A program made the position numbers and the translations under genes. A stretch of 64,000 nucleotides of DNA, taken from positions 1 through 64,000 of the forward strand of contig JBFMCL010000003.1 of assembly GCA_040754395.1 (NCBI GenBank), given 5' to 3'. Within the stretch, counting starts at the first letter, position 1. Each line of letters starts with the position of its first letter. Shown in pieces: positions 1-64,000 of this stretch. The stretch is from Nitrospirota bacterium (lineage in GTDB: Bacteria > Nitrospirota > Thermodesulfovibrionia > Thermodesulfovibrionales > SM23-35). The notes beneath the pieces were generated by a model. The model was not told the DNA's origin, searched no databases, and saw only the letters and a list, made by a program, of their open reading frames with translations.

Positions 1-18
1 TTCCCTTTTGGCGTTTGA

Positions 19-73
19 ACTCATAATGCAGTCCCTTTCTATGCATGTTTTTTCGGTAACATGCATTATGAGT
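19..73. repeat. Inverted repeat upstream of the cold-shock gene
   Basis: A 12-base inverted repeat is visible: ACTCATAATGCA at 19-30 and its exact complement TGCATTATGAGT at 62-73, separated by 31 bases. An 11-base direct repeat, TTCGGTAACAT, occurs at 52-62 and again at 98-108. No coding sequence is seen in 1-180. The repeats could be regulator sites upstream of the cold-shock promoter, or the end of a small mobile or repeat element cut by the window edge. Function is unknown. Confidence 0.5.
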
Positions 74-141
74 CAACGATGTCTCCCTAGTCTTTACTTC
101 GGTAACATTTTTTGTGATGCAATTCGCAGCTTCGAATTACC

Positions 142-170
142 TTGACTAACCTGCAAGCACATGCTACTGT
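142..170 (+). promoter_or_regulatory. Probable sigma-70 promoter of the cold-shock gene
   Basis: TTGACT at 142-147 is followed after 17 bases by TACTGT at 165-170, which carries an extended -10 TG two bases upstream (162-163). Predicted transcription starts near 177, giving a leader of about 110 bases before the cold-shock start codon at 288. The call rests on consensus match only. Confidence 0.5.
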
Positions 171-200
171 ATAGACAAGATTTTAGAAGTTTTTGCGTTC

Positions 201-240
201 AAAAAAGGCCTCAAAGACTTTTAGCTTTGTGGCCTTTTTT
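201..240 (+). terminator. Terminator-like hairpin inside the cold-shock leader
   Basis: AAAAAAGGCC at 201-210 pairs with GGCCTTTTTT at 231-240, and the inner CAAAG/CTTTG extends the stem. The T run makes it a classical intrinsic terminator, and the flanking A run makes it usable in both directions. It lies downstream of the predicted promoter at 142-170 and upstream of the ribosome binding site at 273-280, so it could act as an attenuator for the cold-shock gene. Alternatively it ends an upstream transcript and the true promoter lies after it. Confidence 0.7.
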
Positions 241-287
241 ATTGAGTTCTTCTGAGATTTTAGTTCATGGATAAGGAGGTAACCACA

Positions 288-488
288 ATGACACAAGGAA
301 CTGTGAAATGGTTCAATGACAGTAAGGGGTTTGGCTTCATCACTGCGGAAGACAATACTGAATTTTTTGTCCACCATACATCTATCCAAGGCAGCGGCTT
401 CAAAAGCCTTGCTGAGGGTGACTTGGTCAGTTTTGATACTGAAAAGGGCCCCAAAGGTCCCAAGGCAATTAATGTAGTGAAACGCTAA
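288..488 (+). CDS. csp: Cold-shock domain protein (CspA family)
   Basis: A 66-residue single OB-fold nucleic-acid chaperone that binds single-stranded RNA/DNA and melts RNA hairpins in the cytoplasm. Both family RNP motifs are visible: KGFGFI (residues 13-18) and the FFVHH segment (near 27-31), after the usual GTVKWFN opening. Length is typical for the family (65-70). The start at 288 is chosen because AAGGAGGT lies at 273-280, seven bases upstream; an in-frame ATG at 267 precedes that site and is unlikely. It heads a group of RNA-binding genes (RRM, S21, KH, DEAD helicase), which fits a cold-adaptation role. The leader contains a terminator-like hairpin. Confidence 0.97.
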
Positions 489-500
489 AAAAGGGGGAGA

Positions 501-530
501 GGCTCCCTCATGAAAAGGGAGCCCTTTCCT
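501..530 (+). terminator. Hairpin after the cold-shock gene
   Basis: GGCTCCCT at 501-508 pairs with AGGGAGCC at 516-523, followed by a weak pyrimidine tail (CTTTCCTTT). It probably terminates the cold-shock transcript, at least partly, before the gene at 549. Confidence 0.55.
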
Positions 531-548
531 TTGAAATGAATAAGGAAC

Positions 549-917
549 ATGAATAATAACAGGCATGCAACGATGATGGAGAAAAAGCAGGAGTTGATGC
601 AGCAAAAACGTGAAGCAGGCTCCATAGCGGTAAACTTCCCTGAGGTTTCGCGCATCGACATGAATATGACCTACAATCAGAAGGGGACGAAGTCGATTCA
701 CCGGACCTTTCATTTCTCTCCCAGCAGTTATGCTTTTTTCGTGATAAACTGCTTAAGAAAAGACTGTGTTGACGGCGGGTTTGATCTTACTCAGGTAATA
801 ACCGCGATGATCAGAAACCGGAGAGAAGATGCGAAAGGGGTTCTTAGCTGCAGAGGCACTGATTCCTCCTCCAACCACTCGGATATTGCGTATGAAGTTG
901 CCATACAATACACATAA
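549..917 (+). CDS. Conserved protein of unknown function beside the cold-shock gene
   Basis: 122 residues, soluble, no signal peptide or membrane segment. The N-terminus is charged and helical (MMEKKQELMQQKRE); the middle has a KGTKSIHRTFHF segment and a distinctive CVDGGFDLTQVI motif near residues 75-86. From memory, similar proteins occur beside cold-shock and RNA-helicase genes in Geobacter-like bacteria, but I know no assigned function. AAGGA sits only two bases before the ATG at 549, so the double ATG at 573/576, giving a protein eight or nine residues shorter, is an alternative start. Its position between csp and the RRM gene suggests a link to RNA metabolism or cold response, which is inference. 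Confidence 0.75.
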   Translation: MNNNRHATMMEKKQELMQQKREAGSIAVNFPEVSRIDMNMTYNQKGTKSIHRTFHFSPSSYAFFVINCLRKDCVDGGFDLTQVITAMIRNRREDAKGVLSCRGTDSSSNHSDIAYEVAIQYT

Positions 918-933
918 GCACTGTCCTTCAGTC

Positions 934-972
934 ATACGGTATTTTGAGATAACGGCATCTCACATGCCGTAT
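934..972 (+). other. Stem-loop in the leader of the RRM gene
   Basis: ATACGG (934-939) pairs with CCGTAT (967-972) and an inner GAGAT (946-950) pairs with ATCTC (957-961). There is no T run, so it is not a simple terminator. It lies in the 188-base gap before the RRM gene and may be a folded 5' leader, as is common for cold-inducible genes. Confidence 0.35.
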
Positions 973-1105
973 CACCTCCCTGATGGGTTTTGAACGCATT
1001 TATTTCAATGTAGCCAGCGACGCCCTCCAAATGGGCACACTTTGCCAAGGCATCCAGGAAGTCTGACAGGATCACAGGTTTTTTACACGAAAAAGGAGAT
1101 TAAAA

Positions 1106-1417
1106 ATGAGAAAAATGTATGTGGGAAATATTCCCTACAACGCAACTGAAGACGATTTAAGGGAACTGTTTTCAGAATATGGTGAGATTGAATCATTAAA
1201 AATAATGAAGGACCAATTCACAGACCGCTCCAAAGGATTTGGTTTCATTGAGATGGTCAATGAAGAAGATGCAAAGAAGGCGATGGCAACCCTTAACGGA
1301 AAAAATTTCAAGGGGAAATCACTTACTGTTGCTGAAGCGAGACCTCAACAGAAACGGCAGGATTTCAATAAGAGAAGTAGTGGCTATGGTGGTGGTGCAG
1401 GGAGAGGCTGGAGATAG
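1106..1417 (+). CDS. RNA-binding protein with one RRM domain
   Basis: 103 residues. One RNA recognition motif fills residues 1-80: RNP-2 is MYVGNI at the N-terminus and RNP-1 is KGFGFIEM near residue 46. A short glycine-rich tail (SGYGGGAGRG) follows, as in cyanobacterial Rbp and other bacterial single-RRM proteins that accumulate in the cold. AAGGAG upstream of 1106 supports the start. The gene for ribosomal protein S21 starts two bases after this stop, so the two are probably translated in a coupled way; cyanobacteria also place rbp and rpsU together. Confidence 0.95.
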   Translation: MRKMYVGNIPYNATEDDLRELFSEYGEIESLKIMKDQFTDRSKGFGFIEMVNEEDAKKAMATLNGKNFKGKSLTVAEARPQQKRQDFNKRSSGYGGGAGRGWR

Positions 1418-1418
1418 T

Positions 1419-1613
1419 TTGGAGATAAAGGTCAGTGAGAATAATGTCGAAGGCGCGCTGAAAGTCCTTAAGCGTAAATTGCAAAAAGAAGGGCTTTTTC
1501 GGGAAATAAAACGAAGAAAAGCACATGAGAAACCCTCTGAAAAGGCAAAACGCAAACAGCGAGATGCAAAAAAGCGGAGGATGAAGGCTCTGAGATATAA
1601 GAAACATGTGTAA
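1419..1613 (+). CDS. rpsU: Ribosomal protein S21 (TTG start)
   Basis: 64 residues, very basic, with the S21 sequence pattern: an N-terminal EIKVSENNVEGALKVLKRK segment followed by a lysine/arginine-rich helical tail ending RYKKHV. It is a small-subunit ribosomal protein involved in initiation. The frame is open further upstream, but that part overlaps the RRM gene out of frame and has no S21 similarity. TTG at 1419 is the best start because GGAG at 1410-1413 lies five bases upstream and S21 homology begins exactly there. The gap to the RRM stop is one base, suggesting coupled translation. The rare start codon may limit expression. Confidence 0.9.
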   Translation: MEIKVSENNVEGALKVLKRKLQKEGLFREIKRRKAHEKPSEKAKRKQRDAKKRRMKALRYKKHV

Positions 1614-1673
1614 CAAGAACTCTTTACAACAATCAGGCTTGATAAAGCATCCCCAATGTTTATGGAGGTTGAG

Positions 1674-1904
1674 ATGAAAACACTGGTTGAACTCATTGCG
1701 AGGTCTCTGGTAGACAGACCGGAAGATGTTGTGGTAACCGAGATAGTCGGAGAAAAAACCGCTCTCTTTGAATTGCGTGTGGCTTCAAGTGACATAGGTA
1801 AGATTGTCGGAAAGCAGGGCAATACAGCGCGAGCAATCAGAACAATACTGAGCGCTGCAGGTGCCAAACTTAAAAAGCGTTGTGTACTGGAAATACTGGA
1901 TTAA
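1674..1904 (+). CDS. khpA: KH-domain RNA-binding protein (KhpA/YlqC family)
   Basis: 76 residues, one type II KH domain with the GKIVGKQG loop (the GxxG contact with RNA) in the second half. Length is typical of KhpA, which forms a heterodimer with KhpB/Jag in many bacteria and affects small-RNA and cell-envelope control; usually khpA sits beside rpsP and rimM, but here it is in the cold-shock/RNA cluster. The start at 1674 is chosen because GGAGG at 1664-1668 precedes it by five bases; an upstream in-frame ATG at 1656 overlaps that site. Confidence 0.92.
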
Positions 1905-1940
1905 AACAGCATACTACTTAAAAAAGGATTTAGAGAATTT

Positions 1941-3197
1941 ATGAAATTTCACACTTTTAATTTTTACCCGGAAGTGGCAGCCGGTATAATGTCGGCGGGT
2001 TTTATGTCCCCCACACCGATTCAGCTGCAGGCAATCCCTCCGGTCATGGAGGGTCGTGACGTCATCGGCCTGGCACAGACCGGCACCGGCAAGACCGCCG
2101 CATTCGTACTGCCAATGCTACATCGCCTGATGCATGGAAGTCGCAGAGGCATTCAAGCCCTCATCCTCGCGCCTACCCGTGAGCTTGCCGAACAGATTCA
2201 CGAAGCAATCGGCATTCTGGGAAAACAGACCCATCTCCGGAGCGTAAGCATTTACGGTGGCGTGGACATGAACCAGCAGATAAGGAAGCTGCGAAGTAGC
2301 GTTGAGATTATTGTTGCCTGCCCCGGGCGTCTGCTCGATCATATGGATCGCGGAGTGATAAGCCTGTCACATCTGAAAGTACTCGTTTTGGATGAAGCTG
2401 ACCGCATGTTTGATATGGGATTTCTGCCCGATATCAGGAAAATTATCAAGCAAGTGCCGGCGAAACGCCAGACTCTACTGTTTTCTGCGACCATGCCGGA
2501 TGATATCAGACATTTGGTCAGGGAAGTCCTGAGTCATCCGATAACGGTGCAGATAAATCCCTCCGCACCGGTAAATACAGTAACACATGCGCTCTACCCC
2601 GTTGATCAGCACCTCAAGACCACACTCCTCCTTGAACTCTTGTACCGCACAGATACCGAGTCAGTTTTGGTGTTTACACGTACCAAGCATCGGGCCAAGC
2701 GTGTGGGACAACTTCTTGCAAAGAAAGGTTACCGGGCCGCATCGCTGCAGGGGAACCTGTCTCAGAACAGGCGTCAGGCGGCGCTCGACGGGTTTCGTAA
2801 CGGATCATATAAGGTTCTTGTTGCGACAGATATTGCTGCACGCGGTATCGATGTTACACGCATATCCCACGTCATTAATTACGACATGCCAGATACCGTT
2901 GATGCATACACTCACCGCATAGGCCGTACTGGCCGAGCTGAAAAGACCGGGGATGCCTTTACCTTCATTACCCATGAGGATGAGTATATCGTGCGCAGCA
3001 TCGAGCGCGTTCTCGGTGAAAAGGTTGAGCGTCGCATAATAAAAGGATTCGATTATAAGAAGAAAACAGCATTGCCTGAAATGCAATATAAAGGCAAACA
3101 AAATAATACGAAACCATTCAGTTCCAATAATCCCTATGCTTCACTGCCAAAGGGTTTGCCGGCAAAGAAGGGCGGAAGAGCAGAAACTGACGAGTAG
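1941..3197 (+). CDS. rhlE: DEAD-box RNA helicase, RhlE-like
   Basis: 418 residues, ATP-dependent RNA helicase. Motifs occur in canonical order: the Q motif (PTPIQLQAIP), Walker A AQTGTGKT, PTREL, DEAD within VLDEADRMFDMGF, SAT, then in the second RecA domain TDIAARGIDV and HRIGRTGR. The C-terminal extension of about 60 residues is lysine- and asparagine-rich, suiting RNA contact. Such helicases unwind RNA structures stabilised by cold and assist ribosome assembly. It follows the KH gene by 36 bases and ends the cold/RNA cluster. The 141 bases after the stop hold no gene that I can support. Confidence 0.95.
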   Translation: MKFHTFNFYPEVAAGIMSAGFMSPTPIQLQAIPPVMEGRDVIGLAQTGTGKTAAFVLPMLHRLMHGSRRGIQALILAPTRELAEQIHEAIGILGKQTHLRSVSIYGGVDMNQQIRKLRSSVEIIVACPGRLLDHMDRGVISLSHLKVLVLDEADRMFDMGFLPDIRKIIKQVPAKRQTLLFSATMPDDIRHLVREVLSHPITVQINPSAPVNTVTHALYPVDQHLKTTLLLELLYRTDTESVLVFTRTKHRAKRVGQLLAKKGYRAASLQGNLSQNRRQAALDGFRNGSYKVLVATDIAARGIDVTRISHVINYDMPDTVDAYTHRIGRTGRAEKTGDAFTFITHEDEYIVRSIERVLGEKVERRIIKGFDYKKKTALPEMQYKGKQNNTKPFSSNNPYASLPKGLPAKKGGRAETDE

Positions 3198-3338
3198 AAA
3201 TTGCCATCACACGTTGGAACAGGTTATCGTTCCCAGGACTGCCTCTATCTTATCTGCATGCAGATATCGACTGAATACCCGCATATCCGGTCGCTGAACA
3301 TACTGCTTTTCCGTTCATGGCAAGCCCGCGGGGTACGG

Positions 3339-4529
3339 TTATTTCAATTGTATCCTGATATTCCAGTACAGCCAGAGGAGGTGCGATTTGAGGAAATAAT
3401 ATGCCTCGCGTGGAATGCTGTCGCTCCTGATGCTTCTGATCGCTGCCGGGATATCGATCGAAAGCGGGCAGTGCTTTTTGCATTTTCCGCAGGTCAGGCA
3501 GAATTCGAGCTTTCTGTTCACCTCGTCTTCCGAGATGCTTTTATATGCCAGCCCTTTTCCGCCGAGGTATTTGTCTTCGGCGAACTCGTTGCCGATGGTG
3601 TTGTACATGGGACAGTGCAGCAGGCAGTTCCCGCAGTCGATGCAGTAGAGCAATTCCCTGAACCCCTGTCCGATCATGTCGGTTCTCCTGTTGTCGAGAA
3701 GGACAAGCGTTATTTCCTTCGGCGAATGGACACCCCTGAAGAATTTTTTCTCAACATCAGCCGTCTTGCTGACTCCGCTGATAATCTCGACAAACGACGG
3801 GATCAGCACACCGGTGGCATTAAAGCAGATCACCTTCAGCATGTTCAGTGCGTCTTCCACGGTCGGGTAAATTTTGTCGATTGCCGTCACCACGATATGC
3901 CGCTTCCTGCGCATCACCTCGAATATGTTTCCCTCATTGTGGGCTATCACGATCGATCCTTCCTCGGCAGTAATGGCATTGGCCCCGGTGATGCCGATAC
4001 GGGATTTTTCGATATATCCCGAGATCTCATCCCGCATAAAACTCACGATTTCTTCGGGGTCCCCGCATATCTCCCTTCCGTAGAACTTTGAAAGCCCCTC
4101 GGCGATCTTCTTTGCGGAAAGATGCGCTACCGGACCAGTGGGGTGAGAAGGCTTGCCCTGCAGCACCTGCAATATCCGGTCGCCGATATCCGTCTCTATC
4201 GCTTCAACCCCGTGCGACCGCAATACAGACGTGAGGCCGATCTCCTTAGTCACGTTTGATTTCGATTTCACGACAAGCTTTTCGGTGCCGATTTTTTCGA
4301 GTATGAACCTCAGTGCTTCGTCTTTTTCCTTCGCGGTATATACTTCGATATTATTCTTTTCTATCTTCTGTATTGCTCGCCTGAGAAGGTCGCTGTCTCC
4401 AACGGAGGCATGCCGGACAGTACGGAGCTTTTGTATTTTTTCATCAAAATCAGGAGGGACATTCCGTTTCTGCCTGTCCTTAACAGACACGAACGCCTTT
4501 CGCAGCGCTGCGATTTCATCGAAATGCAT
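3339..4529 (-). CDS. LUD-domain iron-sulfur protein (LutB-like)
   Basis: 396 residues. The N-terminal two thirds is an LUD domain (about 50-280) with the family segment SRIGITGANAITAEEGS. Two classical [4Fe-4S] motifs follow: C296/C299/C302/C306 and C344/C347/C350/C354, each ending in CP. LutB proteins act with LutA and LutC in oxidation of L-lactate; LutB is usually about 470 residues with a further C-terminal domain that is missing here. No lutA or lutC neighbour is present, so a substrate cannot be assigned; related proteins also serve as electron-transfer partners in anaerobes. It is divergent from the Crp/Fnr gene, with 92 bases between the starts, so shared control is likely. Confidence 0.85.
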   Translation of the reverse strand: MHFDEIAALRKAFVSVKDRQKRNVPPDFDEKIQKLRTVRHASVGDSDLLRRAIQKIEKNNIEVYTAKEKDEALRFILEKIGTEKLVVKSKSNVTKEIGLTSVLRSHGVEAIETDIGDRILQVLQGKPSHPTGPVAHLSAKKIAEGLSKFYGREICGDPEEIVSFMRDEISGYIEKSRIGITGANAITAEEGSIVIAHNEGNIFEVMRRKRHIVVTAIDKIYPTVEDALNMLKVICFNATGVLIPSFVEIISGVSKTADVEKKFFRGVHSPKEITLVLLDNRRTDMIGQGFRELLYCIDCGNCLLHCPMYNTIGNEFAEDKYLGGKGLAYKSISEDEVNRKLEFCLTCGKCKKHCPLSIDIPAAIRSIRSDSIPREAYYFLKSHLLWLYWNIRIQLK

Positions 4530-4621
4530 ATGGTATTGTGACTCTTTTCGGCCGAAAATTCAAACTCTTCCCGGGTCCTGCTTCCGGGTTTGCCCCAAAT
4601 CATATACAATTAAGGAAAGAC

Positions 4622-5296
4622 ATGGAAATACGGCAATTCCTGACAAATACATTTCTCTTTAATTCCTTTACCGAAGAAGAGCTCAGCCTGCTCCTTGCCT
4701 CAGCCTCCCTGAAAAAAGTCGGCAAAGGCACCCAGATATTCAGCGAAGGCATCGAGGCAACCGCTTTCTTTATCATCGCCTCGGGAAAGGTGAAGATTTA
4801 CAAGCTTTCCCCCGACGGAAAGGAATATACCCTGCATATTCACGGGCCGGGGGATCTCGTTGCAGAGGCCGCCATATTTGATGCGATGGTGTATCCCGCT
4901 TCCTGCATAACCATGGAAGAAAGCGTGTTGGTGCGCATTTCACGGGAAGGATTTCTGGATCTGATAAGAAATCACCCGGAACTTGCACTGAAGATGATGA
5001 GCGGGTATTCTCGGAGACTGCGGCAGTTTGTGGCAAAGATCGAAGAGCTTTCCCTGAAGGATATCAAGTCGAGACTTGCAGGATATCTGCTCGAAAACAG
5101 CACCCTTGAAGAAGGCATTCCTGTCTGTCGTCTCAGGAATTCCAAAAAGGAAATCTCCTCGCTTCTCGGCACAATCCCGGAAACGCTTTCCCGGACACTG
5201 GCATTTCTGAAGCAGAAAAAGCTGATCGTCGAGAAGGGCAATACGATAATTCTATCCGATCCCGAACAACTGAGGATGCTGTCGGAATATTCATAG
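4622..5296 (+). CDS. Crp/Fnr-family transcriptional regulator
   Basis: 224 residues: cyclic-nucleotide-like beta-roll sensor (about 5-120), long dimerisation helix, and winged HTH at about 150-220. The recognition helix reads PETLSRTL; the E-x-x-S-R spacing matches the Fnr residues that read TTGA half-sites. Only two cysteines are present, so an Fnr-type [4Fe-4S] sensor is unlikely. The start at 4622 follows AAGGAAA at 4612-4618; an open extension upstream lacks domain similarity. It is divergent from the LUD protein gene. A perfect TTGAC-N4-GTCAA dyad at 5918-5935 upstream of the ferredoxin-like gene is a plausible target. Confidence 0.93.
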   Translation: MEIRQFLTNTFLFNSFTEEELSLLLASASLKKVGKGTQIFSEGIEATAFFIIASGKVKIYKLSPDGKEYTLHIHGPGDLVAEAAIFDAMVYPASCITMEESVLVRISREGFLDLIRNHPELALKMMSGYSRRLRQFVAKIEELSLKDIKSRLAGYLLENSTLEEGIPVCRLRNSKKEISSLLGTIPETLSRTLAFLKQKKLIVEKGNTIILSDPEQLRMLSEYS

Positions 5297-5386
5297 AGAA
5301 TGGGCGCCGCTCCGTTGAACACATTTTTTGCGGACCAGGCAGGGCAGTATGTACCAGAGGCAGCATAACATGCATAAAAGGAGAGT

Positions 5387-5839
5387 ATGATGATATCAAG
5401 AATTGCAGCTCTTGTCGTTCTGATGCTCATGGTTGGAGGATGCGCTTCAGAGGATATCCTGTCGCGTCTGCAGATCGAAAACAAAAAAATAGACGGGTTT
5501 ACGAAACATTTTGCAGAGAGTCGCTTCCTTATCACAGAGAATAAGCACTTTGGGGTCGAACTGCTCATGCCGGATGATAAACTCACTGCGCCGGAAGACT
5601 GGATGTATCTCGTGATACACGACAGCGCAGACCGTGACGTTGCAGGCGCCGACCTTTCAGTCGTCGCGCGGAATCCGGAAACAGGGACCACCCGGCAAGC
5701 CGGAATCCGTGATGAAGGAGGTGGCCTTTACCGCATAACGGGGCTCAGGCTGGGCAGGGGAGCGGGATGGGAGGTAACGGTGAAGATCATGCATCAGGAT
5801 AAAAGCGATTCCGTGATTTTTCCGGCTTCCCGCAACTGA
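5387..5839 (+). CDS. Small lipoprotein with a YtkA-like domain
   Basis: 150 residues. A hydrophobic signal (about residues 4-16) ends in the lipobox VGGC, so cysteine 19 should be lipidated and the protein anchored facing the periplasm. The mature part has a predicted beta-rich domain with a DEGGGLYRITGL segment resembling YtkA/FixH-type domains of unknown function, some of which are linked to metal or cytochrome-oxidase biogenesis. AAAGGAGAG just upstream supports the start. It lies between the Crp/Fnr gene and the ferredoxin-like gene. The domain assignment is tentative. Confidence 0.8.
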   Translation: MMISRIAALVVLMLMVGGCASEDILSRLQIENKKIDGFTKHFAESRFLITENKHFGVELLMPDDKLTAPEDWMYLVIHDSADRDVAGADLSVVARNPETGTTRQAGIRDEGGGLYRITGLRLGRGAGWEVTVKIMHQDKSDSVIFPASRN

Positions 5840-5917
5840 TGCCATAAAAATGGACAATGTATTCGCCTGACTGTTTTTATTCCGTCCGCATTTTTGCAGC
5901 GTCCTCCAGCCGGGATC

Positions 5918-5935
5918 CCTTGACTTAAGTCAAGG
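5918..5935. promoter_or_regulatory. Perfect 18-bp Fnr/Dnr-type dyad
   Basis: CCTTGACTTAAGTCAAGG is a perfect palindrome containing TTGAC-N4-GTCAA, the architecture of Crp/Fnr-superfamily (Fnr, Dnr/NnrR) operators. It lies 59 bases before the start codon of the ferredoxin-like gene at 5995, a usual position for such sites. The nearby Crp/Fnr protein (4622-5296) has a recognition helix compatible with TTGA. Confidence 0.65.
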
Positions 5936-5994
5936 ACATACAGGCACGCCTGCGATACTCTAAGAGCAAGAACTACGAGGGAGGACGAACGACC

Positions 5995-6756
5995 ATGAAA
6001 AGAAAGATAATCACCATCAACGAGGAACTCTGTGACGGCTGCGGGAACTGTGTAAGCGCATGCTCTGAGGGCGCGCTGCAGATCGTGGGCGGCAAGGCGA
6101 AGCTGGTAAATGAGGACTACTGCGACGGGTTCGGCGACTGTATCGGAGAATGTCCGACTGGCGCACTGGTCATAGAGGAAAAGGAATCCAAACCTTTCGA
6201 TATTGCGGCAACAAAGGAGCATTTACTGAAAACAAAAGGGGAAGAAGCGGTCTGGAGGATGGAGGAAGCACAGAAGAAGCATGAGGGGAAAGCGCATGAT
6301 CCTCTTCCCTGCGGCTGCCCGGGGAGCATGTCCAGGACATTACAGATAGGCAAAACTTCTTCCGGATCCCCCGGTCAGGCATCGCCACCACCTCAACTCA
6401 GGAACTGGCCGGTACAGATCAGCCTTTTGCCCCTGAAGGCGTCATATTTCCGGGGATCGGACCTGCTCGTTGCGGCCGACTGCTGCGCGTATGCATATGC
6501 CGGGTTCCACAATGACTTCATTAAGGGACACTCCCTGGCAGTTGGCTGCCCGAAACTGGATAATGCGGAAGCATACAGGGAAAAACTGGCTGCGATTCTG
6601 AAAGAAAACGACATCAGGTCAGTAACAGTTGTCTACATGGAAGTTCCATGCTGCAAAGGTCTTGTGAGGCTGGTTGAAGATGCGGCGCGGGATTCCGGGA
6701 AAGACATTCCGGTCAGGAAAACAAAGATCGGGATCCAGGGGCAGATCGCAGCGTAG
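5995..6756 (+). CDS. Ferredoxin-like iron-sulfur protein with C-terminal cysteine-pair domain
   Basis: 253 residues. Residues 1-62 form a ferredoxin fold: the first motif is complete (C-DG-C-GN-C-VSA-C), while the second reads CDGFGDCIGECP, lacking the second cysteine of the usual CxxCxxC. I recall this variant in a family widespread in anaerobes, so it is probably normal. A linker rich in charged residues leads to a C-terminal domain with CC near the DCCAYAYAGF segment, GCPKLDN, and VPCCKGL, which could bind metal. The exact role is unknown; an electron carrier or redox sensor is likely. GGGAGGACG precedes the start. It is probably controlled through the dyad at 5918-5935. Confidence 0.85.
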   Translation: MKRKIITINEELCDGCGNCVSACSEGALQIVGGKAKLVNEDYCDGFGDCIGECPTGALVIEEKESKPFDIAATKEHLLKTKGEEAVWRMEEAQKKHEGKAHDPLPCGCPGSMSRTLQIGKTSSGSPGQASPPPQLRNWPVQISLLPLKASYFRGSDLLVAADCCAYAYAGFHNDFIKGHSLAVGCPKLDNAEAYREKLAAILKENDIRSVTVVYMEVPCCKGLVRLVEDAARDSGKDIPVRKTKIGIQGQIAA

Positions 6757-6814
6757 CCCGGGAAAATCCGGCACCTCCTCATGAGTCGCAGACTGTCAGG
6801 AGGGACGGATCCCG

Positions 6815-6838
6815 CCCTCTCCCTCAAGGGGGAGAGGG
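6815..6838. repeat. REP-like palindrome CCCTCTCCC/GGGAGAGGG
   Basis: CCCTCTCCC at 6815-6823 and GGGAGAGGG at 6830-6838 form a perfect 9-bp stem with a 6-base loop. Dispersed palindromes of this composition are common in many bacterial genomes. It is 59 bases after the ferredoxin-like gene and has no T run. A related, less perfect element seems to lie in-frame in the glutamate synthase fusion gene at 9808-9846. Confidence 0.5.
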
Positions 6839-6930
6839 AAAGGCAAGGGATACAGGTATTCTTCTGTGCTTCTCTGCATTTGTGGGAAATTCCCTCAGGC
6901 ACGCCATCGCATAATAATTCCTTATTAGCT

Positions 6931-6961
6931 ACAAAATTGTTTTTTACTTGACAATATTGTC
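6931..6961. promoter_or_regulatory. Two ACAAWWTTGT operator-like sites before glutamate synthase
   Basis: ACAAAATTGT at 6931-6940 and ACAATATTGT at 6951-6960 start exactly 20 bases apart, about two helical turns. The second overlaps a TTGACA (6949-6954), which could be a -35 box. The same ten-base dyad recurs before the Amt/GlnK run (45904) and glutamine synthetase (48880, 48997), so it is a candidate nitrogen-regulon operator. The binding protein is not known. Confidence 0.5.
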
Positions 6962-6970
6962 GCAATACTT

Positions 6971-6990
6971 TACCGTATAAACATACGGTA
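6971..6990. promoter_or_regulatory. 20-bp dyad TACCGTAT-N4-ATACGGTA
   Basis: Perfect 8-base arms (6971-6978 and 6983-6990) around AAAC, ten bases downstream of the ACAATATTGT site and 37 bases before the glutamate synthase start. It could be a second operator or a leader hairpin. Nothing else in the window was seen with the same full sequence. Confidence 0.4.
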
Positions 6991-7027
6991 ACCGTTTGCC
7001 GTTCATTTCATTCTTGAGGTTAAAACC

Positions 7028-8137
7028 ATGTGCAGACTGGCAGCAATAACATCCAGCAGTTATTTCTCACCGATGGAAAACATCATTGCCCTTGAGACCA
7101 TGAAGGAAGGCCATGACGGCTCCGGTCTCGGCCTGACCCTGAAAGATCTCGGGGGCGAGTTCGAAAAACTGAAAGGATATCCGATTCTTTCGGGAATCTG
7201 CTCGAAAAAAGGGGCAAAGACACTGGACGATTACATGGACAAGGCCGGATTCAAGCTGAAGGAGATATGGGCGCCGAAAATCAAGCCGTTAAAGGGGATA
7301 ACTCCGAGGGATCACTACTTCGCACGGGTATACGATTACCCTGCCTCCTTTAAACACAAACCCCTGAAAGACCGTGAAGACCTTCTCATGAATATGCGTC
7401 TTGCTCTCAGGAAGATCGGTGAGCCCGATGAGTCGATATTCGTCTTTTCATTCTATCCTGACGTCCTCACCCTGAAGGAAGTCGGCGACCCGCTTCAGGT
7501 GGGAGAGTTTTTCGGCCTCGATAAGGACGACCTGAAAGCGAAAGTCATTTTTGCCCAGGGGAGGCAGAATACCAACTACGCAATATATCTTTACGCCTGC
7601 CATCCCTTTTTTATCCAGGGCTACTGCTCAATGACCAATGGGGAAAATACCGCCTTTGTGCCGATCAGGGAATTCCTGATGAGCAGAGGTATCAACGGAT
7701 ATATGGGATACAACAGCGACAGCGAGGTTTTCACGCATATCCTTCATTTCACCGTCAGGCAGCTGGGCTTTCCCCTTTCCTACTATAAAGATGTAATCAC
7801 CCCCCTGAAGGATGCCGACATCGATGCCAGGCGTGACAGGGACGCATTACGACTTATCAAACAGTCGCTGAGACCCCTGTGCATCGACGGACCGAATGTC
7901 GTAATCGGATTTACTCCTGACGGAACGTGTTTCATGGTACATGATGCAAAGAAGCTCAGGCCAGGTATCGTCGGCGGGGTGAAGGGCAAATATGCATTGA
8001 TGTCCGAAGAATGCGGGATAGACAGCGCCATTCCGAAAAGAAACAAGGCAAAGGACATCTTCCCCATGAAACATGACATGGTGATCGTGAAGCCTCAGGC
8101 AGAGGAGGTAATGGTATGGAACCAGCTGGCAAACTAG
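7028..8137 (+). CDS. Glutamate synthase, glutamine amidotransferase subunit
   Basis: 369 residues, class II glutamine amidotransferase fold. After removal of Met1, Cys2 (MCRLAAI) would be the catalytic nucleophile that releases ammonia from glutamine; HDGSGLGL near residue 30 is a family motif. In classical GltB this domain is the N-terminus of a protein of about 1500 residues; here it is a separate gene, as in archaeal-type split glutamate synthases. GAGG at 7015-7018 supports the start. The next gene begins at 8116 inside this one, so the three subunits should be made in a fixed ratio. Two ACAAWWTTGT sites upstream suggest nitrogen control. Confidence 0.9.
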   Translation: MCRLAAITSSSYFSPMENIIALETMKEGHDGSGLGLTLKDLGGEFEKLKGYPILSGICSKKGAKTLDDYMDKAGFKLKEIWAPKIKPLKGITPRDHYFARVYDYPASFKHKPLKDREDLLMNMRLALRKIGEPDESIFVFSFYPDVLTLKEVGDPLQVGEFFGLDKDDLKAKVIFAQGRQNTNYAIYLYACHPFFIQGYCSMTNGENTAFVPIREFLMSRGINGYMGYNSDSEVFTHILHFTVRQLGFPLSYYKDVITPLKDADIDARRDRDALRLIKQSLRPLCIDGPNVVIGFTPDGTCFMVHDAKKLRPGIVGGVKGKYALMSEECGIDSAIPKRNKAKDIFPMKHDMVIVKPQAEEVMVWNQLAN

Positions 8138-9777
8138 ACCATAATTATCAGCTCTCGCTGAGAGAGATGCCGTATATCATCCGATGGAGAGACGACAGGT
8201 GTAAAAGATGCGGGAAGTGCACCGCGGCTTGTCCGGTGAAGGCGATTGAACCCGCTGTGAAGGTGCAGAGAACCGTCAGGTCTGAAGGACCTGTTCCGGC
8301 TCCCGTTGCAGAGAGAAAAATACTCCAGGTAGTCGAACAGGTGACAGACATGGAAAGGCATTGCACCGGGTGCGGCACCTGCACACTTGTCTGTCCAAAC
8401 GATGCGATAGAAGCCGAACTGAACCCGCAGAACAAGTTTCTGCATTTCAAGAACAGGGGCGGTGAGGGATACAAGAGGGGGGGAAGAAGAAACGACCCGT
8501 CCGTCTCAACCCTTGACAGGCTCAAGTTCACGAGGATATCGATGCTGACGGACCCGGCGCTCGATGCAGGAAGGCATGAGTTCCGGGTCAGGACTTTGCT
8601 CGGAAGGATATTGCCGGCAGAGGAACTGCCGCTTAAGAGGAGCAACGGAAGGCTTGTGGTAGACAGTTCCAGCGGCAAATTCGTCCCTCCTGTGAGGGAA
8701 ATATTCCCCATAATGATTGGCAGCATGTCAGTCGGCGCGTTGTCCCCGCCGATGTGGGAAGGTCTGGCAATGGGGATTACCTACCTGAATGAAGTCGAGG
8801 GGCTCCCGGTAGTAATGGCCACAGGAGAAGGAGGCGTGCCACCACGACTGCTGAAATCAAAATATCTGAAATATTTCATTATCCAGATCGCATCGGGATA
8901 CTTCGGCTGGGATGAGATCATCCACGCCATTCCTCATATGGTCGAAGACCCTGCTGCGATAGAAATCAAATATGGCCAGGGTGCAAAGCCCGGTGACGGC
9001 GGACTGCTCATGGCGCAGAAGGTGCTGAAGCTTATCGCCAGCATCCGCGGCGTCCCCCAGTTCGTGGATCTCGCATCGCCTCCGACGCACCAGACGAAAT
9101 ACTCGATCGAAGAGGCGGTCGCGAAAATGATTCAGTCGATGTCAATGGCATGGGGGTTCAGGGTGCCGGTATACCCGAAGATTTCAGGGACAAAAACCGC
9201 ACGGGCTGTTCTGAACAACCTTGCACGGAACCCATATGCTGCCGCTCTTTCGATCGACGGCGAGGACGGCGGGACTGGCGCTGCGTACAATGTGTCTATC
9301 GACAAGATGGGACACCCCATCGCTTCGAATATCAGGGAATGCTATCTCGACCTCGTGAAGCAGGGCAAACAGAACGAGCTCCCCCTTATCGCAGCCGGTG
9401 GCGTCGCAAAAAAGGGAAATCTCGCAGCTAATGCGGCCGCGCTCATCATGCTCGGCGCTTCGGTCGTCTCTATCGGCAAATACATCATGCAGGCGGCAGC
9501 CAACTGTTTTGGTGATGAATTCAACCGGTGCAATCTGTGCAATACGGGCAAATGCCCGAGGGGCATCACCACACAGGACCCGAAACTCTACCGAAGGCTT
9601 GATTCGGACAAAGTCGCCGAGCGGGTCGTCGAAGTGTTCAAGGCAGCCGATGTGGAACTGAAGAAAATATTTGCGCCGATGGGAAGGAGCACAGAATTGC
9701 CCATCGGCATGTCTGACGGCCTCAGCATAGATGACAGGGCGATGGCAGACAGATTGGAAATAACCTATGCGTGCTAA
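8116..9777 (+). CDS. Glutamate synthase, FMN/iron-sulfur synthase subunit
   Basis: 553 residues. N-terminal two-cluster ferredoxin domain (CKRCGKCTAACP near 20-31; CTGCGTCTLVCP near 77-88) followed by the FMN-binding glutamate synthase barrel (about 150-500), where 2-oxoglutarate and ammonia are converted to glutamate. Signatures include GEGGVPP, GQGAKPGDGG, SIDGEDGGTGAAY, and the cysteine motif CNLCNTGKCPRGI that holds the [3Fe-4S] cluster. Archaeal-type enzymes have the same ferredoxin extension. GAGGAGGT six bases before 8116 supports the start, giving a 22-base overlap with the amidotransferase gene; it overlaps the next gene by 11 bases. Confidence 0.93.
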   Translation: MEPAGKLDHNYQLSLREMPYIIRWRDDRCKRCGKCTAACPVKAIEPAVKVQRTVRSEGPVPAPVAERKILQVVEQVTDMERHCTGCGTCTLVCPNDAIEAELNPQNKFLHFKNRGGEGYKRGGRRNDPSVSTLDRLKFTRISMLTDPALDAGRHEFRVRTLLGRILPAEELPLKRSNGRLVVDSSSGKFVPPVREIFPIMIGSMSVGALSPPMWEGLAMGITYLNEVEGLPVVMATGEGGVPPRLLKSKYLKYFIIQIASGYFGWDEIIHAIPHMVEDPAAIEIKYGQGAKPGDGGLLMAQKVLKLIASIRGVPQFVDLASPPTHQTKYSIEEAVAKMIQSMSMAWGFRVPVYPKISGTKTARAVLNNLARNPYAAALSIDGEDGGTGAAYNVSIDKMGHPIASNIRECYLDLVKQGKQNELPLIAAGGVAKKGNLAANAAALIMLGASVVSIGKYIMQAAANCFGDEFNRCNLCNTGKCPRGITTQDPKLYRRLDSDKVAERVVEVFKAADVELKKIFAPMGRSTELPIGMSDGLSIDDRAMADRLEITYAC

Positions 9778-12193
9778 GAAAAACAGCAAGACAAAAAACA
9801 GCCACCCTGCCCCACCCTTTTCCGGGAAGGGGATGAAAGGGGAGGTTTCTTCCGTGCCCGCCACCCACACCACTATTTTCACAATTCAAGGGATGGCAAG
9901 GGGGAAACGCGTCCCGTCAAGAATACTCGAAGAACAGATTCAGCAGGCGGTTCAGGACGGTGCACGTGAACTCCATATCGTAGCTGACGGTCAGCACGGC
10001 ATCGGGGGGAGGATCTGGCCACGCGGGGAAACAGTAAGGATAACGATTGACGGCCCTGTCGGGCAGAGGCTCGGAAGCATGGGAATGCCCGGCACGGAAA
10101 TCATTGTCAGAGGCAGCATATCTGACGATGCAGGCTGGATCAACTGCGGGGCAAAAATCACTGTCCTTGGAGATGTCACCAACGGGGCCTTCAATGCCGC
10201 GGCGCAGGGAATCCTCTATGTCCAGGGGAGCGGCGGCGCACGGTGCGACACCATGACCAAGCATAATCCGAGATTCGATCCCCCCCAGTCGTGGTATTTC
10301 AGGAATGTCGGGGACTCGTTTGCCGAATTCAAGGCAGGAGGCATCGCGGTCGTCTGCGGTGTTGAGCCCAGGAACCCCGGCAATATCCTCGGCTACCGCC
10401 CCTGCGTCGGTATGGTGGGAGGAACAATATACTTCAGGGGACCGATACGGGAATACAGTGAAAGAGATGTGAAACTCGTCGAACTCACCCCCCAGGACTG
10501 GGAATGGCTGAAGGAACACATGAAGCCGTATCTCGAAGCGATCGACAGGATGTCGTATTACGATCAGCTTACACGGTCATCTGACGACTGGAAAAAACTG
10601 ATCGCATACACGCCCCAGGAAAAAAGGGCACGGCGCTGGTTCAAAATTTCGACATCGGATTTCAGAACAAATCAATGGGAAAAAGAAGTTGGTCAGGGCG
10701 GCATATTCGGGCCGTACATGAACCACGAGATGACCTTGCTGCCGTACATCACCACCGGCAAGGACAGAAGAAACAGGCCGGTGTGGGCGAACGAAAAGTA
10801 TTCACCGCCCTGTGCCTACAATTGCCCGACGCACATACCATCGCATAAACGGGCGACACTCATGAGACAGGGCAAGTTCCACGAGGCGCTGGCCCTCGTT
10901 CTGCAGTACAGTCCGCTTCCGGCGACTGTCTGCGGACAGATATGCCCGAATCTCTGCATGCAGAGCTGCACCAGGGGGCAGATCGACACGCCTCTCGGCA
11001 TAGACAGGCTCGGCAGGCTGGCCCTTGATCTCCCTGCTCCGGCAAAGGCCGAATCTACCGGACACACAATCGCGGTAATCGGGGGAGGCCCTGCAGGATT
11101 GAGCGTTGCGTGGCAACTCGGGTTGCGCGGTCATGCGGTCGATCTGTATGAAGCAACGGATAAACTGGGCGGCAAGCTCGAACTCTGCATCCCGAGAGAG
11201 CGCCTGCCCCATGAAGTGCTCGAAAAGGAATTGTCAAGATTTCGGGAGATCGGGGTGTCTGTCCATCTCAATGCCATGATCAGCCAGAAAAGATTCGAGG
11301 AGATTTACAACACACATGAAATCGTGGTGGTAGCATGCGGCGCCCATAAACCGAGAATTTTTCCCTTCCCGGGCTCCGAGCATATCGTTGCCGCCTATGA
11401 CTTTCTCAGGGGGATCAATATCGGGGACCTGCCGGCACTGACCGGGAAAAAGGTCGTGATTATCGGTGCGGGAAATGTCGGAATGGATGTTGCCTCCCAG
11501 GCATATAACTGCGGGGCAGAATCCGTCATCGCAGCCGATATCCAGAAACCTGCGGCATTCGGGCAGGAAATGGAAACCGCGGTTGCCAAGGGCACCCGGA
11601 TCATCTGGCCGAAATTCACGGACAGATATGACCATGAAGCAAAGAAACTGTTTTTCAAAGACGGCAGCGCACTCGATGCAGATCTTGTCATCATGTCGGT
11701 AGGCGATGTGCCGATACTGGATTTCCTGCCCCCTTCCATTCATACGGAACGCGGATGGATCACGGTAAACGACATCGGACAGACATCCGACGTAAAGGTA
11801 TTCGCTGTCGGTGACGCCACGAGACTGGGACTGGTAACGCATGCAATCGGCCAGGGAAGAATTGCCGCTGACACTATTCATTACCAGCTCATGCATGCGG
11901 CCCGCTGGCCTGAAACCAAACAGGTAATCCCTTACGAGCGTATCCGCACGGAATACTATGACGTCTGCAGGGGCGACTTCACACCGGAACAGGAGGCCAA
12001 CAAGTGCATGTCATGCGCCACATGCCGCGACTGCCACATGTGTGAGTCTACATGCTACTGGGGCGCAATCAGCAGGGTCGCACATGATGACGGCTCATAT
12101 GAATATGTCGTGGATGATGATCTCTGCATCGGCTGCGGTTTCTGCGCCGGCATATGCCCGTGCGGCGTATGGGAAATGACGGAGAATATATAG
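9767..12193 (+). CDS. Glutamate synthase GXGXG domain fused to GltD-like flavoprotein and ferredoxin
   Basis: 808 residues in four parts. Residues about 35-250 form the GXGXG beta-helix domain normally at the C-terminus of large GltB. About 345-410 is a cysteine-rich iron-sulfur domain of GltD type (CAYNCPTHIPSH, CGQICPNLC). Two Rossmann motifs follow: IAVIGGGPAGLS (FAD) and VVIIGAGNVGMD (NAD(P)H). The C-terminus carries ferredoxin-type clusters (CMSCATC, CIGCGFCAGICPCG). It should feed electrons from NAD(P)H or ferredoxin to the FMN subunit. Residues about 12-28 come from a palindromic low-complexity stretch and are not part of the domain. The gene overlaps its upstream neighbour by 11 bases and abuts the NifA-like gene. 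Confidence 0.9.
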   Translation: MRAKKNSKTKNSHPAPPFSGKGMKGEVSSVPATHTTIFTIQGMARGKRVPSRILEEQIQQAVQDGARELHIVADGQHGIGGRIWPRGETVRITIDGPVGQRLGSMGMPGTEIIVRGSISDDAGWINCGAKITVLGDVTNGAFNAAAQGILYVQGSGGARCDTMTKHNPRFDPPQSWYFRNVGDSFAEFKAGGIAVVCGVEPRNPGNILGYRPCVGMVGGTIYFRGPIREYSERDVKLVELTPQDWEWLKEHMKPYLEAIDRMSYYDQLTRSSDDWKKLIAYTPQEKRARRWFKISTSDFRTNQWEKEVGQGGIFGPYMNHEMTLLPYITTGKDRRNRPVWANEKYSPPCAYNCPTHIPSHKRATLMRQGKFHEALALVLQYSPLPATVCGQICPNLCMQSCTRGQIDTPLGIDRLGRLALDLPAPAKAESTGHTIAVIGGGPAGLSVAWQLGLRGHAVDLYEATDKLGGKLELCIPRERLPHEVLEKELSRFREIGVSVHLNAMISQKRFEEIYNTHEIVVVACGAHKPRIFPFPGSEHIVAAYDFLRGINIGDLPALTGKKVVIIGAGNVGMDVASQAYNCGAESVIAADIQKPAAFGQEMETAVAKGTRIIWPKFTDRYDHEAKKLFFKDGSALDADLVIMSVGDVPILDFLPPSIHTERGWITVNDIGQTSDVKVFAVGDATRLGLVTHAIGQGRIAADTIHYQLMHAARWPETKQVIPYERIRTEYYDVCRGDFTPEQEANKCMSCATCRDCHMCESTCYWGAISRVAHDDGSYEYVVDDDLCIGCGFCAGICPCGVWEMTENI
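9808..9846 (+). repeat. REP-like sequence read in-frame within the glutamate synthase gene
   Basis: The segment is a run of C-rich then G-rich blocks (CCCCACCC, TTTTCC, GGGAAGGGG, GGGGAGG) that can fold back on itself with wobble pairs. It encodes the proline/glycine/lysine stretch APPFSGKGMKGEV, out of character with the flanking protein. It resembles dispersed palindromes such as 6815-6838 and may be a repeat inserted without breaking the frame near the protein N-terminus. Confidence 0.35.
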
Positions 12194-13717
12194 ATGGCAC
12201 AGTCACTCGCGAGAGAGAACCGGATACTGTCAGCTCTCCTTGAAGTCAGCAAGGTATTGAGTTCTTCTTTTGAACTCGAGAAGAACCTTTTGAAGACAAT
12301 GCGTGTGCTTGGCGATTTCCTCGAGATGGAGAGAGGCTCTGTCTTCCTCCTCGACCAGCACACAAGGGAACTGAAAATCGTTGCAGCTCAGGGTTTGACA
12401 AAAGAGCAGATAGAAAAAGGGAAATACAAGATTGGAGAAGGCATTGTGGGAAGGGTCATGGAAAAAGGCGCTCCTGTTGTCATTCCGAATGTCGGGGAAG
12501 AACCCCTCTTCCTCAACAAGACCGGATCGAGAATCAAGAAAAGCGGGATTTCATTCCTTTGTGTGCCGATTTCCTTTAAAGGGGAGTCGATCGGGGTGAT
12601 GAGCGCTGACAGGATTTTCAGGGATAAGGCTATCACGATCGACGAAGATATCAGGGTACTCGAAATCATCGCATCGATTATTGCGCAGTATGTGATTCTC
12701 TGGAAACACTACAGGGAATCGGAACAGGAAAGAGAAAATCTCAAACTGCAGCTCAGGGGGAAATACAGCCTTCCGAACATCATCGGCACTTCGGACAGGA
12801 TGCAGGAGGTGTTTGAGGCGGTACACCGCGTGTCAGATTCCAGGGCAACGGTCATTCTGTACGGAGAAAGCGGAACGGGAAAAGAACTGATTGCGAAGGC
12901 AATCCATTATATGAGCCCGAGGGCAAAAAGCTCTTTTGTGAAATTCAACTGCGCTTCCATCCCCGAGGGGCTTCTTGAGTCGGAGCTTTTCGGACATGAA
13001 AAAGGCGCCTTCACCGGCGCAATAACCTCAAGGAAAGGGAGATTTGAACTCGCCCACGGAGGCACTCTGCTCCTGGATGAGGTTGGCGACCTTCCGCTTA
13101 ACCTTCAGCCCAAGATACTGCGTGTTCTCCAGGAAAGGGAGTTCGAACATGTGGGCGGAGAAAAAACCATTAAAGTCGATGTCAGGCTGATTGCGGCAAC
13201 AAGCAGGAATATCGAGGAGCTCGTACTGAAGGGGAAATTCAGGGAGGACCTTTTCTACCGGCTGAATGTGGTGCCGATATTCATGCCGGCGCTCAGGGAC
13301 CGAAAAGAAGACATCCCGCTGCTGGTCGAATTTTTCCTCAGACGGTTCAATGAGGAAAATAACCGGGAAATCTCGCTGTCCCCGGAGGCGCTCAGAATCC
13401 TTGCGGACTACAGCTGGCCCGGCAATGTCAGAGAACTCGAAAATACGATGGAAAGGCTCGTTGTCATGGCAGGAAGGAACCTGATTAAACCCGCAGACCT
13501 TCCCATCAACCTCAAGCTTCCTGCACCTGAAGGGTTCCTGCAGAATGAATCCCTCCAGGCAGGGATTGCAGACATCGAGAAAACCAGCATCATCGATGCG
13601 CTTGAGAAGACCGGCTGGGTACAGGCCAAGGCAGCAAGGCTAATAGGCCTAACACCGAGGCAGATAGGCTACAAGATGAAGAAGTACGGTTTGTCGTCCT
13701 ATTCGAAAGAAGCATAG
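12194..13717 (+). CDS. NifA-like sigma-54 transcriptional activator with GAF domain
   Basis: 507 residues. An N-terminal GAF sensor domain (about 20-170) is followed by a sigma-54 AAA+ domain (about 195-430) with GESGTGKE (Walker A), [15 protein letters not shown] (sigma-54 contact loop), and LLLDEVGD (Walker B). The C-terminal HTH (about 465-505) has the NifA-type sequence [20 protein letters not shown]. The cysteine linker typical of oxygen-sensitive NifA is absent. The start codon directly follows the glutamate synthase fusion stop, so it is cotranscribed with and translationally coupled to that operon. No nif structural genes are in the window; it may control nitrogen assimilation more widely. 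Confidence 0.92.
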
Positions 13718-13745
13718 GTCATGCAGCCGCTGTGTTGCCCGGTCA

Positions 13746-15668
13746 TTAGTCCGTAGTTGTCAGGTCCGTCCGGTCATCTGCCGCTGATATCTTTTTTTGT
13801 TCACTTTGCATTGCCGGGAGAGTAATAATGAATGTGGTTCCTGTCTGCTCGGACTCATCCTTCGTCTTCGTTTCAAATGTTATCCACCCTCCCTGTTTCT
13901 TTATCATCGCATAGGAAACTGTGAGGCCAAGCCCGGTGCCCTCACCCACTTTTTTCGTGCTAAACAGCGGGTCGAATATCTTTTTCCTGTGTTCTCTTTC
14001 AATGCCGCTTCCTGTATCCGATATCCTTATCTCAACGTTCTGCCCATTATCAGATACTTTTGTACTTATGGTAAGCACGCCGCTCCCCTGCATGGCAGCA
14101 ACTGCATTGTTGATAATATTTACGAAAACCTGCTGCAATTCGCCGGGATCTCCCCTGACCTGCGGCAAATGCTCGGAGAGGTCTGTCTGCACAGAAATAT
14201 TATTCAATAAAAAAGTGTTGCCCTCGAGGGCAAGCACAAGTCCCAGATTTTTGTTGATATCAACTGCCTCTTCCCTATGTTCCTTGAACCGTACAAAGCT
14301 CAGCAGGTTCTCCACGATTCTCTTGGCATTATTCCCCTGCTTCTGTATTGTTTCCAGCATATCCTGGAATTCGGAACCGGGGGGAACCTTTTCCAATAAC
14401 AAATCCGAGAAGCCGAGTATTATCGCAAGAGGATTATTGATCTCATGTGCCACCCCTGCGGCGAGTGTCCCAATCGATGACAATTTGTCAGCCTGGGATA
14501 TCCTTTCTTCAAGCTTCTTTTTCTCGGTCACGTCGAGAATGGACACCACACTCTTGCGCGACCCGGGAATCATGGAAATGCTCAGGAGAACGTCCCGGAC
14601 ATTTCCCCGTTTATCCATAAAGTGGGCTTCATAATGGGAGGGCGCGGCATTCGGATCGATTCGTCTCGCAGAGTGATACTCTTTCAGCTTATCCAGATCA
14701 TCGCCCCTGAAGAAATCAGTCCATTGTTTCTTGCCCTCTATCTCTTCTCTGGAATACCCTGAGTGCTGCTCGAATTCCGTGTTTATCATGGAGATGGTAT
14801 TATCAACCTCGATCAGCAATGTCGGATTCCCCGTATTTTCGAAAACAGTCCGGTACTTCTGCTCCGATTTTCTCAGCGCTTCTTCTATCCTGTTCCGCTC
14901 GGCGATTTCCTGCTGAAGCCTTTCGTTTGCTATTGTCAATTCCGCAGTCCGTTTGTTGACCCGGGCCTCGAGTTCGTCCCGTGCCTTTTGGAGATCTGCT
15001 TCCGCGCGCCGGCGCTCATGAATCTCGCGCGCTGTGCTTTCGATCATCTCGTTCGTCACGTTCTTGAGAGACTCCAGCAGTTCTATGTTTGATTCCCCGT
15101 ATACCCTGGCGCTGAGAATCCCCTGTGAAACCCTGTGCAGGACATCAAAATGCTCGGCAAGGACTATGGCGATGTCATGGAACTGATTCACGATCTCCCC
15201 GATTTCCTTTGCCGTCAGATTCACCTCGTGCTTGAGTTTGCTGATCAGTTCAATGGTCGAATCTTCGGGTATCCTGACATCCGGGTCTCCCGAAGATATC
15301 TTTCTCAGCGCTTCAAAAACCTCGGACATCCCGATTGCGAGTTCTATGCTCATGCGTTCGAGTTCCGTATCTCTTGCCTCGATTGCGTTCCTGAATTCAC
15401 TGAACTGCTCGGCAACGACCTTCATTGTTCTCTCCATCGAGGCAGTATCCATATTATCCCTGAAAATACTGCAGCACAGGCACATCTCCATCTTCTCAAG
15501 GAATTTTCCCTGAATCTCGTCACGGCAGTGAGTTCCCGCAACAAGCCAGCATCTGAGTCCTTCCTTAGACATAAACGCAGGACAGGTAGTCTGATTGCAG
15601 TGAAAAACTTCCCAGCATTTCTGTTTTTTGCTTCTGCTTTTCAAAGTCTTTATTCTCCCCCGCGGCAT
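13746..15668 (-). CDS. Cytoplasmic PAS histidine kinase with N-terminal two-CW cysteine domain
   Basis: About 640 residues, no membrane segments. The N-terminus has a cysteine-rich block (KCWEVFHC, CPAF, RCWLVAGTHC, MCLCC) known as a two-CW domain and likely to bind a metal or iron-sulfur cluster, suggesting redox or metal sensing. A long coiled coil, a PAS domain (about 300-420), the phosphoacceptor box AAGVAHEINNPLAIILGF and a GHKL ATPase (NNAVAAM, DTGSGI, GEGTGLGL) follow. The start at 15668 follows a good AGGGAAGGG site; an open extension to 15737 is possible. It is divergent from the membrane kinase at 16058. Its partner may be the receiver protein at 18345. Confidence 0.88.
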   Translation of the reverse strand: MPRGRIKTLKSRSKKQKCWEVFHCNQTTCPAFMSKEGLRCWLVAGTHCRDEIQGKFLEKMEMCLCCSIFRDNMDTASMERTMKVVAEQFSEFRNAIEARDTELERMSIELAIGMSEVFEALRKISSGDPDVRIPEDSTIELISKLKHEVNLTAKEIGEIVNQFHDIAIVLAEHFDVLHRVSQGILSARVYGESNIELLESLKNVTNEMIESTAREIHERRRAEADLQKARDELEARVNKRTAELTIANERLQQEIAERNRIEEALRKSEQKYRTVFENTGNPTLLIEVDNTISMINTEFEQHSGYSREEIEGKKQWTDFFRGDDLDKLKEYHSARRIDPNAAPSHYEAHFMDKRGNVRDVLLSISMIPGSRKSVVSILDVTEKKKLEERISQADKLSSIGTLAAGVAHEINNPLAIILGFSDLLLEKVPPGSEFQDMLETIQKQGNNAKRIVENLLSFVRFKEHREEAVDINKNLGLVLALEGNTFLLNNISVQTDLSEHLPQVRGDPGELQQVFVNIINNAVAAMQGSGVLTISTKVSDNGQNVEIRISDTGSGIEREHRKKIFDPLFSTKKVGEGTGLGLTVSYAMIKKQGGWITFETKTKDESEQTGTTFIITLPAMQSEQKKISAADDRTDLTTTD

Positions 15669-16057
15669 ACGTGCCCTTCCCTCTTTAGCTGCACCGGATA
15701 ACCTGCAATCAGGATACATGAAAAGGTCGAAAAGCAAAGAAAGATTACTATTTCCATACTTCAGTCTATATTATATTACATATTCTGATATCTGGCGATA
15801 AGTATCTCAATCGCTGAATACGCGGCTATCGCGCGCACCTGCAAGATGCCCGCAAGCTCTTATAAGCAGGCAAGATCGCCTTTTCTCTGCGCTCCACGCA
15901 ATGCCTGCTCTTTCCGGGGGATATCCGGTGAATCTCTGTCCGGATACGTGAATAAAAATTTTCAGGATTATGGTTGCACGTGGAGACCACCTCTTAACTT
16001 TTCGAAAATAATCTGATATTGTACAAATGGAACGGCAAATATCAGAAAAGGGGAAGG
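15669..16057. other. Divergent intergenic region between two kinase genes
   Basis: 389 bases with no convincing gene. It contains an interrupted dyad TATCCGG (15922-15928) and CCGGATA (15940-15946), which could be a regulator site, and AT-rich stretches near 15765-15790 and 15950-16020 suited to promoters. No sigma-54 consensus was seen. Confidence 0.4.
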
Positions 16058-18277
16058 ATGCCAGTCGCAAACCTGAAAAATATTTTCATCTCTCTTATTG
16101 AGAAATACCACCCTTTCAATATCCGTTATTTCAAATTCGTCGTGGTTCTGGCGATACTCCTGCTTTCGAGCATTGTCCTTATTCTCGGATGGATGTCCGC
16201 AAAAAAAGTGAGAGAGGTAGTCACGGAAGACTTCAATCAGCAGCAGCATGTCCTCGCCCAGCATGCCGCATCCCAGATCCGGAGCAGCATAGACGCACTG
16301 AAAAGGGAACTGCGGCTGCTCAGCCTCTCTCCCACCGTGCAATATGCGGAAAAGCCGTGGTACAGGCTGGACATCGCCTTTTCAAGTGTCAGAGAAAACG
16401 GGGTGCTTGAGATAAGACTCCTCGACATAAAAACACATTCGGTGTTTGTTGTGTCGGACGGGAACCGACGCCAGACGCACTCATTGAGCAATGAGGATAT
16501 GCGATATCTGGACTGGGGTCAGCAGAAAGAGAACAGGGGCAAAATTTTCCTCACCGATGTTGTCCGTTCGCCTGACGGGAAAGAGAATAAGCTCATCATG
16601 AAAATGGTCGTGCCGGTCTGGCAGATTTCCGCAGGCCAAAATCAGCCGGAACAGACAAATAATTTTTCCGGCGTCCTGATGTTTGTAGTCGATGCGAACC
16701 GCCTGATAAGAGATATCATTAAGGAAATACGCTCAGGGAAAACCGGATATGCGTGGGTTCTTGATGAAAACGGCGTTTTTCTCTATCACATAGAGCAGGA
16801 GTTCATCGGGGAGAATGCCTTTGAGGTGAGGAAAGGCAAAAAACCGACAATCTCGTTCGATAAGATAAACGAGATACAGAAGAAGAACATGCTGAGGGGC
16901 GAGGAGGGAACGAGCTGGTATATCTCTGGCTGGCACCGTGGCATCGAAGGCGAGATAAAGAAGATGATCGCCTTTTCCCCCATCACGCTCGCCGATGAAT
17001 ATCAGAAACGTCTGTGGTCTGTTGCGGTGGTCGCGCCGGTCAGCGAGATCGAGGGCGCGATACAGTCCATCCATGTGCAGCAGTTCGTCATCCAGGCGCT
17101 CGTCATTGCAATTATCGTGATTGGCGGTCTGATAATCAACTTCATGATCCTGAGCTGGTCGAACATGCTGGAGCTGGAGGTCACCAGGAAAACCATAGAA
17201 TTGAAGAGATCGGAGCAACGTTACAAGTCTCTCGTCGAAAATGCAGAGGACATTATTTTTACCGCCGATTATGACGGAAAGGTCCTGTCGATGAATAATT
17301 ACGGCGTCAGGTTCTTCAACAGAACCGAGGACGAGATCATCGGGCACAACATTTCCGAAATATTCCTGTGGCCCAGCTCGGAAGTGCTGTTGTTGATGAT
17401 CCAGAAGGTTTTCGAGACAAAGGAAAGCCGGCAGGTGACACAACTGGCGATCATCGGAGAAAACCAGTACTGGTTCAACACAAAGCTGAGAAGACTCTGG
17501 GACGAGACAGGGAACATCTATGCGGTGCTTGGCATCTCGAGGGATATTACCGCCATTAAGGAGAAAGAGAAAGAGGAGCAGAGGTACAGCGTGGAAAAGC
17601 TGGCATCCATGGGTACTCTGGCCGCGGGCGTAGCACACGAAATCAATAATCCCCTCGGAATCATCCTCGGATTCACCGATCTCCTCCTTGAGAAAAACAG
17701 TCCTGGTTCCCAGGCATACGAGTATCTGAAAACAGTCGAAAAACAGGCATTGAACGCAAAGAAGGTTGTCGAGAACCTGCTGAGGTTTGCGCGCTATACG
17801 GAACACAAGGAAGAGCTCATTGATGTGAACAGCAGCATCGAGACTATCCTTGCGGTGGTGAAAAACACCCTGTTCATGAACAAGATATCCCTGAAACAGA
17901 AACTGCAGAAAGATCTGTCCAAGGTAAAAGCGGATGCCGGGGAACTGGAGCAGGTGTTTCTGAATCTCATCAACAACGCCATACAGGCCATGAAGGACGG
18001 GGGAACATTGACCGTTCAGACTTCCTCACACGACGATTATGTGGAAATGCAGTTTTCCGATACCGGGCACGGCATTGAAAAAGAGCACAGATCAAGAATA
18101 TTCGACCCGCTGTTCACCACGAAAAAGGTCGGGGAAGGCACAGGGCTCGGTCTTTCGGTCTCATACGGAATTATCACAAAATACGGCGGGGCAATCACAT
18201 TCAAGACAAAAACCCTGCATGAGGCTGAGACACCCGGAACGACCTTTATTATCACCTTGCCGGTCGGCAAGCCGTAG
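16058..18277 (+). CDS. Membrane sensor histidine kinase (Cache-PAS)
   Basis: About 739 residues. One transmembrane helix near residues 25-47, an extracytoplasmic Cache-like sensor domain of about 280 residues (with the YAWVLDENGVFLYHI strand pattern), a second helix (about 350-375), then a PAS domain, the phosphoacceptor AAGVAHEINNPLGIILGF, and a GHKL ATPase (NNAIQAM, DTGHGIE, GEGTGLGL). The catalytic part is closely similar to the kinase at 13746-15668, suggesting duplication. The start at 16058 follows AAGGGGAAGG; an in-frame ATG at 16019 lacks a site. It probably phosphorylates the receiver encoded 67 bases downstream. Confidence 0.92.
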   Translation: MPVANLKNIFISLIEKYHPFNIRYFKFVVVLAILLLSSIVLILGWMSAKKVREVVTEDFNQQQHVLAQHAASQIRSSIDALKRELRLLSLSPTVQYAEKPWYRLDIAFSSVRENGVLEIRLLDIKTHSVFVVSDGNRRQTHSLSNEDMRYLDWGQQKENRGKIFLTDVVRSPDGKENKLIMKMVVPVWQISAGQNQPEQTNNFSGVLMFVVDANRLIRDIIKEIRSGKTGYAWVLDENGVFLYHIEQEFIGENAFEVRKGKKPTISFDKINEIQKKNMLRGEEGTSWYISGWHRGIEGEIKKMIAFSPITLADEYQKRLWSVAVVAPVSEIEGAIQSIHVQQFVIQALVIAIIVIGGLIINFMILSWSNMLELEVTRKTIELKRSEQRYKSLVENAEDIIFTADYDGKVLSMNNYGVRFFNRTEDEIIGHNISEIFLWPSSEVLLLMIQKVFETKESRQVTQLAIIGENQYWFNTKLRRLWDETGNIYAVLGISRDITAIKEKEKEEQRYSVEKLASMGTLAAGVAHEINNPLGIILGFTDLLLEKNSPGSQAYEYLKTVEKQALNAKKVVENLLRFARYTEHKEELIDVNSSIETILAVVKNTLFMNKISLKQKLQKDLSKVKADAGELEQVFLNLINNAIQAMKDGGTLTVQTSSHDDYVEMQFSDTGHGIEKEHRSRIFDPLFTTKKVGEGTGLGLSVSYGIITKYGGAITFKTKTLHEAETPGTTFIITLPVGKP

Positions 18278-18344
18278 CAGTGTAGACAGTTTCTTTCATT
18301 TGCTCTAAACTATATAAGTAACGTCTCATAAAAGTGGAGGAAAA

Positions 18345-18758
18345 ATGCCGGAAAAGATACTCATAGTCGATGATGAACCCGATATGCTGAAGCTTCTGAA
18401 AATCATCATTACCGAAAAGACCCCGCATGAGGTGGTGACAACGAACAATCCTCTGGAAGCCCTTGAGTTGTCAAAGCGTGGCACGTTTGACATAGTGATC
18501 GCAGACCTGAAGATGCCCGGTCTCGACGGTCTCGGACTCCTCAAGGCAATCAAGGATGCGAATGAGGACATCCCGGTCATCATTATCACGGCGTTCGGCA
18601 CTATTGAGTCTGCAGAGGAAGCGATGCATAAGGGTGCATTTGATTTTATCACCAAACCGTTCCGCAAAGAGCAGATTCTCTTCACTCTTGAAAAGGCCCT
18701 GAAATGGTGCAAACTTCAGAGAGAGAATAAAGAACTGAAGGCGAGGTTGCAGGGCTAA
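18345..18758 (+). CDS. Stand-alone response-regulator receiver protein
   Basis: 137 residues, a receiver domain only. The acidic pair is in IVDDEPD, the phosphoacceptor aspartate is in VIADLKMPG, and the conserved lysine is in ITKPF. A short C-terminal helix of about 20 charged residues follows, with no output domain, so it passes phosphate or binds a partner protein. GGAGG precedes the ATG. It follows the membrane kinase gene on the same strand and ends four bases inside the convergent PEP-synthase-like gene. Confidence 0.93.
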   Translation: MPEKILIVDDEPDMLKLLKIIITEKTPHEVVTTNNPLEALELSKRGTFDIVIADLKMPGLDGLGLLKAIKDANEDIPVIIITAFGTIESAEEAMHKGAFDFITKPFRKEQILFTLEKALKWCKLQRENKELKARLQG

Positions 18759-21325
18759 TCCTTTAAGACATACTGCTTTATGAAGTCTTCTATATAGAAG
18801 TCGGTTATGCTGTCGTTGAACATGACCATATCGAGCTGTTTTGTATACACTGTCAGTCTTCCCATCACTTCCAGCTTTTTTTCGATCATATCCTGCCTGT
18901 AACGGGCGACAGAGGCGTCCACAACATCTTCTTTCACCTTAATGTTGAAATCCATGCTTTTCAGTATCTCGGTAATCAGCCTTACCCTGCGCAGTCTCCT
19001 CTCAAGAGCGGCCCCGCCTCCCTTGAAAAAGAAACGGATATAGTTGTTGTTTGCGTCTTTGCCGGAATAGGCCTCAACTGTCGACAGATGATATCCGAGC
19101 CTCAGGGTGAAATTCATGTACTCCTGAGAAATAAAGGAATAGCTTTTTTGCCCGGTCTTTCGCAATTCCTCCTCGGGAATGGTTGCCGTATGCGCCATCA
19201 TGCCCAGGAAACCCTTTGCATCCACTGACGGACTCCCCTGAGGCCATTTCATGGCTGCAAGTCCCTTAAAGAATGCGTTCAATGGGACTGACACCACATG
19301 TGACGGATTCAGAATCTTGGGAGAGCCTGGCGTCAATCCGCCGCCTATATCAATTACATAAATGACAAGGGGGATCCCGGATCTCAGCTTTTTGGTTTCT
19401 CCTATTTCATCCGTAGCTGACTCGGATATCATGAACATCTCATACATGGACATCTCGTGGCAGAATCGGGTAATGTCATGGAATGTGGAACAATATTCAG
19501 GCCTGAAGGTGTCTGCGGCAGGGTCGTACAGATTCAGGGGGACAACCCATTTCAAAGCATTCTTCAGTGTCTTGAAGATCATGGTATCCTTAAAAGGCTC
19601 CTCTCTCTTTCCGGACAGTTCTATCAGTTCGTCCACCTTTCCCTCGTACACAGAGCAGTTGAAGGCATCCACCGTTATTTCCTGACCTTGCTGCAGTGTT
19701 TTCATGCCGACTTCGGTATCAAAAATCGCGGGAACCTGGAACTCCCTTGCCAGTGACGCCATATGGCCGGTTGTCCCGCCAAAATCGGTGATGATGGCAC
19801 TTGCCTTATTCATTACCGTGACATACTTCGGAGAAGTGTGCCTCGCGACAAGCACCGCGTTATCAGGAAAATCATTCAGGTCATCATCCGTTCTGACTAA
19901 ATGCACCCTGCCGTACCCGATCCCCTTGCACGCGATGATGCCCCTGTCGATCAGGATGCTGTATCCCGGCACATGGGTGGGAATCGGTTTCGCTGTTTCT
20001 TTTTTCATTACTCTCAGGGGCCTTGTCTGAAGAATAAAGAGCTTATCGTTTTCACTTAATGCCCACTCGATATCCTGGGGGCACTGATAATGATTTTCGA
20101 TCGCGAGGGCATATTCCGCGAGGGTCAGCACCTGCGCATCGGTAAGGCAGGGCTGTACTGTTGCAGCATCATGCGTGACAGGGATTTCTTCAAGCCCCCC
20201 GTCGAGTCTGCAATAGAACATCTTCTCCTGCCGCGGTACATGTCTGGAGGATATCTCGAGGACCGGCTGCCTCGATACAAGATATGTTTCGGGTGTTATC
20301 GTGCCATCCACCACGCATACGCCGAGCCCGTGCACCGCATTGACAAGAATATCATCAGCATCCTTGTTGGGGTCCCGCGTGTACAGCACGCCTCCCGCCT
20401 TTGCATTGACCATTTCCATTATCCCGACACACATCACCATGTCATAGTCCTGAAACCCTTTTGTCTTGAAGTAAAAGATTGCCCGTTCAGTGAACAGGCT
20501 CGCAATAACCTCTCTGTATTTCTGGAGAATTTCCTCATGATGCACGTTCAGAAACGTCGAATACTGTCCCGCAAAACTGAATTCCCCGTCTTCCTGAAGC
20601 GCACTGCTCCGGACAGAGACTCTCAGTTCCCGTGTCGTTGCTCCCGACCTTAGATTCCCGACCGCTTTCTGTATATCATCTTTCAGGTCGTCGGGAATTT
20701 CTCCGCCTGCAACCATATCCTGGATTTCCCTGCTGCCCCTGTTCAATTCCTCAACAGAATTCACTGATATCCCGGACAGCATATCGTTTATCTTCTGCAT
20801 GAAGCCATTATGTTCCATAAACCGCTTGAACGCAAAGGCACTCACCGCAAAGCCATCCGGCGTCATGAGCCCGACATGGTTTTTCACTTCTCCGAGATTG
20901 GCATTTTTCCCCCCGAGCCTGTCTACCATTTCTTTTCCGATCTCTTGAAAGGGAATGATATAGCTGCTTTCGGGAATCTCTCTCTTCCGGGTCAGAAGAT
21001 TTTCCAGTTCGGCATTGATACTCTCGAACCTCTCATTCAGCGCATGATACCTGTTGTGCGAAATCTCATTCATCCGGTCAATAATCTCCTTCACCTCAGC
21101 AGACAGCGCGCGCACATTCTTCTCAATGAAACTTCTGTCGAACAGGAATTCACCGGACATTTTCTCTTCCATATCAGCCATAAGTTCAAGGACCCTGTTG
21201 TTTGCCCAGAGGAGCTTCTGAAAGCCGGCATATTTGTCCTGAAATAACTGCTTGTGGGTTTCCTCTTCCTGGTTCATTTCCATTTTCCTGCGAAATTTTT
21301 TGGCTATGTCAGAAAAAATTTTCAT
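18755..21325 (-). CDS. PEP-synthase-like protein lacking the catalytic barrel
   Basis: 856 residues. After a coiled-coil N-terminus (about 1-115) comes the ATP/pyruvate-binding domain of PEP synthase/pyruvate phosphate dikinase (about 130-440; KNANLGEV, VSVRSSALQEDGEFSFAGQY, IEWALSENDKLFILQTRPL), then the mobile phosphohistidine domain (about 475-560; IITDFGGTTGHMASLARE with the phosphorylated histidine). The C-terminal 300 residues do not show the PEP-binding TIM barrel of true PEP synthases and I do not recognise them. It may be a regulatory phosphohistidine enzyme or act on a different acceptor. It is convergent with the receiver gene. Confidence 0.8.
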   Translation of the reverse strand: MKIFSDIAKKFRRKMEMNQEEETHKQLFQDKYAGFQKLLWANNRVLELMADMEEKMSGEFLFDRSFIEKNVRALSAEVKEIIDRMNEISHNRYHALNERFESINAELENLLTRKREIPESSYIIPFQEIGKEMVDRLGGKNANLGEVKNHVGLMTPDGFAVSAFAFKRFMEHNGFMQKINDMLSGISVNSVEELNRGSREIQDMVAGGEIPDDLKDDIQKAVGNLRSGATTRELRVSVRSSALQEDGEFSFAGQYSTFLNVHHEEILQKYREVIASLFTERAIFYFKTKGFQDYDMVMCVGIMEMVNAKAGGVLYTRDPNKDADDILVNAVHGLGVCVVDGTITPETYLVSRQPVLEISSRHVPRQEKMFYCRLDGGLEEIPVTHDAATVQPCLTDAQVLTLAEYALAIENHYQCPQDIEWALSENDKLFILQTRPLRVMKKETAKPIPTHVPGYSILIDRGIIACKGIGYGRVHLVRTDDDLNDFPDNAVLVARHTSPKYVTVMNKASAIITDFGGTTGHMASLAREFQVPAIFDTEVGMKTLQQGQEITVDAFNCSVYEGKVDELIELSGKREEPFKDTMIFKTLKNALKWVVPLNLYDPAADTFRPEYCSTFHDITRFCHEMSMYEMFMISESATDEIGETKKLRSGIPLVIYVIDIGGGLTPGSPKILNPSHVVSVPLNAFFKGLAAMKWPQGSPSVDAKGFLGMMAHTATIPEEELRKTGQKSYSFISQEYMNFTLRLGYHLSTVEAYSGKDANNNYIRFFFKGGGAALERRLRRVRLITEILKSMDFNIKVKEDVVDASVARYRQDMIEKKLEVMGRLTVYTKQLDMVMFNDSITDFYIEDFIKQYVLKD

Positions 21326-21687
21326 GATTTTACCATTATCCCTAACTTTGTTGAATTATTTTACCATGAACCAGGCAATTACATCTGAAACAGGTTCCGC
21401 ACTCTTCATTGCCTGAGAGTGCGCTTTTTCGTTGCTCCTTCCGCAAGGGGAAAAACGCATCCATGCAAATCAAAGCAGCGGATGCTGCTATGCTGTTTTT
21501 TCTTCTGATATCCATATAAATTGTAATAATAAATTATTTTAAAATCAATAATGTAACAATGAATAATTATTTTTTATTATGATATCATTATTTATTATTT
21601 GACAAACTTTTTTAAATGATATAACTTATTTCCTAACTTCATACTTTGTTATGATGAATACATTATGACATTGTGAGGACATGTCAA
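21326..21687. other. AT-rich intergenic region upstream of the GntR gene
   Basis: About 360 bases without a gene, strongly AT-rich between 21515 and 21660, unlike its surroundings. It contains promoter-like elements such as TTGACA at 21599-21604 and several imperfect dyads around TTATGATGAATACATTATGA. It should carry the promoter of the GntR gene and possibly of the long downstream operon, and the minus-strand promoter of the PEP-synthase-like gene. Confidence 0.5.
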
Positions 21688-22428
21688 GTGGATGAGTTAG
21701 TGCAAAGGGAACACCCGCAGAAGCTTTACATACAACTTGTGGAGATTATGAGAAACAAGATTCAATCGGGGGACTGGCCTGTTGGCGCACAAATCCCCAC
21801 AGAGGAAGAGCTCTGCAAGACCTATCACGTCAGCAGGTCAACCGTCAGGACTGCGGTGCTGGAACTCGTGAAGAAAGGCCTGCTCACCCGCCAGCAGGGA
21901 AAAGGAACGTTTGTCTGCAAAAAGGTCATATCAACCGGGCTGACCATCCTGACAACCTTCAAAGAGCTCATGCTTGAGGAAGGGCTGAATTTTTCCACCC
22001 GTCTGCTCGTCCGCACCATGATAATGCCGACCGATGACCTGGACATCAATCTGGACATTCCAGAGGACAAGCACGTCATCTATATAAAAAGGCTGCGGTC
22101 GGTTGACACTGACCCTGTGCTTTTAAAAGAGACATATATTCCCTACCATTTATGCCCGGCGCTCCTTGATGCGGATGTCGAAAAAAATTCTGTCTTCGAA
22201 CTCCTTGAATCCAGATGCGGCATTAAGATCACGAAGGCAAAAAGTTACATAGAAACTACCAATGTGACAAAGGACGAAGGGGTACTCCTGAATTTGCCTG
22301 AAGGATCGGCAGCACTGCTGTTTACCCAGCAGTTATATTCGAACGAAATTCTGGTGAAGTATACGCGGACTGTCAAGCGTTCCGACAGATTCCGTTTCTA
22401 TATAGAAGTCGAAAGGAACCCTGTATGA
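21688..22428 (+). CDS. GntR/HutC-family transcriptional regulator
   Basis: 246 residues. N-terminal winged HTH (about 15-80; PTEEELCKTYHVSRSTVRTAV is the GntR helix pattern) and a C-terminal UTRA ligand-binding domain (about 95-240) typical of the HutC subfamily, which binds small metabolites. GTG at 21688 is preferred because GAGGA lies eight bases upstream; a GTG at 21673 has no site. It is the first gene of a same-strand run through two CBS/DASS pairs and the Mrp genes, with only 48 bases to the next gene, so it likely controls that operon. Confidence 0.92.
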   Translation: MDELVQREHPQKLYIQLVEIMRNKIQSGDWPVGAQIPTEEELCKTYHVSRSTVRTAVLELVKKGLLTRQQGKGTFVCKKVISTGLTILTTFKELMLEEGLNFSTRLLVRTMIMPTDDLDINLDIPEDKHVIYIKRLRSVDTDPVLLKETYIPYHLCPALLDADVEKNSVFELLESRCGIKITKAKSYIETTNVTKDEGVLLNLPEGSAALLFTQQLYSNEILVKYTRTVKRSDRFRFYIEVERNPV

Positions 22429-22476
22429 CTGCAGGTTATCAGGATATATGAAAAAAGAGATGAAAAAGGAGGAGTC

Positions 22477-22995
22477 ATGCACCATACCAAGACAGTAAAA
22501 GACATTATGATAGACGTCTTTGATTATCCCCATATCCCTTACTGGTTTACCGTACGCCAGGCAATGGGAATAATCAAGAAGGCCTTTATTGAGTCCGACA
22601 AATGCTACCATCCGCTTGCGGTGCTGGTATTCGATGAAAAATATAATCTCATGGGCACCGTTACATTAAAGGATATCCTGAAAGGCCTCGAGCCGAAGCT
22701 GATCAAACCGGGATTGCTGACCGAGTATGCGGGGGCAGATATAGAGCAGTCCCTCGCGGCCTATGAAGCGAGCATGTTCGACGAAGAGGCAAAAAAGCAG
22801 GCTGAGCGTCAGACAAACGAGATCATGACGCCAGCCAAGACCTTTGTTGCGCCTGATGACTCGGTCGCGAAGGCAGCGTTCCTGATGATCAATCACAATA
22901 CCTCGATCCTCCCTGTCCTGGAAGACAGGAAGAAACTGGTTGGCATCGCGAGGATGTTCGATGTGTACAAGGAAATCTCACACGCAATTCTGTAG
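22477..22995 (+). CDS. CBS-pair protein, FDYPHIPYWF family (copy 1)
   Basis: 172 residues: two CBS motifs forming one Bateman module, with no other domain. The N-terminal CBS has the unusual signature FDYPHIPYWFTVRQA (about residues 13-27), then VLVFDEKYNLMGTVTLKDILKGLEP; the second CBS includes VNHNTSILPVLE-like sequence near the C-terminus. Bateman modules usually bind adenosine nucleotides and report energy state. Four members of this family occur in the window (22477, 24665, 34693, 40311), three directly before a DASS-family transporter, so a role in gating or regulating transport is likely by inference. AAAAAGGAGGAG precedes the ATG. Confidence 0.9.
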   Translation: MHHTKTVKDIMIDVFDYPHIPYWFTVRQAMGIIKKAFIESDKCYHPLAVLVFDEKYNLMGTVTLKDILKGLEPKLIKPGLLTEYAGADIEQSLAAYEASMFDEEAKKQAERQTNEIMTPAKTFVAPDDSVAKAAFLMINHNTSILPVLEDRKKLVGIARMFDVYKEISHAIL

Positions 22996-23053
22996 GGGGG
23001 GCACACCTTAAGCATATTAAGGAATTATACACATTTAAAAAAGGAGAACGACC

Positions 23054-24577
23054 ATGAAAGACAACCCAAAGGAAAGAGATGTGAAGGAAAGACAACATGC
23101 CGGGGGGCTGCCTCCTCCGCCGGAGGATATCGGGGTCGTTTCCCAGATCGACGAACATGGGCCGGAGGAAGAACCAAAAAAATCTACAAAATCGATAATT
23201 ATCGGCATGTCCCTCGCCTTTGGAATCGGCCTGCTTATTGCATTACTGCCCACGCCCGAGGGACTGTCCCCGGCGGGGCACAAATTTCTGGCGCTGCTGG
23301 TAGCAGTTGTCATCCTGTGGGTCTCTGAAGCAGTCTCCATAGGAGTAACCGCACTCATTGCCGGCGGCAGCCTCATCCTTTTTAACATCCAGAAACCCGC
23401 TGCCGCATGGAACCCGTTTGCGAGCCCTGCGGTCATGTTCGTCCTGATGATCATGATGTTCGGGGTCATCCTGAATGAGGCAGGCGTTGCGAAAAGACTG
23501 CTCAGTCTGATTATCAGGGCCGCAGGAACCAATGTGAAAAAACTGAGCCTTGTTATCGCTATTGCAGGGGCCTTCCTTTCTTCCATATTCCACGACGCTA
23601 CGATAACCATTATCCTAATGTTCGCCATATTACCGGTTTTTGCGGCCATGGGAATAACCCCGCAGAAGAGCAACAACCTGAGCAAATTCTTCATGATCCT
23701 TATCCCGCTTGCCGCATCCGCAGGAGGGTTCGGCACACTCCTCGGAGGAGGAAGGAACCCGGTCATGGTCGAGGCGCTCAAAAAAACAACCGGTTATGAG
23801 ATGGGCTTCATGGAGTTTGCCCTGAGAAACTTCCCCCTTGTTCTGATCTCTGCTATCGTAACGTGGTTAGTCTGCTATCTCGTTTTCCGTCCAAAGGAAA
23901 AGGAGCTTCCCGCAAGCATCGCTACTGAAAAACTTCCTCCCATGAGTTTACAGGAAAAGGGGGTCATCGGCTTTTTTTCTCTGGCATTCGTCCTCTGGAG
24001 TCTGACGGACATAACAAAAGTTCACTACAGTGTTGTAGCAGCGGGCGTTCTCTTCCTGATATTCAGCTTCAGGCTGGTCAGCTTCAAGGCAGTCGTATCG
24101 AAGTTCCCCTGGGAATCGTGGATCGTCTTCGGAGCAGGCGTATCAATGGGTATGGCAATGCTCGACACAGGCGCAGGCAAGTGGCTGGCCGTTCAGGTCC
24201 TTCCAATGCTTGAAGGACAGAGCTGGGTCGTCGTCTTCTTCGGTTCAGGGCTTTTAGGTTCAGTGATGTCGAGTTTCATGAGCAACTCGGCGGCAACAGC
24301 CCTCATCCTGCCGATAACCATACCTATGGCGTCCAGTCTGGGTATTCCCGAGGCTGCGGTCGCCCTTTCAGCGCCTATTTCAACATCCTTCATCATGCTC
24401 GTCATCGGGTGCCCCCCTACAATTATTGCATACAGCACAGGGTACTTCAGCCAGGTTGACTTTATCAAGGTTGCAGTCCCCTGGGCAATCCTCTGTCTTC
24501 TCGCCGTCACGATCGGCGCGGGTATCTACTGGCCATTGACCGGATTCCCCACGTTGCCGTTCCTTGGAATCAGATAA
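23054..24577 (+). CDS. DASS (SLC13)-family sodium/anion symporter (copy 1)
   Basis: 507 residues, 11 or more membrane helices, with a proline-rich cytoplasmic N-terminus (about 1-45). The fold has two inverted repeats, each with a hairpin motif. In DASS transporters these motifs are SNT-type; here the first reads FHDATIT (H180-D181-A182-T183) and the second MSNSAAT (S410-N411-S412). The substrate is therefore uncertain; family members move dicarboxylates, citrate or sulfate with sodium. It is followed by a second CBS/DASS pair and by Mrp antiporter genes, which would supply the sodium gradient. It is closely similar to the gene at 25253. Confidence 0.9.
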   Translation: MKDNPKERDVKERQHAGGLPPPPEDIGVVSQIDEHGPEEEPKKSTKSIIIGMSLAFGIGLLIALLPTPEGLSPAGHKFLALLVAVVILWVSEAVSIGVTALIAGGSLILFNIQKPAAAWNPFASPAVMFVLMIMMFGVILNEAGVAKRLLSLIIRAAGTNVKKLSLVIAIAGAFLSSIFHDATITIILMFAILPVFAAMGITPQKSNNLSKFFMILIPLAASAGGFGTLLGGGRNPVMVEALKKTTGYEMGFMEFALRNFPLVLISAIVTWLVCYLVFRPKEKELPASIATEKLPPMSLQEKGVIGFFSLAFVLWSLTDITKVHYSVVAAGVLFLIFSFRLVSFKAVVSKFPWESWIVFGAGVSMGMAMLDTGAGKWLAVQVLPMLEGQSWVVVFFGSGLLGSVMSSFMSNSAATALILPITIPMASSLGIPEAAVALSAPISTSFIMLVIGCPPTIIAYSTGYFSQVDFIKVAVPWAILCLLAVTIGAGIYWPLTGFPTLPFLGIR

Positions 24578-24621
24578 TGAGAAAGGAAAAGACCATAAAA
24601 AAATTGTCATCACTATACAGT

Positions 24622-24648
24622 ACAGTCCCTGCGATATGCAGGGACTGT
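24622..24648 (+). other. Perfect stem-loop before the second CBS gene
   Basis: ACAGTCCCTGC (24622-24632) and GCAGGGACTGT (24638-24648) form an 11-bp stem with a 5-base loop, ending three bases before the AAAAGGAGGG ribosome binding site. There is no T run, so it is not a simple terminator; RNA processing, stabilisation of the upstream transcript or translational control are possible. Confidence 0.5.
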
Positions 24649-24664
24649 TCAAAAAGGAGGGATT

Positions 24665-25189
24665 ATGCCTGCTAAGAAAACAGCGAAGGAAGTGATGATT
24701 GATGTTTTCGAGTTCCCGCATGTCCCCTACTGGTTCACTATCAAACAGGCTATCGGGATACTGAAAAAGTCAAAGGCTGAGGCCGAGAAAAAGTGCCTTT
24801 ATCCACAGGCAATCTTGGTCTTCGAAGAGAAATATAACCTTATAGGAACCCTGTCCCCGCGGGACATCCTGAGGGGGCTGGAGCCCACATTTGTACGGCC
24901 TGACGTACGGGACCGGCTGTCTGACATCGACGAGGAGTCTCTCTCAGCCATGCTCGCTGACCTCTTCAACGCTGAATCAAAGGAACTCGTGGAAAAGCCG
25001 GTCAATGAAGTGATGGTTCCGGTCAAAGCCTTTGTATTGCCGGATGATCCGGTCACAAAGGCGGCGTTTCTGATGCTCCATCACAACCTCATCATTCTTC
25101 CCGTTCTGGAGAACAAAAAGAAGCTTGTCGGTGTGCTCAGAATGCAGGAGGTCTTTGAAGAGGTTTCGAATATTGTTATCGGCACCTGA
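24665..25189 (+). CDS. CBS-pair protein, FDYPHIPYWF family (copy 2)
   Basis: 174 residues, same architecture as copy 1: first CBS with FEFPHVPYWFTIKQA and ILVFEEKYNLIGTLSPRDILRGLEP, then a variable acidic linker, then VNEVMVPVKAFVLPDDPVTKAAFLM and a LPVLENKKKLVGVLR segment. It should bind adenylates as other Bateman modules do. It sits 64 bases before the second DASS gene and is likely its partner. AAAAGGAGGG just upstream supports the start. Confidence 0.9.
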   Translation: MPAKKTAKEVMIDVFEFPHVPYWFTIKQAIGILKKSKAEAEKKCLYPQAILVFEEKYNLIGTLSPRDILRGLEPTFVRPDVRDRLSDIDEESLSAMLADLFNAESKELVEKPVNEVMVPVKAFVLPDDPVTKAAFLMLHHNLIILPVLENKKKLVGVLRMQEVFEEVSNIVIGT

Positions 25190-25252
25190 TCAAATCCGCG
25201 CATTTTGATGCGTGAGCAAAATTATTGAATTCCGTGAAAGGAGGATAACGCC

Positions 25253-26767
25253 ATGGCAGAGAAGCCAAAAGAAACCAGACCCGGAGAGGGGCTGCCGCCA
25301 CCGCCGGAGGAGATCAAGGTTGCTCCCGCTCCCGAGATCGACGAACACGGGCCGGCGGAAGAGCCGAAAAAATCCGTCAGATCCATTGCCATCGGCATCC
25401 TCCTCGCCCTGGGAGCCGGGCTCATCTTCTACTTTGTGGTCCCGGCGCCAGAGGGACTTTCTCCGGAAGGCCACAAATTTTTGGCGCTCCTAACAACAAT
25501 TATAATACTATGGGTTTCTGAAGCGCTCCCTATCGGAACAACAGCGCTTCTGGCAGGCGGCGGGCTTATCCTCTTCAATATCCAGAAACCGGCAAACGCC
25601 TGGCAGCCTTTTGCGAGCCCCGCGGTCATGTTTGTTCTCATGATCATGATGTTCGGGGTTGTCCTCAACGAGGCCGGCGTTGCGAAGAGGCTGCTCAATA
25701 TAATTGTAAGAGCTGCAGGAACGAATGTGAAAAAACTCAGCTTCATCCTGGCGATTTCTGCGGCATTCCTCTCATCAATATTCCATGACGCTACCATAAC
25801 AATCATTCTTTTGTTCAGTTTCCTGCCCGTGTTCGCCACCATGGGAATCACCCCGCAAAAGAGCACGAACCTGTCCAAATTCTTTATTATCATGATCCCC
25901 CTTGCAGCATCTGCGGGAGGGTTCGGCACCCTCCTTGGAGGGGGCAGAAACCCGATCATGGTCGAGGTGCTGAAGTCGATCACCGGCACCGAAGTTGGGT
26001 TTGTGGATTATGCCCTCAGATGTTTGCCGCTCGTTATTATCCCTGCAATCATTTCCTGGCTTGTCTGCTTTCTCGTCTTCCGCCCGAAAGAAAAAGAACT
26101 GCCTGCATCCCTCGTGGAGAAACTTCCTCCCATGAGCTCACAGGAAAAAGGCGTCATCGGATTTTTCTCTCTCGCTTTTGTCCTCTGGAGTCTCACAGAC
26201 ATCACAAAGGTCCATTACAGTGTTGTGGCGGCAGGTGTCCTCGGGCTGATCTTTGGCTTTCGGCTGGTCAGTTTCAAGAAAGTTATCTCAACGTTCCCAT
26301 GGGAGTCATGGATAGTATTCGGCGCGGGGGTGTCCATGGGAGTTGCGATGCTCGACACCGGCGCAGGCAAATGGCTTGCGCTGCAAGTCCTCCCTCTGCT
26401 TGAGGGCAAGAGCTGGGTCGTAGTCTTTGCCGGCGCAGGATTGCTCGGTTCAGTCATGTCCAGCGTCATGAGCAATTCAGCGGCAACTGCTCTCATCCTT
26501 CCGATAACCATTCCGATGGCGGCATCACTGGGGATTCCTGAACCGGCGATCGCATTTTCCGCGCCGATCACCACATCCTTTATCATGCTCATAATCGGCT
26601 GTCCTCCGACAATCATTGCATACAGCACAGGCTATTTCAGCCAGATCGACTTTATCAAGGTTGCGATCCCCTGGGCGATTCTTTGTATCATTGGAATAAC
26701 GCTCGGCGCCTCAATCTACTGGCCATTAACAGCGTATCCTGGTTTGCCATTGTTGGGGGGGTTTTAA
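25253..26767 (+). CDS. DASS (SLC13)-family sodium/anion symporter (copy 2)
   Basis: 504 residues, highly similar along its whole length to the transporter at 23054, including the proline-rich N-terminal tail with IDEHGPAEEPKKS, the FHDATIT hairpin and the second hairpin MSNSAATALILP. The two clearly arose by duplication of a CBS-DASS gene pair. Differences are concentrated in the N-terminal tail and the loops, so the copies may differ in affinity or control rather than in substrate. AAAGGAGGATAACGCC precedes the start. The mrpE-like gene begins 37 bases later. Confidence 0.9.
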   Translation: MAEKPKETRPGEGLPPPPEEIKVAPAPEIDEHGPAEEPKKSVRSIAIGILLALGAGLIFYFVVPAPEGLSPEGHKFLALLTTIIILWVSEALPIGTTALLAGGGLILFNIQKPANAWQPFASPAVMFVLMIMMFGVVLNEAGVAKRLLNIIVRAAGTNVKKLSFILAISAAFLSSIFHDATITIILLFSFLPVFATMGITPQKSTNLSKFFIIMIPLAASAGGFGTLLGGGRNPIMVEVLKSITGTEVGFVDYALRCLPLVIIPAIISWLVCFLVFRPKEKELPASLVEKLPPMSSQEKGVIGFFSLAFVLWSLTDITKVHYSVVAAGVLGLIFGFRLVSFKKVISTFPWESWIVFGAGVSMGVAMLDTGAGKWLALQVLPLLEGKSWVVVFAGAGLLGSVMSSVMSNSAATALILPITIPMAASLGIPEPAIAFSAPITTSFIMLIIGCPPTIIAYSTGYFSQIDFIKVAIPWAILCIIGITLGASIYWPLTAYPGLPLLGGF

Positions 26768-26804
26768 TATAATAGCAAATTCATTTACAGTAGAGGGGCA
26801 AAAA

Positions 26805-27284
26805 ATGCGATACATAGTTATTTTTTTGATTCTCTTCGTACACTGGGTCATTTGGTCCGGCATGCTGGACGCCTTTCATCTTGCGCTTGGCGTCATCTCA
26901 TGCGGCATTGTCACGTTCATGTCGCACGACCTGCTCTTCAAGCGCGAGAAGTTCACCTTCAAACAGTTCACCGAGGTCTTCAGGTTCGCGCTCTATATTC
27001 CATGGCTTATGTACCAGATCATCCTGTCCAACATCCACGTCGCCAAGCTGGTACTGAATCCCGAGCTGCCCATAGACCCGAAATTTGTCTGGTACAAGAG
27101 CAGCCTGAAAACAGAACTTTCGCTGACCACGTTCTCAAACTCCATTACGCTCACGCCCGGAACGATTACTGCGGATATTGTGGACGGCCAGTATTATGTC
27201 CATTGCCTGGACCAGAAGGTCGCAGACGACCTCATGAGCGGAGACATGGAAAAAAAGGTAGCTCACGTATTTATGGAGGATTAG
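26805..27284 (+). CDS. mrpE: Mrp antiporter subunit E
   Basis: 159 residues, MnhE/MrpE family. Two or three N-terminal membrane helices are followed by a cytoplasmic domain with the family pattern LTTFSNSITLTPGTITADI. It is an accessory subunit of the multisubunit Na+(Li+,K+)/H+ antiporter. Starts after AGAGGGGC, 37 bases behind the second DASS gene, and ends one base before mrpF, placing the transporter genes and the Mrp genes in one apparent operon. Confidence 0.95.
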   Translation: MRYIVIFLILFVHWVIWSGMLDAFHLALGVISCGIVTFMSHDLLFKREKFTFKQFTEVFRFALYIPWLMYQIILSNIHVAKLVLNPELPIDPKFVWYKSSLKTELSLTTFSNSITLTPGTITADIVDGQYYVHCLDQKVADDLMSGDMEKKVAHVFMED

Positions 27285-27285
27285 T

Positions 27286-27594
27286 ATGGAGAACTTCTTT
27301 ATAGGAACCGGTTTAGCTCTGGGCTTTCTGACACTGCTCTGTCTCTACCGGGGGATATACGGCCCGACGGTGCTTGACAGGATTATCAGCATCAGTGTCA
27401 TCGGGACAAAGACCACGGTAATTCTCCTTCTGATGGGGTTTATTTACCGGAGGGCGGATATGTTTGTGGACATCGCTCTCGCGTATGCGCTCCTGAACTT
27501 TGTTGCCACCCTGTCTGCGGCGAAGTTCTTCCGCACCCGGAAGAGTATAGTCCCGGGCCACAAATACTTTAAAGAGCGGGAGGTCAAGGAATGA
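27286..27594 (+). CDS. mrpF: Mrp antiporter subunit F
   Basis: 102 residues with three predicted membrane helices; MnhF/MrpF family, with the RGIYGPTVLDRIISI segment conserved in the family. A small membrane subunit of the Mrp antiporter. GGAGGATT ends just before the ATG. It overlaps mrpG by four bases (ATGA), as expected for a tightly coupled operon. Confidence 0.95.
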   Translation: MENFFIGTGLALGFLTLLCLYRGIYGPTVLDRIISISVIGTKTTVILLLMGFIYRRADMFVDIALAYALLNFVATLSAAKFFRTRKSIVPGHKYFKEREVKE

Positions 27595-27920
27595 TAACAG
27601 CAATCTCCATAATACTTGTCCTGACCGGCGTCTTTTTCTTCTTCACGGCAACCGTCGGGCTTCTCCGCCTGCCTGACTTCTACTGCAGGATGCAGGCGAC
27701 CGGAAAGGGCGATACCCTCGGCGCATTTCTTACCGTAACGGGCCTGGCTCTCTATAATCTGAGTGACGGGCTGACCCTGGCAGCGGTGCTGGTGAGCCTG
27801 AAAATCATGTTCATTGCCGTCTTCATCTTTGTAGCAAACCCCACTGCCACCCATGCCATAACCAAGGCCGGCCTCGACTGCGGTTTTGAGCCGTGGACAA
27901 AAGATGGGGGGGCAAAATGA
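27591..27920 (+). CDS. mrpG: Mrp antiporter subunit G
   Basis: 109 residues with three membrane helices; MnhG/MrpG family signature LLRLPDFYCRMQATGKGDTLG. A small membrane subunit of the antiporter. It starts in an ATGA overlap with mrpF and ends in an ATGA overlap with the next gene. Confidence 0.95.
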   Translation: MITAISIILVLTGVFFFFTATVGLLRLPDFYCRMQATGKGDTLGAFLTVTGLALYNLSDGLTLAAVLVSLKIMFIAVFIFVANPTATHAITKAGLDCGFEPWTKDGGAK

Positions 27921-28162
27921 TCTGGCAATTAGACATCCTCTTTCTCAGCCTTGTCGTCATCTGTGCTATAGCCGCCATTTCTGTTAAGGACCTCCTTAGT
28001 TCAGCCATCCTTCTCGGGGCTTACAGTTTCCTTATGTGCCTGCTCTGGACAGAGATGGGCGCGGTCGACGTTGCCTTCACCGAGGCTGCTGTTGGCGCAG
28101 GAATCAGCACCGCATTCTTTATCGGCGCCATATTCCAGACGACAAGGAGGACAAAAGATTGA
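27917..28162 (+). CDS. MrpA C-terminal-like subunit (MbhD-type, DUF4040)
   Basis: 81 residues, about three helices, with the TEAAVGAGISTAFFIGA motif of MbhD-type domains. In classical MrpA this domain lies in the C-terminal part of the large subunit; here, as in membrane-bound hydrogenase and some archaeal Mrp operons, it is a separate gene. The start at 27917 lies in an ATGA overlap with mrpG. It overlaps the following gene by four bases (TTGA). Confidence 0.9.
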   Translation: MIWQLDILFLSLVVICAIAAISVKDLLSSAILLGAYSFLMCLLWTEMGAVDVAFTEAAVGAGISTAFFIGAIFQTTRRTKD

Positions 28163-28428
28163 AATTTTTTGCGTTTATCACTGTTCTCTTCACGGGTGCG
28201 CTCCTGATTTACGGCACGGTGGATATGCCCGACTGGGGTGATCCAAATTCGCCTCCGAACAGTCACGTCTCCCCGAGGTATCTTGAAGAATCGATCGAGA
28301 AGACCGCGACACCGAATGTGGTGACTGCGGTACTTGCGGATTACAGAGGATATGACACTCTCGGTGAAACCGCCGTAATCTTTACCGCAGGGGTCGTCTG
28401 TATCATCCTACTGAGGAGGGTCAAGTGA
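28159..28428 (+). CDS. MrpA C-terminal-like subunit (MbhE-type), TTG start
   Basis: 89 residues: an N-terminal helix, a periplasmic-type loop with DWGDPNSPPNSHVSPRYLEE, and a C-terminal helix ending ILLRRVK. This corresponds to the MbhE-like end of MrpA. TTG at 28159 is the natural start: AAGGAGG lies eight bases upstream, and the start overlaps the previous stop as TTGA. A longer open frame from 28036 overlaps the previous gene and is not family-like. It overlaps mrpB by four bases (GTGA). Confidence 0.88.
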   Translation: MKFFAFITVLFTGALLIYGTVDMPDWGDPNSPPNSHVSPRYLEESIEKTATPNVVTAVLADYRGYDTLGETAVIFTAGVVCIILLRRVK

Positions 28429-28880
28429 AAGAGAGATATGAAGACGTAACCATAGAAACAATCTGCAGGCTCCTCATCCCTCCCATACAGCTGTTCGCCC
28501 TGTATGTCATCGCCCACGGCCATTACAGTCCGGGAGGCGGCTTTCAGGGAGGGTGCATCCTTGCTGCGAGTTTTATCATGATGTTTATTGCCTATGACAT
28601 AGGAGAGGTAAAAAGGCGGATGCATGAAAAGCGCAATACAGTATTATGCTGTGTCGGGGTGCTGATATACGCGGGAATCGGTCTGCTCTGTCTCATACTC
28701 GGTGCGAATTACCTTGACTACGGGATCCTCCATACAATTCTCCCTGCGTATCCCGCAAAGGCGCGTGCGCTCGGGACACTGGGCATTGAGATTGGGGTGG
28801 GAATTGCTGTCATGTCTGTCATGATCTCGATATTTCTGAACATCGCCACAGCAGGCGAACATGAAGGAGAGCCGGAATAA
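28425..28880 (+). CDS. mrpB: Mrp antiporter subunit B (GTG start)
   Basis: 151 residues, four helices; MnhB/MrpB family with HGHYSPGGGFQGG, the conserved family motif. GTG at 28425 overlaps the preceding stop as GTGA. The stop TAA shares its last base with the ATG of mrpC (TAATG). A core membrane subunit of the antiporter. Confidence 0.95.
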   Translation: MKERYEDVTIETICRLLIPPIQLFALYVIAHGHYSPGGGFQGGCILAASFIMMFIAYDIGEVKRRMHEKRNTVLCCVGVLIYAGIGLLCLILGANYLDYGILHTILPAYPAKARALGTLGIEIGVGIAVMSVMISIFLNIATAGEHEGEPE

Positions 28881-29287
28881 TGGATACCATTCAATTTATC
28901 ATCAGCAAATTCAATTACTGGGTGTATATCGTGCTCATGATGATAGGGTTCTACGCCATGATTGCAAAGAAAAACCTGGTAAAGAAAATTGTCGGCATGA
29001 ACATCTTTCAGACCGCAATTATCCTCTTCTTCATCTCCACATCATCAAAAATGGGCGCAACCATTCCTATTATTCAAAGCCCTCATGGAGACGCCGCAGG
29101 TCAGGTAGTCAATGTTGCCCAGTATGCCAACCCGCTGCCCCATGTGCTGATGCTTACCGCTATCGTAGTCATGGTGAGCACCTTCGGTGTTGCCCTGGCA
29201 CTGCTTGTATTGATATACCGGGAATATAAGACGTTCGAGGAGGACGAAATCTATGAGACGCTGGAAGTGCTGAGGTTGCGGAAATGA
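28880..29287 (+). CDS. mrpC: Mrp antiporter subunit C (NuoK-like)
   Basis: 135 residues, three helices, homologous to NuoK of complex I; the middle segment has NIFQTAIILFFI and the end has VLMLTAIVVMVSTFGVALAL. Longer than many MrpC proteins (about 110-115) through an insert around residues 60-80. It overlaps mrpD by four bases. Confidence 0.95.
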   Translation: MDTIQFIISKFNYWVYIVLMMIGFYAMIAKKNLVKKIVGMNIFQTAIILFFISTSSKMGATIPIIQSPHGDAAGQVVNVAQYANPLPHVLMLTAIVVMVSTFGVALALLVLIYREYKTFEEDEIYETLEVLRLRK

Positions 29288-30807
29288 TTACACAATCACC
29301 TGCGCTTTTAATCATAGTTCCCCTAATCGCATCGCTCGTTTGCCTCCTTCTCGGAATGTTCAGAAGAAACCTCTGCCAGCCCTTTGTTGTCGTTGTGCTC
29401 GGCGCCTGTGTGATTCTTGCGTTCGATATCATGGGAACCGTTCTCAGTGACGGCGTAATCCGCTACCGTCTCGGCGGATGGGAACCGCCCTGGGGCATTG
29501 AATACCTCATAGACCACCTGAACGCGTTCATCGCCATTATTATCACTTCCATCAGTTTTATCGTGGCCATATTCTCACGAAAGAGCATTGAACAGGAACT
29601 GCCTGAAGGCAAGATCATTTATTTCTATACCATCTACCTCCTGCTCATCACCGGGCTTCTGGGCATTGTGGTGACAGGCGATGTTTTCAACATTTATGTG
29701 TTCCTCGAGATCGCTTCACTTGCAGGGTACGCGCTTATCGCGTTGGGAAAAGACAGGGCCATCCTTGCCAGTTTTGAATACGTCGTCATGGGAACGATCG
29801 GCGCATGCTTCTATCTTCTTGGTGTCGGATACCTCTACATCGTCACAGGATCCCTGAACATTATGGACCTTACCCTTCTGCTCCCGAACCTCTACCACTC
29901 CAAGGTAGTATTAATCGCCTTTGCCTTCTTCATGGTCGGCATCGCAATCAAGATTGCGCTCTTTCCGCTCCATGTATGGCTCCCTGATGCGTACACCTAT
30001 GCCCCTTCAACAGTGAGTGCGCTGGTTGCGGCAACAATGACGAAAGTCGGAGCTTATGTAATGATGCGCATCATGTTTACAGTCTTCCAGCCGTACTTCT
30101 CTGTAGAGCTCCTTCCGGTTACGACCATTCTCGGCTGGGTTGCAGCTGCTGCCATGATGTTCGGCTGCATACAGGCCCTCGCCCAAACCGATCTCAAAAG
30201 GATATTGTGCTATATCCTGATCGCCGAAGTCGGGTATATCGTCCTCGGGGTCAGCGTAGCGAACAGAACAGGATTCACGGGTGCACTCCTCCATATCCTG
30301 AATGATGCGGTCATGATGGCAAGTCTCTTCCTGATCGCAGGAGCCATCTACTACAAGACCGGGACAAGGAACGTCACTGAATTCAGGCAACTGAACCAGA
30401 AGATGCCCGTCACCATGGCATGCTTTGTGATAGCCGCCCTCTCTGTGGTGGGAGTACCGCCTACCTGCGGGTTTTTCAGCAAGTGGTACCTCGTGCTTGG
30501 CGCCATCGATGCCAGGCAATGGTTGTTTGCGCTCCTCCTCCTCGTGAGCAGCCTCCTCGTTGCTATCGTATTTTTCAAGATTATCCAGACAGTATATTTT
30601 GCCCCAACCGTGGAGGCTGCTCATGTTCGCCATAAAGGTTCCGGGGAAGAGCATGCCGGGCACCACCAGGCACATGTTAAGGATGAAGCCCCAGCAAGCA
30701 TGATGGTTCCCATATTCATCACTGTCGCAGGAATATTGTTGCTGGGTATTTTCAGCGGCAAGATTATTTCAACCGTAATCCAATTTGCGGTACCTAAAGG
30801 GTTTTAA
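29284..30807 (+). CDS. mrpD: Mrp antiporter subunit D (first antiporter-like subunit)
   Basis: 507 residues, about 14 helices, Proton_antipo_M family (NuoN/NuoM/MrpD). Key ion-path features are visible, including KIALFPLHVWLPDAYTYAPS and LKRILCYILIAEVGYI. Before the last helix there is a histidine-rich cytoplasmic loop (HVRHKGSGEEHAGHHQAHV). It is one of three large antiporter-like proteins in this operon. Starts in an ATGA overlap with mrpC. Confidence 0.95.
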   Translation: MITQSPALLIIVPLIASLVCLLLGMFRRNLCQPFVVVVLGACVILAFDIMGTVLSDGVIRYRLGGWEPPWGIEYLIDHLNAFIAIIITSISFIVAIFSRKSIEQELPEGKIIYFYTIYLLLITGLLGIVVTGDVFNIYVFLEIASLAGYALIALGKDRAILASFEYVVMGTIGACFYLLGVGYLYIVTGSLNIMDLTLLLPNLYHSKVVLIAFAFFMVGIAIKIALFPLHVWLPDAYTYAPSTVSALVAATMTKVGAYVMMRIMFTVFQPYFSVELLPVTTILGWVAAAAMMFGCIQALAQTDLKRILCYILIAEVGYIVLGVSVANRTGFTGALLHILNDAVMMASLFLIAGAIYYKTGTRNVTEFRQLNQKMPVTMACFVIAALSVVGVPPTCGFFSKWYLVLGAIDARQWLFALLLLVSSLLVAIVFFKIIQTVYFAPTVEAAHVRHKGSGEEHAGHHQAHVKDEAPASMMVPIFITVAGILLLGIFSGKIISTVIQFAVPKGF

Positions 30808-30818
30808 CAGGAGAACGT

Positions 30819-32378
30819 ATGGAAGTTGTGAACTCAATTAGACCGGTTTTAGCGATTACAGTATCTCTGGTTGCAGCCTGTCTCATCCTGCTTACGGGAG
30901 AACGTTCAAGGAATCTCAGGGAGTTCTGGACGATTCTTGCAGCCTTTGTAAAATTCTCGATCGTCATGTCCATGGTCCCCTTCATTCTTGAGGGGAAAGC
31001 CCTTGAATATACGGTCTTCACTATTGCCCCCGGTCTCTCCATCGGGTTCAGGGTGGATGCGCTCGGGATTTTCTTCGGGATCACCGCATCGTTCCTTTGG
31101 ATCATCACATCGTTCTACTCTATAGGATACATGCGTTCACTGAATGAACATGCACAGACACGCTATTTCGCATGTTTCGCCATTGCGCTCTCTGCAACGA
31201 TGGGTGTTGCATTCTCCGCCAATGTCTTTACGATGTTCCTCTTTTATGAGATTATCACTGTCTGCACATATCCCCTTGTTGCCCACAAGGAAACCCCTGA
31301 GGCGATCAGAGGCGCGAGGAAATACCTCACGTATCTGCTGGGAACATCAATTGGGTTCCAGCTGTTTGCCATATTTATGACGTATAGCATAACCGGAACA
31401 CTTGCGTTCTCCTATCAGGGCATATTCGGCGAGGCGCGAGGGGTTGCAGGCGATACCCTCATCATTATCACGTTCATCCTGTTCATGGCAGGGATTACAA
31501 AAGCCGCGATGATGCCGCTCCATGGTTGGCTTCCTGCGGCAATGGTTGCCCCCACGCCTGTCAGCGCACTGCTCCATGCAGTTGCTGTCGTAAAGACCGG
31601 CGTGTTCGTCGTGGTTAAAGTCGTAGTCCATGTATTCGGTATCAATCTTCTCTGGGAACTCGGCCTCGGCACAGCCCTTGCCTACTTTGCCTCGTTTACT
31701 ATTGTCACCGCTTCAATCATCGCCCTGACCCAGGACAACCTCAAGGCGCGTCTCGCCTACTCTACGATCAGCCAGCTTTCCTATGTGATACTCGGTGTTG
31801 CGCTTCTTACACCATCTGGCATCACAGGGAGCATTATGCATATCGTGCTGCATGCCTTCGGCAAGATCACCCTCTTCTTCACTGCAGGGGCAATCTATGT
31901 CGCAGCCCACAAGACAAAGGTCAGCGAACTCAACGGAATTGGCAGGGAGATGCCTTTTACGATGGCAGCCTTTACCATCGGTGCGCTCTCCATGATCGGC
32001 ATCCCTCCTATCGGAGGATTTATCAGCAAATGGTATATAGCGCTGGGAGCTATAGAAGCACACCAGCTTCCGATAATCCTCGTGCTTGTATCGAGCACGA
32101 TCCTTAACGCATGTTACTTCCTGCCCATTGTGTATGCCGCATTCTTCAAGGAACCAGACACAGCTCACCACCACGAGCACGCTGATGCACCGGCGCATGG
32201 CGTGGCATATGCGGGGAGTCACAATCCTCACTCAGAGCGCAAACTCCATGAGGCGCCGGCTATCATGGTAATTCCCTTAATGCTTACGGCGCTCGGCACC
32301 ATCATTCTGTTTTTTGCACCAGATTTCTTCCTGAATATCACGAGACTCGCGCTTGAATCTTTAATAGGAGGCGTGTGA
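30819..32378 (+). CDS. Second MrpD/NuoM-like antiporter subunit
   Basis: 519 residues, about 14 helices, Proton_antipo_M family: KAAMMPLHGWLPAAMVAPTPVSA and LKARLAYSTISQLSYVILG are the conserved ion-channel segments. Like mrpD it has a histidine-rich loop before the last helix (TAHHHEHADAPAH). It probably takes the place of the NuoL-like part of MrpA. It starts 11 bases after mrpD behind ACAGGAGAACGT. Confidence 0.93.
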   Translation: MEVVNSIRPVLAITVSLVAACLILLTGERSRNLREFWTILAAFVKFSIVMSMVPFILEGKALEYTVFTIAPGLSIGFRVDALGIFFGITASFLWIITSFYSIGYMRSLNEHAQTRYFACFAIALSATMGVAFSANVFTMFLFYEIITVCTYPLVAHKETPEAIRGARKYLTYLLGTSIGFQLFAIFMTYSITGTLAFSYQGIFGEARGVAGDTLIIITFILFMAGITKAAMMPLHGWLPAAMVAPTPVSALLHAVAVVKTGVFVVVKVVVHVFGINLLWELGLGTALAYFASFTIVTASIIALTQDNLKARLAYSTISQLSYVILGVALLTPSGITGSIMHIVLHAFGKITLFFTAGAIYVAAHKTKVSELNGIGREMPFTMAAFTIGALSMIGIPPIGGFISKWYIALGAIEAHQLPIILVLVSSTILNACYFLPIVYAAFFKEPDTAHHHEHADAPAHGVAYAGSHNPHSERKLHEAPAIMVIPLMLTALGTIILFFAPDFFLNITRLALESLIGGV

Positions 32379-32379
32379 G

Positions 32380-32508
32380 ATGCAAAAAGAGGGAGCAGAA
32401 CACCAGGAACTGAAACATGACGCTATACCGGGAGGCAAGGCAGCTTTCTATATAATTGCATCAATAGCGTTCCTTTACCTTGCCATAATATTCCTGAATA
32501 CCCTATGA
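32380..32508 (+). CDS. 42-residue single-helix membrane protein
   Basis: A short reading frame starting ATG at 32380 right after the preceding stop, preceded by AGGAGGCG (32366-32373). It encodes a charged N-terminus (MQKEGAEHQELKHD) and one hydrophobic helix (AAFYIIASIAFLYLAIIFL). Its position between two antiporter subunits, the strong ribosome binding site and the membrane helix suggest a small accessory subunit. I know no named family. Confidence 0.75.
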   Translation: MQKEGAEHQELKHDAIPGGKAAFYIIASIAFLYLAIIFLNTL

Positions 32509-32538
32509 ATGCACATGCAATACATATGATGAGAGGAT

Positions 32539-32808
32539 ATGAAAATGGGAAAAAAAGAACATAGAGAGAAAAAAGAAGATTTTTTTGACAAGCCGAAAAA
32601 TATTAAAGGCCTTTTCCTGTTATTCTGCGCTATGCTTGTGCTTTCTCTGGCAGGTGAATTCTTTATCCACAAACACGTCTTTTTCAAGTGGGAAGAGTGG
32701 CCGGGGTTTTACGCAGCGTTCGGGTTTGTAGCGTTTGTCTGCCTCATACTGGTGGCAAAACACCTCCTGCGTCCCATTGCCGAGAGGAAGGAGGACTACT
32801 ATGATTAA
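32539..32808 (+). CDS. 89-residue two-helix membrane protein
   Basis: A very basic N-terminus (MKMGKKEHREKKEDFF) precedes two membrane helices (about 24-42 and 57-75) and a charged tail. It sits between antiporter subunits and its last codons overlap the next start (32801). Probably an accessory subunit of the same complex; no family recognised. GAGAGGAT upstream supports the start. Confidence 0.8.
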   Translation: MKMGKKEHREKKEDFFDKPKNIKGLFLLFCAMLVLSLAGEFFIHKHVFFKWEEWPGFYAAFGFVAFVCLILVAKHLLRPIAERKEDYYD

Positions 32809-34645
32809 TCCTGTTCCTCCGGCGGCGGTATTCATACTCGGAGCTTTTCTTGTACCCTTCCTGAGGGGGAAGCTGAAAAGTTACTATCTTCTTCTGCTGC
32901 CAATTATCGGTTTCATAAACCTGCTTTCGATCCCGGAAGGCACGCACTGGGTAGTCAATTTCCTCGGATATGACCTCATCTTCGGAAAAGTCGACAGGTT
33001 GAGCCTGTTTTTCGGTTATATCTATCACCTCATATCATTCATCGCGTTCCTGTATGCCTTTCATCTCAAGGATGATTTTCAGCACGTTGCATCCCTCTTC
33101 TATTCCGCAGCTGCGCTCGGAGTGGTCTTTGCAGGCGACCTCTTTTCCCTCTTCATCTTCTGGGAGATCATGGCAGTATCAGCAACATGCCTTGTGTGGG
33201 CCAGAAAATCGAAAAATTCCTACGGGGCAGGACTGCGTTACCTCCTGGTGCATTTATTCGGCGGACTCTGTCTCCTGATCGGAATCATCTTAAACGTATT
33301 CGAGACAGGTTCGATAGAATTCGGCTATATCGGATTGAAGGGACTCTCTTCTCTCCTTATTCTCATCGGCTTTGGAATCAACTGTGCCTGGCCCGGTCTT
33401 CATGCGTGGCTTCCCGATGCGTACCCTGAGACAACCGAAACCGGCGGGGTGTTCATGTGGACATTTACTACAAAGACTGCCATTTATGTCCTCGCGAGGG
33501 CATTCCCCGGCACCGAAGCCCTCATTTGGATAGGCGCAATCATGACCTGTTTCCCGATTTTCTTCGCGGTAATCGAGAACAATCTGCGAAGGGTTCTCTC
33601 ATACAGCCTGATCAACCAGCTCGGGTACATGGTCTGCGGCATCGGCATCGGGACGCAGTTATCGATCAACGGCACCATATCTCATGTGTTCTGCCATATT
33701 CTCTACAAGGCGCTCCTGGTCATGTCCATGGGCGCTGTCATGTACCGTACCGGGAAGATCAACTGTACCGACCTCGGGGGGCTGTACAAGAGCATGCCCT
33801 ATACCACGGTTTTTTGCATCATCGGCGCCGCATCCATTTCTGCCTTCCCCCTGTTCAGCGGCTTTGTCAGCAAGTCGATGGTTGTTGAGGCTGCGGCATA
33901 TGGCGGAATGTCAATCATCTGGCTGCTTCTCATGTTTGCATCCGTCGGTGTGCTTGAGCATGCAGGCATTAAGGTGCCTTACTACGCCTTCTTCTCCCAC
34001 GACTCAGGGATACGGACAAAGGAGGCTCCCCTGCACATGCTTCTCGCCATGGGGATTACCGCGTTTCTCTGTATTTTTATCGGGGTGATACCCGGACCGC
34101 TCTACAGTCTCCTTCCCTATCCTGTAGACTTCGATGCATACACAGCGTCCCACGTCGTGACATCAATGCAACTGCTCATGTTCGGCGCATTTGCATATAT
34201 TCTCCTTGTACTCTCCGGCGTCTTCCCGGGAGAAAGGAGAACAACAATCCTTGATCTTGACTGGTTCTACAGGAAATTCGGTAAAGGGTTTATGTGGTTC
34301 TGCAATGTGCCGCTGACAGGGTTCAGGAATGCCGTGCAAAATTTCTCAGCAGGAACCATAAAGTCCCTTGTGAAATTCAGTTCTGATCCGCTCCTTATCC
34401 CCGAGGTCGTAATACGATACACCCATCTGAATATGTATCAGATCCTGGCGGCAATTTCTCAGTCTGAGAAAATGAAAGAAAAACGGGATGAACTGGAGTT
34501 CAGGGTGAGCCGGCTTGTCAAAATAGCCGAAAGCGGAAGGATCTACGGAGCTGACCTTCCAAAGAGACCCATTGGACTGGGAGTGCTCCTTTCGTTTGTA
34601 TTCATATTCTTCTACATCCTGCTCTATCTGTTATTCATAAGATAG
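32801..34645 (+). CDS. Third NuoL/MrpA-like antiporter subunit
   Basis: 614 residues, about 14-16 helices, Proton_antipo_M family: NCAWPGLHAWLPDAYPETTETGG and LRRVLSYSLINQLGYMVCG are the conserved channel segments. An extra C-terminal region of about 130 residues with an amphipathic, charged stretch (about 540-580) leads to a final membrane helix, resembling the lateral helix extension of NuoL-type proteins. The start at 32801 follows AAGGAGGAC and overlaps the previous gene by eight bases. It ends the operon, before a strong terminator at 34669-34704. Confidence 0.92.
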   Translation: MINPVPPAAVFILGAFLVPFLRGKLKSYYLLLLPIIGFINLLSIPEGTHWVVNFLGYDLIFGKVDRLSLFFGYIYHLISFIAFLYAFHLKDDFQHVASLFYSAAALGVVFAGDLFSLFIFWEIMAVSATCLVWARKSKNSYGAGLRYLLVHLFGGLCLLIGIILNVFETGSIEFGYIGLKGLSSLLILIGFGINCAWPGLHAWLPDAYPETTETGGVFMWTFTTKTAIYVLARAFPGTEALIWIGAIMTCFPIFFAVIENNLRRVLSYSLINQLGYMVCGIGIGTQLSINGTISHVFCHILYKALLVMSMGAVMYRTGKINCTDLGGLYKSMPYTTVFCIIGAASISAFPLFSGFVSKSMVVEAAAYGGMSIIWLLLMFASVGVLEHAGIKVPYYAFFSHDSGIRTKEAPLHMLLAMGITAFLCIFIGVIPGPLYSLLPYPVDFDAYTASHVVTSMQLLMFGAFAYILLVLSGVFPGERRTTILDLDWFYRKFGKGFMWFCNVPLTGFRNAVQNFSAGTIKSLVKFSSDPLLIPEVVIRYTHLNMYQILAAISQSEKMKEKRDELEFRVSRLVKIAESGRIYGADLPKRPIGLGVLLSFVFIFFYILLYLLFIR

Positions 34646-34668
34646 CGATTCTACAGTTATGGTATCGC

Positions 34669-34704
34669 CTGAAAGAGTGAGGCTCCGCGGCCTCACTCTT
34701 TCAG
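34669..34704. terminator. Bidirectional terminator between convergent genes
   Basis: CTGAAAGAGTGAGGC (34669-34683) and GCCTCACTCTTTCAG (34690-34704) form a perfect 15-bp stem with a 6-base loop. It ends the Mrp operon and overlaps the 3' end of the convergent CBS gene, including its stop codon. No long T run is present. Confidence 0.7.
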
Positions 34705-35217
34705 TATGTCGTTTGATATCTCATCGAAGAGCTCTATGATTCTGACTATTCCGACCAGTTTTTTCTTGTTTTCCAATACAGGGAGCACATATGCATCATG
34801 TGAGAGCATGATATGCGCAGCTTTTTTCACCGGGTCCTCAGGCTGGACAAATTTCTCTATCGGGACCATTATCTCGCTTACCTGCCTCAATGCGAGTTCT
34901 TTTGCCTCCTTATCAAAAAGGGCATCCCATTCAATCCGTGATGGGGCACCTGTATTTTTTTCCTCAACCTGCACCTTTGCTTCCTTGCCGTATATTTTCG
35001 GCTCAAGACCTTTCAGAATGTTTTTGAGGCTGATGGTTCCCAAAAGATTATACTTTTCATTGAACACCAGGATTACCATGGGACTGGGATATTTTTTTGG
35101 TTTAATGAAAGATGCCTTCACTATTCTTATGGCCTGGCCTATGGAAAACCAGTATGGAATATGAGGATAATCAAATATTCCGGTCATTATATCTTTTACT
35201 TTTTTATCATTCTGCAT
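34693..35217 (-). CDS. CBS-pair protein, FDYPHIPYWF family (copy 3)
   Basis: 174 residues with the family signature FDYPHIPYWFSIGQA, ILVFNEKYNLLGTISLKNILKGLEP, and a second CBS with VSEIMVPIEKFVQPEDPVKKAAHIM and LPVLENKKKLVGIVR. Unlike the other three copies it is not followed by a transporter gene but lies convergent with the end of the Mrp operon. It may serve the Mrp complex or a transporter elsewhere. AAAAAGGAGCG precedes its ATG. Confidence 0.88.
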   Translation of the reverse strand: MQNDKKVKDIMTGIFDYPHIPYWFSIGQAIRIVKASFIKPKKYPSPMVILVFNEKYNLLGTISLKNILKGLEPKIYGKEAKVQVEEKNTGAPSRIEWDALFDKEAKELALRQVSEIMVPIEKFVQPEDPVKKAAHIMLSHDAYVLPVLENKKKLVGIVRIIELFDEISNDILKE

Positions 35218-35729
35218 AAACGCTCCTTTTTACTCTATCCTTTATAACAATATATTCTATCCATTTTCAACAGGTTTGACATCAGGATTCATTTTATCAT
35301 AATTCCATCAAGTTATTTCGGGTGTTTTTTGCCGGAATACCGGAGATTACTTTTTGTTCAACGGCATTGCCTCATGTGCGCGGCCAGGGATACTTTGGGA
35401 TAACTATTCAGATTATATATATTATTTCCGGGCGCGGGAATAATATGAAGCCCGGATCCAGCAATACATGCCTTAAACGTTTGGGAACCCGGTCATTGCG
35501 GGCACCTGAAAGCTGTGCGTATCGGCTGGATTTAGGTTATGGTATTCTATTTCCGGAGTGAAAACAGCATTAAGGAATTGGGGATGCTATGAAATACAAG
35601 GCAGAAAGCATAAGCCGCGAGAACGGCTCATTCCACGATACCGTTCCCGCAGTGCATGTGAAACAGCGTTTCTTTGACCTAAAAAGGCCTTATCCGCGGT
35701 CATCTGACACAGTGAGTGTTCAGAGCAGA
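35218..35729. other. Intergenic region with no supported gene
   Basis: 512 bases. It must contain the promoter of the CBS gene (minus strand) and the transcription end of the small-protein operon. A plus-strand open frame at 35589-35822 has no ribosome binding site and no family features. Short GC-rich dyads occur (for example CCGGGCGCGG near 35430), but nothing consistent with an RNA gene was recognised. Confidence 0.4.
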
Positions 35730-35945
35730 TCATTTCAACTCTCTCAGATCTATCTGCTGGTAGTTTTGCAGCTTCTCTTCAGATCGCCTGCTTTTTCTTT
35801 CCTGAATCATCGCTTTGTATAATAGCCATTTTTTCAAAGGAATCTGCCACAATTGAAAAGAAATATGAGGGAATATAAGGAAAACCGTCAGGATCACCCA
35901 AATTGAGCATAAAGAGATTACGTTTGTCGTGATTTCATGTGTCAT
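35730..35945 (-). CDS. 71-residue membrane protein in a sigma-54 operon
   Basis: One or two hydrophobic helices (about 7-29, VISLCSIWVILTVFLIFPHI) followed by a strongly basic/acidic cytoplasmic tail (MIQERKSRRSEEKLQ). A perfect GGAGGTG lies seven bases before the ATG at 35945, which makes this a real gene despite its size. It follows the 53-residue gene by 24 bases in the transcript from the sigma-54 promoter at 36172-36187. No family recognised. Confidence 0.7.
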   Translation of the reverse strand: MTHEITTNVISLCSIWVILTVFLIFPHISFQLWQIPLKKWLLYKAMIQERKSRRSEEKLQNYQQIDLRELK

Positions 35946-35969
35946 ATCTGCACCTCCGCGTCTTTTCTA

Positions 35970-36131
35970 TTAAATGTGCCCGACAGTGTGAAGAATTATC
36001 GGGTCTGTGTTCTTGAGAACCATAATTTCGTCACTGCTGCACAATGTCTGCTTCGCAGCATCGTATTCATCCGTCTCTGCAAATGTAATCGTTACAGTTA
36101 TGCCTTCTATTTGTTTCACCAATCTTTTCAT
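35970..36131 (-). CDS. 53-residue protein under a sigma-54 promoter
   Basis: A small soluble protein (MKRLVKQIEGITVTITFAE at the N-terminus) with predicted beta-alpha-beta character and one cysteine. The frame is open back to 36188, but the predicted sigma-54 transcription start (about 36161) lies inside that extension, so ATG at 36131 is the start, with AGAAAG about eight bases upstream. It is the first gene of a two-gene operon with a 71-residue membrane protein. Function unknown; expression probably depends on a sigma-54 activator bound at three upstream sites. Confidence 0.65.
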   Translation of the reverse strand: MKRLVKQIEGITVTITFAETDEYDAAKQTLCSSDEIMVLKNTDPIILHTVGHI

Positions 36132-36171
36132 GATATCTTTCTTCTCTACCTCTGCACTTATATATAGAAAA

Positions 36172-36187
36172 AGCAATAGCCATGCCA
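36172..36187 (-). promoter_or_regulatory. Sigma-54 promoter of the small-protein operon
   Basis: Read on the minus strand, the sequence is TGGCATGGCTATTGCT: the -24 GG and -12 GC are at the correct 12-base spacing and the -12 box TTGCT is perfect. The expected transcription start is near 36161, 30 bases before the start codon at 36131. Three 19-bp dyads upstream fit activator sites. Confidence 0.8.
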
Positions 36188-36237
36188 TCGCATAAGATAT
36201 TGATATTTATAATTAATTTTTATTTCATCCACATGTG

Positions 36238-36256
36238 GTGCATTTTATGATTGCAC
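36238..36256. promoter_or_regulatory. Activator-site dyad 1 (GTGCA-N9-TGCAC)
   Basis: GTGCATTTTATGATTGCAC. This is the copy nearest the sigma-54 promoter (centre about 86 bases upstream of the predicted start) and the least symmetric, with 5-base arms. Confidence 0.65.
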
Positions 36257-36327
36257 TTTCACTATACCATATCGACAGAAACTCTGCAATTTATCTGGGG
36301 AAGGGCAAAATTAATATGTCATCAATG

Positions 36328-36346
36328 GTGCATTTTTTAAATGCAC
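36328..36346. promoter_or_regulatory. Activator-site dyad 2 (GTGCATTT-N3-AAATGCAC)
   Basis: GTGCATTTTTTAAATGCAC, perfect 8-base arms, 90 bases from site 1 centre to centre. Same length (19 bp) as sites 1 and 3. Confidence 0.7.
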
Positions 36347-36437
36347 TTCAAATCTCTATCTCTTCAATGAAGAGCGCTTTTCAATAAAACAGGGGCTTCT
36401 AAACGTTGAGAACGTGTTGCGAGAGGAGAAAAAACAG

Positions 36438-36456
36438 GTGCATTTCCTGAATGCAC
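36438..36456. promoter_or_regulatory. Activator-site dyad 3 (GTGCATT-N5-AATGCAC)
   Basis: GTGCATTTCCTGAATGCAC, perfect 7-base arms, 110 bases from site 2. The rest of 36132-36602 holds no convincing gene; a short plus-strand frame at 36414-36668 runs through this site and lacks family features. Confidence 0.7.
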
Positions 36457-36602
36457 GTTCGATAGCGCAGGTAATGACTTACACGCACGGACCTGTGCTG
36501 AAGGACGGTTTGCCGACACTTCTTTTTAACCCATATTATTCACAAAAATGGGAAGAGCGGCCGGGGACAGCGTATTTGCGCGGAATAATTTACAACTGTG
36601 GG

Positions 36603-37901
36603 CTAATGAGAAAGTTTCAGGTACTTGATCTTTTTCTGAAGCTGCTGGCGGTAAATGCCGAGCTTTAGCGCAGCATGGGATATATTCCATCCAGACTCAT
36701 TCAGGGCTGAAACAATCGTCTCTTTTTCAACGGACGAAATCGCATCTTTCAATTTAGGCACTATTTTTCTTTTATGGGAATTTGCCCCCATTATGAATGG
36801 CGGCAAATCAGAAGGCAGTATTTCAGGGGTATTTGCCAGAGATACAGCCCTTTCAATGAAATTTTCAAGTTCCCGGACATTGCCCTGATATGAATAGTTC
36901 ATCAGGATATTAAGGGCGTCACCGGTAATTCCCTTAATCAGCAGGTCTTTCCTTTTTGGAGCATGCTTTTTTATAAAATGCTTGATCAGAAGCGGTATGT
37001 CCTGCACTCTCTTCCTCAGAGGAGGGATATGGATATTGATGACATTCAGCCGGTAGAAAAGGTCTTCCCTGAATGTCTCTTTTGTCACAGCCATTTCCAG
37101 GTCTTTATTGGTAGCCGCAATGATCCTCACATTCACCCTTATATGGCTGTTTCCCCCGATTCTCATGATCTCGCCTTCCTGAATTACTCTGAGGATTTTT
37201 GTCTGGAACAAAAGGGAAACATCCCCTATTTCGTCGAAAAATACGGTCCCTCCTTCAGCCAGCTCAAGGATACCCTTCTTCCTCTGCATCGCACCGGTAA
37301 ATGCCCCCTTTTCAAACCCGAACAGCTCCGATTCAAGAAGGGTGTCAGGGATGGCGCTGCAGTTGATAGTCATGAATTCATTTTTGCTTCTCGGACTCCA
37401 CCTGTGAATCGCCCTTGCAACAAGCTCCTTGCCTGTTCCACTCTCTCCCGTAATCAATACATTGCTTTCACCGGCTGCCGCCTTCTTTATCAGCCCAAAC
37501 ACTTCCTGCATCAAAGGGCTCGTGCCTATGATTTCATCAAAACCGCTTTTGTGTTCGAGAATTCTTTTCTTATATCTGCTGATAATCTCGTTGAAGGCTT
37601 CACTCGTCAGCGGTTTTTCCAAATAGTCAATTGCTCCGAGCTTCATTGCCTCAACAGCCAGTTTTGTATTTGGGCCTGAAAAGGTTACTACAGGCATCTG
37701 CTGGCGCAGATCCAGGAGTTTTTTCTGCCATCCCTCAACATCGAGATCAAGAAAGGCAATATCATATCCGTTGAAACCGGGTTCCTTATCCAATAAATTG
37801 CCTTTCTGCCCCGCGTCTTCCGCATGCAGATCAATACTGCCTGATTTGAATAACGAGTATATCTCTTTTTTCTCATTGGAAATGATTAACGCATTAAGCA
37901 T
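36603..37901 (-). CDS. Sigma-54 activator with degenerate receiver domain
   Basis: 432 residues. The N-terminal receiver-like domain (1-120) keeps an aspartate in IAFLDLDV and a lysine in YLEKPLT, but where the acidic pair should be it reads IISNEKKE, so phosphorylation is doubtful. The AAA+ domain (about 128-350) has [17 protein letters not shown] and VFFDEIGD. The C-terminal HTH reads [23 protein letters not shown], with a recognition helix similar to that of the response regulator at 41607. It probably binds the GTGCATT..AATGCAC sites downstream of its own gene. It is last in the apparent operon CBS-DASS-LCIB-regulator. Confidence 0.9.
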
Positions 37902-37970
37902 ATGCTGTCACCCATGTATTGAATACTTTTGGGGATGCCTGACGGATACCACTCTGCACAGGTCCTCCCT

Positions 37971-38687
37971 TCATTGCAAGGTTATCTCCTGTTTCATGCC
38001 GCCTATGACCGCATAACACGAGGCAGGCCAGATATAGTTTCCCTCCGGTCCGTGTATCTGTATGCCCGTAATAACAGCGTAATCACATTGTGCTGTATTG
38101 ATAATGGGCTTCAATGTATTTTCGAGGTCCCTCTGGATGACCTTCTGGGCTGTTCTTGTAAGCTCAAGAAGGTCCGGGACATGCCCATAGGGAATCTCCT
38201 GCAATAACCGCATCCTGAGAAGGCTTTGCTCAACGTCTTCATTGTCCATTGCGAGTGTTACCCTTTTTTCAGCCATTTCTTTCTGAAAAGCGTTCAGGGC
38301 ACCACATGCAGAAGACTCTCCTCCCCTTCCTTTCCGCATGCAGACCCCGACCTGCCCCTCGGCGCCAAGCGCTATGTGAGGAAAGGCATAAAAAACATAA
38401 CGTTCCTTGCCGTCTGCATCAGGGGCATGATGCATAGCGGCTATGAGGGCTGTTCTTCCTGCGAAGAACATTCCTGCAAGGCTTGAAAGATTGAACGCTT
38501 CTCCCCATGCGTCTCTGACATGGCTGAAGAACGACTGTGAAATCTCGTCCCTGCATACGTCAACACAGCCGATCGCATTGTCGGCAGTGAAACCAAACTT
38601 GTTCAACGCACTATGTGTCCTTTTGACAAAATCGGCTTCCTGATAGGTTACGGAGAATATTCCTCTGAGTATCGTTTCAAATTTCAT
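37971..38687 (-). CDS. LCIB-family protein (beta-carbonic-anhydrase-like)
   Basis: 238 residues covering the whole LCIB domain first described for the low-CO2-inducible protein B of Chlamydomonas, some homologues of which are active beta-type carbonic anhydrases. Diagnostic stretches: GCVDVCRDEIS (C41, C45, R46, D47), SLAGMFFAGRTALIAAMHHAP (H86, H87), RYVFYAFPHIALG, and GGESSACGALNAF (C128). I take the cysteine/histidine/cysteine positions as the zinc ligands and Arg/Asp as the catalytic dyad, to be confirmed by alignment. No signal peptide, so cytoplasmic. AAGGGAG precedes the start. It lies in an operon with a DASS transporter and a CBS protein, pointing to inorganic-carbon handling. Confidence 0.85.
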   Translation of the reverse strand: MKFETILRGIFSVTYQEADFVKRTHSALNKFGFTADNAIGCVDVCRDEISQSFFSHVRDAWGEAFNLSSLAGMFFAGRTALIAAMHHAPDADGKERYVFYAFPHIALGAEGQVGVCMRKGRGGESSACGALNAFQKEMAEKRVTLAMDNEDVEQSLLRMRLLQEIPYGHVPDLLELTRTAQKVIQRDLENTLKPIINTAQCDYAVITGIQIHGPEGNYIWPASCYAVIGGMKQEITLQ

Positions 38688-38707
38688 ATGGCTCCCTTAT
38701 TGTAAAT

Positions 38708-38752
38708 GAGGTTAAGGCAAAGAATATACAGCTATATATTTGCCCTAACCTC
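38708..38752 (-). other. Long stem-loop between the DASS and LCIB genes
   Basis: GAGGTTAAGGCAAA (38708-38721) and TTTGCCCTAACCTC (38739-38752) form a 14-bp stem with one mismatch and a 17-base AT-rich loop. No T run follows in the direction of transcription. It lies between the DASS stop and the LCIB ribosome binding site, so it may set different mRNA levels for the two genes. Confidence 0.5.
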
Positions 38753-38766
38753 TGTAGTCAATAATG

Positions 38767-40296
38767 CTATTTCAGCGTAACCGGCATGCCCATCAGCGGC
38801 CATATTACCGCTACCGCAAGCGCAACCACTGCCATCAATACTATGCTTGCCGGTATTCCGGCAAGGAAAAACATTCCGGTTGAAAACTGTTTAGACTCAT
38901 ACGCAATGGCATTTGGAGCCGCACCCACCAGAAGCAGAAACGGCATGCCCGCAACCACGAGTGAGGAAAACAGCACGACTTCAGGCGCCACACCCAGGTA
39001 CGGGGCGATGACCAGTGCGACAGGAAGAGAAATCGCAATTGCCGCAACATTCATGATAAAGTTGGTCATTATCATAACAAAAAAGGCTATGCTCAGCACG
39101 AAAATAAACCAGTTTGCCTCCTTGAACATAACAAGCCAGTTGATCGCCAGCCATTTCGCAGCGCCTGTCTCCCACAGACAGAACCCTATGCTCATGGCGC
39201 CGCCGAACAGGAGTATAATATTCCACGGGATATCTTCAAGATCCTTTATCGAGAGGATCTTGAATACAAAGAATATCAGCGTGGCAAGCAGAATAATCGC
39301 TGATTTGTTATACGGCTTCAATGCGGGAATAAAAGACTGCAGAGACAGGAAAATGATTATGCCGAGAACCGCGGCCCCCACAAAGATCTCCTTCCCGGTA
39401 ATCGCGCCCATTTCCTTGTAAAGCTTTTTTGCCTTTTCCCGCAGCCCGGGAATAACCTTCTTTTCCGGTTTGAACATGATAAGCATCATTACCCAGCAGA
39501 GGAAAACCATGACCCATCCGACCGGGAACATGTATTTTGAAAGCTCGAAAAAGGTTACATTTTTCCCGACAACATCATTAAAAAATCCCAGCGCAACGGC
39601 ACCGCGGGCTGCTCCGAGAAGGGTGATTATGCTTCCTGCTCCCGCAACAAACGCCATGCCGATAAACAGTCCTTTCCCGAAGTTTGTCGGCTTGTCCCCT
39701 TCGCCATACAGCGAATATATCGCCATGAGAAGAGGGAACATCGTGGCTGCAACCGCCGTATGCGCCATGATGTGGGCAAGAGCGGCAGTTACAATAAAAC
39801 ACCCCAAATATATCATGCTTGTTTTTTCACCCACAATTGTCAGCATTTTGTAGGCAAGGCGCCGTGTAAGTCCTGTCTTGGTAAACACCATGCCGATAAC
39901 AATCGAGCCGAAGATGAACCAGACTGACGGGTCCATGAAGCTTCTGAAGGCTTCTTTCGCAGGCCTGATCATAAAAAGCGCCTGGAAAACACCGATTGCA
40001 ATGCTTGTAATGCCGATAGGGACAACCTCAAAAACCCACCAGGTGCCTGCAAGAAGGAAAAGGGCTATTGCGGCTTTGCCCTCCCTGCTGAGCGGAAAAT
40101 GCTCTCCCAAAGGGTCAATGGCATCAGGCAAAGGGGGCATGTAGTTGAAAACGAAGAAGAAACTCAAGCCGAGCAGAATAAAAAAAATTCTCTTCCAGTC
40201 AAACTCAATTAGAGTCGGGGCAACGACTATCTCTGCCGGACGCTCTGATATCACTTTTGCACCACCGGGAAAATAAACCTTGGTAACATGTTGCAT
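38767..40296 (-). CDS. DASS (SLC13)-family anion transporter (copy 3)
   Basis: 509 residues, 11 or more helices after a cytoplasmic N-terminus of about 33 residues. It is a more distant relative of the pair at 23054 and 25253: the first hairpin reads MAHTAVAATM (near 177-186) and the second MNVAAIAISLP, again departing from the SNT motifs of characterised DASS carriers. The substrate is therefore unassigned. It is followed by an LCIB-type carbonic-anhydrase homologue and preceded by a CBS protein gene 14 bases upstream, which makes bicarbonate a candidate substrate by inference. AGGAGGACG precedes the start. Confidence 0.88.
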   Translation of the reverse strand: MQHVTKVYFPGGAKVISERPAEIVVAPTLIEFDWKRIFFILLGLSFFFVFNYMPPLPDAIDPLGEHFPLSREGKAAIALFLLAGTWWVFEVVPIGITSIAIGVFQALFMIRPAKEAFRSFMDPSVWFIFGSIVIGMVFTKTGLTRRLAYKMLTIVGEKTSMIYLGCFIVTAALAHIMAHTAVAATMFPLLMAIYSLYGEGDKPTNFGKGLFIGMAFVAGAGSIITLLGAARGAVALGFFNDVVGKNVTFFELSKYMFPVGWVMVFLCWVMMLIMFKPEKKVIPGLREKAKKLYKEMGAITGKEIFVGAAVLGIIIFLSLQSFIPALKPYNKSAIILLATLIFFVFKILSIKDLEDIPWNIILLFGGAMSIGFCLWETGAAKWLAINWLVMFKEANWFIFVLSIAFFVMIMTNFIMNVAAIAISLPVALVIAPYLGVAPEVVLFSSLVVAGMPFLLLVGAAPNAIAYESKQFSTGMFFLAGIPASIVLMAVVALAVAVIWPLMGMPVTLK

Positions 40297-40310
40297 GTGC
40301 CTCGTCCTCC

Positions 40311-40844
40311 TTATTCTTTTACCACAGCATTCGAAATTGTACTGGATAATTCATCAAAGACATCGGTCAATCTCACAACCCCCACGAATTTCTTCCCGTT
40401 TTCAAGAACAGGCATGAAGGTCAAATTCTGATTGACCATGAGATATGCTGCTTTTGTGATCGGATCATCCGGTTTGACAAAATATTTCACCGGCACGACT
40501 GAATCACGAACGGATTTCTCCACCAAACCTTTTGATTCTTTATCGAAAAGGGAATCCCAAATTAGGGATAGCTCTTTTTCTTCTTCCTGAAATCCCTCGG
40601 CCTTTGTTGTCGCCCTCATGAAACGCGGTTCAAGCGCCTTCAAGATATCCTTGAGAGCCAGGGTCCCGACGAGATTATACTGTTCATCGAAAACGAGTGT
40701 TCCCATTGGATGCAGGTTCTTCTCACCCCTGGGCAATGATGTTTTTATCACTTCTATTGCCTGCTTAATCGTGAACCAGTAACGAATATGTGGAAAATCA
40801 GAAATATCGACCATAATATCTTGTACTTTTTTGTGGTTTAGCAT
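40311..40844 (-). CDS. CBS-pair protein, FDYPHIPYWF family (copy 4)
   Basis: 177 residues. The signature is slightly changed (SDFPHIRYWFTIKQA), followed by LVFDEQYNLVGTLALKDILKALEP and a second CBS with VKYFVKPDDPITKAAYLM and MPVLENGKKFVGVVRL. It is the first gene of the apparent operon CBS-DASS-LCIB-regulator and lies 14 bases before the DASS gene. GAGGGGG precedes the ATG. Its role is probably nucleotide-dependent control of the transporter, as for the other copies. Confidence 0.9.
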   Translation of the reverse strand: MLNHKKVQDIMVDISDFPHIRYWFTIKQAIEVIKTSLPRGEKNLHPMGTLVFDEQYNLVGTLALKDILKALEPRFMRATTKAEGFQEEEKELSLIWDSLFDKESKGLVEKSVRDSVVPVKYFVKPDDPITKAAYLMVNQNLTFMPVLENGKKFVGVVRLTDVFDELSSTISNAVVKE

Positions 40845-40973
40845 TCAGCCCCCTCAATATCTGTTATCATTATCGAATCCCCGGAAAACTCACATTATGG
40901 ATAAGATAAGGTCCATGAGCCCTCACCTGCTTTTGTGCACAGTCACCACTGCCTTCCTGGGCAGGGGAAAAAG

Positions 40974-41010
40974 ACGTCTACACAGGGAGGGTCTCACTGT
41001 GTAGACGTCA
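40974..41010. terminator. Terminator after the first universal stress gene
   Basis: GACGTCTACACAG (40974-40986) and CTGTGTAGACGTC (40998-41010) form a perfect 13-bp stem with an 11-base loop. On the minus strand it is followed by TTTTTCCCC, and on the plus strand by ATTTTT. It overlaps the stop codon of the gene ending at 41008. Confidence 0.8.
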
Positions 41011-41445
41011 TTTTTCTGTCGGAACTGTCGCATACGGGCTGCTCCCATATGCAAAGATGCTTGTCTCGAGTCCTCTCACTTTGAGCATCTTCCTGAAAGT
41101 GCTCGCAACGACCTTATACCGTGTCGGGCAGAGTAGCAGGTCGACATTTTCCTCTTTTGCACATTCGATGATCTCCTGTTCGGGATTGCCCTCTCCGGTA
41201 ACGAGAAATGCCTTAATGCCCTTGCCTTCCTCTTTGAGAATCTTCTCTGCTTCCTTCGCATACCGGGATGACTCCCTCCGCGCAATCTCCTCTGCCTGGG
41301 GAATCGCATCATAATCAAGAAACATGTTTCTGTTGAATACATGAAGAACCACAAGCTCTCCGTTGGTTTCTCTTGTTTTCTCCATTCCATACTGCAGTGC
41401 GGTCCTTGCGTGCAAGGTCCCATCATATGCCACTAATACTTTCAT
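41008..41445 (-). CDS. Universal stress protein, single domain, sigma-54 controlled
   Basis: 145 residues, one Usp domain: MKVLVAYDGTLHARTAL at the N-terminus, ELVVLHVFNRN in the second strand, and VDLLLCPTRYK near 105-115. The C-terminal ATP-loop motif of nucleotide-binding Usp proteins (GSxG) appears only partly (AYGSSPYATV). ATG at 41445 is chosen because GGAGG lies eight bases upstream and because the sigma-54 start is near 41481; a longer open frame would begin upstream of the promoter. The N-terminal two thirds is closely similar to the first domain of the stress protein at 44781. Confidence 0.88.
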   Translation of the reverse strand: MKVLVAYDGTLHARTALQYGMEKTRETNGELVVLHVFNRNMFLDYDAIPQAEEIARRESSRYAKEAEKILKEEGKGIKAFLVTGEGNPEQEIIECAKEENVDLLLCPTRYKVVASTFRKMLKVRGLETSIFAYGSSPYATVPTEK

Positions 41446-41491
41446 GTCCGTTCCTCCTTCTTGTTGGAATTCAATTTTCGGATAATGAAAT

Positions 41492-41507
41492 AGCACGTAG
41501 CATGCCA
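41492..41507 (-). promoter_or_regulatory. Sigma-54 promoter of the first universal stress gene
   Basis: Minus-strand sequence TGGCATGCTACGTGCT: -24 GG and -12 GC at correct spacing. Predicted start near 41481, about 36 bases before the ATG at 41445. The arrangement is repeated at the second stress gene (45611-45626). Confidence 0.8.
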
Positions 41508-41545
41508 AACTATTTATTGTTTATTATCAACAAGTTGTACAATAA

Positions 41546-41576
41546 ATGCAGTATTCATACTGCATGCCGGCATGCA
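41546..41576. promoter_or_regulatory. Activator site of the first universal stress gene
   Basis: ATGCAGTATTCATACTGCAT (41546-41565) has perfect 9-base arms; its centre is about 75 bases upstream of the predicted transcription start. It overlaps a second palindrome, TGCATGCCGGCATGCA (41561-41576). The block as a whole is repeated upstream of the second stress gene. The likely binder is the response regulator at 41607. Confidence 0.7.
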
Positions 41577-41606
41577 AATTATTACTGCACTTTTGTCTTG
41601 AAATGA

Positions 41607-42998
41607 CTAATGCGAGTTCGTGAGAGAGGAAATGTCTATTCCGAGGAGTTTGATCTTCTGCTGCAGGTTCTGCCTGTGGATGTTGAGGGATCGTGCAGCT
41701 TCCGATATGTTCCCTTCCGCTTCAATGAGGGCTGCGGTGATAAGCGACTTTTCAAACCGGGACTTTGCTTCTCTGAGGGGCATGATCGGGATAGTTTGCG
41801 CCTCCCCGCTGATTCTCTTGCCCTCCGATATATATTTTGGAAGGTCATCAACCTGCAATATCTGGCTTGATGTGAACGCCATTGCATATTCTATGGCATT
41901 TTCAAGTTCCCTTACATTACCCGGAAAGTGATAGTTCAGCAATGCATGTACCGCTTCTTTGGCAATCCCGGTAACATTTTTGTCGACTGCCTTTCCCTTA
42001 TGTTTCTCGATGAAATGATTGATGAGAAGAGGGATATCCTCAGTTCGGTTTCTCAACGGGGGGAGTTCTATCGGGATCACATTCAGCCGGTAGTAGAGAT
42101 CTTCTCTGAAATTTTTCTCGGCGATTGCCTTTCCGAGGTCCATATTTGTTGCGGCAATTAAACGCACATCAACTGTTCGCGGCATCGTATCCCCCACCTT
42201 GAGGAATTCCCCATCCTGCAATACCCTCAGAAGCTTTACCTGAAGGGTGGGAGCAAGTTCTCCTATTTCATCAAGGAAAAGTGTGCCCCTGTCTGCCTCC
42301 TCCACAAGCCCCTTCTTGTCGGAAACTGCGCCGGTGAACGCACCCTTGATATGTCCGAAAAGCTCTGACTCCAGAAGTCCCTCAGGGATTGCGCCGCAGT
42401 TGACCGTCACAAACTTTCTCCTTGCCCTAACGCTGTTGCTGTGAATGGCTCTTGCAACAAGCTCCTTGCCCGTACCGCTCTCACCCGTAATCAGCACATT
42501 GCTTTCACTCGACGACGCATGCCTCATTACCCTGAATACCTCGTGCATTTCCGGGCTGTTGCCGATGATATTCTGAAATGAGTATCGCGCCTCTATCTGG
42601 GTTCTCAGGGCAATGTTTTCTTTTTCGAGATTCCTTCTCTCCAGCGCCCTCCTGATGGGAAGCCGGACCTCGTCAGGGGTAAAGGGCTTTGGAATATAAT
42701 CGTATATCCCCCTTTTTACGGCGTCCACTGCTGACTGCACTGACGCATACGCAGTAATAATAATGAATATGATGTCGGGGGCGATCTCCTTTACATGCTC
42801 ATAGAGTTCAAGCCCGTCCATCTCGGGCATCTTCATGTCTGATATCATGAGATCAAAATTATTTTTCCTGACCTGTTCAATGGCATCCATGCTGCTTGTG
42901 GTCGTGTACGCCTCTATCCCTTCGGTTTCGAGAATGTCCTGGACCGCAATTAAAATACTTGCCTCATCATCGACGACAATCGCTTTCAGCTTATCCAT
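41607..42998 (-). CDS. NtrC-family sigma-54 response regulator
   Basis: 463 residues. Receiver domain (1-120) is intact: VVDDEAS, the phosphoacceptor in [12 protein letters not shown], and [11 protein letters not shown]+ domain (about 140-370) has [20 protein letters not shown] and LFLDEIGE. The C-terminal Fis-type HTH includes [22 protein letters not shown]. It is encoded directly after its kinase (overlap of eight bases) and between two universal stress genes with identical sigma-54 promoter layout, so these are its probable targets. Confidence 0.94.
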
Positions 42999-44661
42999 TG
43001 ATTGGCAGCCTCACAGTAAACGTTGAACCTTTTTCTATCTCACTACTGACATCGATATCTCCGCCATGTTTTTTTATAATACCATAACTTACCGCAAGAC
43101 CGAGTCCGCTTCCTTTCTCTTTGTCCTTCGTGGTAAAGAACGGGTCGAAAATCTTTCCGAGATTTTCTGCAGGGATGCCGTGGCCCGTATCCGAGAAAAT
43201 GATCTCGACGAATTTGCCGTTCACGCGTGTGGAAACAGCTATATTTCCCGGTGGGGTAATTGAATGGATCGCATTCAGCAGGATATTTGACACCACCTGC
43301 CCGATGCGTGCAGGGTCTGCATAGATCTCGGGAAGATTCTCGGAAAGGTGCAAGGCGAACCCTATATCCTTGAAGGCCTCCTGCGAGACAAGGGACTCGC
43401 ATATCTCAGTGACAGGGCAGTTGACATTCATTCTCATGGGTTTTATGGCTTCATCCTTTGCAAAACTCAGAAGCTGTCTCACGATATCTCTTGCCCTTCC
43501 TGTTTCCTTCACCATCATCCTCAGCCTCTCGCGATTTGGGTGCCCCTCCGGAGTCTTCTCGAGCATCAAATTCGAAAAGGTAAGGACAGAAGTGAGTGGA
43601 TTGCTTATCTCATGTGCAATCCCGGACGCCAGTATCCCAATTGAGGCAAGCTTGTCCGCCTCAACAAGCTGCGACTGTTTTTCCTGCAACTGTTTAATGG
43701 TATCCTCAAGCGAGCCCAGCGCCTGTTTGAGTTTTGTTTCCATTTTATTGAATGACATCTCGAGGGAGGCAATTTCATCATCTTTTCCCTTCACATCGAG
43801 TGTCTCTGAGAAATCACCCATTGCTATCTTCTTTGTTACCTCTTCGAGCTTTTTTATCGGCTCAGCGATGCTCATGGCAAGCTTTGCATTGACGGCTGCA
43901 CCTACTACAATAATTGTCAGCAAAGCGAATATCAGCAGTATCATGGATTTCTTCATCGTCGAATCAATGGCTACCTTTTCCTCCTTAAGGAGGTTCTCAA
44001 GGAGCAACTCTATCTCCCGTGCTTTCAACCTCATATTCCCGACAGAATCATTTTCCTTTTTGTAAAGCTCATAAAGCCTGTCGGTAAGGGCACGATACTC
44101 CTTCAGTGCAGAGCTGTGCGTATGCAGGGAAGCGAAGGTCTTTGCAAAGTTTTCATAGGACTTCTCATCTCTGTATATCATAAGATCTTTCTCATATCTT
44201 CTTAGCGAGGAAAATATCTGGAATTCGTTTCCGCTCAGGGCGTTCTCAATGCTGCCTCCCGCAACCTTCAGCTTGAGTATGTTCTCTTCCTGCAATTTTA
44301 TGCCGGCTACAACTTTATTAAAGAAATCCTCATAGTTGCTTATTATCTCTTTGATCATTTCATAGTTCCCGGGGCCCATTGCTTTTACTATTTCAGTTTT
44401 GAGCTTGATGCTGTCGATATTCGCCTTTAATTGACCCAAGTTGCGCGTGAATGCCTGGAGAGTTTCTTCCTGTCTGTAAAGCAGGTAGTTTTTTTCGTGT
44501 CGTCTCAGCTCACTCAGGATGTGGGTAATGTTATGTGCAGTTTCAACAAGACTAAGTCGTGTTGAAATCGTAAGGAGTTCAGTAAATGCAAAAAACCCGA
44601 TTATCGTGGCAAGTAATACGTATATGCCAAACCCGATAAAAATCTTTTCCCGTATCTTCAT
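42991..44661 (-). CDS. Membrane sensor histidine kinase with HAMP domain
   Basis: 556 residues. First membrane helix about 6-28, a mainly helical extracytoplasmic domain of about 210 residues (four-helix type, as in nitrate/chemoreceptor-like sensors), second helix about 240-262, HAMP (SIAEPIKKLEEVTKKI), coiled coil, phosphoacceptor ASGIAHEISNPLTSVLTF and GHKL ATPase (NAIHSI, DTGHGIP, GSGLGLAV). ATG at 44661 is preferred over a TTG at 44691, which lacks a ribosome binding site. It is cognate to the NtrC-type regulator by overlap. Confidence 0.92.
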   Translation of the reverse strand: MKIREKIFIGFGIYVLLATIIGFFAFTELLTISTRLSLVETAHNITHILSELRRHEKNYLLYRQEETLQAFTRNLGQLKANIDSIKLKTEIVKAMGPGNYEMIKEIISNYEDFFNKVVAGIKLQEENILKLKVAGGSIENALSGNEFQIFSSLRRYEKDLMIYRDEKSYENFAKTFASLHTHSSALKEYRALTDRLYELYKKENDSVGNMRLKAREIELLLENLLKEEKVAIDSTMKKSMILLIFALLTIIVVGAAVNAKLAMSIAEPIKKLEEVTKKIAMGDFSETLDVKGKDDEIASLEMSFNKMETKLKQALGSLEDTIKQLQEKQSQLVEADKLASIGILASGIAHEISNPLTSVLTFSNLMLEKTPEGHPNRERLRMMVKETGRARDIVRQLLSFAKDEAIKPMRMNVNCPVTEICESLVSQEAFKDIGFALHLSENLPEIYADPARIGQVVSNILLNAIHSITPPGNIAVSTRVNGKFVEIIFSDTGHGIPAENLGKIFDPFFTTKDKEKGSGLGLAVSYGIIKKHGGDIDVSSEIEKGSTFTVRLPING

Positions 44662-44780
44662 TCCTATTTCATTGTAACCGAAAACGACCAAGGAAAACAG
44701 AACAGCGCTGAAACGGGAGGGGAATTTCTGCGGGTATTATATTACCGGATACTGTAGCTTAGCCCGCACATGATGCGCTA

Positions 44781-45569
44781 TTAACCCTGCAACTGGCATA
44801 AATAAAAAAGGCTTCCTGATCTCTCCGATTCATCGAGGATAATATCAGCCGCCTTGTTTAATTCAGAGGGCTGCTGATTCCCTGCAAGAAACATGATCAT
44901 GGATACTGTATATTCCTCTGCAGCCTTTATTATTTCAATATCCGGATAGCCCGACCGGATTATCTCCTTGGTACGGATCGCTCGATCCGTCAATATTTTT
45001 CCAAGCCTTTTCACTGCTGCGGATGTTTCTCTGGTTACCTGATCAAGTTCCTCTTTTTCCCATTTGCTGTAAATATGTATGGGGACGATGCCCATAAGTA
45101 CAACCCGGGATTGCATTGCCGCAGCCTCTGTGATAATCTGCTCAATTTCCAAACTCGCATTATCCCTGTTGTCAACAGGGATCAGGATGTCACCGGGGAT
45201 GACAGAAACCGGGCATGGTGATTTCCTGACAATTGACTTGTAGCGGGGTGGAGAAAAAATGATATCGATGTTTTCAGTCTTCGCATATGAGACAATCTCC
45301 TTCTCCGGATTCCCGTCCTCCACAATAATACTCGCCTTTATGCCGCCGCCTTGTTCCTTTATTATGCGTTCAGCATCCGCCACATATCTGGCCGATTCTC
45401 TCCTTGCTATCTCCTCTGCCTGAGGAATCGCATCATAATTAACAAACAGGTGATTGTTGAAAACATGGAGGACTACAAGTTCTCCGCTGTTTTTCCTGAC
45501 TTTCTCTATCCCATATCCGAGAGCGGTCTTTGCCTGCACTGTCCCGTCATACGCCACTAACGCTTTCAT
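44781..45569 (-). CDS. Tandem-domain universal stress protein, sigma-54 controlled
   Basis: 262 residues with two Usp domains. The first (1-125) matches the single-domain protein at 41008 closely, including MKALVAYDGTVQAKTAL and YDAIPQAEEIARRESARY; the second (about 128-255) is divergent. The ends lack an evident GxxG-x9-GS ATP loop. GGAGAAAG precedes the start. A sigma-54 promoter at 45611-45626 and a dyad at 45665 control it. It may sense nucleotides or act as a stress adaptor; exact role unknown. Confidence 0.9.
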   Translation of the reverse strand: MKALVAYDGTVQAKTALGYGIEKVRKNSGELVVLHVFNNHLFVNYDAIPQAEEIARRESARYVADAERIIKEQGGGIKASIIVEDGNPEKEIVSYAKTENIDIIFSPPRYKSIVRKSPCPVSVIPGDILIPVDNRDNASLEIEQIITEAAAMQSRVVLMGIVPIHIYSKWEKEELDQVTRETSAAVKRLGKILTDRAIRTKEIIRSGYPDIEIIKAAEEYTVSMIMFLAGNQQPSELNKAADIILDESERSGSLFYLCQLQG

Positions 45570-45610
45570 TTTTTCTTTCTCCTTTTCGTCTATGATCTGT
45601 TGAGTGAAAA

Positions 45611-45626
45611 AGCATGGAGCATGCCA
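45611..45626 (-). promoter_or_regulatory. Sigma-54 promoter of the tandem universal stress gene
   Basis: Minus-strand sequence TGGCATGCTCCATGCT, with -24 GG and -12 GC at correct spacing. Predicted start near 45600, about 30 bases before the ATG at 45569. Confidence 0.78.
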
Positions 45627-45664
45627 GATATATTAAGCTTTACTTTCAATCGTTTATAAACGAA

Positions 45665-45694
45665 ATGCAGCATTTTAACTGCATGAGGATATGC
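45665..45694. promoter_or_regulatory. Activator site of the tandem universal stress gene
   Basis: ATGCAGCATTTTAACTGCAT (45665-45684), arms ATGCAG/CTGCAT, centred about 75 bases upstream of the predicted start, exactly as at 41546. It is followed by GCATGAGGATATGC (45681-45694), the counterpart of the second palindrome at the other gene, and by a further shared ATATTACTGC stretch. Confidence 0.68.
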
Positions 45695-45885
45695 AAAATA
45701 TTACTGCGATGCCGTAATTATGGGAGACTGAAAAATAATTCTCTTTTCTCACCTAATATACTTTCATATATGTTTCTCATCATACTGAGGATAGTATATT
45801 TTCACGCATTCTCTATCGTTTCTTCTCCTCATTTCAGTGGATATTGGTATTATGCGGCGCGCGTCGCATGTATTGCATTTTTCCT

Positions 45886-45913
45886 TCAATTTTGTCGCGA
45901 TCTACAATATTGT
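45886..45913. promoter_or_regulatory. ACAAWWTTGT operator-like site before the HTH/Amt/GlnK run
   Basis: ACAATATTGT at 45904-45913 (flanked as CTACAATATTGTAG) and a near match TCAATTTTGT at 45886-45895. They lie about 80-105 bases before the start codon at 45992. The rest of the 422-base gap 45570-45991 holds the stress-gene promoter region on the other strand and no gene. Confidence 0.5.
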
Positions 45914-45991
45914 AGCCTCTCAAATTTACAGAATATCTTGTATTTCAAGCAGTTTTAACTTGGCACGGTTTTCGATATAGAGAAAGCAGTC

Positions 45992-46309
45992 ATGAAGACA
46001 GGGTACTTGCCAGAAAAGGTGCAAGAGATAGAACGGGAAGAGATCGTGAATGCGATGAAGGAATGCGGTTGGGTCATGTCACGGGCAGCAAGGAGACTTG
46101 GCATCACCGAGAGGATGATCGGGTACAGGATCAGGAAATACAATATCAGGAAGGAGGAGATAGAGAAAGAGCAAACGACAGGCAGCAAGCAGCAGCAAGA
46201 AAAAACACAATATAAGGAGAGAAAAAATGAAGAAGTTGAAAATGGCAGTTCTGGCAATAGCTTGTATGCTTCTGGTGTCCGCAGGCAGTCTGTATGCCGG
46301 GGAGATTAA
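45992..46309 (+). CDS. Stand-alone NifA-type HTH protein
   Basis: 105 residues. The first 50 form a Fis/HTH_8 DNA-binding domain closely resembling the C-terminus of NifA-type activators: EIEREEIVNAMKECGW then MSRAARRLGITERMIGYRIRK. There is no AAA+ domain, so it could not activate sigma-54 polymerase by itself. The last 50 residues are polar, low-complexity, and overlap the next gene out of frame by 83 bases; an eroded activator gene or a genuine small regulator are both possible. AGAGAAAG precedes the ATG. It may compete with or assist the NifA-like protein at 12194. Confidence 0.7.
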   Translation: MKTGYLPEKVQEIEREEIVNAMKECGWVMSRAARRLGITERMIGYRIRKYNIRKEEIEKEQTTGSKQQQEKTQYKERKNEEVENGSSGNSLYASGVRRQSVCRGD

Positions 46310-46991
46310 AACTTCGGGGTATGCCTCCGCTGACATCATGAGCAATTATGTCTGGAGGGGGCAGAAACTGAGCAACAGCTGGGTCATCCAGCCGTCGGCC
46401 GGAATAAACTACGGGGTTTTTGGCATGAATATCTGGGCCAATTATGACCCCGATTCAAAGATCGATGAAGGTGACGGTCACGGAGAATTCAATGAGACTG
46501 ACATCACGCTGAACTACACCCGTTCAATCGATAAACTGACCCTTACTGCGGGGTACATTTATTATGCCCTGAACAGTGCGAATGATACCCAGGAAGTATA
46601 CCTGTCAGCAGGCTATGACACGATGCTGTCACCGGCGCTCACACTGTATTATGACTTTGATGAGGGGAATGGCGCGTTTCTTGTGGCTTCAGTCGCTCAT
46701 GCGTTTGAAGTGATGAAAGACATTTCCCTCAATCTCGGCGCATCTGCAAGCTTCAATATCAATAACAAGGTCATGGGCTTCGATAAGGACGGTGATGACT
46801 TCAGCAATTTCTATAATGCTGAGATTTCTTCATCTGCTGAAATACCGGTCTGGAAAGCAGTCACCGTAACCCCGAAAATCGCCTATTCGTTTCCTTTGAG
46901 CAACGACGCAAAGGAGGCATTGAGAAATATCAGCGATGACGGCGACAGAGAAATCTTGTACGGCGGGGTCAACATAACACTAAGCTTTTAA
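46227..46991 (+). CDS. Outer-membrane beta-barrel protein of the TorF type
   Basis: 254 residues with a signal peptide (about 1-24, ending SLYAG) and repeated amphipathic beta strands ending in the aromatic residue expected of an outer-membrane barrel (GGVNITLSF). The SADIMSNYVWRGQKLSN opening is typical of the TIGR02001/TorF-type family, whose members often lie next to ammonium transporters. It probably forms a pore for a nitrogen compound; the substrate is inferred from position only. AAGGAGAG precedes the ATG. Confidence 0.8.
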   Translation: MKKLKMAVLAIACMLLVSAGSLYAGEIKTSGYASADIMSNYVWRGQKLSNSWVIQPSAGINYGVFGMNIWANYDPDSKIDEGDGHGEFNETDITLNYTRSIDKLTLTAGYIYYALNSANDTQEVYLSAGYDTMLSPALTLYYDFDEGNGAFLVASVAHAFEVMKDISLNLGASASFNINNKVMGFDKDGDDFSNFYNAEISSSAEIPVWKAVTVTPKIAYSFPLSNDAKEALRNISDDGDREILYGGVNITLSF

Positions 46992-47003
46992 AGGAGGCAA
47001 TCT

Positions 47004-48368
47004 ATGAAAAGGCTGATTGTATTGTCAATATTGATTCTCACGTTATCCAGCGGTTTTGCATTTGCAGAGGAACAGATGCAAAATAACCTTCCTACTCCTC
47101 AGGCAGCTGAGCAGGCGATGCCTGCTCAGCCCGCCCCAATACCGGCTGCTCCTGAAACGCCGAAGATGGACACAGGGGATACCGCGTGGATGATTGTGGC
47201 CACTGCGCTGGTAATGCTCATGACGCTCCCCGGCCTGGCGCTTTTTTACGGCGGGCTGGCAAAACGCAAGGATACCCTCAATACCATGGCGATGTCCTTT
47301 GTGACGTACTGTATAGTAAGTCTGCTGTGGGTTGTGTACGGGTATTCATTGACCTTCGGTACTGACATTAAGGGTATCATCGGGGGTACGGACAAGTTGC
47401 TGCTCGCGGGTGTTAACGTGGAAAGCCTCTCGATGACGATTCCCGAGTACATATTCATTGTATTTCAGCTTACCTTTGCAGCGATCACCGTTGCACTCGC
47501 AAGCGGAGCGTACATCGAGCGGATGAAGTTCTCTGCATGGGTACTGTTTTCTGTGCTCTGGATGACATTTGTATATCTGCCGGTAGCCCACTGGGTATGG
47601 GGTGGCGGATTCCTTGCAAAGATGGGCGCGCTCGACTTTGCCGGCGGTACAGTTGTGCATATCAATGCAGGTATCGCTGCACTGGTCGGGGCACTCGTGC
47701 TCGGGAAGAGGCGGGAGGCCTCCCTTAAGCCAAGCAACCTCACGCTTGTCGTTACCGGTGCAGGCTTGCTGTGGTTCGGGTGGTTCGGTTTTAATGCAGG
47801 TTCTGCAGTAGCAGCAAACGGACTGGCAGGCGCTGCGTTCATCAACACCAATACTGCGACCGCCATGGCAGCGATAACATGGATGTTGACCGAATGGATG
47901 CACGCAAAGAAACCGACGGTTCTTGGCCTGGCGTCAGGTGCGGTTGCGGGACTGGTGGCGATAACCCCGGCTGCCGGCTTTGTGAACATTAAGGGTGCGA
48001 TAATTATCGGACTGTTGGCCGGGATCATACCCTATTTCTCCGTTGCATGGATTAAGCCGAAACTCGGCTATGACGATTCACTCGACGCATTCGGAATCCA
48101 CGGAGTGGCAGGAACGATGGGCGCCATTCTCACCGGTGTGTTTGCTGATCCTGCAATCAATGAAGCCGGGACAGGTCTGCTGTTCGGTAATCCGGGGCAG
48201 CTCTTGACCCAGATTCTTGCAGCAGGAATAACAATTGTCTACTGCGCTGTCGTAACCTTTATTATCTTCATGATAGTAAAAGGTCTTGTGGGAATCAGAG
48301 TTGAGTCGGAGCACGAAATAACCGGGCTTGATGAAAGCCAGCATGGTGAAAAAGCCTACAGCATTTAG
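47004..48368 (+). CDS. amt: Ammonium transporter Amt
   Basis: 454 residues. Signal peptide (about 1-22), a proline/alanine-rich periplasmic linker (about 25-55), then 11 membrane helices of the Amt/Mep family. The twin pore histidines are in TVVHINAGIAAL and DAFGIHGVAGTMG. It brings in ammonium when nitrogen is limiting and is closed by PII protein when nitrogen is plentiful; glnK follows directly, as usual. AAAGGAGG precedes the ATG. Confidence 0.96.
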   Translation: MKRLIVLSILILTLSSGFAFAEEQMQNNLPTPQAAEQAMPAQPAPIPAAPETPKMDTGDTAWMIVATALVMLMTLPGLALFYGGLAKRKDTLNTMAMSFVTYCIVSLLWVVYGYSLTFGTDIKGIIGGTDKLLLAGVNVESLSMTIPEYIFIVFQLTFAAITVALASGAYIERMKFSAWVLFSVLWMTFVYLPVAHWVWGGGFLAKMGALDFAGGTVVHINAGIAALVGALVLGKRREASLKPSNLTLVVTGAGLLWFGWFGFNAGSAVAANGLAGAAFINTNTATAMAAITWMLTEWMHAKKPTVLGLASGAVAGLVAITPAAGFVNIKGAIIIGLLAGIIPYFSVAWIKPKLGYDDSLDAFGIHGVAGTMGAILTGVFADPAINEAGTGLLFGNPGQLLTQILAAGITIVYCAVVTFIIFMIVKGLVGIRVESEHEITGLDESQHGEKAYSI

Positions 48369-48397
48369 GGTGTGAACATGCATTTACTTGAAACCGT

Positions 48398-48423
48398 GCA
48401 TCCCTCCCTTCACGGAGGGATGC
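48398..48423 (+). other. Stem-loop between amt and glnK
   Basis: GCATCCCTCC (48398-48407) and GGAGGGATGC (48414-48423) form a perfect 10-bp stem with a 6-base loop, without a T run. It may protect the amt transcript end or set the amt/glnK ratio. Confidence 0.5.
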
Positions 48424-48431
48424 AGTGATAA

Positions 48432-48788
<357 letters not shown>

Positions 48789-48793
48789 CATTA

Positions 48794-48838
48794 CCTCTTG
48801 AAATCCTCCTTTTTCACGCAACGGAGGATTTCAAGAGG
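48794..48838. terminator. Terminator after glnK
   Basis: CCTCTTGAAATCCTCC (48794-48809) and GGAGGATTTCAAGAGG (48823-48838) form a perfect 16-bp stem with a 13-base loop, followed by CTTCTTTC. It separates glnK from the glutamine synthetase promoter region. Confidence 0.75.
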
Positions 48839-48879
48839 CTTCTTTCACGGATTCCCTGACAGAACACCATGAGATTCCT

Positions 48880-48906
48880 ACAAAATTGTAGAAACTACGA
48901 AATTGT
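48880..48906. promoter_or_regulatory. Two ACAAWWTTGT-type sites before glutamine synthetase
   Basis: ACAAAATTGT (48880-48889) and ACGAAATTGT (48897-48906), each flanked by CT and AG to give CTACAAAATTGTAG and CTACGAAATTGTAG, starting 17 bases apart. They are far upstream (about 250 bases) of the glnA start. Confidence 0.5.
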
Positions 48907-48996
48907 AGTTTTTCCCCTGAAAAGACCGGCAGGCTATCGATCCCTGATTTTCCTTATGAAAACGCAGACCATGAGATGTCTGAATAATTATCTGCG

Positions 48997-49006
48997 ACAA
49001 AATTGT
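48997..49006. promoter_or_regulatory. Third ACAAWWTTGT-type site before glutamine synthetase
   Basis: ACAAAATTGT flanked symmetrically as CGACAAAATTGTCG, about 150 bases upstream of the glnA start codon. The gap 48839-49156 has no gene. Confidence 0.5.
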
Positions 49007-49156
49007 CGGACATAATGCATCCCCTGAAATGGCTGCCTGTAAAAATGCTTATAAATCAGAAAGTTATGAATTGGCATGATTTTGGATATATTAAAAAAGA
49101 ATGACTATCACAATGCATCAACAATATCTTTAGGAAAAACCAAGGAGGAACACAAT

Positions 49157-50569
49157 ATGACGACAAAGGAAGTATTTGATCTGGCGAAAAAGAACAAGGT
49201 TGTAATGGTCGACCTGAAGTTCATGGATTTTCCTGGACTCTGGCAGCATTTCTCCATACCGATGAAGGAATTCTCTGAGGACATCTTTGAGAACGGTCTG
49301 GGGTTTGACGGTTCATCCATCAGGGGATGGCAGGCTATCCACATGAGTGACATGCTTGTAATTCCCGACCCAAGCACAGCAGTGCTGGATCCGTTTACAC
49401 AGCATCCGACACTCAGCCTCATCTGTAACGTGGTAGACCCGATTACCAAGGAGCCATATTCACGAGATCCCCGCTATGTTGCGCAAAAGGCTGAAGCCTA
49501 CATGAAATCGCTGAAGATTGCCGACACCGCATATTTCGGTCCGGAAGCGGAGTTCTTCATCTTCGACGATGTACGCTTTCACTATACAGCCAACAGCGGC
49601 TTTCACTCTGTTGATTCGGTCGAGGGAATATGGAATTCCGGGAGAGATGAGAATCCGAACCTCGGGTATAAACCGAGACACAAGGAAGGGTATTTCCCGG
49701 TTCCGCCCATGGACAAGCAGCAGGACATCAGGACGGAGATGGTTCTTGAACTTGAAAAGGCGGGGATAGTTGTCGAGGCACAGCACCATGAGGTGGCAAC
49801 CGGAGGTCAGGCAGAGATAGACATGAAGTTTTCCCCTCTGGTAAATATGGCTGATAAGCTGATGATGTACAAATATATCATCAAGAACGTCGCTGCCAGG
49901 AATGGAAAAACCGTGACCATGATGCCGAAGCCGCTCTTCGGAGACAACGGGTCAGGAATGCATACACACCAGAGCCTGTGGAAAGGCAACAAGCCGCTCT
50001 TCGCAGGAAATGCATACGCAGGTCTGTCCGAAATGGCGCTTCACTATATCGGCGGCATACTCAAACATGCCGCAGCCTTAGCAGCCATTGTTGCACCGAC
50101 AACAAACTCCTACAAGAGGCTTGTTCCGGGCTATGAGGCTCCCATCAATCTCGCATACTCCAGCAGGAACAGATCCGCTGCAATCCGGATTCCGATGTAC
50201 TCTCCGAGCCCGAAGGCAAAGCGGGTCGAAGTCAGGTTCCCGGACCCTTCATGCAATCCGTATCTTGCGTTTTCTGCAATGCTGATGGCAGGACTTGATG
50301 GCATCGAGAACAAGATTGATCCCGGGGATCCTCTTGATAAGGATATTTACGAACTTGGGCCGGAAGAGCTTGCAAAGGTTCCGAGTCTTCCGGGTTCCCT
50401 TGAAGATGCCCTGGATTGCCTCGAGAAAGACCACGATTTTCTGAAAAAGGGAGACGTCTTCACCGAGGACGTCATACAGATGTGGCTGAGCTACAAGAGG
50501 TCCCGGGAAGTCGACGCACTGAGGCTGAGACCCCATCCGTACGAATTCTTCCTCTATTTCGATATCTAA
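49157..50569 (+). CDS. glnA: Glutamine synthetase, type I
   Basis: 470 residues, the usual GSI length. Family signatures: FDGSSIRGW (the beta-grasp latch), the metal/ATP segment [10 protein letters not shown], the glutamate-binding [12 protein letters not shown]-like segment ([14 protein letters not shown]), and the ATP-binding [10 protein letters not shown]. The adenylylation loop is present as NRSAAIRIP followed by a C-terminal segment with LDKDIYEL, as in enzymes regulated by adenylylation. It forms glutamine from glutamate, ammonia and ATP and feeds the glutamate synthase at 7028-12193. AAGGAGG (49142-49148) fixes the start at 49157; an earlier in-frame ATG at 49076 lacks a site. Confidence 0.97.
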
Positions 50570-50583
50570 AAGCTGTTCAGGAA

Positions 50584-50618
50584 GCCGGGAACCTCAACAG
50601 AGTTCCCGGCATTCTTTT
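50584..50618 (+). terminator. Terminator after glnA
   Basis: GCCGGGAAC (50584-50592) pairs with GTTCCCGGC (50602-50610), followed by ATTCTTTTTTTT. A classical intrinsic terminator. Confidence 0.9.
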
Positions 50619-50715
50619 TTTTCGGCAGTATTCCGCGTACCCCATTTGCTTTTTTTGTGGAATATTCCTATTATTCTAAAAGTACCAAAGGCTCCATTCT
50701 TCTGGGAGGCATTGT

Positions 50716-50883
50716 GTGGACAATCTAACAGACAAATTCGTTGTTGTCGAAACCACGGACACCACCTATACAGGCAGGCTCGTGGAAATAGGAGAGGAAG
50801 AGGTACACCTGGAATCAGAGCTTGGCTGGATAGTTATTCCCGTTGAAAAAATCTTCTCTATCAGGGAGAAGGACGAGGCATAA
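50716..50883 (+). CDS. 55-residue Sm-like protein of unknown function (GTG start)
   Basis: A short frame starting GTG at 50716 with GGGAGG six bases upstream. The product is predicted almost entirely beta: FVVVETTDTTYTGRLVEIG, EEVHLESELGWIVIPVEKI, then SIREKDEA. The pattern resembles a small LSM/SH3-type barrel. It follows the glnA terminator and converges with the GGDEF gene. Codon usage and ribosome binding site look genuine. Confidence 0.65.
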   Translation: MDNLTDKFVVVETTDTTYTGRLVEIGEEEVHLESELGWIVIPVEKIFSIREKDEA

Positions 50884-50930
50884 GGTACTCCTGACTTGAA
50901 GCCTTTGTCTTTTTGACGCGGTACGGGGCC

Positions 50931-52232
50931 TCACCCGTAAAAATGAAAGCAGTTTCCACCCTTCTCCTTGGCCCTGTACAATGCATTGTCAGCCATCCTT
51001 AATAAAATCTCAGGGTCACTGCCACACTGCGGATACAGGCAAATCCCGATACTCACGCCAACGGAACATTTCTGCCCCCTGAGATTGAACGGCTCTCCGA
51101 AGCAGGAGAGTATCCTCTCTGCGATAATCTCAGCGTCCTCAGCTCCACTCACGTGGGAAAGGATAACCGTGAATTCATCTCCACCCATGCGGGCAACGGT
51201 ATCCGAATTGCGCACACAATGCAGAAGTCTGACCGCAGCCACTTTCAGCAATTCGTCGCCGGCCTCGTGTCCGAGGGTATCGTTTATTTCCTTAAACCTG
51301 TCAAGGTCAAGAAACATGAGTGATATGGAATGGCCATAACGCTTTGCCTGCGCAAGCGCATGGGAAAGACGGTCAAAAAAAAGCGTTCTGTTCGGAATCC
51401 CTGTGAGGGGGTCATAATGCGCCAGAAACCGCAGACGCTCCTCGGCGAGTTTTCGCTCGGTAATATCCCGGATGATGACCTGAATGGCCTGCTTCCCTCT
51501 AAAATGAGAAAAGGCAACCGCCATAATTTCAACATAGACGTCGTTCCCTTCAAAACTTCTTATTTTGCTTTCGAACCAGGGGACCCTCCCGTCTTCATTG
51601 TCCGCCTCTGCCACTCTGTCCCTGAATATCCCCCAGTAGTCAGGGTGGATTACCTCAAAGAGTGTTTTTTCCTTCAGATCCAGGACACTTGATGCAGCAA
51701 GAAGTCTCAGGCCTGAAGGATTGACAAATTCCATTTTCCAGTCATGACAGATAAATATCCCGTCTGTCGTGAGTTCGTAAAGCTTCCTGTAGCGTTCTTC
51801 ACTTTCCTGAATTTTTGCGAGCATCTGTTCCTTTTCCCTGATGAGTTTCTGCTTGGAGATTACCTGTTCAATCACGATAGGAAGCAGTTCGAGATATCCG
51901 AGTTCTGTATCCTTCACAATATAATCTGCCGCACCGAGTTTCATCGCCTCAACAGCAACCCTTTCATTCCCGTACCCCGTCACCATGATCGCCGGCAGAA
52001 TACTTCCCCTTAGCGAAAGTTCGCGGATCACCTCGAGCCCTCCGAGAACCGGCATATGGTAATCGACAACAACCATGTCGTATGTCGCGGCATCCAGCAT
52101 TTTCAGCCCCTCTTCACCATTGGAGGCAACGTCCACCGCATATCCTTTCCTCTGGAGATCCTTCTGCAGAATGCGGGAAAGTCCCTCGTCATCTTCCATG
52201 TAGAGGATACGGAATGTGCGGATATCACGCAT
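50931..52232 (-). CDS. REC-PAS diguanylate cyclase
   Basis: 433 residues. Receiver domain (about 5-125) with MEDDEG, the phosphoacceptor in VVVDYHMPV and YIVKDT (lysine present, proline replaced). A PAS domain (about 155-275) is followed by a GGDEF domain (about 285-430) with intact MGGDEF and an upstream RNSD inhibitory-site motif, so it should make cyclic di-GMP under product control. ATG at 52232 is chosen because the longer open frame would run into the preceding gene, which ends at 52238. It is probably in one operon with the receiver protein and kinase upstream. Confidence 0.9.
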   Translation of the reverse strand: MRDIRTFRILYMEDDEGLSRILQKDLQRKGYAVDVASNGEEGLKMLDAATYDMVVVDYHMPVLGGLEVIRELSLRGSILPAIMVTGYGNERVAVEAMKLGAADYIVKDTELGYLELLPIVIEQVISKQKLIREKEQMLAKIQESEERYRKLYELTTDGIFICHDWKMEFVNPSGLRLLAASSVLDLKEKTLFEVIHPDYWGIFRDRVAEADNEDGRVPWFESKIRSFEGNDVYVEIMAVAFSHFRGKQAIQVIIRDITERKLAEERLRFLAHYDPLTGIPNRTLFFDRLSHALAQAKRYGHSISLMFLDLDRFKEINDTLGHEAGDELLKVAAVRLLHCVRNSDTVARMGGDEFTVILSHVSGAEDAEIIAERILSCFGEPFNLRGQKCSVGVSIGICLYPQCGSDPEILLRMADNALYRAKEKGGNCFHFYG

Positions 52233-52237
52233 GATGA

Positions 52238-52681
52238 TCAAAGTCCCCCTGGAATGGTAACAACTGACAGAAAAAGGCCGAGCGTACGGATCGCCTCGGA
52301 AAACTGTTCGTAGTCCACAGGTTTTGTGATATATACATTGCATCCGAGCTCGTAACATTTCGAAACCTCATGCGGAGCGTCAGTCGTGGTAAGAACGACA
52401 ATCGGGATATGCTTCGTCTTCTCGCTGTGTTTGATGCGCTTCAGGACCTGATAACCGTCAATCCCCGGGATGTTCAGGTCAAGAAGCACCAGCAAAGATA
52501 AAGGCTGCCCGCTGTCTCCGTCCTTCTGTTCCCCGAACAGAAAATCAAGGACTTTTTGCCCGTCCTCGAAACTGATGATGGGATTCGAAATCCCTGCGCG
52601 ACGAAGGTTTTTCTCGATCAGACGGGCGTGCCCTGCGTCGTCCTCTACCAGAAGTATTGTTACAGGCTCATGGTTTGTCAT
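52238..52681 (-). CDS. Receiver-only response regulator (Rcp1-like)
   Basis: 147 residues, receiver domain of the type paired with phytochrome-like kinases: LLVEDDAGHARLIEKNL, a long DFLFGEQKDGDSGQP insertion, the phosphoacceptor in LVLLDLNIPGIDG, and YITKPVD. No output domain. ATG at 52681 is preceded by GAGGGTG. It lies between the kinase at 52782 and the diguanylate cyclase, so it may link them. Confidence 0.92.
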   Translation of the reverse strand: MTNHEPVTILLVEDDAGHARLIEKNLRRAGISNPIISFEDGQKVLDFLFGEQKDGDSGQPLSLLVLLDLNIPGIDGYQVLKRIKHSEKTKHIPIVVLTTTDAPHEVSKCYELGCNVYITKPVDYEQFSEAIRTLGLFLSVVTIPGGL

Positions 52682-52781
52682 AGTCACCCTCATAAATAAA
52701 GATTTTTTTCTTTTTTCTTTGCCACATTGGAATCTTTCTACCTTTTTTTTCGCTCCGCACGCATGATTTTGAATCTCGTCA

Positions 52782-55211
52782 TTACACTGATCTTTTATCC
52801 CCGCTAACGGTATCGTCCTGAACTGCAATATCCTTCACTGCAGATTGGCTTGGCGCAGAGGGGATGAGAAAACTGAATGTCGTTCCAACCCCTAATTCCG
52901 AGGTGCACCATATGCGTCCCCCGTGGCGACGCACCAGTGTTTTGACATATGCAAGACCCATTCCTTCTCCGGGTACATCCTGCCTGCCTACCCTCTGGAA
53001 AACCTCAAAAACCCTTCCGATATCGTCCTGTGCAATACCCCGGCCGTTGTCCCGTATATGGAATACTGCATCCTGCCGGACCCTTTCTGCAAAAATTTCC
53101 ACTGCACCCGGCCGCCCGGGTTCTAGGTACTTCAGGGCATTATCGAGAATATTTCCGACAATCTGTTCCATTGCGATCCTGTCAGCCACAATTTCCGGCA
53201 GATCCCCGACGGTAATCGCGACATTCTTCTGTTCTGTCTGATGGGCAAGGGTCTTCAGAATCGATCGCACAAGGGAACGCATATCACATATCTCCGGCTT
53301 CAGATCACGCCGGCCGACACGGGAAAGATTCAGTATCGCCTTAATGAGGTTGTCCATCCTGTATACCGAAGAATCGATAAAACCAAGCGCCTCGGGAGCA
53401 TCCTTCTGAAAAATGATCTCGAGCTTCTCCTGCTGGTCATTTTCCATATGGGGACCGCAATGCCGAAGCGAAGAACGTATTTCACGGAGTGCATATCTGA
53501 GTTCCCCTGCAAACCCTTTAATATTCACCAGCGGTGCGCGCAGATCGTGAGAAATGATATAGGCAAATGACTTCAGCTCTTCATTGGCCTCCCGCACCTC
53601 TTCTGCGTACCGCAGCACCTTCTCCTCTGCAAGTTTCCTCTCGGTAATATCCAGGGCTATGCAGACAAGTCCTTCAGGCCTGCCTTTTCTGTTTCTCATC
53701 ACAGAGGCTGAGAAGAGCACCGGAATCTTTCTTCCGTCTTTTGACACCAGTGTCTTTTCTTCATTGACCAGACAGTCCTCCTGCGCCATGTGCCCTGAGT
53801 CCGTTCCTCTCAGGAGCAGTCCGGAGAACGTCTTTTCATTATCCGCATCAGAAAAAATGATTTTGAGCTGCCGATTGACCAGTTCATCCTCCTCATACCC
53901 CAGAAGCCTCTTTGCCGCTGCGTTGATCGTCTTGATTCTGCCTTCCATATCTGTTACAAGAAGGGTATCGACCATTGTCGTGATAATGTTGTCGAGATAT
54001 GCTTTCGAGACAGTCGTCTTTTTCAGGTCCTCCGTCATCTTTCTGAAGGATACCGCAAGATCACCAACTTCATCCGTCGCACGCATGGCGATCTCGGTAT
54101 TAAGGTCCCCTTCCCCGATTCTGGCTGCGGCGTCCCTGAGTTGGGTGAGAGGTCCGGCAATAGACGTGGAAAGCGCTACGCCAAGAATAACAGCCAGAAC
54201 AGTAATACCAACTGATATAAGAAACAATTCTTTCTTCAGGCTGAAGACCGGAGCAAAAATATTTTTCACCGCGTGTTCGACGACAAAAACCATACCCAGC
54301 GCCTCATAATTGGAATGGACACAGACAGACAGGACCTCTCCATATTTCTCATCTTTTCTGAGGACTATGTGTGATTTCTTTTTTTCTGTCTCATTGTGCA
54401 CGAGAGACTCACTCACAGGCGTTGCAAGAAAAGTAAACGCGTCTGTCGAATAGAGCAGTTGACCTTTTCTGTTAAGGAGCTTGTAGACAGTCTTCTTCCC
54501 CGTATGGGTCTCAGGCGTCTCGAACTCCTTCACCGCCTGAATAATGTCCTCGATATTCAGGAGACATTTCATCACACCGATAAAATTCCCTTTGTCATCC
54601 TCTATCCTGATCGCAAAGGCGAGGGAATAGGTACCGGCATCTTCCTCAAAAGCAGCATCCCTGATATAGAACCTGTGTTCTTTCGCTTCCTTCCACCACT
54701 GCTTCTCGCCCTGGCTGAAGTCCGCCGCTCTTCCTGTCATGCAGACAACAGCGCCGTATTTATTGGTGACAATAATACTCTTGAAGACCTCATAGCCATA
54801 CTTCTCATGATAAAATTCGGTTTTTTCCAGTAATTCCACGGCGCTTTTCTTGTCCATCAGCTGCTGCATGAAAGGGGTTATCACATCTGTGGAAACGGTG
54901 AGCCACTCGCGGTTTTTCATGGCAATATACCCCTGCGCATCTGCCATTCTTTCGTATTCCCTGTTTGACCGTATGACATCTTCCTTGAGAAGGAGGTCCT
55001 GACTGTATGACTGCAGCCCCTCCACCCTTCTGAAGATATTCCGGTCCACTTCATCCATCACCTTTGAAGCAAGAATCATCGAACTTTCCTCAATGGATTT
55101 TTGCAGCGCATCCTGACTTCTCTTTATTGTCAGATATCCCACACACGAGATAAGAAGCGCGATTACCAGAAAACCAAGGATGAGTTTATGCCGTATCTTC
55201 ATTTTCATCAT
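52782..55211 (-). CDS. Membrane sensor histidine kinase (Cache-HAMP-PAS)
   Basis: About 809 residues. First membrane helix about 10-30, a large extracytoplasmic Cache-like domain (about 31-330; TNKYGAVVCMTGRAAD), second helix near 335-355, HAMP, a PAS domain (about 405-540), then a phytochrome-type kinase: phosphoacceptor SFAYIISHDLRAPLVNIKGF, NILDNALKYL, DNGRGI, GEGMGLAYV. The C-terminal tail carries no further domain. ATG at 55211 follows GGAAA; TTG at 55223 is less likely. The receiver protein at 52238 starts about 100 bases after its stop and is the probable partner. Confidence 0.92.
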   Translation of the reverse strand: MMKMKIRHKLILGFLVIALLISCVGYLTIKRSQDALQKSIEESSMILASKVMDEVDRNIFRRVEGLQSYSQDLLLKEDVIRSNREYERMADAQGYIAMKNREWLTVSTDVITPFMQQLMDKKSAVELLEKTEFYHEKYGYEVFKSIIVTNKYGAVVCMTGRAADFSQGEKQWWKEAKEHRFYIRDAAFEEDAGTYSLAFAIRIEDDKGNFIGVMKCLLNIEDIIQAVKEFETPETHTGKKTVYKLLNRKGQLLYSTDAFTFLATPVSESLVHNETEKKKSHIVLRKDEKYGEVLSVCVHSNYEALGMVFVVEHAVKNIFAPVFSLKKELFLISVGITVLAVILGVALSTSIAGPLTQLRDAAARIGEGDLNTEIAMRATDEVGDLAVSFRKMTEDLKKTTVSKAYLDNIITTMVDTLLVTDMEGRIKTINAAAKRLLGYEEDELVNRQLKIIFSDADNEKTFSGLLLRGTDSGHMAQEDCLVNEEKTLVSKDGRKIPVLFSASVMRNRKGRPEGLVCIALDITERKLAEEKVLRYAEEVREANEELKSFAYIISHDLRAPLVNIKGFAGELRYALREIRSSLRHCGPHMENDQQEKLEIIFQKDAPEALGFIDSSVYRMDNLIKAILNLSRVGRRDLKPEICDMRSLVRSILKTLAHQTEQKNVAITVGDLPEIVADRIAMEQIVGNILDNALKYLEPGRPGAVEIFAERVRQDAVFHIRDNGRGIAQDDIGRVFEVFQRVGRQDVPGEGMGLAYVKTLVRRHGGRIWCTSELGVGTTFSFLIPSAPSQSAVKDIAVQDDTVSGDKRSV

Positions 55212-55290
55212 AATTTTCCACAAATATATGCAAAATCTATACCAAAGAATGCGGAATTATGGGAAAAAGAGAATACCGCAAAGAAGGGAG

Positions 55291-56022
55291 CTACTCTAAA
55301 CCGCCAAATAGAAACTGGACAAGCGAAACAGCAGAGATTGCCGCAGTCTCTGCCCTCAGGATTCGGCGTCCGAGTGTGGTAGCGATGGCGCCCTTTTCTC
55401 CTGCAAGAGTGATTTCATCCTGTGTAAATCCGCCTTCAGGGCCGATCATGATAAACACCGACAAAGTTTTTGGCACAAGGGATGCAACCGCATCCGGCAA
55501 TGAAATCCCTCCTTTTTCGCAGAACATCAACCCACGACCCCTGATTTCCGTCCCTTCGCGTATCATGAAGCGGATAAATGCATCTGCTTCGCGCACTTCA
55601 GGAACAATGCTCCTCCCTGACTGTCTTGACGCCTCTTCTGCGATTTTTCTCCATCTCAGGATCTTTCTCGTCTCTTTCACCTGGCTTCTCTCCGTAACAA
55701 CCGGGATGATCGCTTGCACCCCCAGCTCTGTCGCTTTCTGGATCACCATATCCATTTTTTCACCCTTAAGGAGAGCCTGCACAAGGACAACATGCACGCG
55801 GGACTCAGTATCGCAGTCAAGTGTTTCAATAATCTCAGCCAGAATTTCTTTCCTGTCAGCCTTCGCTATCATTGTCCTGAAGCACGTGCCCTGACCATTG
55901 AATATGAGCAATTCGTCCCCCTTTTTGCACCTCAGGACAGACATGATATAATGCGCCTTTTCTGAGTCGACTGATATAAGGTTATCTGAGACATAAGAGA
56001 CCGGCAGGTATATTCTTGGCAT
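55291..56022 (-). CDS. rsmE: 16S rRNA (uracil-1498-N3)-methyltransferase RsmE
   Basis: 243 residues. SPOUT-fold methyltransferase that modifies U1498 of 16S rRNA in the 30S subunit. Motifs: a PUA-like N-terminal domain, KGEKMDMVIQKATELGV, and the SAM-binding knot FIMIGPEGGFTQDEI with LGRRILRAETA. ATG at 56022 is chosen because GGAG lies nine bases upstream and family similarity begins there. It is the last gene of the hrcA-grpE-dnaK-dnaJ run, a common neighbour. Confidence 0.94.
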   Translation of the reverse strand: MPRIYLPVSYVSDNLISVDSEKAHYIMSVLRCKKGDELLIFNGQGTCFRTMIAKADRKEILAEIIETLDCDTESRVHVVLVQALLKGEKMDMVIQKATELGVQAIIPVVTERSQVKETRKILRWRKIAEEASRQSGRSIVPEVREADAFIRFMIREGTEIRGRGLMFCEKGGISLPDAVASLVPKTLSVFIMIGPEGGFTQDEITLAGEKGAIATTLGRRILRAETAAISAVSLVQFLFGGLE

Positions 56023-56096
56023 GCTTTTCTGCTCCGCTTGAGTCGGCAAACGCCCCTCAATCCGGCTGCTTTTTGTTCACCGGGAGTGAAGGCGTC

Positions 56097-57194
56097 TTAT
56101 TTTTCTGAACTGGTAAAAAGGTCCTTCAGCTTCTCTTTGAAGGACTTGTTCACCTCATCTCCTGATATTCTTGCATACTCCTCGAGCAGTTCCCTTTGCT
56201 TCTGGGTCAGACTTCCCGGCACATCCACATATATCCTCACAATCTGGTCCCCTTTTGAACTCCCGCCGAGTTTCTGCATGCCCTTTCCCTTAATATGGAA
56301 CATCCTGCCGGAAGGCGATCCCGGAGGGATTTTGAGCTTTGATGTCCCGTCGATGGTCGGCACCTCGATCTCTGCGCCAAGCGCGGCCTGGGGAAACGAT
56401 ATCGGGACCTCACAATACAGATTATGACCGTCTCTCTTGAAGAAGGAGTGCTCCTCGACATTCAGGTAGATATAGAGATCTCCCCGCGGGCCTCCGTGGA
56501 ACCCCATTTCTCCTTCGCCGGACATCCTGAGCCTCGAGCCGGTATCGACACCTGCGGGAATCCTGACGCTGATATTCCTGAACTGCCGGATCTTCCCCTG
56601 TCCCTTGCAGGTTTTGCAGGGGTCGGTAATCACCTTTCCCGTTCCGCCGCATTTCTGGCAGGTCTTTGAGATGCTGAAGAAACCCTGTTGTATCCTGATC
56701 TGCCCTGCCCCCCTGCAGTTCTGGCAGGTAACCGGACCTTTTCCGGGCGCTGCGCCCGTGCCGTTGCAGTCAGCGCAATTGTCCCATCTCGGGATTTCGA
56801 GATTCCTTTCTGCGCCGAATGCCGCTTCCATAAGCGTAATATCAAGATCATAGCGCAAATCCTGCCCTTTTGATGGTCTCGCTCTGCGCTGGCCGGTAAA
56901 TGTACCGAAAAAATCGCCAAAGATGTCTTCAAAGATGTCACCGAACCCTGTGCCAAACGGACTGTACCCCGCGCCTACTCCTTCGGCCGTACCGAACCTG
57001 TCGTAGTGGGCCCTTTTCTCAGGATCGATCAGACAGGAATATGCTTCGTTGATCTCCTTGAACTTGTCTTCAGATTCCTTATTGTCCGGGTTGCGGTCTG
57101 GATGGTATTTCAGGGCAAGCTGCCTGAAGGCTTTCTTGATATCAACCTCAGATGCTTCCCTTGAAACGCCAAGAATCTCATAATAATCTTTCAT
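56097..57194 (-). CDS. dnaJ: Chaperone DnaJ
   Basis: 365 residues. J domain (1-70) with the HPD tripeptide in [11 protein letters not shown], a glycine/phenylalanine-rich linker (about 75-105), the zinc domain with four CxxCxGxG motifs ([32 protein letters not shown], about 145-205), and the C-terminal substrate-binding domain. It delivers clients to DnaK and stimulates its ATPase. ATG at 57194 is chosen because [10 protein letters not shown] is the canonical start of the J domain. Confidence 0.97.
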
Positions 57195-57477
57195 TTCTTT
57201 TTCAACCTGCAGCTCAATGCTGCTGCCTTGCCATTTTAAATGTGGAAAGGGCGGATACGCCGGTAAGGCCATGCCGGTTCCTGCAGAAGAATCCGTTTGA
57301 ATAATTAAGACACCTTGAAGTCCCGGCAAGCCACATATTCTGCTTCACAGAGGAGCCCCCTTGCATTACAACCCTTTCAGGTCAATGCGTAAAATGGCAT
57401 CGCTCCGCAAAGCCCGCGCGGCATATCTGCCCTGCTGTACAGTCTATGCAAAAACAGGAATATTGCTCCTGATTTTT

Positions 57478-59412
57478 TCAGTTGCTTTTCTTGTCCTTAT
57501 CAACGTCTTCGAATTCCGCTTCGACAACCTCTTCCTCGGGCCCTTTTGCCTGGGGTTCTTCTGTCCCTGTTCCGGAAGGTCCTTCACCTGTACCTGCCTG
57601 AGCGCCGGCCCCCTTATAGAGATGCTCTGCCAGCTTATGGGACTTGCTCATGAGATTTTCTGTCGCAGACTTTATTTCAGAAGCTTCCGTGCCTGTATCT
57701 TTTGCTTTTCTGCATCTTTCCAGAGCTTCCTCGATCTCTTTCTTCTCCGCTTCATCCAGTTTGTCGCCATAATCCTTCAGGGATTTCTCAACAGTATAGA
57801 TAAGGGTATCAGCTTCGTTACGGGCTTCAGCAAGCTGTTTTTTCTTTTTGTCTTCATCTGAATGCGTTTCTGCATCGCGTGTCATCTTCTTTATCTCTTC
57901 TTCTGTAAGACCACTCGATGCGGTTATCCTGATGGACTGTTCCTTTCCTGTCCCAAGGTCCTTCGCAGAGACATGGAGGATACCGTTTGCATCTATGTCG
58001 AACGTGACCTCAATCTGCGGAATCCCCCTCGGAGCAGGCGGGATGCCGATCAGTTCAAAATTCCCCAGAAGCTTGTTGTCAGAAGCCATTTCCCGTTCAC
58101 CCTGGAAGACACGGATCGAGACAGCGGGCTGATTGTCTGTTGCGGTCGAGAATATCTGGCTCTTCTTGGTCGGGATCGTGGTATTTCTCTCTATGATCTT
58201 GGTAAAAATCCCTCCAAGTGTCTCGATGCCGAGCGAGAGCGGAGTCACATCGAGCAGCAACACTTCCTTCACGTCTCCCTTGAGCACAGCAGCCTGGATA
58301 GCTGCGCCGACAGCAACCACTTCATCAGGGTTCACCGTCTTGTTCGGTTCCTTCCCGAAGAAATTCTGCACGGTCTGCTGCACTTTCGGCGTTCTTGTCT
58401 GTCCTCCCACAAGAAGTATTTCGTCGATGCTCGAAGACGAGAGCCCCGCGTCAGCCAGAGCGTTTTTGCATGGACCGATTGTCTGCTCAATAAGATCACC
58501 CACAAGCTGTTCTAATTTTGCCTTTGACAGCTTCATCAGAAGATGCTTGGGACCTGTTGCATCTGCGGTGATGAATGGCAGGTTCACCTCGGTGTCGGTA
58601 GCCGTGGAAAGCTCGATCTTTGCCTTTTCCGCTGCCTCTTTCAGCCTCTGTAACGCCATCCGGTCGTTCTTGAGGTCTATCCCCTGGTCTTTCTTGAACT
58701 CTTCGACCATCCAGTCCATGACCCTGATATCAAAATCATCGCCTCCCAGATACGTATTCCCGTTGGTTGACTTGACCTCGATGACACCTTCTCCGATCTC
58801 GAGTATGGATATGTCAAACGTTCCTCCGCCCAGATCGTACACCCCGATCTTTTCTTCTTTCTTTTTGTCCATCCCGTAGGCAAGCGATGCTGCCGTCGGT
58901 TCATTGATTATCCTGAGGACGTTAAGTCCCGCAATCCTTCCCGCATCTTTCGTTGCCTGTCTCTGACTGTCGTCAAAGTATGCAGGCACAGTGATAACTG
59001 CTTCGGTCACCGGCTCGCCGAGATAATCCTCGGCAGCCTGCTTGAGTTTCTGAAGGATCATGGCAGATATCTCGGGAGGAGAATAGCTCTTTCCCCTGAT
59101 TTCCACATGAGCATCAGAATTCTGTGCTTCCACAATCTTGTAAGGAAGCCTCTTTTTTGCGTGCTCAACCTCCGGGGAATTGTATTTCCTCCCCATCAGC
59201 CTTTTTATAGAAAAAATTGTGTTCTCGGGATTGGTAATAGACTGTCTCTTTGCAATCTGCCCGACGAGTCTTTCTCCCTTTTCGGTAATCGCCACAACTG
59301 AAGGCGTTGTCCTTGACCCTTCCTGGTTCGGGATTACCACAGGATCTCCTGCCTGCACCACAGCTACTACTGAATTTGTCGTTCCGAGATCTATTCCAAC
59401 TGCTTTCCCCAT
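57478..59412 (-). CDS. dnaK: Chaperone DnaK (Hsp70)
   Basis: 644 residues, full-length Hsp70. Nucleotide-binding domain begins [13 protein letters not shown]; further signatures are [15 protein letters not shown] and [11 protein letters not shown]. The interdomain linker [18 protein letters not shown] and the substrate-binding domain follow, with a C-terminal alpha-lid ending in an acidic tail ([13 protein letters not shown]). It starts two bases after the grpE stop and is in the HrcA-controlled operon. dnaJ follows after about 280 bases. Confidence 0.98.
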
Positions 59413-59414
59413 AA

Positions 59415-60017
59415 CTAAGATCCCTCCTCTATAGATATATTTTTCTGTATTATGATTCTTTCTTTCTCTGTATCTTCTTCCAGTTCTTCAGTCCCTGTTT
59501 CAGAGTTTTTTTTTGATACTGAGACGAGAGACGGACGCAGCACCTTATCCTTCAGCATATATCCCTTCCGGAACTCTTCAACGACCGTCTTTTCTTCAAC
59601 GTCGTTTTTTTCAACCTGTGACATCGCATGATGCACTGCCGGGTCAAACGGCTTTCCTTCGGCTTCAATCGGACGCAGTCCGAACTTCTCGAGGGTTTTG
59701 AGGAGTTCCCTATGGGTAATTTCCACCCCCTGAACAAGGCCGGAAGCGACATCGTTGGAGGCATGCTTGAGCGCCATCTCAAGGTTATCAATGGCGGGCA
59801 GAAGTTCAAAAAGCAGGCTTTCATTGCCGTACTTGACCAGTTCCTCTTTATCTCTGGCTACCCGCTTCTTGTAATTATCAAACTCCGCATACAGCCTGAG
59901 ATACTTCTGGTTCGCCTCCTGCTCTTCATCTCCGGACGTCTGCCCGGAGACTTCATCCTCGCTTTTTTCTGCATCTTCGCTGAATATCTGACCGTCTCCC
60001 ATCTGTTGCTCCTGCAT
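59415..60017 (-). CDS. grpE: GrpE nucleotide exchange factor
   Basis: About 200 residues. An acidic N-terminal region leads to a long coiled coil and a C-terminal beta domain with the GrpE sequence [19 protein letters not shown]. It releases ADP from DnaK. ATG at 60017 is favoured with GGTAGGTG upstream; a GTG at 60026, directly after the hrcA stop, is an alternative. It ends two bases before dnaK. Confidence 0.95.
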
Positions 60018-60026
60018 GATCCGCAC

Positions 60027-61055
60027 CTACCTTCCCGCAAGCATCCTTGTGATGAATTTAGCCGTATTTTCAACGATATAAATCGCCTTCGCATAGTCCA
60101 TCCGTGTCGGGCCGATGATTCCGACAACTCCGATCGGCTTGTCTCCTTCCCTGCACGGAGAAGCAACCACGCTCAGTTTCTTCAGATCATCCATCGAATT
60201 CTCGGAGCCGATGATAACCTGCACACCTTCGGACTCAGAGAGCTTGTCAAGCAGGTTCATGATTGTATGTTTGTCCTCAATCGCCCTTGACAGTTCGCGT
60301 ATCTTATCAAGATCGGCGAAATCAGGCAATTCAAGCACTTCAGAGAGCCCTGAGATAAAAAGCTCGTTCAGGGGAAAATACACGGCGTCCTGGCATATCT
60401 TCATTGCCCTTGAGATGAGCCTGTCACACCTGATCTTCTCTTTTGACATTTCCCTGACGATTTTAATCCTGATTTCGTCAAATGTCATACCGGAAAACTC
60501 TGTATTCAGATACCCTGAAATTCTGTTCAGGTCTTTCTGGGAAATCTCAGGGTCAATCGATACGATCTTGTTCTTCACAAGACCTTCATCCGTAAAAAGG
60601 ACCGCTGCAACCTTATCGGCCTGGTATTTGAGAAGGTTTATCTTCCGCAGTGTCGACATGTCAGGTGTCGGAGACATCGCAATCCCGAGATAATGAGACA
60701 ACTGCGACAGGTTCTTCGTAGTCGCGTTCAGAAATATGTCGATATCATTTTTTAATGTCTCAAGTTTTCTGTAAAGTCCCTGAAGCATCTCGATATCCAC
60801 ATGAATGCGCCCTTCTTCTGCCAGAGAATCTACGTAGAGCCGGTAGCCAAGATCGGTCGGAACCCTTCCGGCAGAAGTATGTGGCTGCCTGAGGAACCCC
60901 ATCTCTTCAAGGTCAGACATGATATTCCTGATCGTTGCAGGAGAAAGGCCAAAGGCATACCTCTTCGTCACAACCCTCGAGCCCACCGGGTCAGGAAAAT
61001 TGATGTAACTCTGGACAACTGCGTAAAGGACTTTTTTGCTTCTTTCGCTGAGCAT
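60027..61055 (-). CDS. hrcA: Heat-inducible transcriptional repressor HrcA
   Basis: 342 residues. N-terminal winged HTH with GSRVVTKRYAFGLSPATIRN, then the dimerisation and insert domains and the C-terminal IGPTRMDYAKAIYIVE signature. It represses the chaperone genes through CIRCE; GroE stabilises it. ATG at 61055 is preferred: a GTG at 61070 in the same frame lies inside the CIRCE element and upstream of the expected mature start MLSERSKKVL. It heads hrcA-grpE-dnaK-dnaJ-rsmE. Confidence 0.96.
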   Translation of the reverse strand: MLSERSKKVLYAVVQSYINFPDPVGSRVVTKRYAFGLSPATIRNIMSDLEEMGFLRQPHTSAGRVPTDLGYRLYVDSLAEEGRIHVDIEMLQGLYRKLETLKNDIDIFLNATTKNLSQLSHYLGIAMSPTPDMSTLRKINLLKYQADKVAAVLFTDEGLVKNKIVSIDPEISQKDLNRISGYLNTEFSGMTFDEIRIKIVREMSKEKIRCDRLISRAMKICQDAVYFPLNELFISGLSEVLELPDFADLDKIRELSRAIEDKHTIMNLLDKLSESEGVQVIIGSENSMDDLKKLSVVASPCREGDKPIGVVGIIGPTRMDYAKAIYIVENTAKFITRMLAGR

Positions 61056-61063
61056 TTGACTTT

Positions 61064-61090
61064 TTAGCACTCTCGATGGTTAAGTGCTAA
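61064..61090. promoter_or_regulatory. CIRCE operator of the heat-shock operon
   Basis: TTAGCACTC (61064-61072), nine bases, AAGTGCTAA (61082-61090). This is the HrcA-binding CIRCE sequence (TTAGCACTC-N9-GAGTGCTAA) with one changed base in the second arm. It covers the predicted transcription start and ends about nine bases before the hrcA ATG. Confidence 0.93.
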
Positions 61091-61092
61091 TA

Positions 61093-61121
61093 ATTTAACA
61101 ATTAACCGACCAGCGTGTCAA
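61093..61121 (-). promoter_or_regulatory. Sigma-70 promoter of hrcA
   Basis: On the minus strand TTGACA (61121-61116) is followed after exactly 17 bases by TTAAAT (61098-61093). Transcription should begin near 61086, inside CIRCE, as usual for HrcA-regulated genes. Confidence 0.8.
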
Positions 61122-61131
61122 GTACGGCTGA

Positions 61132-63198
61132 TCATGTGCTGAACTTCTGCAGTTCGTGAAGAAGAACCCGGGCATCATTGCTGAGCGCACTGATACTCCG
61201 GTCCATTTCTGAGGCTGAATTGATGAGGTCAGCGGTAGTCATTCGTATCTTTTCCATATTCTTGACAATCTCGGTGCTCTTTTGGTTCTGGTTGTGTATG
61301 GAAGAAGTAATCTGTCCGGCCTGCTCGGAGACATTTTCATATACCGTCAACATCTGTTTATTGCTCTGAAACTGTTCCTGCGTAGATTTCTTGATCTGCT
61401 CGGACCCTTCTGCAACACTTTCGGCTGCCTCTATGATGAGGCTGTTTCCCCTGTTCTGATCCTTTATTGACCGGGATATATGTTCAATTTGCTCGGTGAT
61501 CTGCCTGATGGAATCCGTGATATGCCCGATAACTTTCACTTCCTCTGTGGTAGCCAACTGTATGGATTTGGACATCTCGGTCGATACGTTTGAACTTGCC
61601 AGTATGCTGGAGAAGGCATCTTTTACCCTGCTGACAAGCTGTACACCGGTATCGACCGTTGCTATGCCTTTTCCTGTCATCTCAACGCTCGCCCTTGTTT
61701 CAGCCTGCACCCCGGCAATAAGGGCTGCAATCTCCCTGGTTGCCAAGGATGTCCTGTCGGCCAGCCTCTTGTTTTCCTCTGCTATTACCGCAAATGCCTT
61801 CCCTTGTTCCCCGGCCTGTGCCGCGAGTATTGAAGCATTCAGGGAGAGCAGGTTCGTCTGTTGTGCCAGTTCGTCAATGACATGCACTATACTCCCGATC
61901 TCCTCAGATCTCTGTTCGAGCAGATGTATCTTCTCTGAGAGTGCATTGACACTGTCCCGGATATCTTCCATCCCCCTTATCGCCTCGGCAACTGAGGTCA
62001 ACCCTTTCTCTGACGCTTCACGGGAAACATTTTCTGCGAGCCGGACAGATTTTTCCGCACTTGTCTGTATTTCCCTGACTGTAGCATTGACCTGGTCGAG
62101 AGCAGAAACGCTTGACTCAGATGATACAGACAGGATCTCAACGCTTTTGACGGTGTTTTTTACAGCAGCCATCATTTCTTCAATAGATGATGCAGCTTTA
62201 TGCGATATCTCATTAAAGACCTCCGCGTTATCAGAGACCGCCGAAATGGATGCCGTCATTTCCTCTACTGCGCTTGAAGCCTTTTCCACAGAGTCATAAA
62301 GACTTTCAGAGCTCTTGGCTATCGCGGTAACCGACACATTCAGTTCTTCAATATGCATGGCATTCTCCTCTATCGCTGTCTTCTGGAGCTCCGCAACCCG
62401 CAAAACGCTTGCCGGGGATTCCGTAATGGTTGCCGTAACCGAAGACACATTTTCTGAGAGATTTTTTATTTTCACAAGCACGTCTCTTAAATTCATTGCC
62501 ATGCCGTTAATCGCTTCAGAGAGGGATGCGATCTCATCTTTTCCGACTCTTTTCACTGTCTGTGTCAAATCCCCGGACGATATCCTGGCAGCCACCTTTT
62601 CCATTTCCATAATCGGACCTGTGATAAACTTCGATACAGAGAAATAGATGACTGCTGAAAATGCCATAAAACTCAATGCAGAAAGACTGACAGCCCAGAG
62701 GATAAGGGTATAGAGTTCTTTCTGAATCACCCCTGACTGAATTCCGATTCTGAGTGTTCCTGCCTTTACGGCCTCTGCATCTCTCAGCGGAATGGAAACA
62801 TCATAGTAATCCCCCCATTTCTGCAGGAGATTACTGTTTGCACTCAGTGCATTCCGCGTCTCGGTGTCCTTAAAGAGTTTCCCGATACTGCCCTCATCAT
62901 TATGGTACAGTATCCTGCCTTTCTCATCGAGAATCATTGCATATCCGACAGCTCTGTCCTGCACCGCGCGTTTCATTTTTTCGTTGAGCCCCTCGATAGT
63001 ATCAAGGGAAAGGCCAAGGGAAAGTACTTTCCCGATATCTTCCTTCAGCGCTTCACCGGCAGATGCAACCTTTGAAAGGATTTCCTGTTTGTACCGTGTA
63101 TGGGCAATGTAAGTCAGGATTGCGGTATTAATAGTAATGGCAAGGAAAAGTATCATGGCAATAAGGAAAAGCGACCTGGTCTGGAGGTTTATTTTCAT
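61132..63198 (-). CDS. Methyl-accepting chemotaxis protein
   Basis: 688 residues. First membrane helix about 9-31, an extracytoplasmic Cache-like domain of about 135 residues (MILDEKGRILYHND), second helix about 167-190, HAMP (KFITGPIMEMEKVAARISSGDL), then a long coiled-coil signalling domain with a variant tip: QQTNLLSLNASILAAQAGEQG and GKAFAVIAEENKRLADRTS. No C-terminal CheR-binding pentapeptide is present. It overlaps the binding-protein gene by four bases, so that protein may present its ligand to this receptor. Confidence 0.93.
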   Translation of the reverse strand: MKINLQTRSLFLIAMILFLAITINTAILTYIAHTRYKQEILSKVASAGEALKEDIGKVLSLGLSLDTIEGLNEKMKRAVQDRAVGYAMILDEKGRILYHNDEGSIGKLFKDTETRNALSANSNLLQKWGDYYDVSIPLRDAEAVKAGTLRIGIQSGVIQKELYTLILWAVSLSALSFMAFSAVIYFSVSKFITGPIMEMEKVAARISSGDLTQTVKRVGKDEIASLSEAINGMAMNLRDVLVKIKNLSENVSSVTATITESPASVLRVAELQKTAIEENAMHIEELNVSVTAIAKSSESLYDSVEKASSAVEEMTASISAVSDNAEVFNEISHKAASSIEEMMAAVKNTVKSVEILSVSSESSVSALDQVNATVREIQTSAEKSVRLAENVSREASEKGLTSVAEAIRGMEDIRDSVNALSEKIHLLEQRSEEIGSIVHVIDELAQQTNLLSLNASILAAQAGEQGKAFAVIAEENKRLADRTSLATREIAALIAGVQAETRASVEMTGKGIATVDTGVQLVSRVKDAFSSILASSNVSTEMSKSIQLATTEEVKVIGHITDSIRQITEQIEHISRSIKDQNRGNSLIIEAAESVAEGSEQIKKSTQEQFQSNKQMLTVYENVSEQAGQITSSIHNQNQKSTEIVKNMEKIRMTTADLINSASEMDRSISALSNDARVLLHELQKFST

Positions 63199-64000
63199 TT
63201 GATGACTCTCGTTGCAGAACTCAGGATATCAAAGGGCATCTTGAGTCCGAGAGAATTTGCTGTTTTGAGATTGACGGTCATCTGTATTTTCTTTGGCCCT
63301 GCAACCGGAATTGCAGATGGATTCTCCCCTTTCAGCAGCCTGGAAACCATATCAGCAGCCTCCCTGCCCTGTTCTGCGCTGTCTGCAGTCAGGGTAAGAA
63401 TAATCCCTTTCTCCTCTCCCCCACCCATCATTGCAGCAGTAGGGACATTCAGTTTTCTCGCCACACTGACAATCTCGTCAACATACATCATGGCCAAACA
63501 GCTTGTCGTGACAAATATCGCATCCACATCCTTAATGTGTCCGATGCTTTCAGGGTTCCTGATATTGAACTTAACCGTCTTGAATGAAAATTGTCCGCTT
63601 AACCGTTCAATCTCATTCGCCTCGTGGACTGTCTCTTTCTCGGCACTGTTGTATATAACGCCCAGTCTCGTGAAATTATTGATTGTTTTCAGGTTTTTCA
63701 AAAGGCCTGCGATCGATATCCTTGCATTGATCCCGGTAACTTTCCTGCCTTTCATGCTCAGGCCATCATGGTCATACACACCTGCAAAAACGACCGGGAT
63801 TCCGGAAGCCTCTTCAAGCGCCGCCTGAGTTGCAGGAAACCCGTACGCAACAATGATCTTTGTGCCTATCGCAGCAAATTTTCTGGCTGCATTTGCCCAT
63901 GCCATGGTTTCAGGGGCAGGGGTCTGGACGATGATATCGGCCTTAAGCCCGTTCGCTGAGATCTCGGATGCAAACGTTTTGTGAACAGCCCTGTAATAGG
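63195..64000 (-). CDS. ABC-type substrate-binding protein, partial (ABC_sub_bind family)
   Basis: At least 268 residues; the frame stays open to the window edge, so the N-terminus, including any signal peptide, is missing. It has the two-lobe periplasmic binding fold of the ABC_sub_bind family (TrpX-like): FAAIGTKIIVAYGFPATQAAL, IPVVFAGVYDHDG, RLGVIYNSAEKET and PTAAMMGGGEEKGIILTL. Some members are tryptophan/tyrosine or dye-like ligand binders. It overlaps the chemoreceptor gene, which suggests sensing rather than transport. Confidence 0.85.
   Translation of the reverse strand, partial: YYRAVHKTFASEISANGLKADIIVQTPAPETMAWANAARKFAAIGTKIIVAYGFPATQAALEEASGIPVVFAGVYDHDGLSMKGRKVTGINARISIAGLLKNLKTINNFTRLGVIYNSAEKETVHEANEIERLSGQFSFKTVKFNIRNPESIGHIKDVDAIFVTTSCLAMMYVDEIVSVARKLNVPTAAMMGGGEEKGIILTLTADSAEQGREAADMVSRLLKGENPSAIPVAGPKKIQMTVNLKTANSLGLKMPFDILSSATRVIK

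Follow-up and report, generated by a model that had tools for sequence, protein, structure and literature searches.

What might a DASS-fold anion carrier and an LCIB-type carbonic anhydrase homolog be doing side by side in the genome of a Nitrospirota bacterium? The pair lies in a window of 64,000 nucleotides (the whole stretch of DNA that we analyzed) from a nearly complete genome of 2.98 Mb. A first-pass annotation had described four closely spaced minus-strand genes, for a CBS-pair protein, a DASS transporter, an LCIB-domain protein, and a sigma-54 regulator, and had read them as a candidate inorganic-carbon uptake system. We found all four open reading frames in place on that strand, with gaps of 14 bp (CBS/DASS), 79 bp (DASS/LCIB), and 69 bp (LCIB/sigma-54 regulator), but the same-strand run is longer than had been claimed: eight genes, Usp2-HK-NtrC-Usp1-CBS-DASS-LCIB-S54, extend from 45569 down to 36603, in an order kept in a second genome (L079/L133). 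Profile matches agreed with the names given to the carrier, the LCIB protein, and the regulator (the last through its PF00158 activator match). The CBS protein does belong to the CBS family; that it holds a pair of domains is likely but half shown, with only one domain above the Pfam cut-off. The features of the locus are as follows.

21673..26767, plus strand: second DASS module, GntR - CBS - DASS_a - CBS - DASS_b (Pfam; carrier motifs HDA/SNS)
26805..34645, plus strand: Mrp-type Na+/H+ antiporter operon (MNHE, MnhB, Proton_antipo_M, and NCBIfam matches)
34693..35217, minus strand: fourth CBS-domain paralog, between the Mrp operon and the regulator (PF00571, 43.5 bits)
36603..37901, minus strand: sigma-54-dependent regulator (PF00158, 239.7 bits; GAFTGA motif intact; Response_reg below cut-off)
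37971..38687, minus strand: LCIB/LCIC-family carbonic anhydrase-like protein (PF18599, 186.7 bits; 121 homologs)
38767..40296, minus strand: DASS-fold carrier DASS_c (TIGR00785, 199.8 bits; PDB matches NaS1, NaDC3, and VcINDY)
40311..40844, minus strand: CBS-domain protein (PF00571, 49.1 bits; homolog immediately upstream of DASS in the majority of cassettes)
41008..41508, minus strand: Usp-family protein Usp1, upstream of CBS (PF00582)
41607..42998, minus strand: NtrC-type response regulator of the upstream two-component pair (PF00158 and PF00072; 70% identical ortholog in L133)
42991..44691, minus strand: sensor histidine kinase, HAMP-HisKA-HATPase (Pfam; syntenic in L133)

The Mrp operon encodes MrpE, MrpB, MrpC, and three MrpD/A-like subunits, with small F/G-like ORFs between them. 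The tandem CBS-DASS, CBS-DASS module sits directly before it. Divergent from the GntR gene of that module is a gene for a PEP-synthase-like protein (18755-21325, minus strand; PPDK_N and PEP-utilizers), and most relatives have this protein next to their GntR-CBS-DASS-LCIB cassette.

Conserved linkage of the carrier and LCIB genes

The LCIB profile PF18599 was present in 60/396 genomes of the phylum. Within the class (about 167 genomes by hand count), the usual gene order is (GntR)-CBS-DASS_c-LCIB, and because the CBS-DASS-LCIB order recurs in dozens of genomes, it is not a matter of chance. Calling DASS_c at scores above 700 bits, we found a full LCIB in 26 of the 30 class genomes with DASS_c, adjacent to it in 25, versus six of the ∼137 without (Fisher P = 1e-20, uncorrected for kinship). 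The linkage on which the first-pass annotation had staked its proposal is thus conserved. Across 40 loci, the DASS-to-LCIB gap ranged from -37 to 331 bp (median ∼36). One genome (G007) has a DASS_c remnant beside LCIB and two intact copies within ∼21 kb. In another (G058), DASS_c is broken by several stops next to an intact LCIB (L045:1632-3110), which may reflect an assembly error or a decaying carrier.

The pair was also observed in Actinomycetota MAGs (L115 and L118, with L120 having CBS-DASS-Mrp-LCIB) and in two cultured strains, Thermodesulfobacterium thermophilum DSM 1276 (L139) and Thermodesulfobacterium DSM 12571 (L141). Misbinning can explain the taxonomy of MAGs but not that of the two isolates. 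At three Thermodesulfovibrio loci (L162, L164, and L166), DASS is absent and the order is GntR-CBS-MrpE..D3-LCIB. An LCIB tree placed 42 DASS-linked, eight Mrp-linked, and nine other sequences in one clade (support 100/96), and the Mrp-only Thermodesulfovibrio type is nested inside the DASS-linked clade, which fits a loss of DASS. Finally, one family of the order (f3; L087 and L088) has proteins of 265-404 aa that match LCIB_C_CA weakly, over the C-terminal two-thirds only.

Sites of the LCIB protein and the carrier

The LCIB protein falls in the LCIB/LCIC family (LCIB_C_CA, E = 5e-55, against a cut-off of 25 bits), and among solved structures CrLCIB is nearest to it in sequence (E = 5e-43). 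Structure prediction bore this assignment out: the AlphaFold2 model (pLDDT 93.4) matched CrLCIB (5k5w) with a TM-score of 0.82 at 35% identity and PtLCIB4 with 0.83-0.85, and Foldseek ranked CrLCIB, LCIC, and PtLCIB4 first and classical beta-CAs next. The expected zinc ligands Cys45, His104, and Cys128, the feature whose absence was to have counted against the proposal, are all present together with the Asp47/Arg46 pair; C45, R46, D47, E48, H87, H104, R118, and C128 are invariant among the 121 homologs. The motif is CRDE, as in CrLCIB and LCIC; the other structures aligned have CSDE or CCDE. Both CrLCIB and LCIC are inactive as recombinant proteins, and His162 and Arg194 of CrLCIB are disordered in the inactive form (PMC5876011). 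Catalysis by the window protein is therefore not to be assumed from its motif. Mapped by alignment spacing, H87 and R118 appear to match CrLCIB His162 and Arg194.

The carrier matches only Na_sulph_symp/CitMHS profiles, placing it outside the SulP and SbtA families, and clears the curated TIGR00785 cut-off of 198.6 by ∼1 bit. Its fold matches are led by NaS1 and include VcINDY. Because confidence in the DASS_c model is modest (pLDDT 76, residues 411-414 among the poorest segments), our argument about its site rests on alignment. In place of the two Ser-Asn-Thr motifs that serve as the DASS family criterion, DASS_c has A178-H179-T180 (SNT1 of VcINDY) and M415-N416-V417 (SNT2), both invariant among the 25 aligned members. 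With VcINDY site positions taken from PMC5413979, the Na1 site is lost, A/T174 and H179 standing where VcINDY has the side-chain ligands S146 and N151; at Na2, the ligands T373 and N378 have the same residues in DASS_c (T411 and N416), and these do not vary. Sodium coupling would thus rest on Na2 alone. Sulfate in NaS1 is held by Ser139, Thr141, Thr259, and Ser260 (PMC10980263), which correspond to Ala178, Thr180, Ala/Ser229, and Ala230, so that most of these ligands are lost; loop L5 has an invariant Arg231. With the SNT motifs and most NaS1 ligands replaced, the site is neither a canonical dicarboxylate site nor a NaS1-like sulfate site, and the alignment suggests that the substrate may be a small monovalent anion moved with one Na+.

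The loss of most dicarboxylate-binding hydroxyls, suggestive of a smaller or monovalent anion, would also suit uptake of a small organic monocarboxylate, with LCIB handling the CO2 released from it. This type of metabolism uses formate and acetate, but no formate or acetate enzyme was recognized among the neighbors examined beside the cassette, and LCIB also occurs near a BicA-like carrier. We regard this explanation as very unlikely.

Neighboring antiporters and host metabolism

A likely Na+/H+ antiporter (Mrp, or NhaD/NhaB-like) was found at 36/41 DASS-linked LCIB loci, and in relatives Mrp lies directly before or after LCIB. The commonest gene cluster around LCIB, a broad one seen at 58 loci, encodes an ion-transporter-superfamily protein and is usually just downstream. 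One type is a NhaD match (NF038006, 166 bits vs. a cut-off of 80); others resemble CitMHS/ArsB/MamN and match NhaB less strongly, so that an antiport role is less certain for them. Certain Nitrospirota outside the class have, after LCIB, genes for a Tll0287-like protein, a SulP, and a NhaB/MamN-like protein; the SulP scores best against the BicA family (558 bits, under the strict cut-off of 880). A SulP gene also directly precedes LCIB in a Kofleriaceae MAG. In Nitrospira, where BicA clusters with Mrp/NhaB, published work interprets the arrangement as bicarbonate uptake driven by Na+ (PMC7784846, PMC8115632).

The host genome encodes CdhC/AcsB, dsrA, and one beta-CA. Its only three DASS genes all lie inside the window, and a search for the SulP profile family found none in this genome, so that a dsrA-bearing host needs a sulfate carrier from somewhere. 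Could that carrier be DASS_c, with LCIB alongside serving pH or carbon balance? The dsrA gene was present in all 31 cassette genomes tested, in one of them as fragments, and this keeps both sulfate transport and bicarbonate export among the candidates, and NaS1, the top fold match, points the same way, as do the DASS sulfate carriers known in sulfate reducers (PMC5840216). On the other hand, most NaS1 sulfate ligands are replaced, DASS_c is missing from at least 12 relatives that have dsrA, and the absence of SulP makes DASS_a and DASS_b, whose second motif is more usual than that of DASS_c, candidates for sulfate uptake instead. Sulfate import would also leave the linkage to LCIB unexplained, and we consider it unlikely.

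Outward flow, or sulfate/bicarbonate exchange, is a further reading of the same genomes, in which LCIB would hydrate the CO2 of organotrophic sulfate reduction and bicarbonate would exit through the carrier. The hosts have dsrA and CdhC, and the CdhC pathway can operate oxidatively. DASS exchangers have basic residues at their Na+ sites (PMC7553777), reminiscent of His179 at the Na1 ligand position and Arg231 in DASS_c, but the invariant Na2 ligands Thr411 and Asn416 are unlike those of exchangers. The presence of Na+/H+ antiporters next to the cassette is consistent with uptake driven by Na+, and BicA, the parallel system, is an importer; export or exchange is therefore improbable.

As discriminators, host genes were of little use. 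The dsrA gene, found in all cassette genomes tested and in most relatives, cannot settle the question of sulfate; the Wood-Ljungdahl marker CdhC, found in nearly the whole class, was uninformative; and replacement of beta-CA by LCIB was a trend only (9/32 vs. 60/135, P = 0.11).

A candidate bicarbonate uptake route and its regulation

Our preferred reading, with a probability of roughly 0.6, is that Na+ drives the import of bicarbonate and that an LCIB carbonic anhydrase is coupled to this import, which would feed CO2 fixation. The altered DASS site, the neighboring antiporters, and the parallel of BicA and LCIB add support to it. From gene content, linkage, conserved ligands and motifs, and fold, we infer the substrate, direction, coupling, catalysis, and regulation of the system as follows. 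The DASS-fold carrier would move bicarbonate inward together with Na+, and the cytoplasmic LCIB protein, as a beta-type (theta-CA-like) carbonic anhydrase, would equilibrate this bicarbonate with CO2 to supply the Wood-Ljungdahl pathway and further carboxylations. Sodium would be pumped out again by the neighboring antiporter (Mrp here, NhaD/NhaB-like elsewhere). The CBS protein, which the first-pass annotation supposed to sense adenylates, is the likely gate, or presumed regulatory partner, of the carrier, and two sigma-54 regulators and the histidine kinase may set expression.

The sigma-54 regulator next to LCIB, with its weak receiver domain, has an ortholog immediately behind LCIB in L133 and, in L117, two genes farther along; it is likely a local regulator. 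A -24/-12-like site (41507-41492) precedes Usp1, whose true start is likely near 41445; the site has the same position before Usp1 in L133, which suggests a predicted sigma-54 promoter for Usp1-CBS-DASS-LCIB-S54. Over the whole window, sigma-54-like sites were not above chance (21 observed vs. 17.5), and some are credible through position and synteny only. An Rfam search gave no match. Just downstream of the regulator, we noted three 19-bp palindromes, GTGCATT-N5-AATGCAC (36238-36256, 36328-36346, and 36438-36456; 0.15 expected, and 0/100 shuffles had as many), followed by a -24/-12-like site (36172-36187, minus strand) and two small ORFs. In L117, we found a single palindrome of this kind and a similar site. 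The arrangement looks like a putative enhancer-dependent promoter of that sigma-54 regulator.

The import system that we propose resembles BicA/SbtA with Mrp/Nha in cyanobacteria and Nitrospira in combining a Na+-coupled anion carrier, a carbonic anhydrase, and a Na+/H+ antiporter, and LCIB itself occurs near a BicA-like SulP in some Nitrospirota; here, however, the carrier is DASS-fold rather than SulP or SbtA, the carbonic anhydrase is LCIB-type, and the hosts are anaerobes that reduce sulfate and have the Wood-Ljungdahl pathway. Chlamydomonas LCIB/LCIC shares the family, ligand set, and CRDE motif, and the soluble LCIB acts there with a bicarbonate carrier, chloroplast LCIA (PMC7215798); the bacterial system has no pyrenoid, and its carrier is DASS-fold, not LCIA (NAR1.2). 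DASS/SLC13 symporters (VcINDY, NaS1, and NaDC) share the profile, the fold, and the Thr and Asn ligands of Na2, whereas DASS_c has replaced SNT motifs and Na1 side-chain ligands and the extra conserved Arg231. We found no account of the DASS-LCIB pair in the openly accessible literature searched, and by sequence it looks like a previously undescribed bicarbonate uptake route built from different protein families.

A bolder version, which we think rather unlikely, has LCIB acting as a vectorial carbonic anhydrase docked on the carrier or, at loci that lack DASS, on MrpD3; LCIB and its DASS or Mrp membrane partner would then form an energy-coupled trap for CO2/bicarbonate that arose independently of DAB. 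DAB/MpsAB (DabA with NuoL-like DabB) presumably offers a likeness, a beta-CA-like protein paired with a MrpD/NuoL-like membrane protein, for which the counterpart here would be Thermodesulfovibrio MrpD3-LCIB; its soluble partner, however, matches LCIB_C_CA and not DabA, and a full Mrp operon is present.

The cassette is carried by many deep-branching sulfate reducers with a CO2-fixing pathway, usually beside a likely Na+/H+ antiporter, and little is known of how anaerobic Wood-Ljungdahl bacteria obtain inorganic carbon where groundwater and vents are alkaline and poor in CO2. If Na+-driven bicarbonate import is correct, these bacteria would have a concrete uptake system, and bicarbonate would be a further substrate for the DASS/SLC13 fold. 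LCIB, a family known chiefly for its part in carbon concentration by algae, would work in bacteria beside several different anion carriers, and the two cultured Thermodesulfobacterium strains make the idea testable.
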